Of a DNA stretch of 64,000 nucleotides, positions 1 to 64,000 are shown piece after piece. This stretch comes from Paramacrobiotus metropolitanus (Eukaryota; Tardigrada; Eutardigrada; Parachela; Macrobiotidae), in NCBI RefSeq assembly GCF_019649055.1, contig NW_026570513.1, forward strand, positions 1 to 64,000, in the 5' to 3' direction. How positions within the stretch are numbered: position 1 is the stretch's first letter; each line of letters starts with the position of its first letter. A model generated the notes under the pieces. It was not told where the DNA came from and searched no databases. It saw only the letters and a program-made list of their open reading frames with translations. The position numbers were made by a program, and so were the translations under genes.

Positions 1-500
1 GACAAATATTTCTGACAAATGTTTTTTACTCTCAGACTAATGCTTTTAAAAAAAACTTTACAGTCAAATGTTTCTGACAAAATGTCAGAAACTTTCTGAC
101 AAATGCTTCTGACAAATGTCAGAAACTTCCTGACAACTGCTTCTCACAAATGTCAGAAGCATTTGACTAGTGATCTCCAATAAGTTCCCTGTACTGGAAG
201 AGTGGAATTGAAATTCTACTAAAAAATGAAATTTTCGAAGTCCCCACTCAGATTTGCGGTGGTAGGCTAATTCTGACATTTGTCAGTAACATTGTCTGAA
301 AGTTTCTGACATTTGTCAAAAACATTTGTCTGTAAAATTTTTTTTAAAAACATTAGTCTGAGAGTAAAAAACATTTGTCAGAAACATTTGTCTGCAAATT
401 TTTCGAAAAAACATTTGTCTGGTAGCAAAAACCATTTGTCAGTAACATTTGATTGAAAACTAAAAAGCATTTGTCATTAGCATTTGTCCGTAAAAACTCT
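1..500. repeat. Foldback (inverted) array of TTTGTCAGAAACA-type repeats
   Basis: Positions 1-175 are built from short repeats around CTGACAAATG, and positions about 220-393 carry the reverse complement (CATTTGTCAG). Distinctive stretches pair across a centre near 197: bases 1-21 match the complement of about 373-393, and the run near 28-60 matches about 325-370. The right side continues to about 500 with more degenerate units (CATTTGTCTGG, CATTTGTCATTAG), so the left partner probably extends beyond the window. The loop (about 176-265) is unique sequence. A foldback transposon or inverted satellite is likely. No coding sequence is supported. Confidence 0.8.
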
Positions 501-1636
501 GGCCCGTTTGGTACGCCATATTCCTCATGTACATTCATAATCTATCTAAAAGCTATCCAGTAAGCCACATGATACGGGAGAATTTTCGGATACCCAAATC
601 ACACGCCGTACAGATACATGCCCATCCAATGCCAGTAAATCACGCTTACACTCTTTATTGGCTGATGAGGCGCTCCTCCCTACTGGAAGCCGGGTGCATA
701 AAGGCAAACGCCAACGCTTCATTCTGCAAACGCGTGCCCTAATATCGAATGTGTGCATTTTTACCGAACGGCTTGTACAGCTGCTCGCGAAAGGAAGTTG
801 CAGTTGTGCAAGTTCGATTCCCTACACAATATCACCACACTCAGGTTACGACCAATTCCCCAAGCACTATCGATAATGCATTTGACAATGGTCAAGCGTA
901 ACTTTTAAATTGCGGTGGCAAGTTAATGGTCAGTTTTGGGTCGAATTATATTAAAACACACAGGCAGAAAATTTGGGAAGCCTAAGTGGAAGCCATAGTC
1001 AAAAATTTAATACGTAGCTGGTGTGGCATCCAGCTGCCTGTTCGGGAATTTTTTTCCACTTGCGCCATGAGATCCAATTACACAAAATATTCCACGGAAT
1101 CTCTAATTGACAAATCGGCTTCTGAACCAACGTTTGTACGTCCGCTGCCGATATGTCTGATGAGGCATTTACGAAAACGCAGTGTGACCGGCAGTTCTCA
1201 CCCAGTTGCAACGACTCGCTAACGCACGACTACAGCGACTCCAGCCATCTTTGTGGTAAAAAAGTCTTTTATTACACCGAATGTGACGAAGACGTCACGT
1301 ACGTTGAACTGCAGACCCTGGTAGGCCGGCTGTCTGAGCCGCTTAGATAACCAGACAGAGCGCAGTTCAATCCAGTGCGCAGGAACATTGAAACAAGTGA
1401 CCACAACCTAAACGAACAACCCGAAGATGATTGTGTTGTTGACAAGTTTCGATAAATTAAGGATCGAAGCTCGAATATCAAATCGTAAAAGCCCCAACAA
1501 GAAACGATTCCATGTGGAGATTTTCCTGCTGGAAACCGTTGCTGCAAATGCAGCCGCTTTTGTCAAGGAAAAGGACATTATCGGAGAGCGTTTGCGTGCA
1601 GTACTGAACTCGAACGACAGTGTCATGTAGCTGAAA
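501..1636. other. No gene recognised
   Basis: Only short overlapping ORFs on both strands with no recognisable motif. A GTTCGATTCC string at about 811-821 resembles a tRNA B box, but no cloverleaf or A box could be built around it. Confidence 0.5.
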
Positions 1637-2340
1637 ATGAGCACTGACAAAATTAAGGGATTTACGACAGAAGGCTGTATTGTTAAAGCGTTTCCAACAT
1701 TGTTTCCATATGGAACGCCGGACTTGCGAACGCCACGAGGCCGTACAGCAGCCCGGCTGAATGGTTTGAACATCTTTCACGAGAAAGATACGGGCGCTTT
1801 GCAGCCCACTCTAGATTTCGCAATTTTGCTGACAATGGTTATACACGTCGGACTGCGATTCGACAAAGGGAACTGTATCTCAAATTTAAATCGATAGGTG
1901 ACAAGCCTTTGACGCTCAAAGAGCTAGAAGATCTTTTCAAGAAGGATTCAGTCAGCTTGGTGATGAGCGTTATTGATTTCGGCTCCGCAGTACGGGGAAC
2001 ACCACAGCACTGGTATAAGAAAAAACAGGAACTAACTGCCATGGTTGACCCATTAGGACTGCCTACACTTTTTACTACTTTCAGTGCTGCAGACCTCCAC
2101 TGGTATGAGCTGCAAGTTCTCCCTGACGGTTCGGAAAAGGAAGATCGGCCCCAAGCTTTCACAGTGACTTAAAGACGTGCCCAGCTAAACAAAACACCGA
2201 AATTTAGCTTCATGGTTTTTCCAAAAGCGGGTGCAACTTTTTTGAAACATTTTTGGATACTTTGGTAAGAATTAGTGACTGGTGGGTAGGATACGAAGAT
2301 CAGCACCGCGGCAGTCTACACTTCCACGCGTTTCCGAAAT
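1637..2340 (+). pseudogene. Helitron Rep protein, N-terminal fragment
   Basis: Broken reading frames resemble the Helitron-like N-terminal and rolling-circle Rep region. In order: a block with AFPTLFPYGTPDLRTPRG (about 1695-1750); after a frameshift near 1865-1890, a block ending in RGTPQHWYKKKQELTAMV and LFTTFSAADLHWYELQ (about 1995-2110); and, in another frame after a stop at 2170-2172, ISDWWVGYEDQHRGSLHFHAF-like sequence at about 2265-2335. The last part has the HxH metal-binding motif of HUH replication initiators. No Tyr motif or Pif1-type helicase follows, so only a fragment remains. Family assignment is by motif recognition. At least two frameshifts make it non-functional. Confidence 0.75.
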
Positions 2341-2511
2341 CGGTATCCGGATCAGGGTTATTCATCGTTTTTTGTCACAGGGACACCTGCGGAAATTTTT
2401 TATGAGCATTACTTTCGGCTACCAATCTGGGCCAAGAAAATTCACGGCAATAGCAAAATTAGAGCCAATTCGGCCGCAGACATGCACGGCGCCCGAGGCA
2501 GGTACATTGTC

Positions 2512-2754
2512 TTACGGGGCTTCTGAATAGCGAAATTCGCCTTCGGTGCAGACGTAAAAAAGGAGAAATAAAACCGCTTTGGGAAAGGTGCTGATGGCCT
2601 CAAAACGACCTTGATCCTCCAAATCAATTCCCAAATCCCTCATTATGTCTTTCAATATCTTCTGATAATCCTTTACAGGCTCCGGTGGGGCGAAAACTTT
2701 AAGAAATCCCATCCAGTTGCCCACTAAAAGTCGACCGTGCTTGAGTTTCGCCAT
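2512..2754 (-). CDS. Small ORF of unknown function (80 aa)
   Basis: An ATG-started ORF rich in charged residues with a hydrophobic stretch near its C-terminus. No domain was recognised. It follows the Helitron fragment on the opposite strand and could be a captured gene piece or chance. No splice context was resolved. Confidence 0.2.
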   Translation of the reverse strand: MAKLKHGRLLVGNWMGFLKVFAPPEPVKDYQKILKDIMRDLGIDLEDQGRFEAISTFPKAVLFLLFYVCTEGEFRYSEAP

Positions 2755-3905
2755 TACGTTGTACCGTCTGGCGCCGAGCTCTCCTAATAAGAAGGATCTC
2801 CCAATAAGAAGGAGAGCTTAAAGGCTTCCGGGATGCTCGTGATGGGTAAAAAGGTTCTGTAGAAGTTTGTCACTTTTTCAAACCTTAGCAACACCAACGT
2901 CAGTTTATTTTTATTTCTGATTGCGTGCTGGTGAAAGCCTGGAGAATTTACGCGCAGACATATCAGTCCTTGTTCATAATAAAATTTCGTAATAAAAGCA
3001 GCCTTTAAGGCCAGCCTTTTCTGCTCTAGCACGAGGAATTTCCCGTGCCGACCCCAGAGAAATTGGGAACTGTAGTGGTTCGGCCATGGTCGTCCGGTCG
3101 TCCGTTCGGCCATGGTCAACTTCTGGATACGATGCGACGTGATGGGTGAGACCGGCAGGAATTATTCAGCGAAATAGCCTCATACTGGCGGTCTGCTGGC
3201 TGCTCACGAGCTGGTTTCATACGTTGCCGCAGAACGTGTGTGAGTACGAGCTGCAGGATCTCAGTTTGACGAATACTTAGTCTGTCTTGGCGATTCGCGA
3301 ATATATATCTCGAGCCTTTACCGTTCGGTACCTTTCGCGCGTAAATCAATGCGGTTACTTCACAGCGCCATTTATCCAGCTTGCCGTATCCATGCTGATG
3401 TGGGGCTGGCCCACCCGCCTATACGTGCAAACACCCGAACACCAATCGAGGGAAATGGGCTTTTCTGCCAGCCGCTGCTGGCGCATACAATCTTCTACGC
3501 ACTATACAACAGAGCCGGCCGCTCTTTTATAGCGGCGACCCGGCACACACATGTATGGAAAGGTCCCGCCGACGTCAATGGACGTTAGCGAGGAAATCAA
3601 TACACTACCGCGCAGACTCACCTTACATGATTATTTACCGGATGACAAAAACTTTATTATAGGTAGTAAAATCGATTGTATCATACTCAGTGAAGTATGT
3701 GTCAATTTGAGAGGAATATAGCACTATCCTGACAGCGCTGACACTACCAATGGGACAAAAATCAAAAGCAAGAAAAAGCTTTCGATAATTTTCAAAATGC
3801 AAGCCAGTTCACGATGGCCACCGGGCGGGTTAAACTTCGTCCCAAAATAGAAGTTCTTGAAATTTCTTTTTATTTTCAATCAGCAAGGCTCACGTGGTAA
3901 AAAGG
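2755..3905. other. No gene recognised
   Basis: ORFs on both strands up to 111 codons lack motifs and ATG-supported continuity. The only structure seen leads into the minisatellite at 3.9 kb. Confidence 0.5.
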
Positions 3906-3910
3906 GTACT

Positions 3911-4540
3911 GTAGAGTGGTAGCGTGACAGAGCGCCGGCAAGTGAGTGTGTGCTCGGTTCTGTGGTGGTTCATTGGTGGTTCTATGTGGTTCTATAGGTT
4001 CACCTGGTTAACGGGGTAGAGTGGTAGTGTTACAGCGTGCCGGCAAGCGAGTGTGTGCTTGGTTCTGTGGTGGTTCATTGGTGGTTCTATGTGGTTCTAT
4101 AGGTTCACCTGGTTAACGGGGTAGAGTGGTAGTGTTACAGCGTGCCGGCAAGTGAGTGTGTGCTCGGTTCTGTGGTGGTTCATTGGTGGTTCTATGTGGT
4201 TCTATAGGTTCACCTGGTTCACGGGGTAGAGTGGTAGTGTTACAGCGTGCCGGCAAGTGAGTGTGTGCTCGGTCTCAGGTGGTTCATTGGTGGTTCTATG
4301 TGGTTCTATAGGTTCACCTGGTTCACGGGGTAGAGTGGTAGTGTTACAGCGTGCCGGCAAGTGAGTGTGTGCTTGGTTCTGTGGTGGTTCATTGGTGGTT
4401 CTATGTGGTTCTATAGGTTCACCTGGTTCACAGGGTAGAGTGGCAATGTGTCCGCGTGCCGGTAAGTGCGTGTGTACTTACTGGTGGACTTGTGGTTCTG
4501 TGGTGGTTCAGTGTTGGTCCTATGTGGTTCTACTGGTTTC
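3911..4540 (+). repeat. 105-bp minisatellite, about six copies
   Basis: Direct tandem repeats recur at 3911, 4016, 4121, 4226, 4330 and 4435 (period 105, once 104). Each unit holds GTAGAGTGGTAGTGTTACAG, then CGGCAAGTGAGTGTGTGCT and several TGGTTCTATGTGG-like pieces. The copies are nearly identical except the first, which has small differences, and the last, which decays after about 4460. An ORF running across the array (4365-4799) is a by-product of the repeat. Confidence 0.95.
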
Positions 4541-4683
4541 GCTTCTCATTCCGTTGCTGCGTTGTAAACACTGTTTGGTTGTATTGGTTCAGAACCAAGT
4601 GAACCACTTGTGTCCTGGTCTATGGGTTCATTCCCATAGAACCACTAATGTCCTAGCTTGGACATTCTATGAGAATTTTGATT

Positions 4684-4714
4684 GCCAGCATCCATCGTTC
4701 AGGTGGATGCTGGC
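4684..4714. repeat. Perfect 11-bp stem hairpin
   Basis: GCCAGCATCCA at 4684-4694 and TGGATGCTGGC at 4704-4714 are exact reverse complements with a 9-base loop. Imperfect pairing continues outward (ATTTTG.../...CAAAAT). It lies between the minisatellite and the retrotransposon fragment. It may be the end of a small foldback element. Confidence 0.7.
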
Positions 4715-5098
4715 TACCAAAATCTGCTACCCGCATGTCTCGTTCTCGGGAAGTACCATCTGGGTAAAGATAAAAATCAGAAACGGTGGAAAAAACTAAC
4801 GCATAAAAGGAAGCGGTAACTCTTGAGATTTTATCTGCCAAAAGGACAATAAAACTTTCGCACTGCTTCTTACAACAGTACTTCTGCTAATACTGTCAGC
4901 ACGAAAACAACTCAACGTGTTCGAAAAAGCATTTATTCGTACATTTTCATATCATTTCTGGACAACCAAGCGGACACTGCGGCAAGTGAATTGCAGTTAA
5001 CTTTAAGAGCAATTTTGGCTTTCAGCGCTTGGGTAAAATGCTTACCAGGTGACTGACGTATTTAAAATCTGCATAATCTCCTGTGAACTCTTCTGGGC

Positions 5099-5693
5099 TT
5101 GCGGTTTGTTATCAACTACTCTAAGCTTAATGCACCAAAAAAGAAAGCTTATCCGCTGCCGCGCATTGACAATATTCTCGACTCTTTAAGCGGTTGTTTG
5201 TATTTCCCCACGCTCGTTATGAAAGCAGGATACCATCAAGTTCCTTTTGCTCTGTCTGCACGCGAAAAGACCGGTTTTGTCGTAAACGGTAAGCGCTACA
5301 ACTATAAAGTGGTCCCTTTTGGCCTCGCGAACGCCCCTTTGATTTTCCGTGTTATCCCATTTCTTGTGGCAGTTTTGCCTTGCGTATATCGACGACATAA
5401 TTATCGATAGTAAAACCTTTAGCGATCCCCTGGTCCACGTTGACCTGGTACTCAGGCGCTTCAGGATGCTAATGATTAACCCAGATAAATGTTTATTCGC
5501 TGGTCAGGAAGTCAATTTCTTGGGATTTGTCGTTACGCCCACGTGCACTCAACCTTTCCCAGAAAATGTCCGGGCAATCTGTAAACTATCTACTTTTGAG
5601 AACGTCGAGGAGCTCCAAACTATTCTTTGTGAACTTAGTTATTTTAGGAAACATAAAAAATTTCTCGAATATTGCGGCACCCTGGAATCATAG
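5099..5693 (+). pseudogene. Ty3/gypsy reverse transcriptase fragment
   Basis: Two frames together cover the palm region of a Ty3/gypsy RT. The first (from 5099) has RFVINYSKLN, AYPLPRIDNILDSL, then KAGYHQVPF and YKVVPFGLANAP. A frameshift near 5350-5375 leads to LAYIDDIIIDSKTF, which holds the YxDD catalytic motif, and then INPDKCLFAGQEVNFLGFVV. The motif A aspartate (usually FS.lDLk.GYHQ) is replaced in FPTLVMKAGYHQ. The element is therefore dead. No protease, RNase H, integrase or LTR is visible beside it. Confidence 0.9.
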
Positions 5694-5733
5694 GGAAATT
5701 TACGGAAATTTTATGAAAGTTAGTCGATGGTAG

Positions 5734-6900
5734 TTCTCCCAAATGCGACGAAAATCCGCCGTTATTAAATCATCCAAACCAGAATGTCCATACGATACAC
5801 CTGGTCCTTCGGCCGGTTTCCGTTGATGTAAAGCCCACATCGTGTCCGGATGGTGTCATAGCTCCTTGTGTATGATGCGAGATTTCCGGTGGATTAATTG
5901 CAGGATAGGAAGCTTAGGAAGCAGAGTGATACGTTTAACGGCAACTTGTCGTAAGAGCCGACAAAAAATGATAAAACGTCCGATTTAACCAAATATCGGA
6001 GTACTTGTTCGACGATAGCATGTGTATTAACAAATTTAGAAGTGAAACACTGTAGTCCAGAGGTGCATTGATATCGATGTGGACCTTTGAGGACAGGTAG
6101 ACCCCAATGCTATAGATAAGAGATAGACATCTGTGAGACGAACGGATTTTCATTTCGATCAGATCATCATTACGCACAATAATTTTGGGATCACCATCCA
6201 CATTAAACACCAAAGAATCCATAATGTCTTTTTGTTCATGTAAAGTTAAATCGGGAAAAATATTCATGAATCATGACTCATGAGGAAACTGTCGTATTTT
6301 CGTTGACAGTATTTCGATGAAGAAACGCATTATGAATGAGTGTACTTATGCTTTACGGCGCTTTTTACCTCAGGATTACCAACCACTTCCCGTGTCGCTA
6401 CCGACAGACAGGATTGACTTTGTTTTCGTACCGAGAAGCTCGGGTCCGGTTACACACAGCAAAAAACAGCTCCGTATTAGTTTCCCGCTCTGCCCACGAC
6501 GCGTGCTAGAAAAACATTTGTCTCATCACCAGCACTATCGGTAGCGGAAAACAGCTTACCCGCCCCTCCAACATTGCTGGCCTTACTAGCGGCTCCGACA
6601 CCCAAAGTAGTGACGTATACAGAACCGGCAGTGACACGTAAAATAAAAAATGGCATTGAGAAGCGCAATGTTGACACAATTGGGCGTAAGTAGTTATTGG
6701 GATTATCTGGCGAAGTATGTACCCTAGTCCTGGCGTTGCGCTGGATGTGAGGTAGAATGTGCCGCGCCACACAGTACGGTACCGTTACCACTACTCGGTG
6801 CAGTGTGCTCAACGGTATGCCGTTTTAAGTGTGCTCTGTAGTATGACTACGACTGTCAAGCAGCAGTATTGTTCGTAAGTTTATTGCACAAGCTGTTTGC
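5734..6900. other. No gene recognised
   Basis: Short ORFs only, with no motif or repeat supported. Confidence 0.45.
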
Positions 6901-6929
6901 CTGCTTCAATTAGTGTGTTGCGCACGGCC

Positions 6930-7240
6930 TTTTACTGATGTCGTCATTAACTATGACATCATGAAGGGACTGGGCAAACTGTACGTAATTACGTCATATC
7001 CGAAGAACGGATTTTGTTCTTCACCCGGTGCTAGTGTTACGTCATCGACAATATCATCTTTCAATATTTCGCACACGACACTTGTCAACATGATCACTGA
7101 AGCTAGTATTTATTGTTCACACGGTACTTTATATTACGTCATCGATAATATCATATTTATATTTTTGCACACGACACGTGTCTATATTATTATAAACGCG
7201 CTAATTTCATTTCCTGCAAACGGTAACAACTATGGCATCA
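6930..7240 (+). repeat. Diverged tandem repeat, period about 97 bp
   Basis: The phrase ACGTCATCGA[C/T]AATATCAT occurs at about 7039 and again at 7136. Both copies are followed by TTTTT/TTTC-rich sequence and GCACACGACAC, and a weaker relative lies at about 6990. An ORF across it (6913-7272) is probably incidental. Confidence 0.6.
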
Positions 7241-7269
7241 TAAAGTTCAAACAGGCAAGAGTAGTGTTA

Positions 7270-7340
7270 TAAGAACAACAATAAGAATAATAATAATAGT
7301 AATAGTAATAATAGTAATAATAATAATAATAGTGATAAAT
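7270..7340 (+). repeat. AAT/AGT trinucleotide microsatellite
   Basis: A run of ATA/AAT/AGT triplets (ACAATAAGAATAATAATAATAG...). Confidence 0.9.
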
Positions 7341-7364
7341 CAAAATTGCATCAAAAACATGGTG

Positions 7365-7742
7365 TTACTGCAGTATCTGCATACTTTCCAGCATCGCTTC
7401 AACCGAACGACCACTGGTAGAGTCGTACTCACTGGAGGCCGATAATAGTCGAAACAGTTCGCCCCGAAGGTCCGTCATCACGACCTTGTCATGTCGCAGC
7501 GAGTGTATGGTAGCGCGGACCGTGTTCTTCGTGTAATCATGAAGGATGCTAAGGATTCGACCCATGATCTGGCCTTCCAGCTTCTGCGGCATTGGTACGT
7601 TTAGCGCGCTGAACATTGCGAACCGCCGGAGCAACCCGGTAACGTCCAACTCTTGCACATCCCGAATCTTTGTCACGTTAAAACGTGAGCAGTGGGTGGG
7701 CAATCCATCGGGATCATCGGGCTGGCACCGGTCTACATGCAC
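7365..7742 (-). CDS. Hypothetical protein fragment (about 125 aa)
   Basis: An uninterrupted frame on the minus strand, open upstream past 7742 without an ATG, so it looks like an exon or a fragment. It is helical and charged (for example LLRRFAMFSALNVPMPQ, IHSLRHDKVVMTDLRGELF). No family was recognised. The neighbours are repeats on both sides. The amino-acid composition looks protein-like, but no splice partners were found. Confidence 0.3.
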   Translation of the reverse strand: MHVDRCQPDDPDGLPTHCSRFNVTKIRDVQELDVTGLLRRFAMFSALNVPMPQKLEGQIMGRILSILHDYTKNTVRATIHSLRHDKVVMTDLRGELFRLLSASSEYDSTSGRSVEAMLESMQILQ

Positions 7743-7896
7743 GTAATCACGAGTACCGAGGTCGACCCATATGGTACGGAGGTACGGTAAACGGTAAACG
7801 ACTAAGTGTAGCAGCAGGTATGCTTGATATTTAATAGTATAGTCGTTCTGTCAGATAACATGACTAAACACAGTAAACTCCGCATGTTATAACAGC

Positions 7897-8072
7897 ATGA
7901 TATGCATAATAAACATGCATATATGCATAATAAACATGCATATATGCATAATAAACATGCATAAACATGCATATTTGATATGCATATATGCATAATAAAC
8001 ATGCATATTTGATATGCATATATGCATAATAAACATGCATATATGCATTGGATATGCATATGCATATCAAAC
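7897..8072 (+). repeat. ATGCATA-rich 21-bp tandem repeat
   Basis: About seven units of ATATATGCATAATAAACATGC, some carrying an inserted ATATTTGATATGC. Every unit contains ATGCAT palindromes, so the array can pair with itself. The Tyr/Met/Cys-rich ORFs on the minus strand here are translation artefacts. Confidence 0.92.
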
Positions 8073-8190
8073 TCTGACCCAAAGTACCAACTAGTATGCC
8101 AAATAATTGTGATCCGTTCAACCAAGATGCCTGCATAGTTTAACTGAAAAACTGCACAGCCCTGGGAAGTAAAAAATAAAACGGCAAGAA

Positions 8191-8547
8191 GTGACGGAAT
8201 GGTCTTTTGTTCCTTGGCGACACCAGATTTTTTTGTCGTGTACGGAACGGTACAAAGGGGAAACGGAAGAGTTAATCCGTCGTCTACAAAAATGCGGTTG
8301 GATAATAAATCCGGAAAATTACGTTCCCCGATTCGATTGCCTTTCTTTGTATTGCCAATCGTGCTACTCGAATACTCTTGCAGGCCGCGTCTTCTGCACG
8401 CTTTACGAAGGTCAAAAGATCTGTGAAGATGCCGAGAGCGGCTTTGATGAGCAAGAAATTTTTTTCAAAATTCCGGCGGTTGTGGCAAAATCTCGGAATA
8501 ATTACCCTGAGGAACTAAAAAAGGTTACCAGAACGATTGTTATATAA
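8191..8547 (+). CDS. Hypothetical ORF (118 codons), Cys-containing
   Basis: Open frame from a GTG, with no ATG, to a TAA. It begins with a segment resembling the RT thumb of Ty3/gypsy pol (EELIRRLQKCGWIINPEN) but continues with CLSLYCQSCYSN and a charged tail that does not fit RT. The function is unknown. It may be a chimeric retroelement remnant or an exon. Confidence 0.3.
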   Translation: MTEWSFVPWRHQIFLSCTERYKGETEELIRRLQKCGWIINPENYVPRFDCLSLYCQSCYSNTLAGRVFCTLYEGQKICEDAESGFDEQEIFFKIPAVVAKSRNNYPEELKKVTRTIVI

Positions 8548-8937
8548 CCCAAATCGAAGTTCCTTATCAAAGTCGCGCCCGGTATAGTACTAGTATATCT
8601 TTTTTTGGGATCGCATTTAGCTTTCGAAGGGGTTGGGTTATTTTATTTATGGCAAATCAACCATTTTAATTCACCATTAAGTTCTGCTCGTATTCCCTTT
8701 CCAGAGACTGCCTTTAAAAATTCAGAATTCGAATGATACACAGATCCTGAATGTTGTACGAGGTCAACATTCATTACGGGTGATAGGCAACGAACCCGAA
8801 GTCAAACGCCTTTCTTACGTACCGCAAATTTATATACCTAAATAAATTAGGCATGAAGCAAAACGGCAGCGTTGAGCAACAACGGTGACTGGCGATGCCG
8901 GGACAAGGGCGGTGGGCGACAACGGTGTTCACAGTTG
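8548..8937. other. No gene recognised
   Basis: AT-rich sequence up to the left target duplication of the hAT-like element. Confidence 0.5.
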
Positions 8938-8945
8938 ACTACCGA
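8938..8945 (+). repeat. Left target-site duplication ACTACCGA
   Basis: Eight bases directly before the left terminal inverted repeat. They are identical to 9960-9967. Confidence 0.92.
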
Positions 8946-9291
8946 CAGGCCCGTCGTTAGACCCCTATCCAGTTTTCAAAACACTACTCCTCCTACAGTT
9001 TCCATCCAATAATTTTTCTGAATACACCATTGAAATCAGCGTAAAATTCTGAACAAGATGATTGAGGCCGATTTTTGAAATTCGAATTTCCCCTGGATCG
9101 ACTACCACGGGCGGTTTCCCTACGCGACAGACATGTTTCTGGGGTTTTCCCCCCTGACCCCCCAAACATATTTTGACACTAAAAAACACGTTTTTGGCTT
9201 GTTTTTACTCGTTTTTCACGAACTTTAACTAATCTTTAGTTATTTAAATTCTTTTATGATTCAACATCATAAATATCATCATCTTCGGCTG
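8946..9291 (+). repeat. Left terminal inverted repeat
   Basis: Reverse complement of 9614-9959 with only a few mismatches. The inner edge lies at AGCCGAAGATGATGATATTTATG when read from the complement. Confidence 0.9.
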
Positions 9292-9613
9292 GAAGGGATA
9301 TTTTTCGTTTTTCTAGCAGGCGTCAGCTCAGTATACAATATGCAGCAGACAAATCCTGTTTTACCGACTTTATTCATGATGATCTTTTGGGAATTTTTAA
9401 CGACATGTCGATCTGCTCGGAAATGGAAGGGGGTATTTTACCAAAAATTGATGTTTACGAACATATTAAAACGGACTGGAAATCGCATAGCATTACGGAT
9501 TTGTTAAATCTTTTAACGTTGATCATTGCGCTGCAAGTGATGCCATGGATCCTTCTAGCGACATGCCGCTTATGCGCAAGCAAATATGGGACAATTTAAA
9601 AGACTGTCCCTTA

Positions 9614-9959
9614 CAGCCGATGATGATGATATTTATGATGTTGAATCATAAAAGAATTTAAATAACTAAATATTAGTTAAAGTTCGTAAAAAACGAGTAA
9701 AAACAAGCCAAAAACGTGTTTTTTAGTGTCAAAATATGTTTGGGGGGTCAGGGGGGAAAACCCCAGAAACATGTCTGTCGCGTAGGGAAACCGCCCGTGG
9801 TAGTCGATCCAGGGGAAATTCGAATTTCAAAAATCGGCCTCAATCATCTTGTTCAGAATTTTACGCTGATTTCAATGGTGTATTCAGAAAAATTATTGGA
9901 TGGAAACTGTAGGAGGAGTAGTGTTTTGAAAACTGGATAGGGGTCTAACGACGGGCCTG
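9614..9959 (-). repeat. Right terminal inverted repeat
   Basis: Mirror of the left arm. It ends ...CGACGGGCCTG directly before the right target duplication. Confidence 0.9.
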
Positions 9960-9967
9960 ACTACCGA
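9960..9967 (+). repeat. Right target-site duplication ACTACCGA
   Basis: Exact copy of 8938-8945. Confidence 0.92.
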
Positions 9968-12921
9968 GCAGCGATACCAGTGATGGAATTGAATAGCCAA
10001 CTGTCGGTTGGGATCACGGCGGAACTACAGATGCAGCCGTGAGGCCCTACAGAGTACAGGCAGCCCAAACGGTGCGCCAGGATATGCGACCCGGATAAGT
10101 GTGCGCGTAAACAGAGAGGCCAGGGCATTTAGGTCAAAATATCGAGTGATTCGTGTGGACGACTACGAGTTCGAGGATGTAAGTTGTCCGTTTTCCGTCA
10201 TGTTATTTCGTTAGTAATGCAACACATATAGTTATGTTAACAAGTAACCTTATAACTTGACTGACGCAAAAGTGACACACGCTAATGAGCTGCATATCTG
10301 GACAGTGCAATCTAACTGCAGAAAATTTGGACGGAACACGTAACATTCCTATTTACTGAACGCCAGAGCAGACGACTTTCCATCTAATTAGGCAGCATCA
10401 TCAAAAAGGTTCTATGGAACCGGTTTACCCGGTGACATAGAAATCAGTTAAATACTAAATTAATTTAAAGGCCCCCGATGTATCGATACGAATTAACCAT
10501 CACTGCTTGATTATCATTTATATTGGACAAATTTAATGGTAGCAAAATTTTTCCTTGTTTAGATCTTGCCAGCGGATACTGACGAATTGACGCGACAAAT
10601 CTTCCAAAGATAAAACCGTGTTCAATTTACTTGGTGAATTGCAAGGTCAATATCGCTTCGAACGTGTGGGCTTTTGACTCGCGTGCGGTCTTTGACATTT
10701 TGTCGTATTATGAGTCAGTTGTTTGCTGACTGTGGAAGTTTAGTGACGTCCACTTGGTCGGTATTCAGGTATTTTAACCTAATTTGGAGGATCATTTGAA
10801 TCATTTGCGCATTGTATTTGGTAAACATTTTACATGCAGTGTGCTGCTTGCGGATACAAATTTCTTTGCGGTGTTTGAATGCAAACGGTGTTCGGGTTGC
10901 GTGGAGTATGGGATTCCCTAAAACGATTTTTTCGTGATGAAACAATTCGCGAAAGATCCGTGTCCCAGAATAAGCGGTGCGTAGCTCCTTGTAATACTAT
11001 TCTGACTTCCATTTTTGACATGTATAAAGAAAGCCGTTCGATGTTCAGTTCAAGCGGAAGCTTCTATGAGAGAAAAACTAACCGGAAAGCTTGCTTGCAT
11101 CACGATGTGAGCATGCACTTATCATAAAAACGTGTGATAAGCAACTGTCCCTATCAGGTCACTTTTCTCATGACTATAATTTTTCTTTCTTACTGTCTCC
11201 AGAACAGCGACCAATGCTTCGCGTGGCCTCACATTGCTCACTCATCCAACATCGACACTGCTGGTCCAAAGGTGACAGTGTAAACAGGGTTGCCTGTCAT
11301 ACTCGTCGGTGGCCAATCTTCTCCGGATTTTTAAATATAGATACACAAAATTACCAAAATTTTTTGACGTTGAATATAGTGTTGTTGCAACCAGCCACTG
11401 CGTGTTTGGATAGGTGGCGCTATTTTGGGCAACCAATTGCGGTGACCATCAGTTGGCCTGACGGGGACGTCGAGGCGGTTGAGGCGGATTGCGTAAGGCC
11501 GTTATTTACAGGCTATCGATAGCCAGTTGACTGCAGGAGGAGGCTGTGGTTGACTATCTACAAGACATTTCGGAATTTTATGTAAGGAATCGACGCTTCT
11601 CTGCAATAATAGTTGTAGGATGACCGCGAATGGTAATGATTCCACACGAATGTTGCAGAGCGTGTCCGTCCTATATTCTTCAACTGTCTCTGACCAAAAG
11701 GAGGAAAACAGAGGCCTTGTTGTTCGGGACGGCAGCCTCATTTCGGTATTATGTCCTGTCACAATATCGTAACAGTGAAAGTTGCCGATATCGACTTCTC
11801 CAAGGTAAACATGAAAACATCACCCATGAGCAGCGGAAGTTCGGAACAAATTAGGGGCATTATTAAGGAATGTTATTGCGGACTGGGATGTATGGTCAGA
11901 TGGAATTTGCTGACTCATAAACCTAATTTGAAAGCTGAAGCGGAACCATTGTAAAGTTCGCCGCTTGGCAAAACGCCGACGCGTTTAAGATTAAACGATC
12001 CCAGCAAAGCAACGCTATCAGCTTGTTTCAGAGCTGGTAAAATACCATGAATGTCTGATTGTGACCTACTACTTATTGCGAAGGCAATGTCGCAAGACTA
12101 AGTCCGCGAGACAGTGTACAGTTGTATCACTTGGTCTGTAAAACAGATCGCTTTAATTAAGTTGAATAGTTGTAAAACATATATTCGTCTCTCTGAGCAC
12201 TGGAAAGACGAAACACCTACGAAAAAATCTAGCAAATATTACCGCTAAAAATAGAGATCAACCGGAAATTTTAAAGGTTAAACAAAAACTATCACAACAA
12301 ACGGAATAATCGACAGGTGCCGTCCGTAAGAATAAAACTCCACCATAATATGGCCATTGTCGGCTTCGTCTTTGTCGGATGCCACATTTTCGGTATTGAT
12401 TTTCCGTTTAAAAGCGTTTAAAAGTTTTAGATTGATTTAGATGACAATTTAAAGGACAAATTCTGTTTTTCAACTGGTGGCATGATTATGAACGCTTGCG
12501 GCAGACTAATAAGGAAATACAGTTGTAGATCTATGGATAGTCATCTCGGCTGTAATTTGGATTCCCGTTTGACACTGTACTTAACAACTGTACAGACGCT
12601 ATGCTCTTGCAAAAGAAAAACAGGCACTCAAAACGTCCAGTAGTCGCTGAATTCTGGTGCAGATGTAAAAGAATCATTATGTGTATGGAGTTAGCAGCGA
12701 GTCGCGACTGGGAAAACGATAATCGATAGGGCAGCTAGCAGCTGGTAGATGGAATAGAATTTTGCTCCCCAATGGCACGGCGTATCAGCTACGTGAAACT
12801 CCATATCAAATCTTTGATAGTGTATACAATAAAACCCCAATATCGCTTTTCAAGCGATCTTGTTAGCTGGTAAAAAATCGCCTAGAATGACCTCTGGCAA
12901 CAATAATGTCATTGTCGAAGC
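9968..12921. other. No gene recognised
   Basis: About 3 kb with short ORFs on both strands (the longest is 143 codons at 11091-11522, +). None starts with clear context or shows a motif. Confidence 0.45.
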
Positions 12922-13215
12922 TTGCGCCGTGCAAAACTTTTAAAGCCTCTTATACTTTTATGCAATCCTTTTCTCAGTTCGTACGTGCGGCAGTTCCTTT
13001 GTCTTGGGACGATGCGCGCAAAGCGCACGTGCTGTCCAATAATCTCTAGGGTTCAGCTAAAAATTTTGTTTGAATCACAATGGGCTATCGATAGTGCGAA
13101 AGAATATCGCGACCGAAGGAACACTCTGAGCAAACTAGACTTACCGAATGACTATAAGCTGAATAAGCGCATTGAACTGGCGAAGAAACTGGTGAAAAAT
13201 GACCAAGTATCATAA
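12922..13215 (+). CDS. Possible ORF with charged helical C-terminus
   Basis: A 97-codon frame with no ATG. The last 40 residues are Lys/Arg/Glu-rich (EYRDRRNTLSKLDL, KRIELAKKLVKND) and look protein-like, while the first half does not. It may be a terminal exon or the remnant of a mobile-element protein. No family was recognised. Confidence 0.2.
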   Translation: MRRAKLLKPLILLCNPFLSSYVRQFLCLGTMRAKRTCCPIISRVQLKILFESQWAIDSAKEYRDRRNTLSKLDLPNDYKLNKRIELAKKLVKNDQVS

Positions 13216-15540
13216 TGGGGCGATTTGCTACACTTGTGTATCGTTATCCGGTAACCGTAGTTAGCATATGGATGCAACGACTGGAAGGAGAAGACACCCT
13301 CTATTTCGCCTAAGAGCGGAGAGTGAGCGCTCGGCATTCTGTGTCATATTAGCACAGACAAAAGCACTGTTCATTTGAATGCGTCAGCCGTTGTGCATTG
13401 CAACAGAAATGACGTCATAAAAATCAGCAAATACCATTAGGCTTTTACTAGCAATTTCAAAGAATTACCCAAGTTTCGATCTTTGCTGGTTTTGAAAGCC
13501 GACCTTCCTAGCCCAAACCGATTTTTACCGTGCTTTTCGCCGTTCTTTGTATAGCTATAAATGGTTAATAGATTATAGAGCCCGTGTCTAAGGCCGCCCA
13601 GGCAGAATGCGGTATTCCATGCCGCTTGTGCTTGTGCAACAAGAAACTACCCGTCTGTGGCCAGGTAAACGCATTGCTAAATACGCGCATCAGGGGCCTG
13701 TGCTCCGAGTTTATTTATGAACAGTAATATATTATATTATCAATGCTATAAATCCTACTAAACCTGGTGAAAATGGCTTCTGTCAGTACTTAAGTTTTTT
13801 TGGAGCATCGCGTGCAGTTTAACAGTGCTATATCCAGAGCGTTACGCGACTGTGGAATACTAACCAGCCAAGCTATATTTTCAGTGCCCAGCCAGAGGTC
13901 CTACAATAAAGTTGCTATGTTCGATAATAAATGCTCCGCTGGAGCAACTACTTTCAGCACTCAAGGAATTATTAATATTATAAATGCTGTTCCCATAGTT
14001 CACCTTGATTTTTTTCATGTTCGCGCTTCCAAGAAAGACGTCCACTGTTGCACGTCATGCGCGAAGTTAATCTCCTCTGGCGACTACACACACTCTACGG
14101 CCTACTACGGTTGCTCCCAAGCTTTGTCCAGTTCTACCGCGAACAATACATATATTTTCCACGAAGGCTAAAGAATTGGCTCACCTGATGCTCAGGCAGC
14201 AGTTAGCTCATTGTTTTTTGTTTCTTCATCATCGTTTTGAGTGCGGTCATTAGGACACATGTTTTCAGTCTTACGTATGCTGTAGTCCGGATTGCTAATA
14301 TTTATTAGGAATACCTAATCTCAAATCTCCTATATCGTCAGTTTAAATTAGCCGGTCAAAATACTCAGGTTATTCAGTGATCTTTGAACTTGCCGCGACC
14401 TCGACTTTATTTTATTCTTAACTTGATGGGGACATCTAAAAGCTCGAGGCGTAATATCCCACACTTTTGCTATACGGCCGCGCAATACTTGCAAACCATT
14501 CCGCCGGGATCACCAAAATGTGCTTTAATGCCAGAAATAAACTGATTCGTGCTTTCGACCCACAGTATTGTAAGATGATGGGACCGCTCTCCGAGATCTC
14601 CGTTGCTTCACTCATGAATGGATCATCTGAGGTTCACATGGCTTTTTCCTGGGCAATATCTCAGTGAAACGTTGAGGGGAATTTGCGGACAATTCCAGTC
14701 TCAAGCTTTCCGTAACTGGCGGTGAAAATCTGCATTTAGTATTGTGTGTGCTTGTCCGTTTATGTGTTGTGACTGATTTTGGTTATGAGGAGCAGGGTGG
14801 TAGTGCGTGATGATCTCGCGCAAGATGTGCATGAATATGTTTAATGGAGGCTTCTCCAGGCTCAGGCTTTGAGGATGAAGAAGACGGCTGTGCGTTACGC
14901 CAGCAAGTTTGCTCCGTTGTAGTGTTGAAAGTTCCCCGTCGCGCACTGTCACGCACGATCGTATCGCGCTCTGTACCAGCAGAGGTAGAGGGCTGGCGAT
15001 CAGCTGGATTATGTCGATTAGCCCGGGAACCAAATGATAACGGCCCAACGTGCGATTGCATCAATCATCCCGCAGCGAGGTCGGCAGAGAATCCTGGGCG
15101 ATATCCCCACGGATGATTCGGCTGCTCGTGCACGCCGTGCGCCCTCATCGCCGCCGGAGATCGCGTGTGTCGTCGCGGTAATCCCTCAGCTCTCTCGGGC
15201 GAAGATTCACGAGACATCATGAATAAGAAATATGATTCGAACTTTTACGTCCGCACTTCGCAACCCTGCCGGATTCTAAAGCTAACTTATTCATAAATAC
15301 TGATCATGCTGCTGATACCGTGAGTTCCTTGGATTCGAACTCCTCAGCCGGTTTGGAAGCGTCGTCGGAGTGCTTCGATGCGGGAGCTGACAGCTTCTCC
15401 GGCACGCCTGTCTGACGCGGTTACGACATCTGTCATATGTACGCTGGCCTTGTCTTCAATTAAGCGCGTCTGGAGCTCTCTGCTAGCATGACCGTCGTAG
15501 GTATCGAACGCCTGTTATATATTGATACTGACTGCATAAT
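13216..15540. other. No gene recognised
   Basis: It holds a 123-codon ORF without ATG (13800-14171, +) and overlapping ORFs at 14.7-15.1 kb on both strands. None has motifs or splice support. Confidence 0.45.
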
Positions 15541-15944
15541 TACGTTGGAGAGACCCGGCCTTCCAAGCCTCCCCGTGGGCGAATTCCGGAAAAGTTAAAC
15601 CAGAAACTGTTGACGACAGAATCACTTTGGCTTTTTACTGCGGGCCGAAAATGTGCGCATTCCGTACCGGTAAAGGAGTGTCCTTGTCTAAAGCGAAGGG
15701 GATAACAACAAATGGAAGAAACATCGATTTGATCACACCAGGACTGATAGAAGAGATGGCTATGGATCCAGAAAGAATTCAATATTTTTTGAAACATATG
15801 AAATGCTAGACAATTGACCTCCGGGATATATTTCCATATGACAGCATATTTGAATAAAATAAAGAAATTGCCGGAAGAAAGTATACAAGCATATTTCGCA
15901 GATAGGTAGAGGTTGGAAGAACAATACATAGCCAACGATGTCAC

Positions 15945-16330
15945 AGTAGTACGATTCATATGTTCAACGAGGCCTTGGCTTTGCGGATGATAACTGGTCG
16001 AACAGTTATGTACCGTTCCGGTCAAAAAAAAAGAATATTCTGAACTAATTCACTGCAAAATCCGGAGCGCCTGTCGGTTCCTAAGTGCCGAGGGGCGCCA
16101 AAACGACAAACACTCAGCGTTTTCTGTTCGAACGGCTTTCGCGCAACAAAATTCGTAACTTGTTCAATAGCAACAATTAAATACTTCTTAGCGTTTTTTG
16201 ATTTTCTAAATGAACCTACATGATCCATCTGCCACCTTTGGCAGACTTGATAGACAGGAATAGGCTGCAGTAGGCCATATGCGCCGGCTTTCCTATTTTG
16301 TTCTTATATGTTAAGCAGTCCAGACATGTT
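15945..16330 (-). pseudogene. Ty3/gypsy integrase fragment
   Basis: Three minus-strand frames cover the end of the zinc-binding module and the catalytic core. These are TTCLDCLTYKNKIGKPAHM (about 16330-16270), GGRWIMDHVGSFRKSKNAKKYLIVAIEQVTNF (about 16240-16150; the first catalytic Asp is in MDHVG), then a decayed TDRRSGF version of the second Asp motif. A last frame has SYHPQSQGLVEHMNRT (about 15990-15945), which carries the catalytic Glu. At least two frameshifts separate them. No flanking LTR was recognised. Confidence 0.85.
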
Positions 16331-16750
16331 GTCGAAATCCTCCAACTCCAGCTGAAAAGTATGGTGAAGCCATTGCAAAATTTCCTGTTGAGTGAGCACA
16401 TAACGAGCGTGGTATAAACTTGCTTGGACAGCGCAGCGAAGCTTGCCGTAACTGTTCACCAACTTCTCCTTTTGGTTCTCTAGCACATCTTCTGCCACTT
16501 CCAGCCCAAAGCGCCCGTCGCAAACCGTCTTCTCGAGTAAGATGCCACGATTTATACTGTCTTCTAGGAAGATTCGCACCCGACTTAGAGTAAATTCTTT
16601 GTGCGCTTCCTCCAAATATTGTTGAACGCTGGGGATGTCCACATAGCAGCCATCAATGTCCACTTCCAGAAGACAAACCCGAACTGCGGTTGCTTTGCTG
16701 CTTGTGTTCCTATGGTCTCTTCCTGCGATGATCTCTTGTCGTTTATTCAA
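16304..16750 (-). CDS. Hypothetical ORF, possibly an exon (about 148 aa)
   Basis: A long open minus-strand frame without ATG just upstream of the integrase remnant, overlapping its first bases in another frame. It is acidic-helical (VDIPSVQQYLEEAHKEF, LENQKEKLVNSYGKLRCAV, VLTQQEILQWLHHTFQ). It could be retroelement sequence preceding the integrase or an unrelated exon. No family was recognised. Confidence 0.3.
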   Translation of the reverse strand: MNKRQEIIAGRDHRNTSSKATAVRVCLLEVDIDGCYVDIPSVQQYLEEAHKEFTLSRVRIFLEDSINRGILLEKTVCDGRFGLEVAEDVLENQKEKLVNSYGKLRCAVQASLYHARYVLTQQEILQWLHHTFQLELEDFDNMSGLLNI

Positions 16751-18077
16751 GCAAATTTTCTTCTTCTTTCAAACAAAAAGGACCGTGAAATATTTCAACG
16801 TTCTCGTCTGTGTCGTTAAGCTCGAAATATTCGCCAAAAAAATTACTTCACCGACGCTGCATTCAGGGAATGCGTCTCTCTGGAAACTCTTCGAAAAGAT
16901 GTATGCAGTCAACCACGGTTTTCGTTGTTTTATCAAGCAGTAGCTTGAGACCCAAAGGTTCTTAATAAAAGCTTGTTTGTGGTCAGTTGCTGTATGTAAT
17001 AGGCATAAACGGCTGTCATGAAAGCAGATCCGTAAAACGTAAATACAAAAACAGTACAGAAGACGTTTAAAATATTCTTAACCAAATGCTTGCATAATTT
17101 TTGAAACCATCCTGTTCGAAATCCTGTATGCGTAATACAGAAACTTTCAGGCTGCTTTTATTCTCCCCTGTACTTCATATTCGCTCAATCTAAATGCGTA
17201 CTTTTTGAGAAATGGTTCTTTCATCAGCTCGGAACGGGTTCTGCTGTCACATCGGCCCGATAGTGCGTATGACCTGGTACATGGATGCTGCTCCGCACAA
17301 TCCCAGAACATAAGTCGGCTTATCCGACACCATCGTCGATCACGTGAACCAAGGAGAATGGATTAGAACAGCGAGCCGATGTTCTGTATCGAATTTGACA
17401 ATCGTCGCAAATGATACAAACGTATAATTAAAACGTTCAGTTGGAACGCTGGAAAGCTCGATATTCGTAGAACAACAACTGCGAGTGTGTATGTGTGTTG
17501 ATGTTTGTTATATAGAAATTAGCCCAGCATGAACCTGTAGCACATTTGCTCTTTGCAGCGTAATACATATGTATCCGTAATTGCTGCCGCAATATACGAC
17601 TGTCGGTCACATTTACGAATGGTCGATCTTCCTTTTTTTAGTCGCAAAGTCCACCTACGCCGCTCTGTATACGAGAGTGTCCGTCATCGAAGAACATTCT
17701 ACATTCCGGCTGTGTCACAAGGGCAATTCGATACCCCCGTGATTTTCTAGGTTTTCCCTACTGCGGAAAAGAACGGGACACGACAAATTCACTTTTGTTA
17801 CGTCTCCCAGCAGATTTACTGCTCCGCATCAGAAGAAAAGCTAAAAAATATAGAAAATGGCAGAAAAGCAAAAAACAAGAATGATTTCCAAGTCGTCGTG
17901 CACGCATCATCCCACCGACTTTTAACGTAACAGCCATCCGTTACACAACATGACACATCCTCCCTCGGTGGGAAAAGGGCTGCCCTCAGCCCGTACAAAT
18001 TAACAGAAAGCAAACAAGAAAAAGTATCACTCCCAAATGGATAAAATGCAGTGGTACTTGTAAAAGAAAGAGACAAA
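16751..18077. other. No gene recognised
   Basis: Only short ORFs. The region probably includes the promoter side of the following four-exon gene. Confidence 0.45.
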
Positions 18078-18228
18078 ATGGAAGAAAGTACCCAGAGGTT
18101 GTGCTTACTGAAACAGGCTACTCAGAACAGTCCAATGGAAAGTCATACGGATCCGTCGGCTCCGCAGTTCCGTGGTCGTGGATGAGGAAGAGGTGGAAGA
18201 TGGGGTGGCCGTGGTGGTGCAGGACGGC

Positions 18229-19744
18229 ATGTTAGGAGCGGGCAACGTTTTGCCGGCTGCGGCCGGTGATCTGCAGGGAGCGGCCGGTGGTCCGGTTGTC
18301 GCCGGCGATGGTGCGCTGGCAGCGGCCGGTGGACTCATGGGTAATGGTGGTGTGATTAATCAACCGAACGATGGACTGGCAGCTGCTACTCTGGCCGAGG
18401 GAGCTCATGCGGGGCCAGCGAGCTCGGGGAACCCGGCAGAGCGCGAAGGACTCCGCGGCGGCAACGGTGCCGATATCGAAGCCGGTATGAGCGCTGAAGC
18501 ATGCGCTGTCGAAGCCGGCGGCCGCCGCAACCCAGAGGACGAAGAAGGACCGTCTGGCGAAGTGATTGTCGCCAATACCGCACCGGTTTCGGAAGCCGGT
18601 AGCAGCAACGCTGGGTGCAGCACCGCAACAAACACCGGACAGTTGCTGCCGATTATCCGCGATTTGCCGCTTTTACGTGGGCGCAACGGAGAGCGAGTGG
18701 GTTTATTAAAACTTTATTTTTTACTGTGGTTTATTATTAGTATTTTATTTTAAATTAATTTAATTTTCGGTTACAGTAAAGTTTGCCTGATGTAAACACT
18801 ATTAAATTTATCAGTAGTTAACGGACAGTTTTGTTATTCGACGTTATGTTACTGATTTTATCATATGTACTTATATTTCATATTTATTATCTTAATTTAT
18901 TTTAAATTTTTTATATTTGCTACAGCAAGCGAGTGCGGTTTCTCCTTAGTAGTAATATCTGCTTGTACGGTTTTTAAAGTTAATCGAACACTCTCGTTCA
19001 GAAGGGTTTTTGCAAAAGCAGTATTACAAAATTATTTAAGAATTTTCTGCCTTAGTTAATTTCAACTTTTTTCAATTGTCAAATAAATTTTTTCGGTTTA
19101 TAAAAAATGAAAGCATGAAAGCTGCTCTGTTTCAAATTAATTTTATTTCTCGCGTGGATGTTGCAGAAATTTCACATCCTGGATATCTTCAATGAGACGG
19201 TAGAGAGTATGCACTGGGCGTTTGATTCGTCCAATCAGCGGCGATACGCCCGCGATATTTACAAGATGATGGTAAAAATTTATTGTTCGGCTGATATTTC
19301 TGGTTGTCGACATCTGATCACTGGTTGTGCTTTCAGCCTCAAATTTTTGAGTATGTGACAAAGAAATGGGAGAATATTCAGGATGCGGCGCTCCATGCCC
19401 GCCGTGTGCATCCCGTTCAAGCTGATGTGGACCTGCACGGCATGATCGACCCAACGGAATGCTTCCTGAAGAGCGTTAAGCAGCCCAAGGTGACAGCATT
19501 ATTAAGACCTTATTCAGCGTTTATTAAATTACTTATTAAGATCATATTGTCTTGCATATTTATTAAAATATTTGGTTATCGAATCATTCAATAAAGAATT
19601 TACCAAAGTAACTTTTGCTTGTTTCTGTAGGGAGAGCGGGCGCGTGGTAACGACGCTACGACATCTGGTTATGGCGAGGACATTGTGGAGAACAGCGATT
19701 CGGATAAAGAAAATCATACCGGACGTAAAAAAGCCAAGCAGTAA
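18229..19744 (+). CDS. Four-exon gene of unknown function (about 279 aa)
   Basis: Spliced model: 18229-18696, 19167-19271, 19337-19489, 19631-19744. All junctions are GT...AG and all are phase 0, so the frame stays open to the TAA. Exon 1 is GC-rich and codes a low-complexity Gly/Ala/Glu segment. Exons 2 and 3 code a conserved-looking globular part (ILDIFNETVESMHWAFD, IFEYVTKKWENIQDAALHAR, MIDPTECFLKSV). Exon 4 is a polar tail ending in a nuclear-localisation-like RKKAKQ. The start is uncertain. An upstream ATG at 18078 opens another frame with an RGG-like run (FRGRG...GRGGRWGGRGG) broken by a TGA, so an earlier exon or a frameshift is possible. No family was recognised. The splicing consistency and poly(A) signal suggest a host gene. 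Confidence 0.65.
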
Positions 19745-20109
19745 GGCGGGAGTTATCGCGTGAAGAGATGGTGTGCGGACGGACTGAAAGATTTGCAGTT
19801 GGAATGTTTTGTTTTAGTGACGCAGTAATATTTTTTACTTTTTTTAACTGCAGTAAAGATACGGTTTGCCAGTTTTATGCAGTCGGGTATTTTTGCTTTT
19901 ACCGACCTTTTCACCTGCGACTAATGTTAGGCTGTTTTCGGAGTGGACGGATTTTTTTCGCTTATACGCCACTGAATGTACCCGTTTATTAGGAAGTGGT
20001 GTGTTGACGGCGTGAAGGATGTGTTTTGATTTCCGTGGTTTTTTCTTTGACTTGCTGATTGTTGATGAAGCACTCAAATGCTGTGCTGATTATTGAATAA
20101 TTGTTCTCG

Positions 20110-20115
20110 AATAAA
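20110..20115 (+). terminator. Poly(A) signal AATAAA
   Basis: AATAAA about 365 bases after the stop codon of the four-exon gene, followed by a GT-containing stretch. Plausible cleavage signal for that gene. Confidence 0.5.
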
Positions 20116-21577
20116 ATTCAATTAAGTAGTGCTGAAATGTGCGTCGCAAATAAAACCGCGCGCTTTCCTTATTGTACGGCCGTTAGCGTTTTCCGAGCTT
20201 CACACCCAAATGCGCTTTTGGTGGTACACCAAAATGCGCTTTGGGCGCCGCACATCCTGCGTCACATTTAGCGATAGACCGTTGTAGTGGTACCGTGCCG
20301 CTGGCGCGGCACATACAGCGGAACGCGGGGTGGTGCTCGTCAGCTTCGCCCAATAGACCCACTAACTACTCACAACATTTCAATTACCGTTTTTAAATCA
20401 ATCCATTACCTTTTAAACAAAGCGTCAGCAAAGCAGAAATAGAATGCAGCCAGTCAGCCACAAAACCCGCCGACGACAATTGCCGTAAACTACAAGCCAT
20501 CGCTAACGCTTTATCAAACGCCGGACAGACGTTTGTTAAAGCGAACTGGTATCAGGCGTTCTTCTTTGACAGCGGTTCCAGGTTTCTACAGATCTTTGAT
20601 CATCTCTGAAGAGTGGCGACATGAATGCCCAAAAAAATTCCTCGAAGGTAACTCTACTTCAATCTGGTATCTTGCATTTCGATTTCCCTGAAAGATTGGA
20701 CCCGGTTCCTGAACTGTTCCACTATGTAAATGCTGCATATGAAGAAACCTTCTGAGTGTAATATAAGAACTCTTTATATATGTCTTGTATTGCCCTTTTG
20801 CCTGGAAATCACCAGCCAGCTTTTTATGGTTCACGTCAGTTGCGGAAATTGTTGCTGATCATTTTAGACAAGAAGCCTCAAACTGTCCTACAATCAAAAA
20901 TCTGGTGCCGTTGAGCCGAGCTCCAACAGTTTGAGAGATTGTCGACTTCTTCGACTTTGGCATAACTGTGAAATGTTGCGAACGCAAAGTTGGTGGAATT
21001 GACGAGTTGCCCTTACTCGAGCTTAGATTTGCCTATAGCGCGCCGCTAAAAAAATATAATTTTTTAACTCCACGGAGAACTGGGAAACTTTTATGCCATA
21101 GCATAAAAATTATCCAAATCTGGAAAGACAACGTTTAAAGTGCGTGACGAACGAAACTGAGTACAGTACAATTTGGTCCCTAGTAACAAGAATGAACGCA
21201 ATTGCAAGAAATGATCACAATTGCTTTATATAACATATAGTGCAGCCTAATTTATAGCGTATGCTGGCTTCTTCGCGTTTAACGCCTTGTTCGATCACTT
21301 TCAGCAGCTCGCAGCGACGCATGCATATCAACGCCCATACGGCCATTCGTTTATGACGGTAGAGTAGTCTAGTTCCAGCACAGTTTGGGACCGACAGGTG
21401 ATTTCGGGACGGCAATATTGCGTCCCGTGAAGGACGTTAACATTTCACCGTAGCAGTTTTGCATACGGCGAATTTCAAAAATGAAATAAAACTATCACTT
21501 GGAAATAAAACATATATTCATATCATTAAGCAGATGGAACGTTTGGAAAGCCAACCTTTCTTACGGTCAAGCGTTGC
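20116..21577. other. No gene recognised
   Basis: A short motif AAATGCGCTTT(T/G)GG is repeated at about 20210 and 20230. Otherwise no gene or repeat is supported. Confidence 0.45.
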
Positions 21578-21909
21578 TTGAATAAATTTAGCTTCACAAA
21601 TGTAGTTCGCAAAGGCTTCCAGAAGCTTCTCTTGCTAAATACTGTTCATATGGTCGTATGTCGGGTCACAGTCTTGACAACTGCCGCCGACGCACGCACT
21701 CTCAAGCGAACGGTTTTAATATTAATCAATGCACATTTTGTGGGCGGCTTGGCCACACTGAGAACGAGTGTCATATTGAAAGTCTACAACTTCCTGCTCG
21801 TGATAACTATAATATTACTAATTATATTAATCCTAATATCGCTACCTGCTTTTACTACAATCAGCATGGACACACCACCCGATACTGTCTAGTAATAATA
21901 ATCATATAA
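21578..21909 (+). pseudogene. Retrotransposon Gag fragment with zinc knuckles
   Basis: In the frame of 21658-21909 there is a canonical CX2CX4HX4C knuckle (CTFCGRLGHTENEC). It is preceded by a degenerate one (SGHSLDNC, with its first Cys pair altered) and followed by another (CFYYNQHGHTTRYC). Arrays of such knuckles bind RNA in retroelement Gag proteins. No capsid domain or pol is adjacent, so this is a remnant. Confidence 0.7.
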
Positions 21910-22677
21910 ATCCCACATTAGAAATACTTCTTTTCCTTCAAAAAATGCTTATAATCTAACCATTGGCATTACGCTAAAATATTACTGGTTCAAATTGCCC
22001 AGTAAAATCACCTGCCGGCAACGTCTCAGTGTAGGTTAGACTAATTTAGGGGATGGCACCTTCGTCTGGCCAGTAGAGCTCATTTTAAGTAGCGTAGGCC
22101 ACTGCGTGTTCTAGTTTGCTGTCGGGGTCGAGTTCTACGACAACGCATCCGATACCAACACCGGAGGCGTCGGTGTGAATTTCGACCTAGAGTTTGGGAT
22201 TATAGTGTCTAGAGCCTGGAATAAAAATCACCTCTACCGTAACACTCATAGTCGTCCTCTGGATAAACAAGAATGACGGTTTCTTTGGATACACATAATT
22301 GATAATTATGGCATTATGTATTATTTACTACGCGTAACACGCAATGCCTGTTAGTGTCTGCCAGTGTTTGCATTTCTTGCATTTCTTGTTTATTATGACA
22401 GTGTCTGCATTTCTTGTTTTGCTGCGTTCCTTGGGCTAACTGTGCCCGAAGTCCTTCAAAATCGTTGAATTCGAACACCAACGCTTTTTTGGCGATTTCA
22501 GGTAAATTCACCAAAGGTCTATATGTACCATGATGACACAGTAAAAATTAAGTAAAGCGGCCTGCAAAAGATCGCTAATGGTTGTCCGAACAAAGAAAAT
22601 CTGACAATAATTAAAAGTAAGTGAATATACAGTGTATACCTCGTCCAAGGAGTACGTAACTATATTTCTTTAAACAG
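21910..22677. other. No gene recognised
   Basis: May hold the 5' end of the Polinton and the first exon or intron of its polymerase. A polypyrimidine tract plus TAAACAG at about 22660-22677 looks like a splice acceptor. No terminal inverted repeat was found here. Confidence 0.4.
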
Positions 22678-25600
22678 TTTCGAAATAGACTACTGCCAAC
22701 AAAACGTGAGTCCTGCCATCCATCCGTGTAAATACAAAAGAGGCCAGTGTAAACCAGTTCCGGAGAACCTCATGGGCAATTCTGCGTTTGCCGATGGCCG
22801 AAAAGATTACGCCCGACATATTGGGAAAGGGAAACAAGAAATTCTGCGTTCGTTCCGGGAGTTGATTGAAGAAGCCGGCCTTCCAATCCGTGAGTACACC
22901 CTTGCAGACATTTCGGCTTCTGAAAAAGTATTGCCAGGTTACCAGATAGTGGTAGTGAGTACGATGCAAGCCAGCAGCATTGTGTTCAGCGGGAACCTGG
23001 AGGAAAGACATAGCTGCCTTTTATTACATAACCGGCTTTTTGATGTCTTGACTTCCATGCCGGCATTTTTCAGTCGTTCTTACTGGTGTTTTAACTGCAA
23101 TAAAGGATACAACAACCGTGGAAGTCACAGATGTAGCGGTCAGTGTAATTAGTGACTGCGAGTGGATTGTCCCATGGATATTGCCAACATATTGCTTTGC
23201 GCTGATTGCAATCGCAAGTTTCATGGCCAATCTTGCTTCGACCATCACAAGCTGGGCCCGGAAATGAAGTTCTGTTTCGCAGTCGAAGGAGTATCTGCAG
23301 TACCGTCAAAATGTGTACTCAATGTGGTTGTGTGTACTCCTTAATAAAGAGAAAGTCGGGATCGGCACACCATTGTGGAGAAATGTTTTGCACAACGTGC
23401 CAGGAGCATGTCATCGGAGATCACCGCTGTTTTATGAAGCCGCAGAAACTTACTCCTTTCCAGAAGATGCAGTATTCGGATGCCCAATTTTTGTTTTTCG
23501 ACTTTGAAACCTACGTTGCTGAGGATGGGCGGCTGTATCCGAACCTCGCGGTAAGCATAGTTCCTAGTCTGCAATCATAATTTTATACGACACCCGCGGT
23601 AACACTCACGGCATTATGCCGTACACTAGTTGTGTAACAAGAAGTTCTGCGACACACCCACGGTATCACCTACGGTATGTTATACAGGTTGTGCAGAATG
23701 ATGAAGGCGAAGAGTGGATATTCCCGAATGACGGCGAACCGCTTTGCGACATTACGGATCCTCTTTGTCGATTCCTCCTTAGTGAAGACCATCGCGATCA
23801 CATTATAATCGCCCACAATTCCAAGGTAAAATTGTACAGTCTATTTCTTATGGTTCTTTATGTTGCCGTTTTATAGGCCTTTGACGGTTATTTTATACTG
23901 AACTGGCTTCTCAGCAACGGTATTACTCCTAAAGTTATTTTAAACGGGGGTAAGATCATGCAGCTGGATGTTCTCCAACTCAACATTCGATTACGCGACA
24001 GCTTCAATTACAATCCGCAAAGTTTGTCCAAATGGCCGGCTACCTTTGGTATCAAGGACACGTCAGAGTGCACCTTTCCGGACCGATTTAATCGACCGGA
24101 AAACTGGACCAGGTTACCGAATTCCCTACCAAGGAGCAGTACAGGTCCAAGTTTATGAACAAGAAAGACCGTGAAACGTTTGAGCAATGGTACAATGTGG
24201 AGGTCGCCACCAAGAACAACACGTTCGACTTTCGTAAAGAATTTGTGGATTATGGTCGGAACGATGTCACCGTACTCCGCAAGTGCTGTCTCCAATTTCA
24301 AAATTTGTTTTTGGGCATCAGTAACGGCATTTGCCCATTCTCGTCCTCGATGACTATCGCTGGATTGTGTGGTCTGTATTGGAGGTCCAACATTTTGAAG
24401 GCGAACCAGATTGGACTGATTCCACCGCAAGGATACAACCTGAACCGCAACCAGTCGGCAAAAGCGCTAAAGCGGATGCATTGGATGGAACTGGAAGGGA
24501 ACTGCACGATTCAGACGCGAGCAAATGGGAACGAGTTTAAAGTTGGACCTTATTTTGTGGATGGGTACTCTGCAGCAACAGGCAAATTTTTTGAGTTCCA
24601 CGGCTGCTGGTACCACGGATGTCCTGAATGCACAACGCCGGATACCGTCCACCCGTTCTGAAACTTACCAATGACCAAAATTTACGAAGAAACCCTGCAA
24701 CGCGACGCGTACATCCGGGACATGGGACATGAACTGTTTGTCATCTGGGAGCACGAGTTCGACGACCAGGTAAAGCAGGTACCAGATTTCGCGGATTTTG
24801 TTGACGAAATCACCGTCACCCAACCGATAAACCCTCGTGATGCTTTCTTCGGCGGACGAAAAAATGCCACAAAGTTGTATCACAGCGTTAGCAATGGGAG
24901 AAGATCCGGTATTTAGATATCTGCAGCGAGTATCCGTTCGTCAACAAGTACAAGAGATATCCGATCGGACACCCCATCATTATCGTTAAAGACTTTGGGG
25001 AAACCGCGCACTACTTTGGCATCGTGCACTGCAAAATCTTACCGCCTCCCGATCTTTACCTGCCGATTTTGCCATACCGCTCCAACGGTGAGCTGGTATT
25101 TCCTCTGTGCCACACATGCGCTGCGAAACAACTTAAGGCCCCTTGTGCACATTCCGACGAAGAAAGAACGCTTACTGGAACATAGTGTAAGTATGTACCG
25201 TTAAAATTCTGAACACCCACAACAACACCCACGGTAACTTTTACAGGCCCGCCAGAGCTGCACGCTGCAATCGAGCGCGGTTATGTCATCACAAAGATGT
25301 TGGAAGTGTGGCACTTTGAGCAGTCGGAAGAAAGGTTGTTTGCGGACTACATTGATCGGTTCTTCAAGATAAAAACGGAAGCAGGTGGCTGGTCAGCGGA
25401 TGTGACAACCGATGACCAGAAAGATCAATTTCTACGAGATCTTAAAGATCATGAAGGCAATAAGTTGGACTGCGAAAAGATTGAGAACAACCCTGGCATG
25501 AGGGCGCTTGCCAAGTTGTGTTTGAATAGGTAATATCTGCTGTTGCGCATTTTGAGAACTGAGGCTAACTGGATTTGTACTTGCAGCTTCTGGGGTCGCC

Positions 25601-26376
25601 TGGGTATGCAGGACAACAAGCCAAACACCAAGTACCTAACTTGCCTGCGGGAGTTTTACAAAATGCTTTTTTCTGGTGAATTCCACATACACTCGTGTGA
25701 TATGTTCAGCGAGGATATTCTGCAAGTTGCGTACACCAAGGGAAAGCTATTTATTGACTAGAACCCTCATACGAAAGTTGTCTTTGCTGCGTAGGTAGTT
25801 GCTTTTTGTAGGATCAGTGTTTTTGCTGATAATGCCTTTTTGATAGGTTTACGGCATGCTGGGCCCGGCTCCATTTATACGGCTACATGGAATTCCAGGA
25901 TACACTGCTTTACTTCGATACCGGTAATTAACCGTTTCAGAACCTGTACCTAGTATGATGGACTAAGAACCTTATTTTATAGACTCCATAATTTTCGTGG
26001 AGAAGCCGGGTGTATTTGTTTCTCCAACCGGCAAGTTTTTGGGGGACCTAACGGACGAATTGCAGCCCGATCAGTATATCACTCAGTTTGTCGGTCTCGG
26101 TCCCAAGACGTATTCCTACAAGACTAATGATGGGAAAAGTGTCGCCAAAGTCAAGGACACACCAGCGAGAGCATCACGTTCGAATCAATGGTTGATGTTT
26201 TGCATAAGAAAAAAGATTTTCTCCCAGCTGAATACCCTGACCCGATTCAGCGTGTCAAAAAATCTATGGTTTTGCGCCAAGTTGATTTGTCTAAACGTTT
26301 AAGCTTAACATACGATAAAAGGCGAATTGTTGGTAACAGCTACAATACTGAACCGTATGGTTACGTGTTGCAGTGA
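22678..26376 (+). pseudogene. Polinton protein-primed DNA polymerase B, intron-split and broken
   Basis: Replicative polymerase of a Polinton/Maverick. In order: Cys/His-rich zinc ribbons (CFNCNKGYN, LLCADCNRKFHGQSC, CTQCGCVYS...HHCGEMFCTTC; 23080-23450), exonuclease motif FDFETYV (about 23500), DYGRNDVTVL (about 24250), palm motif A DICSEYPFVNKY (about 24920), DEERTLTGT (about 25165), and motif C YFDTDSIIF, which is split by an intron. The C-terminus has RRIVGNSYNTEPYGYV. Introns inferred from GT...AG and frame: 23551-23687, 23826-23876, 25187-25246, 25530-25586, 25791-25846, 25924-25982. Breaks: tandem stops near 23150, frameshifts near 24105, 24905 and 26170, and TAG codons at 25183 and 25759. 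It is therefore non-functional as read. A preceding exon is likely because the first exon opens at an acceptor. Confidence 0.88.
25924..25982 (+). other. Intron splitting the polymerase catalytic motif C
   Basis: The GT...AG intron of 59 bases interrupts the codon of the second Asp in the YxDTDS motif (phase 1). Removing it restores the family motif exactly, which is strong support for genuine splicing. Confidence 0.8.
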
Positions 26377-26419
26377 TACCTTATAACATTAAAGCATACG
26401 GCAAACAGACGCGTGCTCT

Positions 26420-26932
26420 TCAGTTAATTGGCAGACTTAGTACTAAATCAATCATGGCCCATGTCATATCGGCTTCCGTTTTAGCTCCCAAAAAATTACA
26501 GCGACCACTAACAAACAAAATTGCAGTATTCTGGTAACTTTATGCGCAGACCAAGAAACCTGTCGGCACAGTATGGAACATTTAAAAGTTTACTACTTTG
26601 TCTAAATCAAACCGTTGGCCAAAATCATGAGTGCCTACAATGTTTACAATTCGATATTCAGTCGCAAAAAATTCGTAGCCAATATTACGTAGTAGTCGTA
26701 TGAAATACTCCAAAGGAGAACGCGCTTGTTCCAAATTTTTTCCTCCATTGACCGTCGCTTTACCGTTAACGTACAGCTGACAGTGACCCTTCTGCAGCGT
26801 GATCCGACGCAGTAGCAAGCCGGAAAAGGAGCGTGGTGTATATTGCGCCAGGGGCAACCGTTTTTCAATTTCGCTGAGGTTTAGGTGGCAGTTCAACTTT
26901 GCTGTGGCGACAACATTGGTAGTCCAAACCAT
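26420..26932 (-). pseudogene. TBP-like (TATA-binding-protein fold) gene inside the Polinton
   Basis: An ATG at 26932 opens a frame whose first about 115 residues follow the first TBP repeat. Matching blocks are NVVATAKLNCHLNL, YTPRSFSGLLLR, LYVNGKATVNGGKNLEQAR, and YRIVNIVGTHDFGQRFDL. After a stop at 26582-26584 plus a one-base shift, the second repeat appears: CADRFLGLRIKLPE, then, after a shift near 26515, FVSGRCNFLGAKTEADM. It ends 43 bases from the convergent polymerase stop. TBP nucleates transcription complexes at TATA boxes. A copy in a virus-like element could direct late or element-specific promoters, but that is inference. Two breaks make this copy inactive. It could instead be a host TBP paralogue captured by chance, but its tight packing between element genes argues against this. 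Confidence 0.72.
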
Positions 26933-27026
26933 TTTTATACAACCGCGATCCGAAAACAACCGCCTTGCGTTGCTTTATCTGGTCTGATGCAGTCAATTTA
27001 CGAAATGGTGGGCAGTGGCATTCTTC

Positions 27027-27368
27027 CTAATTGATCACTTCTGGCAGAAACTGTTCTAGCAGGCGGCACTTTTCAAGCCTTTTCGCATAAAATGTGAGGT
27101 CAGCTGGTATCCCGACTTTAGTAAAAATATCTTCAAAGGCCAGTGCTGTTTGATTGTGGCAATAATCCCCGTAGGTATGCCAAACCAGGCCGTGGGAGTC
27201 AGGGGCTTGCCTTTCCAAACCACCCGCGGATTTGGCAGCATTGCGTGGTAATGTAAATCTGTACTGACCGACTTCGGCTTTTTCCAAACAGAAAAAAGGC
27301 AACTGCTTGAGGTGTTTTTGTTTGTCAATTACGAACCAATCAGCGTCCGCAACACACCTTACAGCCAT
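27027..27368 (-). CDS. Polinton-associated hypothetical protein (113 aa)
   Basis: Intact ATG-to-TAG ORF upstream of, and on the same strand as, the TBP-like gene (94 bases away), so the two may be co-expressed. It contains WFVIDKQKHLKQLPFFCLEK, HTYGDYCHNQ and a helical C-terminus (AKRLEKCRLLEQFLPEV). No P-loop or catalytic motif was recognised. It is one of the few unbroken frames in the element. Confidence 0.5.
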   Translation of the reverse strand: MAVRCVADADWFVIDKQKHLKQLPFFCLEKAEVGQYRFTLPRNAAKSAGGLERQAPDSHGLVWHTYGDYCHNQTALAFEDIFTKVGIPADLTFYAKRLEKCRLLEQFLPEVIN

Positions 27369-27714
27369 TTTACCATTTTTGGCTGAACCAACTGAACCGT
27401 ACTCTATAGCGCCGCCTTCCGTTTGTACTGAAAGTGTTCAAAAATAAAGTTTGTGCAAGGAAAAGCTTGTCCCAAGTACACGAATACGTACGTCTTTACT
27501 CGTATGCCTCAGGTTTACCTTCAAATTGCAAGGCAAAAGTGCTACTGTTTAGTCCTGCATTATGCTTTTTTAAAATTTTGCATATGAAGGCAGATGTCAG
27601 GCAACTCATAAAAACCTTGATCAGATTTAGATACCAGACATTTTTAGTTTGTAACAGTTTTTTTGTTTGACCTTACTTTATTCGAACGCTGTAGTACTTC
27701 TTACTCCATTTGCC
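27369..27714. promoter_or_regulatory. Divergent intergenic region of the Polinton
   Basis: The minus-strand ORF starts at 27368 and the plus-strand gene at 27715, leaving 346 bases that should hold promoters for both directions. No clear TATA box can be pinned down. Confidence 0.3.
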
Positions 27715-28770
27715 ATGGAATTTATTCCTGATTTCATTTCCTCGCAGCGCGTCGCCTCGCCTAAGCCTTCCACCAGCAATGTTGCCCGCGAAATTCCAGC
27801 CACGCCTCTCAAAACCCGCACCTTTGCCAAGCGACGCGCACCGGAGATGGACGATATCAAGCTGAACCTTGCCAAGAAGTTCAAGGAGCAAGATGACACC
27901 AAGCATCCGCGGCATGCCTTTATGCATGAAGGATCCAACGTGTACAAGATTGGGTTCGAGAAGTACGTCTACGCCCGCCTCCAAGATGGGGTTTCTGCCA
28001 TCGTCATCGGGGAGTGGAAGAAGCAAAGCGACGACACCTACCGCCGCACCTTGGAGAAGTCCATCACCGTAAAGAAGCCTGGTTTCTTGCGCCTGTGTGC
28101 CTTGATGATGAGTGGTAAGGCGGACCTGGACAAGAATTCTCAGAACTGTGGCACGGACGGTAAGCTGACGCCTCTGTATGCGTTGGAGAGTGGACTGTAT
28201 TTTGGCTGGGGAGTTACAACCGTGTCAACACGGCCATCGTACGACGTTACACCTTCGGCCAGAACGCAGACCTGATTCCCACCAAAGCCGTCGTGACCTT
28301 TGGACTGAAGACGTACGACGGCCTCAAAGAACTGGTTATAGATATGACGCTGCTGAAAGAACTCCTGGGAGTGGATGAAGCCAACAATGTTCCAAAGACC
28401 TTGAAATCCGCTCTGGCTTACGACAAGCTCAAAGAGGGGAGTATTCCGTTTATTTGTGTAATTTTATGCAGTTCTCTGTTTCTGGAAGATTTGTGCGGTA
28501 ATCAGTTTGTTTTGATTATATGAAGTGGCTAAAGAGTTCAATGAACTCATCCACCAAATGCGCGGTCGCAATGGAAAAGTCGGCTGTGGGAGTGCCAGCG
28601 ATGACGAGTGGGCAGCGGCTGAAAAGGCTATTGTGGAGTCGCGCTATGTGGAGGCTGTTCTGTTGGAAGCTGACCAAGTGGATCTTGGGCAAGTTGTTGG
28701 ACTCGACGTTAAGGGGTATTTGGAACTTAATGCTCTGGAGTTTCGTGCTATGTTCGCTAAGCTTATTTAA
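27715..28770 (+). pseudogene. Unassigned Polinton gene, broken
   Basis: ATG at 27715. The N-terminus is disordered and Pro/Ser/Lys-rich with a nuclear-targeting-like KTRTFAKRRAPEM. A globular part follows (KHPRHAFMHEGSNVYKIGFEKY, IVIGEWKKQSDDTYRR). A frameshift near 28205 continues into SYNRVNTAIVRRYTFGQNAD and KAVVTFGLKTYDGLKELVIDM. After about 28437 an intron-like gap with a non-canonical donor (GGAGTATT) precedes a last block, AKEFNELIHQMRGRNGKVG to FRAMFAKLI. It is convergent with the protease gene. I do not recognise the family. Its place matches the accessory/structural genes that vary among Polintons. Confidence 0.55.
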
Positions 28771-28858
28771 GTAGCGCCAATGATGAGCTGTATTTGTTTT
28801 GGATTATTCCGTGTTTCATTTACTGACTGCACATTACAGACAGCAGTAGAATGGTTTT

Positions 28859-29376
28859 TCATTTTAATTTCGATATTCGTTTACACATCTGACGGATGAA
28901 TGCACCGTCGATTATCTTTGTATTGATGTCAAAATAAGAATTCACATACTGGCAAGCCATCTTGTCCTTGCTTGCTCGATTATCAGTAAACAAGTGCACA
29001 ATATCAGTATAAGTTTCGCCACTGACAGGACGAAGTAGAAAAAACAAGCAGTATTGGCAACAGACTGTAGTGCATTCTGATTGCAGTTGTTCGGCTTGCT
29101 CTATGATCCGATTAGATGAACATAAATCAGCGAAATTCTTAGTATGTGAACCCAGTTTCCTACCAAACGAATCAAACACTTCCAAAACTCCATCTTCTTC
29201 TTGGTAAAAAGCAATCCAGTGCGATCCATCTTGGTCCGCTGGGTCAATGTTGATCACTGCCGCTCCAGGATACGGCGGTAGCGCGGGGGGCACTTTATCG
29301 CTGGCAACACTCCGCGTAGTACAGCATTTGTAGCCGGGTTTGATTGGAGAGCGCTGAGAATTTGGTCGGTATTCAT
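28859..29376 (-). pseudogene. Polinton adenain-like cysteine protease (maturation protease)
   Basis: Resembles the C5-type protease that cleaves capsid precursors in adenoviruses and Polintons. Seen in order: an N-terminal stretch starting MNTDQILSALQSN, the SDKVPP segment, AVINIDPADQDGSHWIAFYQ with the catalytic His, VFDSFGRKL with the acidic residue, and CTTVCCQYCLFFL with the catalytic Cys where the family usually has CG.YC. A one-base frameshift near 29303 separates the N-terminal 25 residues from the rest. The start overlaps the major capsid stop by four bases, which suggests a compact late-gene cluster on the minus strand. Confidence 0.85.
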
Positions 29377-30710
29377 GTCGAAAAGTCCGAAATCAGTTGC
29401 CGATGCTGATTGATCTCAATGATGCTGTCCCAGACCAACATAGCCACCATCATTACGGTCTTTTCCAGCGGTTTGTCAAAATTAACCGAAACGCTTAAAT
29501 TGCCCTGCTTCACCAAAGTCAGCGGTCCCTTTCCAGTATGTTCAGGCGTCAAATCAAACCTGAAAAGCGTGTATCCGCCGTTGTAAGCGGCTCGATTAAT
29601 ATGGAGGCTGTTGTGCGCATGAGTGCGATATCCCAATGTGTCCAGCAACCCATCATAACATTCCAATGACAGCGAACGTCCAAAATCGGCAGTATAGGGT
29701 TTTGTTGGATAGCTTTGACCGTCCACCTCCACGCTGATCTGATTGATATTAAAATGTTGAAAGTTGAAAGGATTACTCTTGAAACTGCCGTGGAAATCAT
29801 CGCTTTCTAAAAACCCAATGAAAATAACTTTGGGAATCTGTCCGATTTGCAACTTGCTTACTACAGTGCTTTGAGTTTTCTGGGGAATATCAGACACACG
29901 CATTACTACGCGTTCAATGTGGTATTTCACGGTTTTCTTCAGCATTTATGACGCTACAGCTGTCATGAAATCCGGTGCTGGAATGTATCGACGGACAGAT
30001 AGTCGTGCGTTCCGGATAAACGGTTAGAATTGCTTTGTTGCGTCAGCATCCCACACTCAAAAACAGAATTCAGGTCGGCTCATCACCAATCGGATGTTGA
30101 TCGGCACGCCGGTACAGAGTTGTTTACTTTGATCGAACAGATCAGCGAACAATTTGCCTGATAGTTGTATGTAGTTGCTTCCGCTGAACAAGGCTTTGCG
30201 GCTTTTTTCACCGTTGTTTCCTTATTCGTCGTTCATTTTAGTTGGGGTGTCGGCGTAATATCCTGCTGATGTCAAATGTGATCTCTGGGCGTCCACGCCA
30301 AAGGATAGCAATGATTCCAGGTATGCTCGATAAGGATAAAACGTTCCCGCGTCCGAGATGAGACGATTCGCCACGGTGACATGGCACGAAGAGAATAATG
30401 AATGCAGAAAGTTGTTAACCGGAGCCACTCCGTCGGTGTTGGTAATTAGATCCCAATCGCCTGCTCCCTTCTTAACCTTTATACCGACCTCGAGTTCCAG
30501 CATCATATCACCCAGACTTAGCAGACCAGCGGTATTGGGAGGAATGTAGAAGTTTATGCCATCAGCCGAACCGTTGTCTGTCAGGATTGTTGTTGGATTA
30601 AGTTTCTCATGCTCGGTACCCCATCGATCAGTCAAGGTCGCCGGTAAAGCAAACAGCTGGTTGTCCAACTGCATCGCTGGCTCGGAATTTTTCATCATAA
30701 GCAGAGCCAT
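29373..30710 (-). pseudogene. Polinton major capsid protein (double jelly-roll), broken
   Basis: The N-terminal part from ATG 30710 has GINFYIPPNTAGLLSLGD, PVNNFLHSLFSSCHVTVANR and YPYRAYLESLLSFGVDAQ. An in-frame TAA follows NDE at 30222-30224, after which the same frame continues (ALFSGSNYIQLSGKLFADLF) before another stop near 30060 and a frameshift. The C-terminal part (from 29945) has QIPKVIFIGFLESDDFHGS, NPFNFQHFNIN, and YTLFRFDLTP. These are the conserved blocks of the Polinton hexon-like capsid. The gene is clearly inactivated. Confidence 0.87.
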
Positions 30711-30712
30711 GT

Positions 30713-31111
30713 TCAAAAGTAGTCAGGAATGTTGGCTGGTGGAATACGTTTAATGCGATGTCGACAACGAACTGGGCGACGTTTCTTACGAATACCGCTT
30801 CCTTCTTGAGGTGCTAAACGCTTAGTAATAGCTTCTTTGGCTTGAGCCGTGACGTTTTTAATGGCCCCGCTAGCCGCTTCTTGCAGGTGCGGCGCTGCCG
30901 CTTCGGAAGCCGCTTTAGCATGGGGTGCTGCTCGACGAATAATTGGTTTGGCAAATGCGGAAATCTTTGCAAACAAACTCTTAAGAATCTGCGGGAACCC
31001 GGAACCATTCTGCCTCGTGCCGCGGTAACGAATGCGCGCACTTCCTCCGGTTTGGCTGACAAACACTTCTTCGTAGCGTCGCGGGTCAGGAACGTACTGA
31101 ACGAAAAGCAT
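30713..31111 (-). CDS. Basic, Ala-rich Polinton virion-type protein (132 aa)
   Basis: Intact from ATG 31111 to TAA. It contains GSGFPQILKSLFAKISAFA, an amphipathic stretch, then Ala-rich helices (AKAASEAAAPHLQEAA, AIKNVTAQAKEAITKRL) and a basic patch (RKKRRPVRCRHRIKR). It sits between minor and major capsid genes. By position and composition it could be a membrane-active or DNA-condensing minor virion protein like those of adenoviruses. This is inference, since no single diagnostic motif exists. Confidence 0.6.
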   Translation of the reverse strand: MLFVQYVPDPRRYEEVFVSQTGGSARIRYRGTRQNGSGFPQILKSLFAKISAFAKPIIRRAAPHAKAASEAAAPHLQEAASGAIKNVTAQAKEAITKRLAPQEGSGIRKKRRPVRCRHRIKRIPPANIPDYF

Positions 31112-31113
31112 TT

Positions 31114-32053
31114 TCAGTGCAGGCGTTGTAGTCGAAAGTGTAGTTTCATCAGCGACTTTCCCGTTTGGAACTTGACTTCATCTCCGAGGTCGTTGGCAAT
31201 AATCAGATTTATGGTTTCAAAATGTTGTCGAAGAACAGGAACATAATGAGGAATGTCAAAACGTGCTTCCACGGCCTGATTGACTTCGCCTCTAATAGGT
31301 ACGGCACGCAAAAACTTTGCTGCTGTATCGCCGATCAAACTGTAGTCGGCCACGTCGCTATACACAAAGAGACTCTGGTTGCCTAGCAATGTGTTTACAG
31401 GCCGGTCGGAAATGTACGTAGTTACTTTTGGTGATGGCGCCTTGTCCCAGAATGCATAGTATTTTGCTCTTGCCTGACCTTGAGCGGTATTAGTTGTTTT
31501 GTACAGGAACATTAGGTTCAAACTGGCTATGATCGAAACCCAGAATCTTTTGCAACGTTAAAGATTCGGGTGGAAATACGGATACTTGGTCATTCTTAAT
31601 ACTCAGCTTGACTTTATGGTTGGTTGGCGTAAAAAACTCTTCTTCAAACATTTTATTGTTTGGCAGGGCACTCTTATCGTCAATCACTTTTCCATCAAAC
31701 AGAGAGGTCTCAATGACAGGAGCCAGAGAGTTTATGGTTTGAAGAAGCAGCTCAGCGTTCTTGTAATTACCCGGAGGTACGACAATGCTTTTCTGGGCAC
31801 TGACATCTCTTGGAGTTTGAATAAACTCTCCGTCTATTTTAAAATAAAATTATCGCACAACATCCACTTGGATTTTTTGCTTAACTGGTAGAGTGTAAAA
31901 AGAGTTCAGGTACTGTAACTCCAACAGTGCCATCTCCCATTTGCCTTTAATGTAATAGGATGCTTTAGCTTGGTAGTCCAATTGGACGGGGTGTTGGCGG
32001 GATCGGTAGCCACATCGCCGGGCAGTTAGGTAGAACGGCGCACCTTCATACAT
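31114..32053 (-). pseudogene. Polinton minor capsid (penton-like) protein, broken
   Basis: ATG at 32053 begins the gene. An N-terminal GKWEMALLELQYLNSF block resembles the assembly segment of the family. An in-frame TAA at 31850-31852 is followed in the same frame by FYFKIDGEFIQTPRDV and SIVVPPGNYKNAELLLQTIN. A frameshift near 31500 leads to the C-terminal blocks SLFVYSDVADYSLIGDTAA, FDIPHYVPVLRQHFETI and KSLMKLHFRLQRLH, which match the single-jelly-roll vertex protein. It precedes the Ala-rich gene by two bases. Disabled by one stop and one shift. Confidence 0.83.
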
Positions 32054-32094
32054 TTTTCATCGATCCACTGATCGTGTTCGGGTCCGTAACCTAA

Positions 32095-32860
32095 CTAACG
32101 GACTAACACCTTCTTTCCGCGACGCTTTACAATAAAGTCCACAGTGTGCTCTTTGTCAGGCACGTTGCGCGCGAGAGATAATTCTGGTTCGTAAGATTTT
32201 CCGTTAATGGTGTTGTCCTGATAGTCTTTCAAAACGCAGACCGGTACAGAATGAGGAATGACTTGTTGAGCGAAGAACATCTCCTCCTTAGATCGGTAGG
32301 TGTATCCTTTTTCCACTTTTCCTTTTTGAATCGAAATTCGCACGGCATCGTTCACCTTGAACCGAGGTCTTTTCACTGTTAGCGCTGGATGTACCTTGTT
32401 ATAGATAAGCCAAGAATTCTCTTGCTTGACGTTGATGGGTCGCATTCCATGAGCGCTGTGTGGTGAGTGATTATATGAGTGCACCATATCCGATAACTTG
32501 TCAATGTAGCGGGTGCTGACGCGATGGCAAAACAATCGGAACAATCGCTATTTAATTGTACGTATTACCCGTTTCGCCATGGCACACTTCACGTCTTCGT
32601 TCTGAGAAGTAAAGAACTGTATGTCGTGGTCCTTCAGATATGCGCGAACAGTTGCGTTCAGCGTTTCCGTGCCATCTTTTCTGGTTACATTTTAAACTAG
32701 TGTCCATTAGCGCAGACGTGTGAAGTGTACGGGCTATTTCTAAGCAGAACAAAAACAATGTATTCACCTCAGTAATCCTGCCAGTACTTGTTTACGTCTC
32801 AAAATTTCTCCGCATAAGCCGGTCGCACTGCTTGCAAGTAGCGGCAGTCAGGGTTATATG
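32095..32860 (-). pseudogene. Polinton retroviral-type integrase, broken
   Basis: Read on the minus strand, the core shows KDGTETLNATVRAYL (around the second catalytic Asp) and FFTSQNEDVKCAMAKRVIRT, where the family normally has an ERFNRT-like string. The catalytic Glu appears to be Lys here. A TAG near 32550 precedes TRYIDKLSDMVHSYNHSPH and the C-terminal chromo/SH3-like region (FKVNDAVRISIQKGKVEKGY). The upstream part (32.70-32.86 kb) is too decayed to read. Integrase normally lies near one end of a Polinton, so the element's right end should be close, but no terminal repeat was found. Confidence 0.83.
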
Positions 32861-34925
32861 TAGCGTGAGCCGCCCAAAATCGGTATCGCTATCACAGTGA
32901 GTCGGCTAATGACCACAACAAAAACACTCAGCGAGAAAATAACCTTCCGACGGAACAAAACGTATCCACATTCAGCTAAACGACGAGGAGTTCGAATACG
33001 TAAAGTAAACTTTTCAGCAGGGAACGTTTGTACGCGACTTTCCACGGAACTATAAACAGAGGTACCAAATGATTCCATTGCAAAAAATGTCACGGAACAA
33101 TACTGCAAGTTTTAGCGCCGAGCATTCAGGCTTTAAGTCAGTTTTCAGTTGCATTTTGCTTTTTTCTGTTTCTGCAATCATTTAAGACCACGCCTGTAAT
33201 CACGACAGTTACAGATTTTTGCAAACGCAGTGAAAATCAAAATGCCTAATCTGCAAGCCATGCTTCCCGACCTCAACCATCGCGAACGGCGATGGGAAAA
33301 GGTCACGGTGGCAGTATTTTATTTTCTATTATTCGCACTATTTACGTTTTTTGTTCTACTGGACTCGTTCGGAAAGGTCATGCAAACTGATTACTTTAAC
33401 GGTACTGTTCGGAAACTCACGTCGTGATGAGCGCAGCATAAGGTAGGTCGACGAAGCGCATATATATATATATGTAATGTTAGTTGGTAGCCACTGACAG
33501 ATTCGCTGTTTTTTAGGAAAAATGTGCCCGTGATTCAGCAGCCAAACGCCAACAGCCAAGTCGCATACCATCGGAATGAATGTATAACCTTCTTACAAAG
33601 ACATCTGTATTAAGCTTGTTTTTGTAGCCGAATATACCGCATGCATAGAATGTTCATTGTTACCGTTGGCGTTCCCGTGGGTGTACAAAAATAAAAAAAC
33701 AAAGCATACAGTTCCGCCGAATTACGTTCTACAACTAAAACATAAGTTCGTCAAAAAACTGATTCGTCACTTTCTGTTTCAAATCCGACAGCTGTCGTAA
33801 GTCGTACAATGCTAACAAATCCAAATGCTGATACAAGCACGAGTGAATTTCATTTTCCAAATTAAATTTTTATTCTATTGTTATTTTTTATAGATAACAC
33901 ATAGTTGTTTAAATGGATCCGAATGTTCTCCCTCTTCGAAATAATAATAATAATGCACTCAAACCAATTTATTAACACGCAATTAAGTGCTGTATAAATC
34001 TAACACAAAAAGGTTCCTGAGAAGTTGCAACATTTTAAATTAAGGTTAACTGAAAGTCACCAAAACCAGCCAATTACATTGATTCATTGATTAACATGTC
34101 TTTATTTAAATTGCACATGAGTTAATACAGACCTTCCTTAATAAATCCTAGTTCTGAAAGAAAAATAAAAATGCACGAACATAACTTCAGCAAAATAAAA
34201 TTTTCCTTCAGATTTATTAATAAATCAAAAAGTCAAATGCTACATACAAATCGAGAAACTATTTTGTCTATTTTGCATAAAACTGCGCTAATTATTCAAA
34301 ATAAGAAAACGACTGACAGCAAATATTTTTACATTGGTTAAAAGAAGTAAATCAACACGACGAATTCTTCATATCATGAAATACATTTTATTTTACCTGA
34401 TCGTAAAATATACAAATAAATACTGCGTACAAATTGCAACAACATCTAAATGTCTAATTATTTTTAAAATAACGACAGCTTCGTGAGGAAATATTAACAG
34501 AAATATAAATCGCGGCACTGATATGATAATTTAAAATTATTTAAAAGATCAGCTTAACGACAAAACTACTGAATATTTAATTAACATGAACGGAGAAGCT
34601 TAATAAGCGAAGCTTTAATTTGCTGTTACTACTCGAACGCGATGCTTTAGACGACCGGAGCTGTCGCCACTGCAGTCCGTTCAGGCTCCGTCTCCTCCGA
34701 AATAGTTTGGGTAATCTCTTCCCAGAAACAGGCATGAGGTTCGTTCTCTCGCACGTTCACGTCATGCCCTGTCAAACCATTTCCAATCAAAATCAAGCTG
34801 ATAATTTAATTTAAATTGACACAAGTCCGTATCAATTATTTTGAAATAAACCAGAAATAAATAGAAACCGAAATAAATAAATAAAGAAATAGAATAGAGT
34901 AATATTAATCTTATTTGTGCGCGAA
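32861..34925. other. AT-rich, no gene recognised
   Basis: Contains an (AT)n run at about 33461-33474 and an (AAT)n run at about 33941-33955. The stretch 33.6-34.6 kb is especially AT-rich with many stops in all frames. Its composition differs from its flanks. It may include the lost right end of the Polinton. Confidence 0.5.
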
Positions 34926-35237
34926 CTAGCGAAAATGCAAAGCGGACATACCGTCTGCACTCGTGGCCGTCGTGGGTAATGCTGGTTCTTCAGGTCCTGC
35001 TGGCCCAGATTGCACCAGTGCTGTTGAATTTCCAAAAAGATCCGCTTCCCCACCATCTTCGTCATCCAGCACACCACAAACATCACCGTCAAATAAATTG
35101 GACAGTCCATCGCTCTCAGATATTTCAGAAATATCGAGGGCTGTAGAAACATCGCGGTACGGTAAAACCTGCGCATCCTCGTTCTCGTTATCCTCGAATA
35201 TCTTTTCTAAGACCTGACGGGCTGTCAGCCTGGCCAT
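34926..35237 (-). CDS. Acidic N-terminal exon, possibly piggyBac-like transposase
   Basis: ATG at 35237 starts RLTARQVLEKIFEDNENED, followed by an acidic, Ser-rich segment (ISEISESDGLSNLFDGD, LDDEDGGEADLF). PiggyBac-family transposases start with similar helical-acidic leaders, but no catalytic domain follows. A donor-like GTATGT occurs at the codons for SADG near 34952, so this may be exon 1 of a gene whose remainder is absent. Function is unproven. Confidence 0.35.
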   Translation of the reverse strand: MARLTARQVLEKIFEDNENEDAQVLPYRDVSTALDISEISESDGLSNLFDGDVCGVLDDEDGGEADLFGNSTALVQSGPAGPEEPALPTTATSADGMSALHFR

Positions 35238-35825
35238 TTAATCGAGATTCAATCAGAATTACGTTTAGCAATAATTAAAGATTAAGCAAAAAATAATAAT
35301 AACAAAGCGTTTTATAAAACGAAAAATTAACAAAACACTCAGCTACAAAATTTATAAACACAGTGATACAATGTGCATTACAACTACCGTAAAGTAATTC
35401 CTAAATGCTGACAATACTGGGTGATTGCGCACTTTTTGCTATAGCAAGACCATTTGACCACCAATTTGACCACCGACTTCACCGGGTGGTAGAACAGTGT
35501 TTTCTGTATAGGATAGCGTTGATAACTCGTTTTGGCCCCCCCGGTGCCCCTGGACGATATTTCACGCTGTACTGTAAAATACGTTGCCGAGCGATTATGT
35601 TGGTTTCTACTTGCTGCGCTCCATATAGGAACGTAAACATATTGACCATTTGAATGGCGATGTCATGTAAGCGCAAGTCCAAGCATAGCTACAATAGAAT
35701 TGTCTTGAAGCATCATCTCAATCGAGCAGCTGCCCACTGCAACAACTCCCGAACCTCCTGAACAATCGTCGTCCGTGCCTGCAGAATCACGGTCAACGTC
35801 TGCCGACCGGTAATTCTCGGTCGGG
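35238..35825. other. Region between divergent genes, no gene recognised
   Basis: Lies between the minus-strand acidic exon and the plus-strand two-exon gene. It may hold their promoters, but no clear TATA signal was picked. Confidence 0.35.
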
Positions 35826-36526
35826 ATGGACGTCCAAAATGAAGTCACCGTGGGAAATGCACCGGACCAAAGCAGTGACCTCAACAACGGATTGCCACAG
35901 ACTTCGTCAATATGCTCGCTGACTGTCGCCGAAGAAGTCCAAGTAGAGGACGACAATGCAAGCAATGCCGACACTGGAATAAATCACGAACTCCTTGAAG
36001 CTTCCGAGGAAGAGTTCCGGGGGTCACCTGCAGCAAGCGTGCCGGCAGTCGACATTGATGACGGTAACTTTTTTACTCCGGAAGCTGGTGATCGAACTCT
36101 TATCGATCCCTGCACCTGGACTGACATATTTCAGCGAGCTTACGAGGTGAATTTCTTTGGCCGGCTTTCTCGTCTGTATGCGAAGGAGGAGTGGTATGCT
36201 GGATTGGTGCGTGTCCATAAATATATATCTTCGTATTTAGCTAAATTAAAGTTATATAGATATATGGTGAAATGTTGCAGCTGGCACGAAGCGAGGAAAT
36301 GGTTTACACGGACGACGAACTTCTCAATTCGACGCATTTTCAAAAGTTGGAAACAGCCAGGAAAATCACGTACATCCTCCAGAAGTTTAAAGGCGTTAAA
36401 GGAAAAGACATGGTGCTGCTAAAGAAGAATGGTAAAGAACATCCGCTAAAGAACGGGGAAAACTGGAGGGACGACTCCGATCCTTGTGTTTTGGGCCGTG
36501 AACCTGGCCTACGATTCATTTATTGA
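35826..36526 (+). CDS. Two-exon gene of unknown function (208 aa)
   Basis: Exons 35826-36206 and 36281-36526, with an intron of 74 bases (GTGCGT...TTGCAG, phase 0) that keeps the frame open from ATG to TGA. The N-terminal half is acidic and low-complexity (SLTVAEEVQVEDDNASNA). The C-terminal half looks globular: WTDIFQRAYEVNFFGRLS, MVYTDDELLNSTHFQKLET, KFKGVKGKDMVLLKKNGKEH. No family was recognised. The layout (acidic leader plus small basic domain) would fit a DNA-binding or chromatin factor, but that is a guess. Confidence 0.55.
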
Positions 36527-36765
36527 GAAACAGGGCAATGGAAATGGCTGAAACTGCAACGGTGGGGCAGGAATGGACAATTATTCTTTGCGGCATTAAC
36601 CGCGGATGTCGGGTAACAATGTTTTTTTTGCAATTCCTTTGTTACGCAGTCTGAACTGTTGAACATGGTGCAACGCATGTCTGTCGCCCGTACGCTTTGC
36701 GGACCATCATTTGAAGGAAGAATCAAATCCAACTTCTCATGCGCTGAAACCTATACGAAGTCAAG

Positions 36766-38135
36766 TCAAGTTCTGGCTAGTAGATTTTCATTGGGGGCGA
36801 GAACCAGCCAGAGTTTTCGACCATCCTCGCCGTCCGTCCAGTGTACGGTGTTGATGCTACCCATCAAGTAATCTTCCCTGTGCCATGCAAAGAATGACAG
36901 CGCCGTAGAGTACAGCCATTCAGGAATCGTAAATCCAGTAAGCGGGCCGCAATCGAAAACTTTCTCCATTACGCGTACCAGGCACACTAGTCCGCGGTCG
37001 TTAGCCGGCTGCAACAAGAAAGGATGAATTGGACCGTTAACTGGGAACACTTAAAAACAAGAAGCTATATCACCGCGTACTTACGTTTTCAACTACCTCG
37101 GGACCGAAATGTCCATACACTCCCTGGAAGTCTTACTTAAAAAACATATGAAAAACCTTGTTTTCATTAAGAATATGCCAGACGATATTGCTAAAGAAAG
37201 TTTTACGAATACCAATGCATGATGCAGATCGAAATTCTGGCCCGTCAAATGTATCGTCGTAGCACGGCTCGTTTTATGGAAACCTCTAAATTGGCTACAG
37301 GGAGAGATTATGGCTACCAGATCTCAGATTACAAGTCGTGCACGCCTGACGCTCTCCGCGTTCGATCTAGCATTCTCGAAGAAGAAGTAAGTGACGGTTA
37401 CCAAAGAATCTACGCAATCACGGACTCTGGAATGAAGAAATTCGCTTTAGTGCCAGTAAAACATCTCGGTGGTGAACAAGCAGCCATACGGTCTGGCCGC
37501 GGCCAGCAAAAATGCAACCGAAAGGCAAAGAAAAACTTGCCGCAGGCAATTTCTTTGCAAAGGTCAACACTATTTTGCCTGCATGCATAACTTGATCCAC
37601 AATGGCCGTCGATTCAGTTGTAACCTGGCCGTCAGTACCGGTTTCGAGCACTGCAATCGGACAACTAGGGTTTAAAAGACCGCTATTTATGCAATCCAAA
37701 CGAATAGCAGAGCAGAGCCTGCCTAAAACCAGCTGCTGTCCGGGCCGACCATTTTCGAGCTTGCTCTTCTTGGTTTTCAATTGCCCCGGGCATAATAACT
37801 TACCCGGCTTCATGCCATATAGTCCATCGCAACGTCCGCACAAAACCACAGTTTTAAGAAAAATGGGCGATGATCGGCCACCTATGATCTACTGTAGTGC
37901 TGATTACGAGCTCATGAAATTGAATATCAGCATTGCGGATAGTTAGTTAAGAATAACTTACGAAACTGATGCGTTACCCGTGGATTTCACCAACAACCGC
38001 TAATCCTGTAGAAATTGCCGCTATTCTCCGCAATCTGATATCGCCATTTTTACCCATACACTCCAGCGCCATATAGTTCTGATTTAATGCGGAAAATACA
38101 TCAGCGCTATAACAGACGCGCCGTCCGTGACCATA
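36766..38135 (-). CDS. Possible multi-exon gene, unknown product
   Basis: Three minus-strand open stretches look protein-like. They are about 38135-37985 (GHGRRVCYSADVFSALN, GDIRLRRIAAISTGLAVVGE, ending at a GGGTAACG donor), about 37900-37800 (LKTVVLCGRCDGLYGMKPG, ending at a strong GTAAGT donor) and 37050-36766 (DRGLVCLVRVMEKVFDCG, FAWHREDYLMGSINTVHW). The frames between them were not joined convincingly, and internal stops are possible. No domain was recognised, so treat this as a candidate only. Confidence 0.3.
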
Positions 38136-38252
38136 ACTCTAATTACGATAATGGTAAAGCGTAATAGGAAACGATATGGATGACTCTGGCTAACACCACA
38201 CATCATTTTAAAACAGCAATGTCTTCGTCGAAAGAAAAAGTATGAAAAAATT

Positions 38253-38615
38253 ATGAGATGGATCCCTTACATATCAGTGATGGAGCACCAACAGCGTTCT
38301 AACACCCGTCAAAACCCAAGGCCAAAGTTTTATCCGTCTCCAGATATACCATCCGCTGTACCTACGAATACCACACAGGCAACAGCGCCGACCACCCAAC
38401 CTAGACTGAATGCCCCGTCACGGAGAAAACGCAAGAGAAAAACAATTCCACTTCACTGTGGCCACGCAGTATGTCCCCGCTGCTTCCACAAATTATTCCG
38501 CACCTTCACCAAAGACTACGCGTAGACAGTGCCCTAAAAAGCCATTTTGCAACAACGACCCATATGTCCTCTGTGTCGTAAAGATATTGGTCAAGAGAGA
38601 ACCACTTGTACATAG
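38253..38615 (+). pseudogene. RING-finger-like ORF interrupted by two stops
   Basis: One reading frame runs from ATG (38253 or 38280) through a Pro/Thr-rich leader and a basic run (RRKRKRKT) to CGHAVCPRCFHKLF, the CxHx2Cx2C core of a C3HC4 RING. A TAG at 38523 and a TAA at 38535 interrupt the loop, and the same frame then gives CPLCRKDIGQ, the final Cys pair. The first CX2C pair is not seen. RING domains recruit E2 enzymes for ubiquitin transfer. As read, this copy cannot make the full domain. Confidence 0.55.
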
Positions 38616-38819
38616 TATGTAACCTGTTCTAATTATCTTCTTATGCCTTGCTTATTTAAAAACTGAAAATCTTCATTGGATGTTGGCGATCTACTTCTGT
38701 ACGTAACTTGAGTAGTCTATCTCCCTTCCTTTCTGGTTTTATTTGCTGGCGCCGGGTTCTTCCATTTTTCTTAGACTATAGCTGCATGCTATTTTCCCAA
38801 GCTCAGGTAGCGTAAACAC

Positions 38820-40060
38820 TCAATAAAATAGACAATCCGCTACAACAAGAAAATTTCTAATTTCTCCTGAAATTTCTTCTATTTTCCTAGACGGAGGAAA
38901 GTGTGGGCACGGCCACGCAACACGTACGCTCGATGATACGTGCGTTTTTCGATCTGGTTGTGTGATGTCTTTGTTCTTTGGCCAACGTGTTGTATAACAT
39001 GTTGGCCCGGCCTGTTCATGTAGAGTAAGTTTAATGGTTTCACGTCCGCACAGATTCAGGGGAGGAAATATGACGTTCTGAAGTTTTCCGATTCGTTTGT
39101 TGCGAGGTTCTTTCTTCAGTTGGCGGTTAATACATGACGCTAAATACTTTCGTAGGTAATTGGCCATATGCGGCCAATAAAATCGGCGCCTAATAATGTC
39201 ATAAGATTTGGCAAATTCTAGATGTGACATTGCGGATTCGTGTACTGATCTGCAGAAGTCGTCGACAAGGGATTGCGGAATAACAAGTAAATCTTTTCGC
39301 GCACCATCCAGGTCCGTGTGATAGTACAAAATTCCGTGGTCAAGGTAGTAATTGGGATCAGCCTGTTCAGTCGATTCGAGTGTTGTGTGGTATTGCCTTC
39401 CCAATAGTCGATTAACTGTTAGACGAACTTATCTGCTACCTGCTCGGTTCGTATATCAATTGGCTCAATCAGTGGTGTATTTTTGATGCCGCTAATCGGA
39501 AAAGTAACGGGTTCCTGAAAAGGCGGAGGAGCCGGGAATACCTGCGCTCTAGAAAGAGCGTCGGCATCCATATTGTTGCGTCCCGGCCTGTGAAAGATCT
39601 GAATAGTAAACCCTTGCTGGCGTAGCGCAAACCTAGCAAGTTCCGCATTTTCAGTTTTCAGTTGTTGTACTTGTAACCATTGCATAATAAATTGATCAGT
39701 ATAGCAGTGGATTTTCGATCAAATATGAAGTTGCGGTACTTCTCGACCGCATAAAGTATTGCCAGGCATTCCTTTTCCGTAGCCGAATATTTTGTTTGCG
39801 AAGAAGACAGTTTTCTGGATGCATATGCGAGGGGGTGTACTCCGTGTACATGTTTTTGTGCTAATATTGCTCCGATCGGGATATCTGACGCGTTGACTTG
39901 GAGTAGTACAGGAAGGGATTCCTAAAAATACACCAGAACTGGCGCTTGAGTCATTAGTTTCTTTAGATAATCAAACGCGTCTTGATGGTTAGTTGTCCAG
40001 GATAGTTTTTCATTTTTCTTATCAGCAATCTGCGCGCTCAAATCGCGCTCTCCTGTTAAG
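38820..40060 (-). pseudogene. Ty3/gypsy RNase H to integrase fragment
   Basis: On the minus strand the first part (about 40000-39690, not ATG-started) has VNASDIPIGAILAQKHVHG, PLAYASRKLSSSQTKYSAT and KECLAILYAVEKYR of retroelement RNase H. Then come HRPGRNNMDADALSR (39685-39540), and a zinc-binding integrase start with SAMSHLEFAKSYDIIRRRFYWPHM and CINRQ (39404-39100). Stops and frameshifts separate the parts. The RT and the integrase core are missing. Confidence 0.85.
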
Positions 40061-40841
40061 TTAGTGTTGACAGAACTTGAGGACCCTGATAATAAAACTT
40101 AGATAATTATTGACGGCGATACAACAATTATTGGATGAGTCTTTATTGGAAATGGGCGGAAATTTGGGCGAAAATTAGCCCCTGATAGACGAAATTTTTG
40201 CATCACATCGCTGTCTGCCATGAACATCCGAATACTAAGCGAAGAATTCACGATGCGTTTTTGGAAATATCGTACTTATTTGAACAGTTTGCAGTGTAAA
40301 TTAATAAAGAATAAATATGGTCGCTCATTATCGGAGGTTCATCTGAATGGGGAATTTTGCTGGATGTACCGGAATACAGGGAGTTAAGTAAGGTTTCGGC
40401 CTTGAACTTTTTGACACTGCGAGCACATTTTTAATAGTAGAAAAAGCTAGCAATCACATTCCAATTTCTGACTAAGAAAACGACGCGGGTGTTTATTATT
40501 TGAAATCACAAAGTCAAAAAAAAGAAACTAACGCTTCGTCCTAACTAACTAACTCCCGCAGTCAGAAAAGAAAGCAATTCATCACAGCAGCCAAATTAAC
40601 TAAATTTGTAACCACCAAAGCGATCACCCCCTCTTGAATATAACAAACTTTGTATACCGCTACTTGTGAATGAATATAAATGCGCGCGTAGACATAATTA
40701 TCTGCGTACAGAATTACAGATTATTCAAGTCTGCGATCGGATTTATTTGGTGCCGCTACGCAGACATAAACCAAGTAGTCTCCTCCATGTAGTCTATGAT
40801 CGGATTTCAGAATGCATTGTTGATTTGTTGTGACCTGATAT

Positions 40842-41039
40842 TCAACGATCGGATAGTGCACTGGACTTCGGGATGGTCAAGAGATTTCTGGATAGTGCGT
40901 TAGGGTCAAAAATATCTCGTCCGGCTCGGTGCATTAGGCTTCGGTCGAATTTGGAGCGTCTTAGTGACCCGCGCTGCAGCTTTCTCTCATCTGAGTGTAA
41001 TTGGAGCAGCCACTGCATTGAAGTAGGGTCCGTGTTCAC
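40842..41039 (-). pseudogene. Second Ty3/gypsy RNase H fragment
   Basis: NTDPTSMQWLLQLHSDERKL followed by HRAGRDIFDPNALSRN corresponds to the C-terminal end of RNase H, including the position of the last catalytic Asp (DPNALSR for DALSR). It lies 0.8 kb beyond the preceding fragment in the same orientation but repeats the same domain, so it comes from a different insertion. Confidence 0.8.
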
Positions 41040-41139
41040 GGTTACGGGTCTTTCTACTATCCACGGCCGAAGCTTCGCTGTCGAGTATGGTATTGCTAAA
41101 CATTCATTTTAAATATTTCTGAAATTTTCATCGGGTTTG

Positions 41140-41983
41140 CTTAGCCTTACGCTGCAATGTACGTGAAAGATAAAAAAAAGTAGTACGACCCAACTAAAAA
41201 GAGCTGACTTGATATCGAACTTGTTGTGGAAAGAATTCTGAAAATTCTTTTGTGAACATGTATTTTGTAAACGATTTTTTTACTATAATTACCTGTTAAA
41301 ATATCGCTTCCGTTGCGATCTTTTCCGCATGACAAGGAAGTTGTCGCTTTTGGCGATCTTTTTATACATCTGGAAAATTCACAATTTCGCCTTTAGCAAT
41401 CTTTGTGGCATGAAAAATCAGTCGGTCGCTTTTGGTCTTTTGCGCTAACCCACGGCTACAGTTTCATTGTGAGCAACTATTGCTAGATTAAATTGCTGTT
41501 GAGTAGCTCTCTGATTAACGTGCCACTTGAAGGCAGCGCAAAGTTTGCACTGCAAAATACATCAGCTACCAAGATTATCGCTGCAAAAACAAGAAAAAAT
41601 CGTACTCAGCACCTGGTTGGGTTCTTTGGAAGCAAGCTGTAAGTGAATGCACACCCGGCGGAATCCTAGAGCAAAGACTGTTGAGCTATCTAATTAATTT
41701 CGGTTTCGATCTATTCAAAAACTGCGTGAAATTGTGAGTTAACGGTAGCGGCAGGCTTGTTTGGGAGCAAATCATTCACTAGAAAATATTAACGATTTAA
41801 AATCACTTTGGAATCCTTGTATTTTCAATCTTCAACTGACGAAAAGCAACGCAAACTTAATCGAGAAGACACCGAAGGCATATCCAATATCACTTTTGGA
41901 AGAGCGCGCGCCAGGTGTAAACGGGAACAATAACTTTGCAATTTTTTTGTCTTTAGTCTTTATTATGATATATAAATTTTCAG
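41140..41983. other. No gene recognised
   Basis: A 92-codon ORF (41761-42039, +) has no motif. An acceptor-like TTTTCAG ends at 41983. Confidence 0.4.
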
Positions 41984-42459
41984 ATAAAAACGGGAATAGC
42001 TACCAGTGTTTCTATCTTCGACCAAACAAGTCCCGCTAAAAGGGCAGACGCTATGTTTGACAGTTTCTGGTTTCACATTTGGCCTTGTACCTGGAACGAT
42101 AGATGCAATGGTCGTCAGAGTAATTGTCAGAGCATGCCACTCGTGCACAGCTATTCGATGGGACCAGTTTATGCCATAAATAATAGCGGTTTATAACCGC
42201 ACAAATAAAAGAACTATCAAACGTAGTTGGAAGGTACGTACCTGAAGAAATCGTACGGCGGCACGCTAATAAAATTAAGGACATCCATACAGAATTGATG
42301 CATGCCCTGGTTGATACAGCCGGTATTAATAGTGAACTGGAAAAACGGATCGGACTGAAGCAATGTTACAGTGCATGTTTGCGGCATCCAGCTTTTCATT
42401 ATACGGTCCCCCGGCCAATAGAGACAGTTGTAGCCAACGTTAAATTGTTTGGGGCTTGA
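41984..42459 (+). CDS. Candidate exons of an unknown gene
   Basis: After TTTTCAG at 41983 a frame reads GIATSVSIFDQTSPAKRADA and ends at 42194. From about 42184 another frame, with no start codon, stays open to a TGA at 42459 and looks protein-like: VVGRYVPEEIVRRHANKIK, TELMHALVDTAGINSELEKR, IETVVANVKLFGA. No family was recognised and the junction between them is unresolved. It may be a terminal exon. Confidence 0.3.
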
Positions 42460-45400
42460 CTGTTTTAAAAATATTTACGAGTCTTTTTTAACTAAATTTT
42501 GAGTAATTCCGTGCACGGCAGGGTTAAGTTATCTAAAAAAAAGAGGGCGGAGAATTGTTAAAGCGCAGAGTTGGACGATGTTGCCTCGTTTTTCCAAAAA
42601 AGTATAATTGGAAGGCAAAGTTGTTGCGATAACCGACTCCGGTGCCGGCGATTGTTTTCAACGTAAGCAGGCTGCCTTTAATTCGGACTCCAAGAATGTT
42701 TTCTGTTATAGGTCAAAAAGGCGACACTGAGCTGTTCTTCCCAATACACGGGTACATATAATATAGATTCTTCATAGTTTACTGTAACTTATATCGCCAC
42801 AGTTTGAAGCATATGTGAATTCCAGACTTTCTCTACAGACGTTGTCGTATTCCGCTGGTGATGGAAGTTGGAATTAAGGTATCTTCTGGGTGTTGCGATC
42901 AAACATTAAACTCGTACAGCGTGGCAGGCGGTAGTGTGTCCGCGCTTGCATCTGTCGGTTGATAATTAGATAATCGAAATCTACTGACTGATAATCTCAT
43001 ATTCGAAATCGAAATTTTATTTTTATAGTGATAGCAAAATATAAGAGCCTTCTCAAACTCGAATGGCGCCGTCCCCTTATAACGACACAGAATGATTTAT
43101 TAAAAGGCTTAACATTTCTTCGGCCCCATGTTACGATTCTGAGACCGTGCAGGCAATTGGTCATTCGTATAAATTTTATCCTGTTTTCGCTTTTTGGGAA
43201 AATTGTTTTGCCCTGCTCCGACATTCGAAGGCACGGATTCATGGAAAACCCGGATACCGCTTTTCGATCTTCTTAGCTATCGCCAGCTTCCTTCAAACTT
43301 TTTTCATCCAACCAGTTCCAGTTTTGAACAAATTCATGAACCATAGCTTAGGGCTATCGATGGCCAAGCATACTGTGCCATGTTCAGGTAGGTCACGGCC
43401 GGAAATAGAGAAGAACAGGACAACGTTGCCAATCTTGTCCTGAAATATATGGGTGGCTGCTGCCTGATAGAGATCATGTCACAATAAAGCTAATAAACCT
43501 TGCGATTTCCACCACAATTGATGCCCTTCAACGAAAATGTGCCGTGCACGTGCAGCGGGCTTTTGTACTGGCGGTGCTGCCTATAACACTATCATAATAT
43601 TCTGGTACAAATAATCAGCTTTTTAACGTAAACACATCCGACCAGTCATCTTCTGGTGAATCTGGTCCAGTTGAGGCCCTCCGATATCTTGTGTTTTTGC
43701 TGGATTCTTTATGCATTTCCACTAGCAATAAAACGCAGGTTTGGTGAGAAGTACCTTGGAAGTAGTGGAAAATTGTGAGCGCACCGATGAACACACCTAA
43801 ATGGAATTTCTAGCTCTTTTTTTTTCTTGAAATAACATGGATACTGCACTTCAAGGTGCTCTGTACAAGCTTGCACTAGCTGCCGAAAGTTTTGACAACT
43901 CAAATCTTTTTTTGAACGGTCGCTTAATAAAAAAGTCGTTAACTTTGATGACTTGTTTATCGTCACTTGTAATGTAAGAGTAGCATCTTGACCAAGACAC
44001 ACGATTTCGTATATGTATTGGCCCGGTTTCATTTCACTGGACAGCTGTTCTAAACAGCTGCCTGCGGAAAGCACTGGCTTGGCTTGGAGGGCGTAAATTA
44101 TAAAACCTGAAAAAAGGGATTGTTTCTAGCAAAATATTGGTATGCATTAAGCCGGTTATACACTTGTAACAAAGTAGATCAGATATTGCTGCAGCGTATT
44201 CTTCGCTGCCAGGAGCTGCAGTCGTGACCAAGCGGTATTAAACGCAGCCAGAAAAAATTTCGTTTTCTTTGTTTTTGGCCAAAATTTCTTGTTTTCAGTT
44301 ATTTTTTTTGTATAATAAGTAAGCTGAAGTTCATACTCCGGGAACGCATCGACAGTTTTTACGTACAATAACTTGAATTAAAGTATGTTCCGTGCAATTA
44401 TTGGTATTTATTCCCTCCATTTTCCAGAGAAAAGATAATGGTGGAATTCCGCAATATCCTTAACGAAAGCGTTGCAAGTCCACTCGTCTTGCGTGCCGAG
44501 GCGGCATCAAAAGCTGGACAAATACGGTATTTCGTTCGCGCAGAAATTGGTTTAAAAACAATGTAACCAGATCTATTTAAACGCAGTTTGGCAAAAGGGT
44601 GCATCCCACCATGGCTTAACTTAGATATTCTTTGATCTTTCGATTTTATCAATATCCACTATTATCCAGTTAATGCCTTTTTTAGTGACCAGTTCTAGAA
44701 CATACCGTTCCTTCCCTTCCGACGTTTGCATGGTGGTAACGTATAGCTGGGTTCGCTGTTTTATCAACTAAATGTAAAATGGCGCAGGACCGTTCACCAA
44801 AATAAATCCGCCAACCAGTGTCACGAACATAGTGATTATCGAGTATGCAACCAAAACAGTTAAGGAAATAGCGCCAGCTGCTTGTCATTTTGTTTCCTGT
44901 TTTACATACGTACAAATGCCTTGAAAACTTTTAGTGAGCCGCCTGCCGCACTTTTCTTGGTAAATTGTTTTCGTGCTGGTACGCATTGTGGCCAGGAATT
45001 GTCAAAGTGGTGCCTTCCCTTGTGCAATCTCGGCGCAGGCTACCATTTAACGCTTTTCCCTACCATCAAGAGGCCGAGCAGCACATTAACCTGAAGATAC
45101 GGTTGGCAGGACGGGGATGGAGCTTTTTGACAGCGAACGGTGGAATCAAGGCCATGTTACGAAAATCGGTATTACTGGTATCCGTTCGTCCGGCACAATG
45201 CTGGACAGTTTTAACGTTCGATTCGACGCTGAATGCAAGCCTTTTTCACCAGTTACTGCTTTTAAGCTGCTACCGGCTCCACAAAGTGGCGCCGCTGAGT
45301 TCAGTTGCAACGGAGAAGCATATGCACGCTGACCGATTTTGGTTTTTCCTTTAAAGCTCCTAAGGTGCAACTTGGTTGGGCCGGTGCCGTTTACTGCTGC

Positions 45401-45630
45401 CCTACAAAAATACGGTTACGTAAATTTCGGAACTACGAAAAACAGAAAATAGCCGATGTTGCGCACTGCACAATGTTCAAGATCTTTTCTTTTCTCTTTT
45501 CTATAAATTATAGTTCATCATATTCTCTACCATTTCGCTTTTCCTAGAACGAAATGATACGTATTTCTTTCTAGCATAAGCTAGAAAAAATTTTCTTTCT
45601 AGCAAAAGCCAAACCCCTGCGGGAGCGCTA
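42460..45630. other. No gene recognised
   Basis: Several protein-like but unplaced ORFs (43709-44074 and 44398-44652 on the minus strand, 44965-45354 and 45117-45332 on the plus strand). None has a recognisable domain or coherent splice structure. Confidence 0.4.
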
Positions 45631-46089
45631 GAGTTTGGACTAAACTTGAAAAAAGCTTTGAAAACTGCACACGGCTCAAACCATGAAAATTGCAGGGGAT
45701 ATTGAGTGGAGTAACTCGGAAATTTCTAGCATTTGATTTCTTTCTAGCAAAAGCAAAATTGCTTTCTCTTACCAAAGTATTACCTAGGTGTCAAGGATGG
45801 TAGCAAAGTGCTCAGTTAAACACTTTTGCCGCCTGGTGTAAAATTATATCATTTCAAGACCAGGCCGCTGCCTTCTCCCATCAGTCACTGAATGACTGAG
45901 TGAACACTGAGTGAACTTGATAAATGAAGTGCAGAAGGTTAGAAATTGTGTAGATATGCACTTACAATAAGCATATCGTTCCAGTCACATACGAATTTCC
46001 AGCGGGAGTTCGGACTAAACTTGAAAAAAGCTATGAAAACTGCACACGGCTCAAACTATGAAAATTGCAGGGGTTGTTAAGGGAGTAAC
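45631..46089 (+). repeat. Pair of about 85-bp direct repeats, 375 bp apart
   Basis: 45631-45715 and 46006-46089 share GGACTAAACTTGAAAAAAGC, ACTGCACACGGCTCAAAC and ATGAAAATTGCAGGGG with a few substitutions. TTTCTTTCTAGCAAAAG motifs recur between them at about 45588, 45590 and 45738. Probably parts of a dispersed repeat. Confidence 0.8.
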
Positions 46090-47650
46090 ACAGAAAATTC
46101 ACATCTAACACGCTTTTGCAGCGGTTCTGAATTTATATAGCCTAAAAAGTAATTGTACAAGCGGATGTCTTTAAGACTATTGAAGCGTCATCATCATTTC
46201 AGGCACCGATCTAAAGATGATTTGACCTAGTAGTGATTCCCGTAAGGGTCAAATCCGTGTCCGCTGTTTAAGTGAAAGCTTGAATGCGCTGGGCAATAGG
46301 CATCACACAACGTTCGCTAGGAAATAATTTCTACGGCCGCTGTTAAATCCCAATTGGAGTCTTTCGTCTCCGCTGTCGCAGGTTTTTCATTTGATTGGCA
46401 GTAGCGTGTTACTATAGTATTGGCAATAGCACAGTGTTGGCAGTATTGGCAGTAGCGTGCAGCCGTGCTGCAATGGGTCGTAAGAAAGCATTACCGCAAA
46501 TCTTTGTATTGCGGCTTACATTGCTTAGACGACTGCAAATGTGCGATGACTACGGCAATCTTAGTTTCCTAACTTCGAAATGTAGTTTTCCATAAATAAG
46601 CTACTTCCAAAGAAAGGATCAAGTATATCGGGATTAACCTTTCCATATAAGATCCCGTGTAGATTTCAAAATAACTGATCGGCCAATGTCAAAACGCCGG
46701 CAAAATTTCAGCCCGTCGAAAGTTTCTGTGGTTAAAACGTAGAAAGAATTTTCTGTATGCCCTATGTCTAAGAAATCAAAAACTGGTGGAAGACCCGCCT
46801 GACCTTTAAAGTGATTCACATATCCGAACCGTAAACGTCTACCGCATTATGGTTTTTCACCTTTAATGAAACAACAGTATGTGAATGTTTTAAATGAGTT
46901 GAAAGAGTTGTTCTACTTGTTCTGTTTATTGGTTTCTTAAGTTTGAGTGGAATTGGCGGTTTGCTTATAATTAACAAATAATTTCGGCCGTACTCTGCTA
47001 AATATAAGCACCACTTTAGTGAACCCAATTTGTGGCTATATTACTGCGGCCAAAAGTTTAGTCCTCGTTGCCTGATCGACAGCGTCCTTTTGAGAGCAAG
47101 AGCAGCAGGTGAAAGGGCAGCTTTCTGCCTTAAAAGGCATTACCTATAACAGCGAACGAGGAACTGCGAATTGTGTGAACCGCTGGGCATTGCCGCAGCA
47201 TTAGACCGATAAGGTATAAAGGCAGCACTGTGCCTGTAGAACATCCCCAACCGCGACAAATGGGGTGTGCCGTTGCACGTGCGCAGATCTGATCAAACGG
47301 GCCTCAATTTTGTTGTGCGGCAAAATTTCTCCGCAACTTCCGCCCTTTTTCCACATTCGGTTGACGGGAAGGAAACAAGTTTTGAGTTTGAAAAAAATAG
47401 CTGGGAGGCAATGGATATATAACGTAGATTTTTACAAACTATAACTCAGCACTGGATAGATATATAAGTCTTTATCGATCTAACTGAAACGCTATACTAA
47501 AAACTATCAACGACTTTTAGTTTAGAAACATAGGACTTATATATGAGGACAGATGGACAAGACAACGTCAAGTTACACAACGTTACTGGCGTTTAGTGAA
47601 TAGAAGTTATGACATTCAAACGGATGCATTTCCGTGTTGCGTAATGTGGC
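46090..47650. other. No gene recognised
   Basis: Minus-strand ORFs at 46634-46819 and 46816-47028 abut in different frames and look weakly protein-like (FYVLTTETFDGLKFCRRFDI), but no family was recognised. Confidence 0.35.
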
Positions 47651-47800
47651 TTTGTTGGCCAGTGCGTTGTACAGCAACAAACTGTGGTTCGAACGCCAAC
47701 CGGTACTTACGCAATGTGTAACAACTCTGTTGGCCAGTCAGTTGTGTAACAACTGACTGTTGTTCTTATGCCAACGTTTAGTACTACGTTGTTACATGTA
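47651..47800 (-). repeat. Imperfect 75-bp direct repeat, possibly within a 3' LTR
   Basis: TGTTGGCCAGT[G/C]... followed by TTGTACAGCAAC/TTGTGTAACAAC and GCCAAC recurs at about 47653 and 47728. It lies just beyond the polypurine tract of the minus-strand integrase remnant, which is where that element's 3' LTR should be. Confidence 0.5.
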
Positions 47801-47819
47801 CACATGATAACTCATGTTG

Positions 47820-47834
47820 TACTCCCCTTCTAAA
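47820..47834 (-). other. Polypurine tract of a Ty3/gypsy remnant
   Basis: On the minus strand AGAAGGGGAGT lies just after the integrase C-terminal ORF, the expected place for plus-strand priming next to the 3' LTR. Inferred from position and composition. Confidence 0.45.
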
Positions 47835-47850
47835 GAAAAATAATTGAAAA

Positions 47851-48560
47851 TTATTTATAAACTGGTCTTGGTTTTCTTTCGCGTAAATTGTATCTTGGCT
47901 CGTTATTGTCCCCGTATGGTGTTCTCGTGTCGCTTCTAATGTCCCTGTTCTCGTTTGCACCTTGTTCGTTTGGAGTCGTTTTAGCGAGTTGGATATTCTC
48001 TTCTTCATCAGACTTGTCGTACCACGGTTTCAGTTTGGAAACGTGGACAACGTCCCTCTTGCGTCTTCCGTTTACGTTCTCAATTTCATAGTTTACATTG
48101 TTCAACTGTCGAATAACGCGGTATGGTCCGTGCCAATGTTTTAGCAGTTCCTTGGTAAGCCGAGTGCCGGCTGGGATAATTTTGCCATCTTTGTTCACAA
48201 GTCGAGGTACGTTCTAGCGATATACGAGGTCATTTGGTTCGTACTGCGCAGCTACTCTCCTCTCGTTATATGGTACTTGATTACTCTCCTTTCCATCAAT
48301 ACATCGTAGTTTGGCTAATTCCTGTGCATCTTTTATATACTCCGTAGTCTCTTTCACGTAAGGGTCAAGGTCGTGAATGGCTTCCGGTTTGTTTAATGCT
48401 GTGTCAAGGGCAGATGTTGCTTGCTGTCCATCTAGAAGTTCGTATGGAGAGAATTTAGTAGTGGCGTTGACTGTTGTATTAATGCAGCGTGTTACGAAGG
48501 GCAAGTAATTATCCCATTTATTGTGGTCGTCGCAGTATTTCGACAGACAATAACTTTCGA
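47851..48560 (-). pseudogene. Ty3/gypsy integrase C-terminal fragment
   Basis: On the minus strand NKWDNYLPFVTRCINTTVNA and FSPYELLDGQQ close the integrase core. A TAG near 48215 interrupts. The frame then resumes with KHWHGPYRVIRQLNNVNYEI and RDVVHVSKLKPWYD, the GPY/F-type C-terminal module that ends Ty3/gypsy integrases, and the acidic tail YNLRERKPRP. Everything upstream of the late core is missing: the large element's left end begins soon after. Confidence 0.9.
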
Positions 48561-48767
48561 CGAATCAAAATTGCGCGGGGGAAGTCCTACGAAGAGCTTG
48601 TTGGAACGCTATTTCCTGAGCACTGTGTAAACCCGAACGATAGGGTGCGTGTGGTACTCATTATCTGGTGTACATGGACTCCACTTTCTCCAGTCCCATA
48701 ATGCCTGCTGTGGATCTAAAACTGAAACCATTTTGGCAATAATTTTGGCACTGTAGGAAATACAAAA

Positions 48768-48788
48768 CTCTAGACAGAGTGTCTAGAG
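48768..48788. repeat. Perfect palindrome CTCTAGACA-GAG-TGTCTAGAG
   Basis: Nine-base arms and a three-base loop, 50 bases before the likely left border of the large retroelement. Confidence 0.8.
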
Positions 48789-48838
48789 TAAATCTACAGT
48801 TTAAGATAAAGTTGCCAGTTGCCAGTAACTGTTCCTAA

Positions 48839-49560
48839 TGTGACACATTATTGCTGATATCATGTGTACCTTAAACCGATAAAATACTGTAGAGAATTTT
48901 ATGTGTCGTGTTGTGTCAGTTCCAGTATGAAAATTAACTGAACACCGAATTATCGGACAAATCAACATGCACATGTTGATTTTCGATTCTGCCGTGTGGG
49001 AGTAGGATCACACGCCGGATGTACGTACTGATGCTGACTGTCCGCCTTCCACCTGCAACACAACGGATAATCTAGTCAATCAATGCTGTGATTTGCTGTT
49101 CTCTTTTGCTAGCGGTGTATATGATGTCATAACGCGAAGTCTATATAAGTTTTGGTCGTCACTAATATCGGTATCAGTAGTCTGAGATTTACTTCGGAGA
49201 CTGCTTCTAATTACGATTTCCTAGCGTTGTGAACTGTGATGTGAATTGGATAAAGAGACAGCAATACTTGTTCCTACTGAAGTGCATAGTTGTTCCCGGA
49301 TTATCGCTTAGTATACAGGTTTGCTAGTGACACAATCGTCCTAGCTCTTGCCGATCCTCACAGAACTTACGACCGGAAGTTGTGGTTAGCTCGTTCCTGA
49401 GGGATTCCTGACTCGTGTTCCTGAATCGTTCGTCTTATTTCCACCATAGTTCTTCTGTTACAGTTTGAGAGTACGAGTGCCTACCGATTGAGCATTACAG
49501 GCGTGGAAGAGTAAAGATTGTTCATGGAGCCTTAAACGGCGTGAACGCTTATACACGACA
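48839..49560 (+). other. Putative 5' LTR of the large Ty3/gypsy-like element
   Basis: The right border is set by the primer-binding-like site at 49561, and the LTR would end ...ACGACA. A TATA box and initiator lie inside. The left border is a guess (TGTGACACATT at 48839), because no matching 3' LTR was recognised in the window. No ORF lies within. Confidence 0.4.
49142..49180 (+). promoter_or_regulatory. TATA box and initiator-like site in the putative LTR
   Basis: TATATAAG at 49142-49149, with a TATCAGTAGTCTG initiator-like sequence about 25-30 bases downstream. This spacing is typical of RNA polymerase II promoters in Ty3/gypsy LTRs. Confidence 0.45.
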
Positions 49561-49577
49561 TGGCGCCCACCGGTGTC
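49561..49577 (+). other. Primer-binding-like site TGGCGCCCACCGGTGTC
   Basis: Starts with TGG and shares TGGCGCCCA with sites that pair with the 3' end of lysine tRNAs. The rest does not match the usual site, so the primer is uncertain. Position downstream of an ...ACA end fits a retroelement. Confidence 0.5.
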
Positions 49578-50342
49578 TTTTAATTTTCCCGATGTAACAG
49601 AAAATTATTGGTGGAAAGTTTGATGGTAATTCATGCGTAAAAGTGGTCCGTTCTTGAAAGGCGTCGAACCGCAAAGGTACGCCGAAGGAGGTCAGCGTTC
49701 CTGATCTGGCCTAGTTAATTTATTTCAGCGAGCTTCCTCGCAATTGTGAGCTTCCTCACTGGTGAGCTTCCTCGCCAATTAAATTAATTTAATTTAATTT
49801 GGACCGTAGGATTAAACAGTCGAAACCTCAAAGGTCGGCTGTGTAGATAATTGGTATTTGTGTGGGTAATTTCCGGGTTGTGTGCGCAAAGCAGTAACCG
49901 CGGCGAATAAAGCGTAATCTGCAGTGTCAGTGTACCTGGCCTGCAGATAGATCAGATAGTGACTACCGAGCCATTGTCGGTGGCTAGGTGAGATAACGAT
50001 CTCCAGCAGCTAGATAAAGGCAAGCCGCAAGCGGTAGCCAGAATCAGCAGCTAGAGAGAGTTGACCGTGAAAAAGGTAAACACCGGCAAACGGTGATTGA
50101 CCTGTGAATTTTAAAATTACGGCAGCACGCAAAGTGCAGCAGCGTAATTTTAGGAATTTGTTACAGTCGAAACCGCAAAGGTCGGCTGTGTCTAAACTCA
50201 CTGAACAATTCAAACCTAAAAGGAGGATTGGGAAGTGACGTAGCAGTAATTGCACAATTGCAATTTAGGAAACAGTAGCACAATCGCTGCTGTCTGTAAT
50301 ATTTTAATTAGCCGCAAAGGTTAATTCTAAAATAAAGGCAAA
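49578..50342 (+). other. Leader of the large retroelement with internal repeats
   Basis: No ORF. A 28-base phrase (CAGTCGAAACC[T/G]CAAAGGTCGG...) occurs at 49817-49844 and 50164-50191 with one mismatch, and related CCGCAAAGGT pieces lie at about 49669 and 50313. GAGCTTCCTC occurs three times in 49735-49775. The repeats could be packaging or structural elements of the RNA, but this is inference. Confidence 0.6.
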
Positions 50343-53070
50343 ATGTCGGGCGGTTCGATTCCTAGAAATCGCCCACCACCGCGTAAAATCCCAGATAATA
50401 AAGTGATCATTGGGGCGTATGATGGGTCGAGAGCCCAGACAAGGTTCAAATTCAACGCAAAAGAAATTCCGTTGAATTTGATGTACTTTACATGTTGAAC
50501 CACCAGAAGCACAAGATGCATTCTGTTGGAAGTCATGGATTGATTACCAGGAAATCAGGCGGTACTTAAATTCCAAAACGAGATTACCAGCATATTTTAA
50601 ACCTTGGATTGAGTACGAGGGATGTATCCCTGAAGCTTACCTAGACATCACTGATGAGCAGTTTAAAGCGGCTTTGCAGGATGCAAACAGGTGGCTGCCA
50701 GAATACACGGAAGATTTGAATAGACGAAGAGAGGCGGCCCAAGCTGCACTTACAGCGTCAAAAGCAACCGGAAAAACTCCAAAAAAACAGGCAGCAAATG
50801 AGCGCGTCACGCGCGGCGCCAAGGAGAGAATTCCAGCCCAGGCATCCGGTGCGATACTGGATGAACCCATATCGGAAACTCCAAGCGTGGCCGAGAGCCA
50901 GACAGAACCCCAGTCGTCCCAGTCGGACAATAACTTGATAGCATTGTCGGCTGCGGACAAAGCGGATATCTCCGAGGGATCTGAAACAAGAGCAAGTAAA
51001 AGTATTCGCGGTGGAACAATGACATTCCACCCGGCACAACTAAAATTACATAGTTTTGTGTCGGAAAAAGATTTTGAACAACCAGATGAGGACTTTCTTA
51101 CTCAAGCTAGGGAAGTCGATGAGCAGTTAGCTGCGGCAGAAACTGACCAGGACGTGGGCTTGATAGTTCGGCAAACTATGCCCGTATTGATCCAAAGTCT
51201 CCGCACGCTCATCGCATCTACAAAATCAAAAGTTGATGAAATGGGTAATACAGTGTCGTTAGACGCTCGTGTTGATGAGGAAAGAAATCTAAAACTTAAA
51301 TATCAATCAGATTTCAACGAAATGCGTATTAAATTTGAAAATGAACAAATAGAAAATGACAGATTGGCCAACGAAATACGCATTGCGAATGATAATCTAC
51401 ACGGTTTAAGAAAAGCCAACAGAAATGCGGAAGTCGCATTTAATGCACTGAAAGATGAGCGCGACACCTTAAAAGATACGAACCGAAGTTTGGAAAAACA
51501 GTTGGAAGACGCTCAGAGAGATTTTTCAAGTGCGAAAGCTACGAGTGATGGTCTCAGTGCTCAACCAACACCGGACACAGCGAAACTAATTGCTGATTTA
51601 GACAAAAAATTCAATAAAGCACTGAGGGATTTGAGTGCCGAAAAAGATGCGCACAAAGTCACAAATAAAAAACTGACTGATACGCAGAATTTGTCCACAA
51701 AACTCACCAAAGATTTGGAAGATGAAAAGAAGCGGGCTAAAGACGCGGAAGAGTCTCTTCAAAGGGATCTCACGCATGTGAGAGTCCAGCTCAATAACAA
51801 GTCTTCAGTCGGCAGGATGCATATTCCTAAGGAAAAGGATGATTTATCTCAAAAGGAAATTGAAAGGTTACAAGGTTTGTTGAATACAGAGCGAGAAACT
51901 GTTCAGAAAGCTCAAAAAGAATTAAATGGTTTGAAAAACGATAAAAGATGCAGTAACTGCGAGAACGCGATCCAAGCGAAGAATAAAGCACAAGCCGATG
52001 CCTACGAAAAATCTGAAGCATGCAACCGGTTATATGCGGAAAATGCGCAATGCCGAAAAGAATGGCATGAAAAACATGATCAGCTTACCAAGATGGAAGT
52101 GGATTTTAGGGAAGCATGCAACGAACTTCTCCAGCTTCGAAATCCAGATGTTGCTCTTGGTGGCGCTGAGAGATATTTCCAAAGGGAAGCACCGGTAGCA
52201 ACAGGACACGTATTACGTCCTCCCGCATTTACACCATTCAATCCCCAAAATTTCCCTTCATACGTTGATCAGCCCTTAGCTACTGGCAGTAATCCAGCTG
52301 GTATTTTGCGGAGGCCCAGACAGGAATCGCGAGTCGAATTCTCGGAGGCTCACTCTATGCCCCGCTCGTCCTCAGAGAGCCAAATTCCCAAGGAAACGGC
52401 ACTTGCCAAACAGAAGAAAAATAGTTCGACAGATTTACGCCAGCAAATTTTAAAAAGAACAGCTGATGACTCTGGCCGCCCGATGCGTGGATCTGAACAC
52501 AGGGACAGTTCAGATACAGAAAACGAATTTGGGGATGATGTTCTACTGGATGATGAGCACCGTCGCCCTAGCAGCACAACCAGTAATGAGTCCACTTCCA
52601 GAAACCCTCAGTTGGAAGAATGGCTAATTAAACAAACCCAAATTTCTGACAGAACCGCGCTTACACAAGAAAGCGTGGTGGAATTAATAGCAAAACTGGC
52701 GGAAAATGACAGTGATAAAACGGTAGGAGGCATGAAGCTCCTTACCTTCGATGATTCCCATCCAGAAAAATTCCAGAAGTGGCTCATGAATGTGGAGCAG
52801 TGTCGCACCACAAATAATTGGAATGATGAGGTTACCTGTCGCAGAGTAACCGGCGCATTTACTGGAGCGTCCTTCCAATGGTTCGAAAAATTCTGGAGAG
52901 ACAATAAAGGCAAATCATGGTCTGATTTCTTCAAGCCGGCTATTGTAGAGCACTTTAACGGCTCTCTTTCTAAAGCCGATATTCGAAGAAAAATGAATAA
53001 CCACAAATTGGAGTTTATGAACCAGTTCGTGCTTACCTGGATAGCTTCCTCCCATGGTTCGAAGAACTAA
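50343..53070 (+). CDS. Gag, very long, coiled-coil rich (frameshifted twice)
   Basis: ATG 50343 opens 51 codons (SGGSIPRNRPPPRKIP...) ending at a TGA near 50496. A one-base shift there joins the 2.5-kb frame that stays open to 53070. Residues coded by about 51100-52100 form a long charged coiled coil (NEQIENDRLANEIRIANDNL, SLEKQLEDAQRDF, QKEIERLQGLLNTERETVQK). A Ser-rich segment follows, then a capsid-like retrotransposon Gag domain (TFDDSHPEKFQKWLMNVEQC, FQWFEKFWRDNKGKSWSDF). Its last third continues in another frame after a break near 53036. Gag forms the particle that encloses the RNA. The coiled coil is much longer than in typical Ty3/gypsy Gag. The two shifts may be decay or sequencing indels. 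Confidence 0.85.
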
Positions 53071-55271
53071 AAGTATCCGATGAAGAACAGGTTGAGGCAC
53101 TTCTGGAGGGCGTGCAGGAGCACAGACCGGCATGGTTTCGTGAAATCTATAACACAGCGCCAAAAAATTATACGGAATTTGAAAAGAAGTTGCAGGAGTG
53201 TGAGAAGTTATGGAAGCGAATGAATAAAGATAAAAAGGCACCTGAATCAACACAGAAAAGGGCTCCTTCAGAACCGAGAAGCGCCGGAAATAATAATAAT
53301 AATAATAACTCGAATTATGAGTATCGAGGCGGCCGTGGCGGCTCGTCTCAAAGAGCAAATTATTATTCAAACCGGGGAGGCCGAGGAAATTACGGCAATA
53401 ATCGAGGCGGATACTCCCGCTCGTACACGGAAACGGTGATTCCACAGCCGCAGAATTCGGTGGCTCCAGTCCAACCTGTCCTGAATGTATCCCAGCCGCA
53501 GTTTGTCCCAGTCCCGGTGTTTCAACAGCCCCAATACGTTGAGCAACAATACCCGGTGCAATTTGCACAGACCTTTCCGCAGCCTATTCCCATGCAGGCT
53601 CCGATACCCGTTCCGATGCAAATGATGAATCTGATGATGCCGGTTATGCAGCCGCAGTTCCAGCAACCAGTACAGAACTTCGATCCGCAGTACCAACAGG
53701 ATGGCCCTGCGAATAATAATAATTACAATGGTGGTAATAATCGGGGAAATTACCGAAATAATAATAATAATAATTATCGCGGACGAGGTGGCTTTAACAA
53801 CAATAATAACCGCCAGCAAAATCAGAACGAAAATTATCGTCCGAATCAACAGGCTGGAAATCAACCCCCGTTTGACGAAAGAAACATTTTAAAGGATAAA
53901 TGGCGAACAAATCGCGGAGTCGAGATTTGTTTCCGCTGCCATGGTTTACATCCGGCTGCTGGTTGTACCAATCAGTTCGTACTTCCTCGTCAGTATGAAC
54001 CGTCTGCAGAATTGTTGGCTCGGTATAATAACCCGCAACAGCAAATAAACATGATGGAATTGGACTTACCTGCTGGTTTGTCTTCTCCGATGCCCCAGTG
54101 CAACAAAATGGAAGTCCAGGACTTTTCGCAATATCCTCTAGCGGACCACGTTTGTCTGTTGCCGACGCTTGATGCTCAGGCTTGGTATTCTGTAATTGAT
54201 ATAAATTATCAGAAAGTGAAGACTATGCTGGATACCGGTTATAGCATTTCCGTTATGTCGTTAAAAATGGCTAAAGATTTAAAATTAAATATTCACCGCT
54301 GCCCCGATCACATTAAGGGCAGGGTTGTACATACAGCCTACCAGGGGAGACAGTTAATCGAGCCGCTTTCGGTAGTGGTCACCATCCATGAATTCGGGAT
54401 GGCTTTTGAGCACGCAGTCCTTGTGAGTTCCACTTTTGATAGGGACCACGTTGTTTTAGGTTTAGACTTTTTAGCTACAAAGCCTTTTATTTTAGACATG
54501 AACACAATGACTTGGCGTCTCTCGCGTAGACAGCCTAATGCTCCGGCATTTTTCCGTCGTGAAACTCACCTGACGTCGGATGTCATCCGCTCACACGATT
54601 TTGACCCGTTAATTCCTGCGGGAGTTAAGCCGTCCCCGTCGATTCCCGCGCTGATGTTAACAGAGCGCATCGGTGTCGCTAAAGAAGCAAAATTTGTGCC
54701 TTATGAGTCTGCACATTTAATTTTAGCGAAAGCAGATCCAGAAATTTGTATTTTACACTTACAAAAGGCCAAGCAGGAGTGGCCGCGTCCAGTCCCGTCG
54801 CCACCAGCGATAAAAGTAGCCAATGCTCCAGTAAAAGCGGAAGTTAAAGAAATTGTGCCCGTGCAGGCGGTGCCGACCAAAAAGGGATCAGATCAACGTG
54901 ACGAAGAGTTTGTCCGAAGTGTTGTCCAGGAGATGATTCGTCAATATCTCCCGAGAGCAGCTTCCGTCGCGGATGAACCTGTTCGTCCTGCAATTAAAAA
55001 AGAAATTCAGACAGAGAAACACCCAGAACCAAATCAAGTTCGTGGGAGAGGCGGCGAAATAATTGTAAATAATATGCAGTTAAGTTCGCGGGGGAGAGAA
55101 CAGGCGCTTTTTCTTCCGCCAATTCAAAAGGAAAAAGTTTCACAGCCGTCTCCGGCAAGCTGTCCGATTACCTCGTCTTCGGCATTGGTCAGTCCTGTGC
55201 CTAATCCTGGTTCCAGTCAAGTTCGTGGGGGGACGATTCCTTACAACTCCCGATCCAAATCTCTTCTGTAG
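53037..55271 (+). CDS. Gag C-terminus, nucleocapsid and aspartic protease
   Basis: Continues the capsid domain (VSDEEQVEALLEGVQEHRPA, YTEFEKKLQECEKLW). It then has Arg/Gly and poly-Asn tracts coded by AAT repeats (about 53285-53410, 53710-53860) around a Pro/Gln-rich block, and a zinc-knuckle variant CFRCHGLHPAAGC (CX2CX3HX4C, one residue shorter than canonical). A retropepsin follows: active site VKTMLDTGYSISVMS (about 54215) and the flap/second motif VVLGLDFL (about 54465). A Lys/Pro-rich tail carries QVRGRGGEI and QVRGGTIP. The protease would cleave the Gag-Pol precursor. The frame ends at a TAG six bases before the next ORF in another frame. Confidence 0.85.
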   Translation: MDSFLPWFEELKVSDEEQVEALLEGVQEHRPAWFREIYNTAPKNYTEFEKKLQECEKLWKRMNKDKKAPESTQKRAPSEPRSAGNNNNNNNSNYEYRGGRGGSSQRANYYSNRGGRGNYGNNRGGYSRSYTETVIPQPQNSVAPVQPVLNVSQPQFVPVPVFQQPQYVEQQYPVQFAQTFPQPIPMQAPIPVPMQMMNLMMPVMQPQFQQPVQNFDPQYQQDGPANNNNYNGGNNRGNYRNNNNNNYRGRGGFNNNNNRQQNQNENYRPNQQAGNQPPFDERNILKDKWRTNRGVEICFRCHGLHPAAGCTNQFVLPRQYEPSAELLARYNNPQQQINMMELDLPAGLSSPMPQCNKMEVQDFSQYPLADHVCLLPTLDAQAWYSVIDINYQKVKTMLDTGYSISVMSLKMAKDLKLNIHRCPDHIKGRVVHTAYQGRQLIEPLSVVVTIHEFGMAFEHAVLVSSTFDRDHVVLGLDFLATKPFILDMNTMTWRLSRRQPNAPAFFRRETHLTSDVIRSHDFDPLIPAGVKPSPSIPALMLTERIGVAKEAKFVPYESAHLILAKADPEICILHLQKAKQEWPRPVPSPPAIKVANAPVKAEVKEIVPVQAVPTKKGSDQRDEEFVRSVVQEMIRQYLPRAASVADEPVRPAIKKEIQTEKHPEPNQVRGRGGEIIVNNMQLSSRGREQALFLPPIQKEKVSQPSPASCPITSSSALVSPVPNPGSSQVRGGTIPYNSRSKSLL

Positions 55272-55276
55272 ATGCA

Positions 55277-56126
55277 GTGTTGAAGCAACATCCTGCGGCA
55301 AAGTATCTCTACATGGGCGTTTTAGAGAAATCAGCCAAGGTTGTCGAATGTCTTAGCATGGATAATAAACTGCTAAATGTCATACCTGTTGAACGCGATC
55401 GCAGAGACGTTGATGAAGTCCACGATTATCCGTCTTATATGGCGCGGAACCCAGAATTGAAAAAGTGGATGACGCCAATGGATAGGCCACAGGATAAACA
55501 GTTGTTCCCTTCGGAGCAACGTTTCAGAGATCCCCAGTTTTGGTGCGAAACTCAGCAGCAGTGTGTTGATAGCCGGATGTGGTACGTCGTTGCATGCTAA
55601 TACGAATTTTACCAAGTACGAAATCAATCGGTTCATAATCTGCGAAGGAATTCTATGCAGAGTGCCCGATCATTCTGGTGCGTGTCCGAGAATTTATATG
55701 CCGCACCAATGGCGACAAAAGTTGATAGCCTGCTTTCATGAAATTTTAATTCATAAGCAAGCTTACGGTCGGCATGAGAAATTATACCCGTATTTAGTCA
55801 AGCTTTTTTATTGGCCTGATTGTATTATTGAAATTGAATGGTATGAAAAGAATTGTGACGTATGTCGAAATTCAGTAAATGATCGTCGGCATTTTGAAAC
55901 TCTGAAGCGTACCGAACAATTACATGCTCAGAAAGCTACAGGAAAACGTAATGTCACCTTTTCCGTCGATAATCTAGCCCCGGCAGGAGAATTCGAAAAT
56001 GGTAGCTTCGTCCCTGCTGATGGAATGAAACCCATTAATATCGGCCCGTGTCCGGTCTCCTACGAAGATAGGAGACCGGACACGGGCGGAGAAGCAAAGA
56101 GAAATAAACTGCCAATTGATTGGTAA
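55277..56126 (+). CDS. Extra zinc-binding (integrase H2C2-like) module upstream of RT
   Basis: Two overlapping frames (55277-55600, 55563-56126) read as one module with a shift near 55590. The first has HDYPSYMARNPELKKWMTP and QFWCETQQQC. The second has FIICEGILCRVPD, YMPHQWRQKLIACFHEILIH, LYPYLVKLFYWPDCI and KNCDVCRNS. The spacing (H...H, a FYWP block, then CX2C) is that of the integrase N-terminal zinc-binding domain, normally found only after RNase H. It resembles the ORF after the integrase (60070-60972) more than the integrase's own copy. It lacks a catalytic core. It may be a domesticated RNA/DNA-binding domain of the element. Confidence 0.65.
56044..56087. repeat. Perfect 19-bp stem hairpin with 6-base loop
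   Basis: GCCCGTGTCCGGTCTCCTA (56044-56062), loop CGAAGA, exact complement at 56069-56087. It lies inside the end of the extra zinc-binding ORF, about 40 bases before its stop and upstream of pol. Very stable when transcribed. Confidence 0.95.
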
Positions 56127-56231
56127 CTCACCGCAGGAGCCTAAGTTGATCAGTGATCAAATGTCGGATCTGCTTCCTCCGGCGGTCAGGGCATCTTACG
56201 ACTCCCCTGTGGATGTCGACATCAACGAACA

Positions 56232-59200
56232 GTGGGAATCTGGAATGAAATACAGAAACAGAAGGCATTGAGCGAATTTGCAGCTGTTAATCAAGCACAA
56301 CCTACTGTGGGAAACTATGAATCGTCACCGGAAGGTTCGGGAAGGAATTCTCCTAGACGTAAAAAGTCCAGCCATAGCCGTAGAATAAGACGAGAATACG
56401 CAGAGCGCGAGGCTGCAAGCCAAATGTCGGCCGAAACTGTGCAGCCAGCACCGGTAGTGCAACAGTCAGTCGTCAAAAATTTACCGAAACGATCTCAGGA
56501 TGTACGTGAATCCACCGATATCCCGGCATGCGTGTATTCCAAGGATGTCATCGAGTTGGCGTACAGGGACGCCCATCTGAAACAAGCCCAAGCGCAGACA
56601 GAAAATAATTCGTTAGAACACGATATTTACCGTTTTGAACCAGAACCTGGTCCAATCGACTGTTTTAAAATGGAGCTTTTTCCAGCTTCACCGGTCATAA
56701 TTCAGCCCCATTCGCAGGGAATTATTCGTGCGACGACGGCAATGTCTGACGAACAGTTCATGGAATTTCAAGATGAATACTTGTACACTCAGCCGTTTCT
56801 CTACGAAGGAAAAATTCCAGAATCAAATAAAAATGCAGTATTACTGGACGGCGTTCTAACGCTTAATGAGTACGGTAATTGCAGGGTTTGCGTAGTTAAC
56901 GTTTCTGACAAACCGCTGGTTTTAAACGAAGAAACTAACCTCGGTGAAGTGGCTCTTGTGGACGCAGTGTACCAGATGGACTCTCCAGAGTTTCAGGAGA
57001 GTTGTCAAGAAGCGATTAGTGGTATTCCCAGTGATGACAAGGGCATTCCAGTGCCGGAGAAAATTACTGAATGTGTGGCTATGCAGTTGCCGCCATCCAC
57101 CGTTGGTGCTGTTGATCCTGAAACGGAGGAAACTTTCGCAAAAATTAAAGTTGGAGACATTTGTCCAAGTAAGGATGAATTGAAAGCCATATTTTATCAG
57201 GCAAAGTCAGTCTTACCGACTAAAGCGCGTCCAGTGGGATGCTGTACCATTTATGAGCACTCCGTGGATACAGGCACCAGTTTGCCGGTTAGAACTCCCC
57301 CGTATCGTACGTCTTTTGAAGATAGGAAGTGGCTTCAGGCTAAAACACAGGAAATGATTAAAGACGGCATTATCGAGCCAACAAATTCGGCGTGGGGAAG
57401 TCCTATTTGCATCGTAAAAAAGAAGGATGAACCCCGGCGTTTAACCGTGGATTTCCGTAAGCTTAACGAAAGATTAATGGGCAGCAGTTACCCGCTTCCC
57501 AGAGTTGACGACATAATAAATGCCCTCGATAAAGCTACGGTCTTTAGCAAGATTGAATTAAAAAGTGGCTTTTGGCAAATAAAAATTAAACCAAAAGATC
57601 GCTGTAAAACGACCATGGTTGGGGAAGAATTCACATTTCAATATAAAGTCTTACCTTTTGGGATGAAGGACGCGCCTTCTGCTTTCCAGCGCGCCATGGA
57701 CTTGACGCTTGCGAACATGAAGTGGAGGAACGTGTTGGTGTTTATTGATGACATTATTGTATTCAGTAAAAACCTGGCTGATCACATGCGGGATTTACAG
57801 GAACTTTTCCTAAGGCTCCAGGAATGCGGCTTCACCATTAATCCTGAAAAAACAGAATTGTTTGTTAATTCGATAACGTTCTTGGGTCATACGGTCGATC
57901 AATTTGGTCTAAGTACGGATCCAGAGAAAATCCAGGCGGTTAAAGAGTTCAGTCCTATAAAAGATAAGAAAGATATTCCCAGATTTTTGGGCATGGTTGG
58001 ATATTATCGCCAATTCATTAAGAACTTCCAAGAAATCGCGGAGCCGCTTCAAAAATTAATTCCTAAAAAAGTTACCTTTGAATGGGGAACGGATCAGTGT
58101 AGGGCTGTGGAACAATTGAAGGAGGCCTTGGTGACGGCGCCGGTCTTGGCCCGTTATGACCCAGAGGCTTTGTCGCGTGTTATCGTCGATGCCAGTACTA
58201 TTGCTGTGGGTGCAGTCCTTCTGCAATGTCGGCGGGACAAACCAACTGATGTGCCGACGAACTGGAGACCTATCGCGTATTTAAGCCGCACGTTAACCGA
58301 GACTCAGAAAAGGCTCTACTTCCCTACTGAGCTTGAGGCCTATGCTGTTATTTGCGCTCTCAAGAAATGGAACCGCTACCTTTCTGAATACCAGTTTGAA
58401 GTCCAAACCGATCACCAGGCGCTGGTTTTCCTTAATAATATGCGTGATGCCGCTGGCCGCCTCGGGCGCTGGGCCTTATATATCCAGCAATTTAACACTA
58501 AACCTGTTCACATACCTGGCAAAGAGAACGTTATTGCTGACGCCCTGAGTAGAAATCCAGGAGAGCAACCGGAACCCGACTCCGACGACTCGGATATTGA
58601 GTTTGATTATCGGCAAACTTACCCTTTTGCCGGTGGTGCAGCGATGATTGAGTGTTGCTTTGCGGTTTTGGAGAGAGATTATGGGGATATCCGGTTCGAA
58701 ATGATGTCGGCTGAGGTGAAGGCAGTCTCTCAAGAAGATATGCAAGCCTTTGACGCTGATAAAGTTCAAAAGTTGATTACGGATGATAAAGCCTCTCATT
58801 GGGCTGAGGAGCAGTCTCGTGATGCCAGGATCGTCCGTTGGCGATTGCTCCTAGAAAACAAAAAGGAAAAGATGTCAGATCATGAGAAATTACACCTGAA
58901 CAAATTTGTAGTAAAGCAGGGCGTTGTTTATTATAAATTCGAATTAAACCGCAAAATTTATTACTGTATGTACGTGCCAGTGCACTGGCGGTTACAATTC
59001 CTTCAGGATAATCATGACTCACCATTAGCGGCACACTTGGGAGTTCTGGCCACCTATAAAAGGATGTACAAGTATTTTTATTGGCCCCGTATGTTCGAGT
59101 CTGTTAAAAGTTATTGTGCCTCTTGCCCGGCGTGCCTTGCACAAAATCCTCTTGCCACGGCTCCGGCCGGCGCTCTGCAGTCAAACCCGACCGTTCCTCC

Positions 59201-60101
59201 TCGGCTAGTTTGGGCAATCGACGTTGCCCCGGCACTCCCAACGACGGAATCTGGAAACAAAAACATTATTATTGCAGTTGATTACGGAAGCAAATATATA
59301 GTTGCGGAGGCAGTTGAGAGAAATGACGCCGCCACATTGGCGTTGTTCTTTCATCGTCGTATCCTGACAGTCTTTGGCATGCCCGTACACATTACCTCAG
59401 ACCGTGGCAGTAATTTTATGTCAGAAATGTTTCGAGAGCTTCTCGCTCTCGCTGGTGTTGCTCACGCACCGACGGCGTCAGGCCACCAGCAGGGTAATGG
59501 ACTGGTTGAGAAACGTGTAGGGGAAATCGAAAAAGCATTAGCCAAGTATGTTAATGAGCAGCAAAGTGACTGGGATATATTCCTCCCAGCACTTTGTGCG
59601 GCATTTAACAGTAAGGTTGTGGAGCGAACGGGCCGCACACCATTCTTCATGATGCACGGCACCGAGGTGCGCTTACCGATAAATAACTTCCTGCCATTTG
59701 AAGAGGATTTCGTAATTCCCGCTCATGTTTATGTACAGCAGATGCAGCGCGGCCTTGGTGAGGCCCTGGACGTGGTGAATGCAGAAGAGTTTCGCCATAA
59801 GCTTAAAGATAAAATTAGATATGATGCTAACATATCTCACACCTCGTATAAAGCCGGAGATCAAGTTTTGGTTTACGTACTTCACAGAAAAGTGGGGAAA
59901 AATCCATCACTTATGCCCCGTTGGACTGCTGGATGGGAAATTGTGCGTCAGTCAGGGCCAGTGCATTACGTAATTAAGAGTAATAGGCGTGGGAACGTCA
60001 AAACTGACACGGTCCATGTCAGCCGCCTAAAGCCTTATAATTTCCGCGACGTTGATACCATTTTACAAGATGAGCACTTACCGAAGTTGCTTGACTGTTG
60101 A
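56232..60101 (+). CDS. Pol: reverse transcriptase, RNase H, integrase (about 1,289 aa)
   Basis: Open from a GTG (the true start is probably by fusion or recoding from upstream). Residues about 140-260: protease-RT linker with a dUTPase-like look (VIIQPHSQGIIRATT, CRVCVVNVSDKPLVL). RT: RRLTVDFRKLN, motif A FSKIELKSGFWQ at about 436 where the usual Asp is Glu, and motif C VFIDDIIVFSKN at about 502. RNase H: VIVDASTIAVGAVL at about 652, PTELEAYAVICALK, VQTDHQALVFL, NVIADALSR at about 769. Integrase: H2C2 (HDSPLAAHLG...CASCPAC, about 925-980), core Asp in WAIDVAP, Asp in TSDRGSNF, Glu in GLVEKRVGEI (about 996, 1056, 1092), then a WTAGWEIVRQSGPVHYVIK C-terminal module. A short region in another frame (about 56130-56250) suggests a frameshift before its start. 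Confidence 0.93.
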   Translation: MGIWNEIQKQKALSEFAAVNQAQPTVGNYESSPEGSGRNSPRRKKSSHSRRIRREYAEREAASQMSAETVQPAPVVQQSVVKNLPKRSQDVRESTDIPACVYSKDVIELAYRDAHLKQAQAQTENNSLEHDIYRFEPEPGPIDCFKMELFPASPVIIQPHSQGIIRATTAMSDEQFMEFQDEYLYTQPFLYEGKIPESNKNAVLLDGVLTLNEYGNCRVCVVNVSDKPLVLNEETNLGEVALVDAVYQMDSPEFQESCQEAISGIPSDDKGIPVPEKITECVAMQLPPSTVGAVDPETEETFAKIKVGDICPSKDELKAIFYQAKSVLPTKARPVGCCTIYEHSVDTGTSLPVRTPPYRTSFEDRKWLQAKTQEMIKDGIIEPTNSAWGSPICIVKKKDEPRRLTVDFRKLNERLMGSSYPLPRVDDIINALDKATVFSKIELKSGFWQIKIKPKDRCKTTMVGEEFTFQYKVLPFGMKDAPSAFQRAMDLTLANMKWRNVLVFIDDIIVFSKNLADHMRDLQELFLRLQECGFTINPEKTELFVNSITFLGHTVDQFGLSTDPEKIQAVKEFSPIKDKKDIPRFLGMVGYYRQFIKNFQEIAEPLQKLIPKKVTFEWGTDQCRAVEQLKEALVTAPVLARYDPEALSRVIVDASTIAVGAVLLQCRRDKPTDVPTNWRPIAYLSRTLTETQKRLYFPTELEAYAVICALKKWNRYLSEYQFEVQTDHQALVFLNNMRDAAGRLGRWALYIQQFNTKPVHIPGKENVIADALSRNPGEQPEPDSDDSDIEFDYRQTYPFAGGAAMIECCFAVLERDYGDIRFEMMSAEVKAVSQEDMQAFDADKVQKLITDDKASHWAEEQSRDARIVRWRLLLENKKEKMSDHEKLHLNKFVVKQGVVYYKFELNRKIYYCMYVPVHWRLQFLQDNHDSPLAAHLGVLATYKRMYKYFYWPRMFESVKSYCASCPACLAQNPLATAPAGALQSNPTVPPRLVWAIDVAPALPTTESGNKNIIIAVDYGSKYIVAEAVERNDAATLALFFHRRILTVFGMPVHITSDRGSNFMSEMFRELLALAGVAHAPTASGHQQGNGLVEKRVGEIEKALAKYVNEQQSDWDIFLPALCAAFNSKVVERTGRTPFFMMHGTEVRLPINNFLPFEEDFVIPAHVYVQQMQRGLGEALDVVNAEEFRHKLKDKIRYDANISHTSYKAGDQVLVYVLHRKVGKNPSLMPRWTAGWEIVRQSGPVHYVIKSNRRGNVKTDTVHVSRLKPYNFRDVDTILQDEHLPKLLDC

Positions 60102-60972
60102 CTGTGTGGAGAAGGAATGCCCCGGCGAATTGGTTGAGGCGCCCGCGCCGCCGCCGGTGATTCCGTCCATGGACTCAGCATCGTCGCGCCTTGATGCTGA
60201 GTATGCTGAATATTTAGATAACCAGATGGAAGCGGTTCCATTGCTTAAAACTCGCTCTGGGCGTGTGGTCAAACCTGTGGAGAGACTTGTGAACCAGATG
60301 AATGACAAAAAACGCAAAAGGGACCCGTCGGTTGATGTTAAAAAACGTATGGCCACAAATGATAGAGATCCAGCTATCTTGAATGTATCCCAGCCGGGAG
60401 GGGACCAGTCTGAACCAGTTGCGCCGTTGGCTGGTGATTCCCCGCCCATTACCTGTAATGCGATGGAAATTGTGCCGGCGCAGCCATCGAAATCATCCCC
60501 AACTACAGTAGAAGATAGAATCCTACCAGCCCCGGCTTGGGCACGTCCGATTGAGCAGTTCTGGCCTCAGGGTGTAATATCCGATGATGCCCTGGATAAA
60601 CAGGAATTCTGGAAGTATCGACAAATGGAGTGTAATGACATGATGTTGTGGGACGCCGTTGTTGATGGAGACTGCACTCTGGAGGAATCTGCATACGCGG
60701 CCTGGCATCTTCCTTTAGTGCTGAAAATAATAGGCATTATCTGCCATTACGGCGAAAGAGAGGATATCCAGAAAAGAATCCCTAAAATTCTGATCCCGTT
60801 TCAATGGCGTAAAATATTAGTTGAATCGGTACACCGTCGGTTGCTTCATAAGTATGGCAGTGCCATTTCGCCATATGATTACTTGTACAAAAACCTTCGG
60901 TTTTTCTGGCCTGAAATGAAGTCTGATTTAGCGAAATTTTGCCGGATCTGTACCTTATGTAATCTGGATTAA
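60070..60972 (+). CDS. ORF after integrase: tail plus third H2C2-like module (about 300 aa)
   Basis: Overlaps the pol end by 32 bases in the +1 frame, from ATG 60070. The N-terminal part has LLKTRSGRVVKPVERLVNQM, a motif typical of the integrase C-terminal tail, and a basic run (KKRKRDP). The C-terminal part has EFWKYRQMECNDMMLWDAVV, IIGIICHYGERED, LIPFQWRKILVESVHRRLLH, NLRFFWPEMKSDL and CRICTLC. It aligns by eye block for block with the module at 55277-56126 (FW..Q..C.D..W; IP.QWR..L....H..L.H; FFWP/FYWP; C..C). There is no membrane segment or signal peptide, so it is not an envelope. It could be made by +1 shifting from pol or by reinitiation. Confidence 0.7.
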   Translation: MSTYRSCLTVDCVEKECPGELVEAPAPPPVIPSMDSASSRLDAEYAEYLDNQMEAVPLLKTRSGRVVKPVERLVNQMNDKKRKRDPSVDVKKRMATNDRDPAILNVSQPGGDQSEPVAPLAGDSPPITCNAMEIVPAQPSKSSPTTVEDRILPAPAWARPIEQFWPQGVISDDALDKQEFWKYRQMECNDMMLWDAVVDGDCTLEESAYAAWHLPLVLKIIGIICHYGEREDIQKRIPKILIPFQWRKILVESVHRRLLHKYGSAISPYDYLYKNLRFFWPEMKSDLAKFCRICTLCNLD

Positions 60973-61310
60973 ATGGCCAGGCGGCCGTTTGAATATGTAC
61001 ATTTCTTTTATTTTTAAATTCTAAAGTGTTAAAATTTTATGCCTTAATCTACTAATTGCCTGGAAAATTCCCAAAATTGTTTGTACGTACAGATTGAGCG
61101 TGTGTAGTCGCCATTGGACAGTCCGCGGTGACGTAGTAGCGTTCGTTGCTCTTTCTGCATATCAGCTGCGTAGGAAAGCTGCTCTTAGCTGGCTGCAAAT
61201 GATATTCATACCTGCAAGATCAGTGTTGGTTGTCAATTCGCTTTTAGCCTCGCCCGAGTTTGCTCTTTCTTTACACTGAGTTCGTGGCAAAATTACTGTA
61301 TATCGCTATA
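60973..61310. other. No gene recognised
   Basis: AT-rich start (about 60995-61080), then unique sequence up to the next ORF. No polypurine tract or LTR start was recognised. Confidence 0.4.
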
Positions 61311-61655
61311 ATGCATCGCCCGAAAGTACCGTCGCATCCTTCCTTTCAGCATGAGGATACTACGAGTTCCTCGGAAGATTCTGTGCAGGTTTTGGCAGAT
61401 GTTTTGGCTGATGTTCAGCTGCCACAGTATCCTGATCCTCACACCGGATGGCCTGAGCCAACGTTCGAATGGTCGACTCGCATCGTGGATTGTGGTCTTC
61501 GGCCATCTCCATATGACTATGCTCGTGGAGGGAAGAGCTACATCCCTCCGTCTGGCTTGATTCATTGCGCCTACAATCCAGACACCGATTATGTGGAGCT
61601 TCACCCTGAGACTCGATTGCGCTTTCGAGGCAAGATTTATCACAATGGCTCGTAA
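61311..61655 (+). CDS. Unknown ORF (114 aa), in frame with the next
   Basis: ATG 61311 to TAA 61653-61655. A Ser/Asp-rich start (FQHEDTTSSSEDSVQVLADV) is followed by a compact part rich in Pro, Tyr and Trp (LPQYPDPHTGWPEPTFEW, CGLRPSPYDYARGGKSYIPP, LHPETRLRFRGKIYHNGS). No family was recognised. The stop is directly followed, in the same frame, by the ATG of the next ORF, so the two may be one gene with an in-frame stop or readthrough. Confidence 0.5.
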   Translation: MHRPKVPSHPSFQHEDTTSSSEDSVQVLADVLADVQLPQYPDPHTGWPEPTFEWSTRIVDCGLRPSPYDYARGGKSYIPPSGLIHCAYNPDTDYVELHPETRLRFRGKIYHNGS

Positions 61656-62159
61656 ATGACTTTGGATAGGTATAATCGTTTTGTCCACACTCTGGATTTG
61701 TCAAAGGATGCACACTATGCACTGTTGCGTTACCTGCGGGTGGACTTCCGACAGGGATGGCTCATCGGGCAGATTGTTTGCGAACTCCGTCGGAATCACG
61801 GTATCAATGTTGTGCGTAACCCTGTTGAGTTCCTCACCGCACTGGATTATGTACCAAGAGAAACGGGGGATTGTGGTGCTGTTGTTACGCTGGTGGATGC
61901 TTGCAATCAACATATTGAAGAAGAAATCTCCTATGTAGATGAACACTTACGCTTGGAAGCGAAGCAGCGTTTTTACGATCGTTTGAATGCAGCGGATCCG
62001 CGCTTGTCAGCTCAGAAATGGCAGGAACAGCAGCAAGCTCGCTGGTTGCTGGAAGAGGGACAGGAGAAGCGCGGCCCGGGTAAACTGGATGCTTCGATCG
62101 CCAAACGCCACCGTCCACGCCGTGATGACGACGACGATAACATGGGCGCTGCAGTGTAG
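61656..62159 (+). CDS. Unknown ORF (167 aa) directly after an in-frame stop
   Basis: ATG touches the previous TAA. Helical, charged protein: LDLSKDAHYALLRYLRVDF, GWLIGQIVCELRRNHGINVV, LVDACNQHIEEEISYVDEHL, then KWQEQQQARWLLEEGQEKRG and a basic/acidic end (AKRHRPRRDDDDDNMG) that looks like a nuclear signal. No domain was recognised. It could be a host gene or a 3' accessory gene of the retroelement whose 3' LTR was not found. Confidence 0.5.
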   Translation: MTLDRYNRFVHTLDLSKDAHYALLRYLRVDFRQGWLIGQIVCELRRNHGINVVRNPVEFLTALDYVPRETGDCGAVVTLVDACNQHIEEEISYVDEHLRLEAKQRFYDRLNAADPRLSAQKWQEQQQARWLLEEGQEKRGPGKLDASIAKRHRPRRDDDDDNMGAAV

Positions 62160-62411
62160 TGAAGTCCTTTCTGCAAGCACAGTGTACCGTTATTATAACT
62201 GTTTTTGATGGTTTTCGTTCTTGCATCCTCCTGTCTACAAGTAGCGTTGCTCTCACGGAGTAGGACGGCCTCTTTTAGTTCATAGAATTTTGCTAGGGAG
62301 CCTTTTTGCTTCAGTTGTACAGTTAGCCGTCTAGCAGCATTCTACGTTATATCTGCTGCTACGTGTTTTGCCTTACCGTTGGTTCGTGCAAGCTGATGGG
62401 AGCCGTTTAAT

Positions 62412-62417
62412 AATAAA
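62412..62417 (+). terminator. Poly(A) signal AATAAA
   Basis: AATAAA about 250 bases after the stop of the 61656-62159 ORF. It suggests that a polyadenylated transcript ends here. Confidence 0.45.
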
Positions 62418-62754
62418 TCTCGTGCAATGTTTTGGAAATTACTATTATCCGCTGACAAATTATTAGAAATGGTTTAAGGGCTAGCACAAATACAGTCGTC
62501 TTTGAAATTCGAAAAAGATCTTAAATTTCATGTCTGAGCATGTAAACAGTCCTGTCGTTTATCAACCGCCCGTATGTAGTCAGATGTTAGGGCAGTGGCA
62601 GTTTCGGTTTGCACAGCTGTTTCCGGTCTGTACGCAGTCTGTCAGCCCTTTTCTTGTCTTAACTTGTCAGTTCATTCTTGCCCGCGTTTTTGCGAATTTC
62701 TAAATTTGGACTCTTATTCATCAGTCTAAAACTTTATATCCTTCCGGTTTTACG

Positions 62755-63559
62755 ATGGATCCTCTTAAGGGTCCATTCAGTTACAAGAACGGTTTCGGCC
62801 GTATTATTTCGGACGAGTTTGCAGAGAAGCTGCGCTGTAAGTATTTTCATGTCTGATATGTTTTGCGGGGAAGATCAACGCTGTTTTTCGTCACTTACTC
62901 GATAGTCTTTGAGGGATTTTCGGTTCTTTTTGAGACAATAATTCGGTATCTTTGTTGTAGTGGAAGAACCTGAGAATTATGAGAGGATGATCCAATTTGA
63001 GGAACATCAGATCCGTGCGGACCAGACGGAGTTGTACTACGTTGAGTGTGGAATCTGGCCAGGTCCTGATACTTTGGTCTGCCGTGCTGCTGCAGATCGT
63101 ATTCGTGCGGGTTTGGAACTTCCACCGCTGCCACCGAGACCGGAGTCTCCGCGCACTCGCCGTCTTCGCCGACAAGCTGAAGAGGCTGAAGAGAAAAAGC
63201 GTATGGAGGAAGAACTTTGCTGTGTTGATTGTGAGAACTTTGGCCCGGGTTATTGTGGCCGTATTCGATGGTCTGAGCCTGAAGTTAAGCAGGCAGCCGA
63301 GCCAGTGGTTGAAACTGATGAGCCTGTTTCGAATATCTGGGGATCTGGCGATTTGGAGGACTGGAAGGAACCTGCCTCCGATCTTACTGACTGGTGGGCA
63401 GAGAACAAGCTGGACATTCCGGATCCAGTCAAGGTCTTGCATGTGGATATGCTGTGGGTGGATGAAGACTTCGGTCCTGACCAAAAACCGAAGAAGAAGC
63501 GTAAGCACATTGTCGTGCAGCGCCACTCTCTGCGCGGAATCCGTTTCACCTGTTTCTGA
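62755..63559 (+). CDS. Two-exon gene of unknown function (226 aa)
   Basis: Exon 1 62755-62836 (starts MDPLKGPFSYKNGFGRIISD), intron 62837-62960 (GTAAGT...TTGTAG), exon 2 62961-63559. The junction is phase 1 and the joined frame is exactly 227 codons with stop. Features: a predicted helical acidic part (NYERMIQFEEHQIRADQTEL), a Pro/Arg-rich linker (PPLPPRPESPRTRRLRRQ) running into a Glu/Lys helix, a small Cys cluster (CCVDCENFGPGYC), and a C-terminal KPKKKRKH that matches a classical nuclear localisation signal. No family was recognised. Its composition resembles the ORFs just upstream. Confidence 0.65.
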
Positions 63560-64000
63560 TCGGCCGTTTGCGTGTTTAGAGTACAGGTTGGATGATTTAA
63601 ACTGTATGGCCTTTTTTTGTTTAAACCCCTTGCTGTGGGGTATCCTTCCCTGCGTTTTTAATCATGTTTCAGCGTAGCGCTTAATTGTGTATAATTTTAA
63701 AGGCTGCTCTGCTGTTAATATTTTAAACGACCGCCGTTTGCTCTTCTCAGCAGTTGTGATGGGAGCCTAATCGTTATGGTTCTGTTTCTGTGAATCTGGT
63801 ATTGATGGAATAATCTACCCAATATCTTTGTAATTTTGTAAAATGTTGTGAAAAGAATTAGAAAACCTTTGGAAGTCCGCATTTGGTGTGCTGAAAAATG
63901 GTGAATTGTCGAGCGTATATTCCTCTAATATACACACTCTAGTGAAGTGGCTGACAACGGTTAGAAGTGTTGCTGCAATACACACGCTCTGCCGTAGGCC
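63560..64000. other. No gene recognised
   Basis: 3' flank of the two-exon gene. No LTR, tract or repeat was identified before the window ends. Confidence 0.4.

Follow-up and report, generated by a model that had tools for sequence, protein, structure and literature searches.

A two-repeat TATA-binding protein gene beside Polinton genes in the genome of the tardigrade Paramacrobiotus metropolitanus

We propose that the standing genes of one lineage of animal Polintons include one for a two-repeat TATA-binding protein (TBP), and that this protein serves as a viral promoter-recognition factor that recruits the host RNA polymerase II (Pol II), a reading that we regard as rather probable. The TBP gene is present, has two repeats, is intact in many copies, is under selection, is located beside Polinton genes in the stretches that were read, and is old. 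TBP, which marks where transcription starts, is commonly regarded as a general factor belonging to the cell. Intact relatives of the gene described here are similarly placed in many sister elements and thus small viruses seem to bring a promoter-recognition factor of their own.

The copy from which the analysis started lies in a window of 64,000 nucleotides (the whole stretch of contig NW_026570513.1 that was analyzed), at 26420..26932 on the minus strand, with its start at 26932 and its stop at 26420-26422. The minus-strand frame 26582-26974, which translates into 130 amino acids and contains NVVATAKLNCHLNL, YTPRSFSGLLLR, and VNIVGTHDFGQRFDL, represents TBP repeat 1 and the start of repeat 2. 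It matches the Pfam TBP family (PF00352) with an E value of 1.9e-18 and 66.5 bits, where the cut-off is 22.9, and it also matches 35 different sequences of the PDB, with 2.7e-15 as the best E value. The gene is interrupted, and FVSGRCNFLGAK is in a different frame from repeat 1; by itself the latter frame gives 11.8 bits with PF00352 (E 0.23), under the cut-off of 22.9. As FVSGRCNFLGAK is found at the site expected of repeat 2, and as its counterpart and repeat 1 share one frame in L042, the closest intact relative in the rows that were read, the window copy is a decayed two-repeat TBP. A preliminary description of this DNA had reported minus-strand frames with both TBP repeats and had called for a Pfam profile check of their translations; its coordinates and spacing are correct, the profile match is above the cut-off, and the remnant of repeat 2 is out of frame. 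The description had also placed the end of the gene 43 bases from a convergent polymerase gene, and indeed 43 nt separate the TBP stop from position 26376, where polB has the end of its last frame, and the C-terminal pieces of polB are convergent with TBP.

The surrounding element, which extends from 32.7 to 22.6 kb (its stop-to-stop frames were searched separately), is a decayed Polinton with integrase, capsid-side, protease, PC4-like, TBP, and polB genes. Along the direction of TBP the order is integrase, penton-like, core-like, MCP-like, protease, an opposed PC4-like gene, an ORF that we call DADWF, TBP, an opposed polB, and a further ORF. Several of the genes are split into two or more frames, and hence the window copy is dead. 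The integrase (rve plus chromodomain family; 32095..32691, minus strand, two frames) is recognized by homology to relatives, one of which (L022:6809-7927) matches rve at 2.2e-11, above the cut-off, and Chromo at 4e-4, below it, while another matches rve at 3.1e-13 with Chromo at 1.3e-9. Three minus-strand frames at 31114..32056 are a putative penton or minor capsid gene, an identity that we assume from gene order and that no Pfam or PDB match backs, and the conserved ORF at 30713..31177 (minus strand) encodes a small basic protein that we take, from its make-up, to be core-like. The putative major capsid protein (29373..30722, minus strand, three frames) is homologous to a 446-residue ORF of L028, presumably a capsid protein by its likeness to F54H12.2-like Polinton proteins; this ORF is conserved and in place, and has no match in Pfam or in the PDB, the search of the PDB with an MCP profile included. 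The adenovirus-type protease (28859..29392, minus strand) gives 17.3 bits with PF00770, under the cut-off of 21.3, and its relative in L028 gives 23.0 bits, above that cut-off. A search of PHROGs gave no match for four capsid-side and protease ORFs.

Genes on the plus strand flank the TBP unit on both sides. The broken PC4-like gene (27655..28523), which is divergent from DADWF and TBP, was recognized by phmmer through PC4-family relatives that match PF02229 at 1.9e-8 and 1.5e-8; the frame in the window lacks a Pfam match of its own and takes its name from those relatives. The polB gene (DNA_pol_B_2; 23206..25758) is broken into several frames, with fragments of 24.4 and 19.6 bits that are under the cut-off of 25.8, and its C-terminal part occupies two further frames at 25967..26376. 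The same family is matched at 2.6e-51 in an intact relative and at 6.6e-33 and 5.3e-27 in elements of the second TBP group described below (Fam2). A separate frame for the C-terminal part of polB is seen in L012, L013, L019, L022, L024, and L028 as well as in the window (25758-25967); the split is near an apparent polymerase motif C and may represent an intron or a conserved split. Beyond polB is a conserved ORF that we term ZFhead (22625..23341, plus strand), one relative of which has a sub-threshold zinc-finger match. No packaging ATPase of the A32/FtsK type was found in the window element; a P-loop motif is present in nine of 20 related loci, and a Pox_A32 match in L018 has 19.5 bits, below the cut-off of 22.8. 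There are no inverted repeats of 30 nt or more within positions 14000-44000. Elsewhere in the window there are plus-strand retrotransposon frames (53001-60101), which include a gag-type aspartyl protease frame (53001-55268) and a 1314-residue open frame with reverse transcriptase, RNase H, and integrase (56157-60098).

A single PF00352 profile search of the genome (169.8 Mb, 533 contigs) yielded at least 150 matches, which were grouped into at least 122 loci on 85 contigs, the host's own TBP gene on contig C4 included; the number of loci is a lower bound because the copy in the window is absent from the matches listed. Thirty-nine distinct loci, corresponding to 40 rows (L048 repeats L016), were read from the best-scoring matches and are therefore biased to intact copies. 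Each of the 39 has a frame that resembles TBP and shows the viral profile, and within this intact-biased set both repeats are in one frame in 36 of the 40 rows. Intact relatives match PF00352 with 107 and 116 bits, each in two stretches, and the NCBIfam TBP models match an intact copy with up to 103 bits, which is below their cut-offs.

The neighborhoods of 24 loci that were picked for carrying TBP (20 of 10 kb and four of 9.9 kb) were read, among which are near-copies (L009-L011; L016, L018, and L021; L014 and L015). At least one other Polinton gene is beside TBP in all 24, in several gene orders, the weakest case being L023 with ATPase frames only; the loci having been selected by TBP, these counts apply to TBP-bearing loci. 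The order of the window recurs, with gaps in some, in nine further loci (L012, L013, L017, L019, L020, L022, L024, L025, and L028), and L051 and L050 have a similar arrangement. The capsid and PC4 side of L009-L011 is like that of the window with a BIR gene behind TBP; the ATPase, integrase, and capsid side is divergent from TBP in L014-L016, L018, L021, and L049; and polB, BIR, TBP, ATPase, and integrase all have one direction in L026 and L027 (and in part in L052). Two kinds of Polinton thus have a gene for a BIR (inhibitor of apoptosis) protein close to TBP, at L009:4510-5184 and L026:3119-3733, with matches at 2.7e-21 (in L003, which is locus L009) and 4.5e-7, respectively. The constancy of TBP while its neighbors vary speaks for a standing gene. 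These neighborhoods support the earlier proposals that this Polinton lineage carries its own TBP-like factor, probably one of initiation, and that the gene is no random insertion.

Some of these elements show signs of mobility. L009, L010, and L011 are 98-99% identical and carry identical TBP genes, and their identity breaks off at the same base, beyond which each has a different flank; the one terminus seen there is AGTAGT, and an AGT end motif has been described for vertebrate Mavericks, which average 16.9 kb (PMC8097293). A different element end, AGAAGAAACAG, is seen in L016, L018, and L021, where the flanks also differ.

Relatives of the viral TBP in sequence databases number 36 proteins by a single-protein search and 175 by a profile search, of which the best 120 are listed. 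At least 51 (P0003-P0038 and P0040-P0054) are close-family proteins that are 40-70% identical to the query of their own search. The only rows of the viral clade that carry an organism name are two proteins of P. metropolitanus, P0012 and P0055, and P0012 is the same gene as that of L019, being identical to the L019 TBP frame over the first 113 of 131 residues. Searches of the IMG/VR viral contigs with the TBP profile, MCP, polB, and an MCP profile gave no relatives, and neither did the phage records. In a quick tree of 153 of 177 rows (near-copies and short rows were dropped, and the columns of the residues that define the groups were retained), the viral TBPs and the environmental proteins form one clade of 91 rows (SH-aLRT 97), which splits into two groups, Fam1 (SH-aLRT 98) and Fam2 (SH-aLRT 99), and the host TBP groups with human, yeast, and insect rows. 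The copies from this genome are scattered among the environmental ones and hence the genome holds several old lineages. One very divergent TBP-like frame, L047 (G000:C66:348600-350200), falls outside both viral groups, on a long branch.

The origin of these genes by chance capture or retrocopying of the host TBP, with later amplification along with the element, has in its favor the shared family and nothing beyond, and its probability is close to nil. Over 30 main-lineage rows (near-copies and the L048/L016 duplicate included, L047 left out), the mean identity of the viral TBPs is 29% to the host TBP and 31% to that of yeast, with no affinity to the host, whereas the host protein has 86% identity to human TBP and the host gene is with human and yeast in the tree. 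Moreover, identity to the first query sequence is 40-59% for the 39 database proteins that, among the matches listed, precede the first drop in score. A closer match to the host's own TBP, which the preliminary description had named as the sign of a retrocopy, is therefore not what is seen, and a host retrocopy is rejected. The viral TBP clade is, by its sequences, old and apart from the host TBP.

The predicted DNA-reading face of the viral protein has changed in a fixed way. Residues were compared at the 17 positions of the KSHV ORF24/TBP table (Table 1 of PMC12529657) over 82 Fam1 rows, which include near-copies and P0012 and leave out L047. T124 is replaced by N in 82 of 82 rows, L114 by Q in 79 of 82, F116 by Y in 79 of 82, V122 by T in 81 of 82, V213 by N in 75 of 77, and T215 by L in 72 of 77. 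Nearly all Fam1 rows still have N69, N159, F99, F190, and F207, and so both groove asparagines and three of the four kinking phenylalanines are retained, the fourth (F116) being tyrosine. Fam2 shares Q114 (22/22) and L215 (25/25) with Fam1 and keeps F116 in 18 of 22 rows; L114, F116, T124, V213, and T215 are unchanged in all 11 cellular rows. Fixed changes are found at six of the 17 contact positions vs. four of 144 when all positions are considered (p 9e-5), and the excess is weak relative to equally conserved positions (6/11 vs. 4/17, p 0.10). On what we take to be the TFIIB-facing side, E188 is mostly kept and E186 is often T, and the basic residues of what is presumably the TFIIA side vary.

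It might be thought that the TBP-like frames have outlived an old function and are now passively carried, a notion that could draw on the decay of some copies, that of the window included, and on near-copy pairs in which dN is close to dS; indeed, among pairs with dS below 0.1 the dN/dS ratios are mixed, some near 1 and some far lower. For 15 more divergent TBP pairs (dS 0.1-1), which share rows and so are non-independent, the median dN/dS is 0.23 with a range of 0.06-0.55, and divergent copies are therefore under purifying selection. This, the intact two-repeat frames of most rows read, and the near-invariant residues over the 82 Fam1 rows argue against passive carriage, which we consider very improbable.

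Directly upstream of TBP in the window is DADWF (27027..27437, minus strand), a conserved ORF that overlaps the start of TBP out of frame in the relatives that were aligned. DADWF and TBP probably share one transcript, judging by this arrangement. Splicing of DADWF into TBP was considered for the fused frames of L025 and L019 and rejected, as the aligned DNA reveals an out-of-frame overlap of two genes. DADWF has two database homologues; the searches made gave no family match and no named relative, and the PDB only two matches at chance level. One homologue, P0137, and the environmental TBP P0020 are each on a JGI contig of 1439 bases, and from the equal length the two contigs are probably the same one. 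Upstream of the DADWF-TBP unit there are GGTAATC/GATTACC-like arrays in L012 (~5500), L019 (~572-641 and ~5974-6157), and L020 (~4000), and in L019 they are found before the polB side as well.

Promoter patterns were examined in 15 of the 20 loci, near-copies being left out, and 73 of the 124 gene starts were counted as heads of units. The pattern TAT[AT][AT]A[AT][AG] precedes 12 of the 73 heads on the coding strand and two of them on the reverse; shuffled sequences give 3.0 +- 1.6, and six such boxes are 42-49 nt before DADWF or PC4. In a small test on four held-out loci it was found at 2/32 starts on the coding strand vs. 1/32 on the reverse, with three of 43 occurrences upstream where 1.6 were expected. 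A second motif, TATTTAAG, was found post hoc, with six of 11 occurrences upstream in the 15 loci vs. 0.4 expected, and it recalls the herpesvirus TATTWAA motif (PMC12529657). As a box for the viral TBP it was rejected, since in the four held-out loci none of its four occurrences is upstream, nor are any of the 13 of TATTTAA (0.47 expected). Hence no viral box is claimed, and TATA boxes stand before some units.

The presence of ordinary-looking TATA boxes (TATAAAAAG and TATAAATAG) at some element heads, which the host TBP could use, speaks for the view that the viral TBP interferes with the host by competing for its TFIIB, TFIIA, or TATA boxes and thereby damps host transcription. The BIR gene beside TBP in some elements likewise suggests host-directed functions, since BIR proteins are a family known to block cell death. 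If the viral TBP were a decoy for host TATA boxes, however, it would be expected to retain the DNA-contact residues of the host protein, several of which are replaced here, and we consider such interference unlikely.

Under the preferred reading, that of a promoter-recognition factor, the viral TBP would bend promoter DNA, as suggested by the retained groove asparagines and kinking phenylalanines, and it would read a sequence other than that of the host TBP because the replacements among its base-facing residues are fixed. It may recruit the host Pol II, perhaps via TFIIB, and the PC4-like protein of the element may assist. If the viral TBP does recruit host Pol II, element promoters could therefore fire without the host TFIID, as with the herpesvirus TBP mimic at late genes. 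TBP is also a DNA-bending fold, and it might instead have an architectural role in which it bends the DNA of element ends or origins in the course of replication, integration, or packaging. The convergence of TBP with polB in nine of 20 loci, those that show the C-terminal part of polB, fits such a role, while the PC4-like gene found in 11 of the 20 belongs to a family of transcription cofactors and points the other way; since PC4 also binds single-stranded DNA its presence is compatible with an architectural role too, which overall seems improbable to us. To return to promoter recognition, a more specific version is that TBP with its rebuilt DNA-reading face, the PC4-like cofactor, and DADWF form a private initiation module that redirects the host Pol II to element promoters, as a functional equivalent, independently arisen in a far smaller element, of the late pre-initiation complex of herpesviruses. 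We put this forward tentatively, as possible but doubtful.

The elements have DNA_pol_B_2, an rve integrase with chromodomain, an adenovirus-type protease, a putative P-loop ATPase, and, at the one end seen, AGTAGT in common with Polinton/Maverick (adintovirus) elements, and differ from them by the TBP and PC4-like genes in the element body. The main texts of PMC8097293, PMC11071296, PMC11071308, and PMC10120064, so far as available, have zero occurrences of TATA or TBP. A partly parallel case is KSHV ORF24, the TBP mimic of beta- and gamma-herpesviruses, which is likewise a viral TBP fold with most kinking phenylalanines and the groove asparagines kept (PMC12529657). ORF24 is changed at L114, V122, T124, L205, V213, and T215, several of which are contact positions replaced in Fam1 too, with T124 becoming N in both. 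The parallel is partial because ORF24, in the same table, keeps F116 and changes V161 and L189, while the Polinton family changes F116 and keeps the other two. ORF24 also has further Pol II-binding domains and works with five other viral factors (PMC12529657), unlike the Fam1 Polinton protein of ~170 residues, which has little beyond the TBP core.

Other DNA viruses with a TBP gene include nimaviruses, with the TATA-binding protein wsv303 of WSSV (PMC10871703), some nimaviruses being endogenous in crustaceans, and mirusviruses (PMC10132985); these are much larger viruses of other lineages. The poxvirus factors VETF-l and VITF-3 are likewise TBP-like promoter factors, but they act with a viral RNA polymerase and their sequences are minimally conserved (PMC12917281), whereas a plain sequence search is enough to find the Polinton protein. 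In a paper on Cymbomonas, the TBP genes belong to other elements that are connected with mirusviruses. Full-text searches, covering mainly titles and the starts of abstracts, showed no report of a TBP gene in Polintons among the papers listed; most subscription papers are outside their reach and prior notice is possible. Viral TBPs as such are known, and TBP as a Polinton gene is what appears to be new.

The virus-borne TBPs met in print belong to far larger viruses. A TBP standing in Polintons would show how a small virus, though dependent on host Pol II, can still determine which promoters fire. A compact viral TBP that is recognizable by sequence and has defined, fixed changes at DNA-contact residues makes the rewiring of TBP specificity directly testable, and the TBP gene may serve as a marker of a Polinton lineage.
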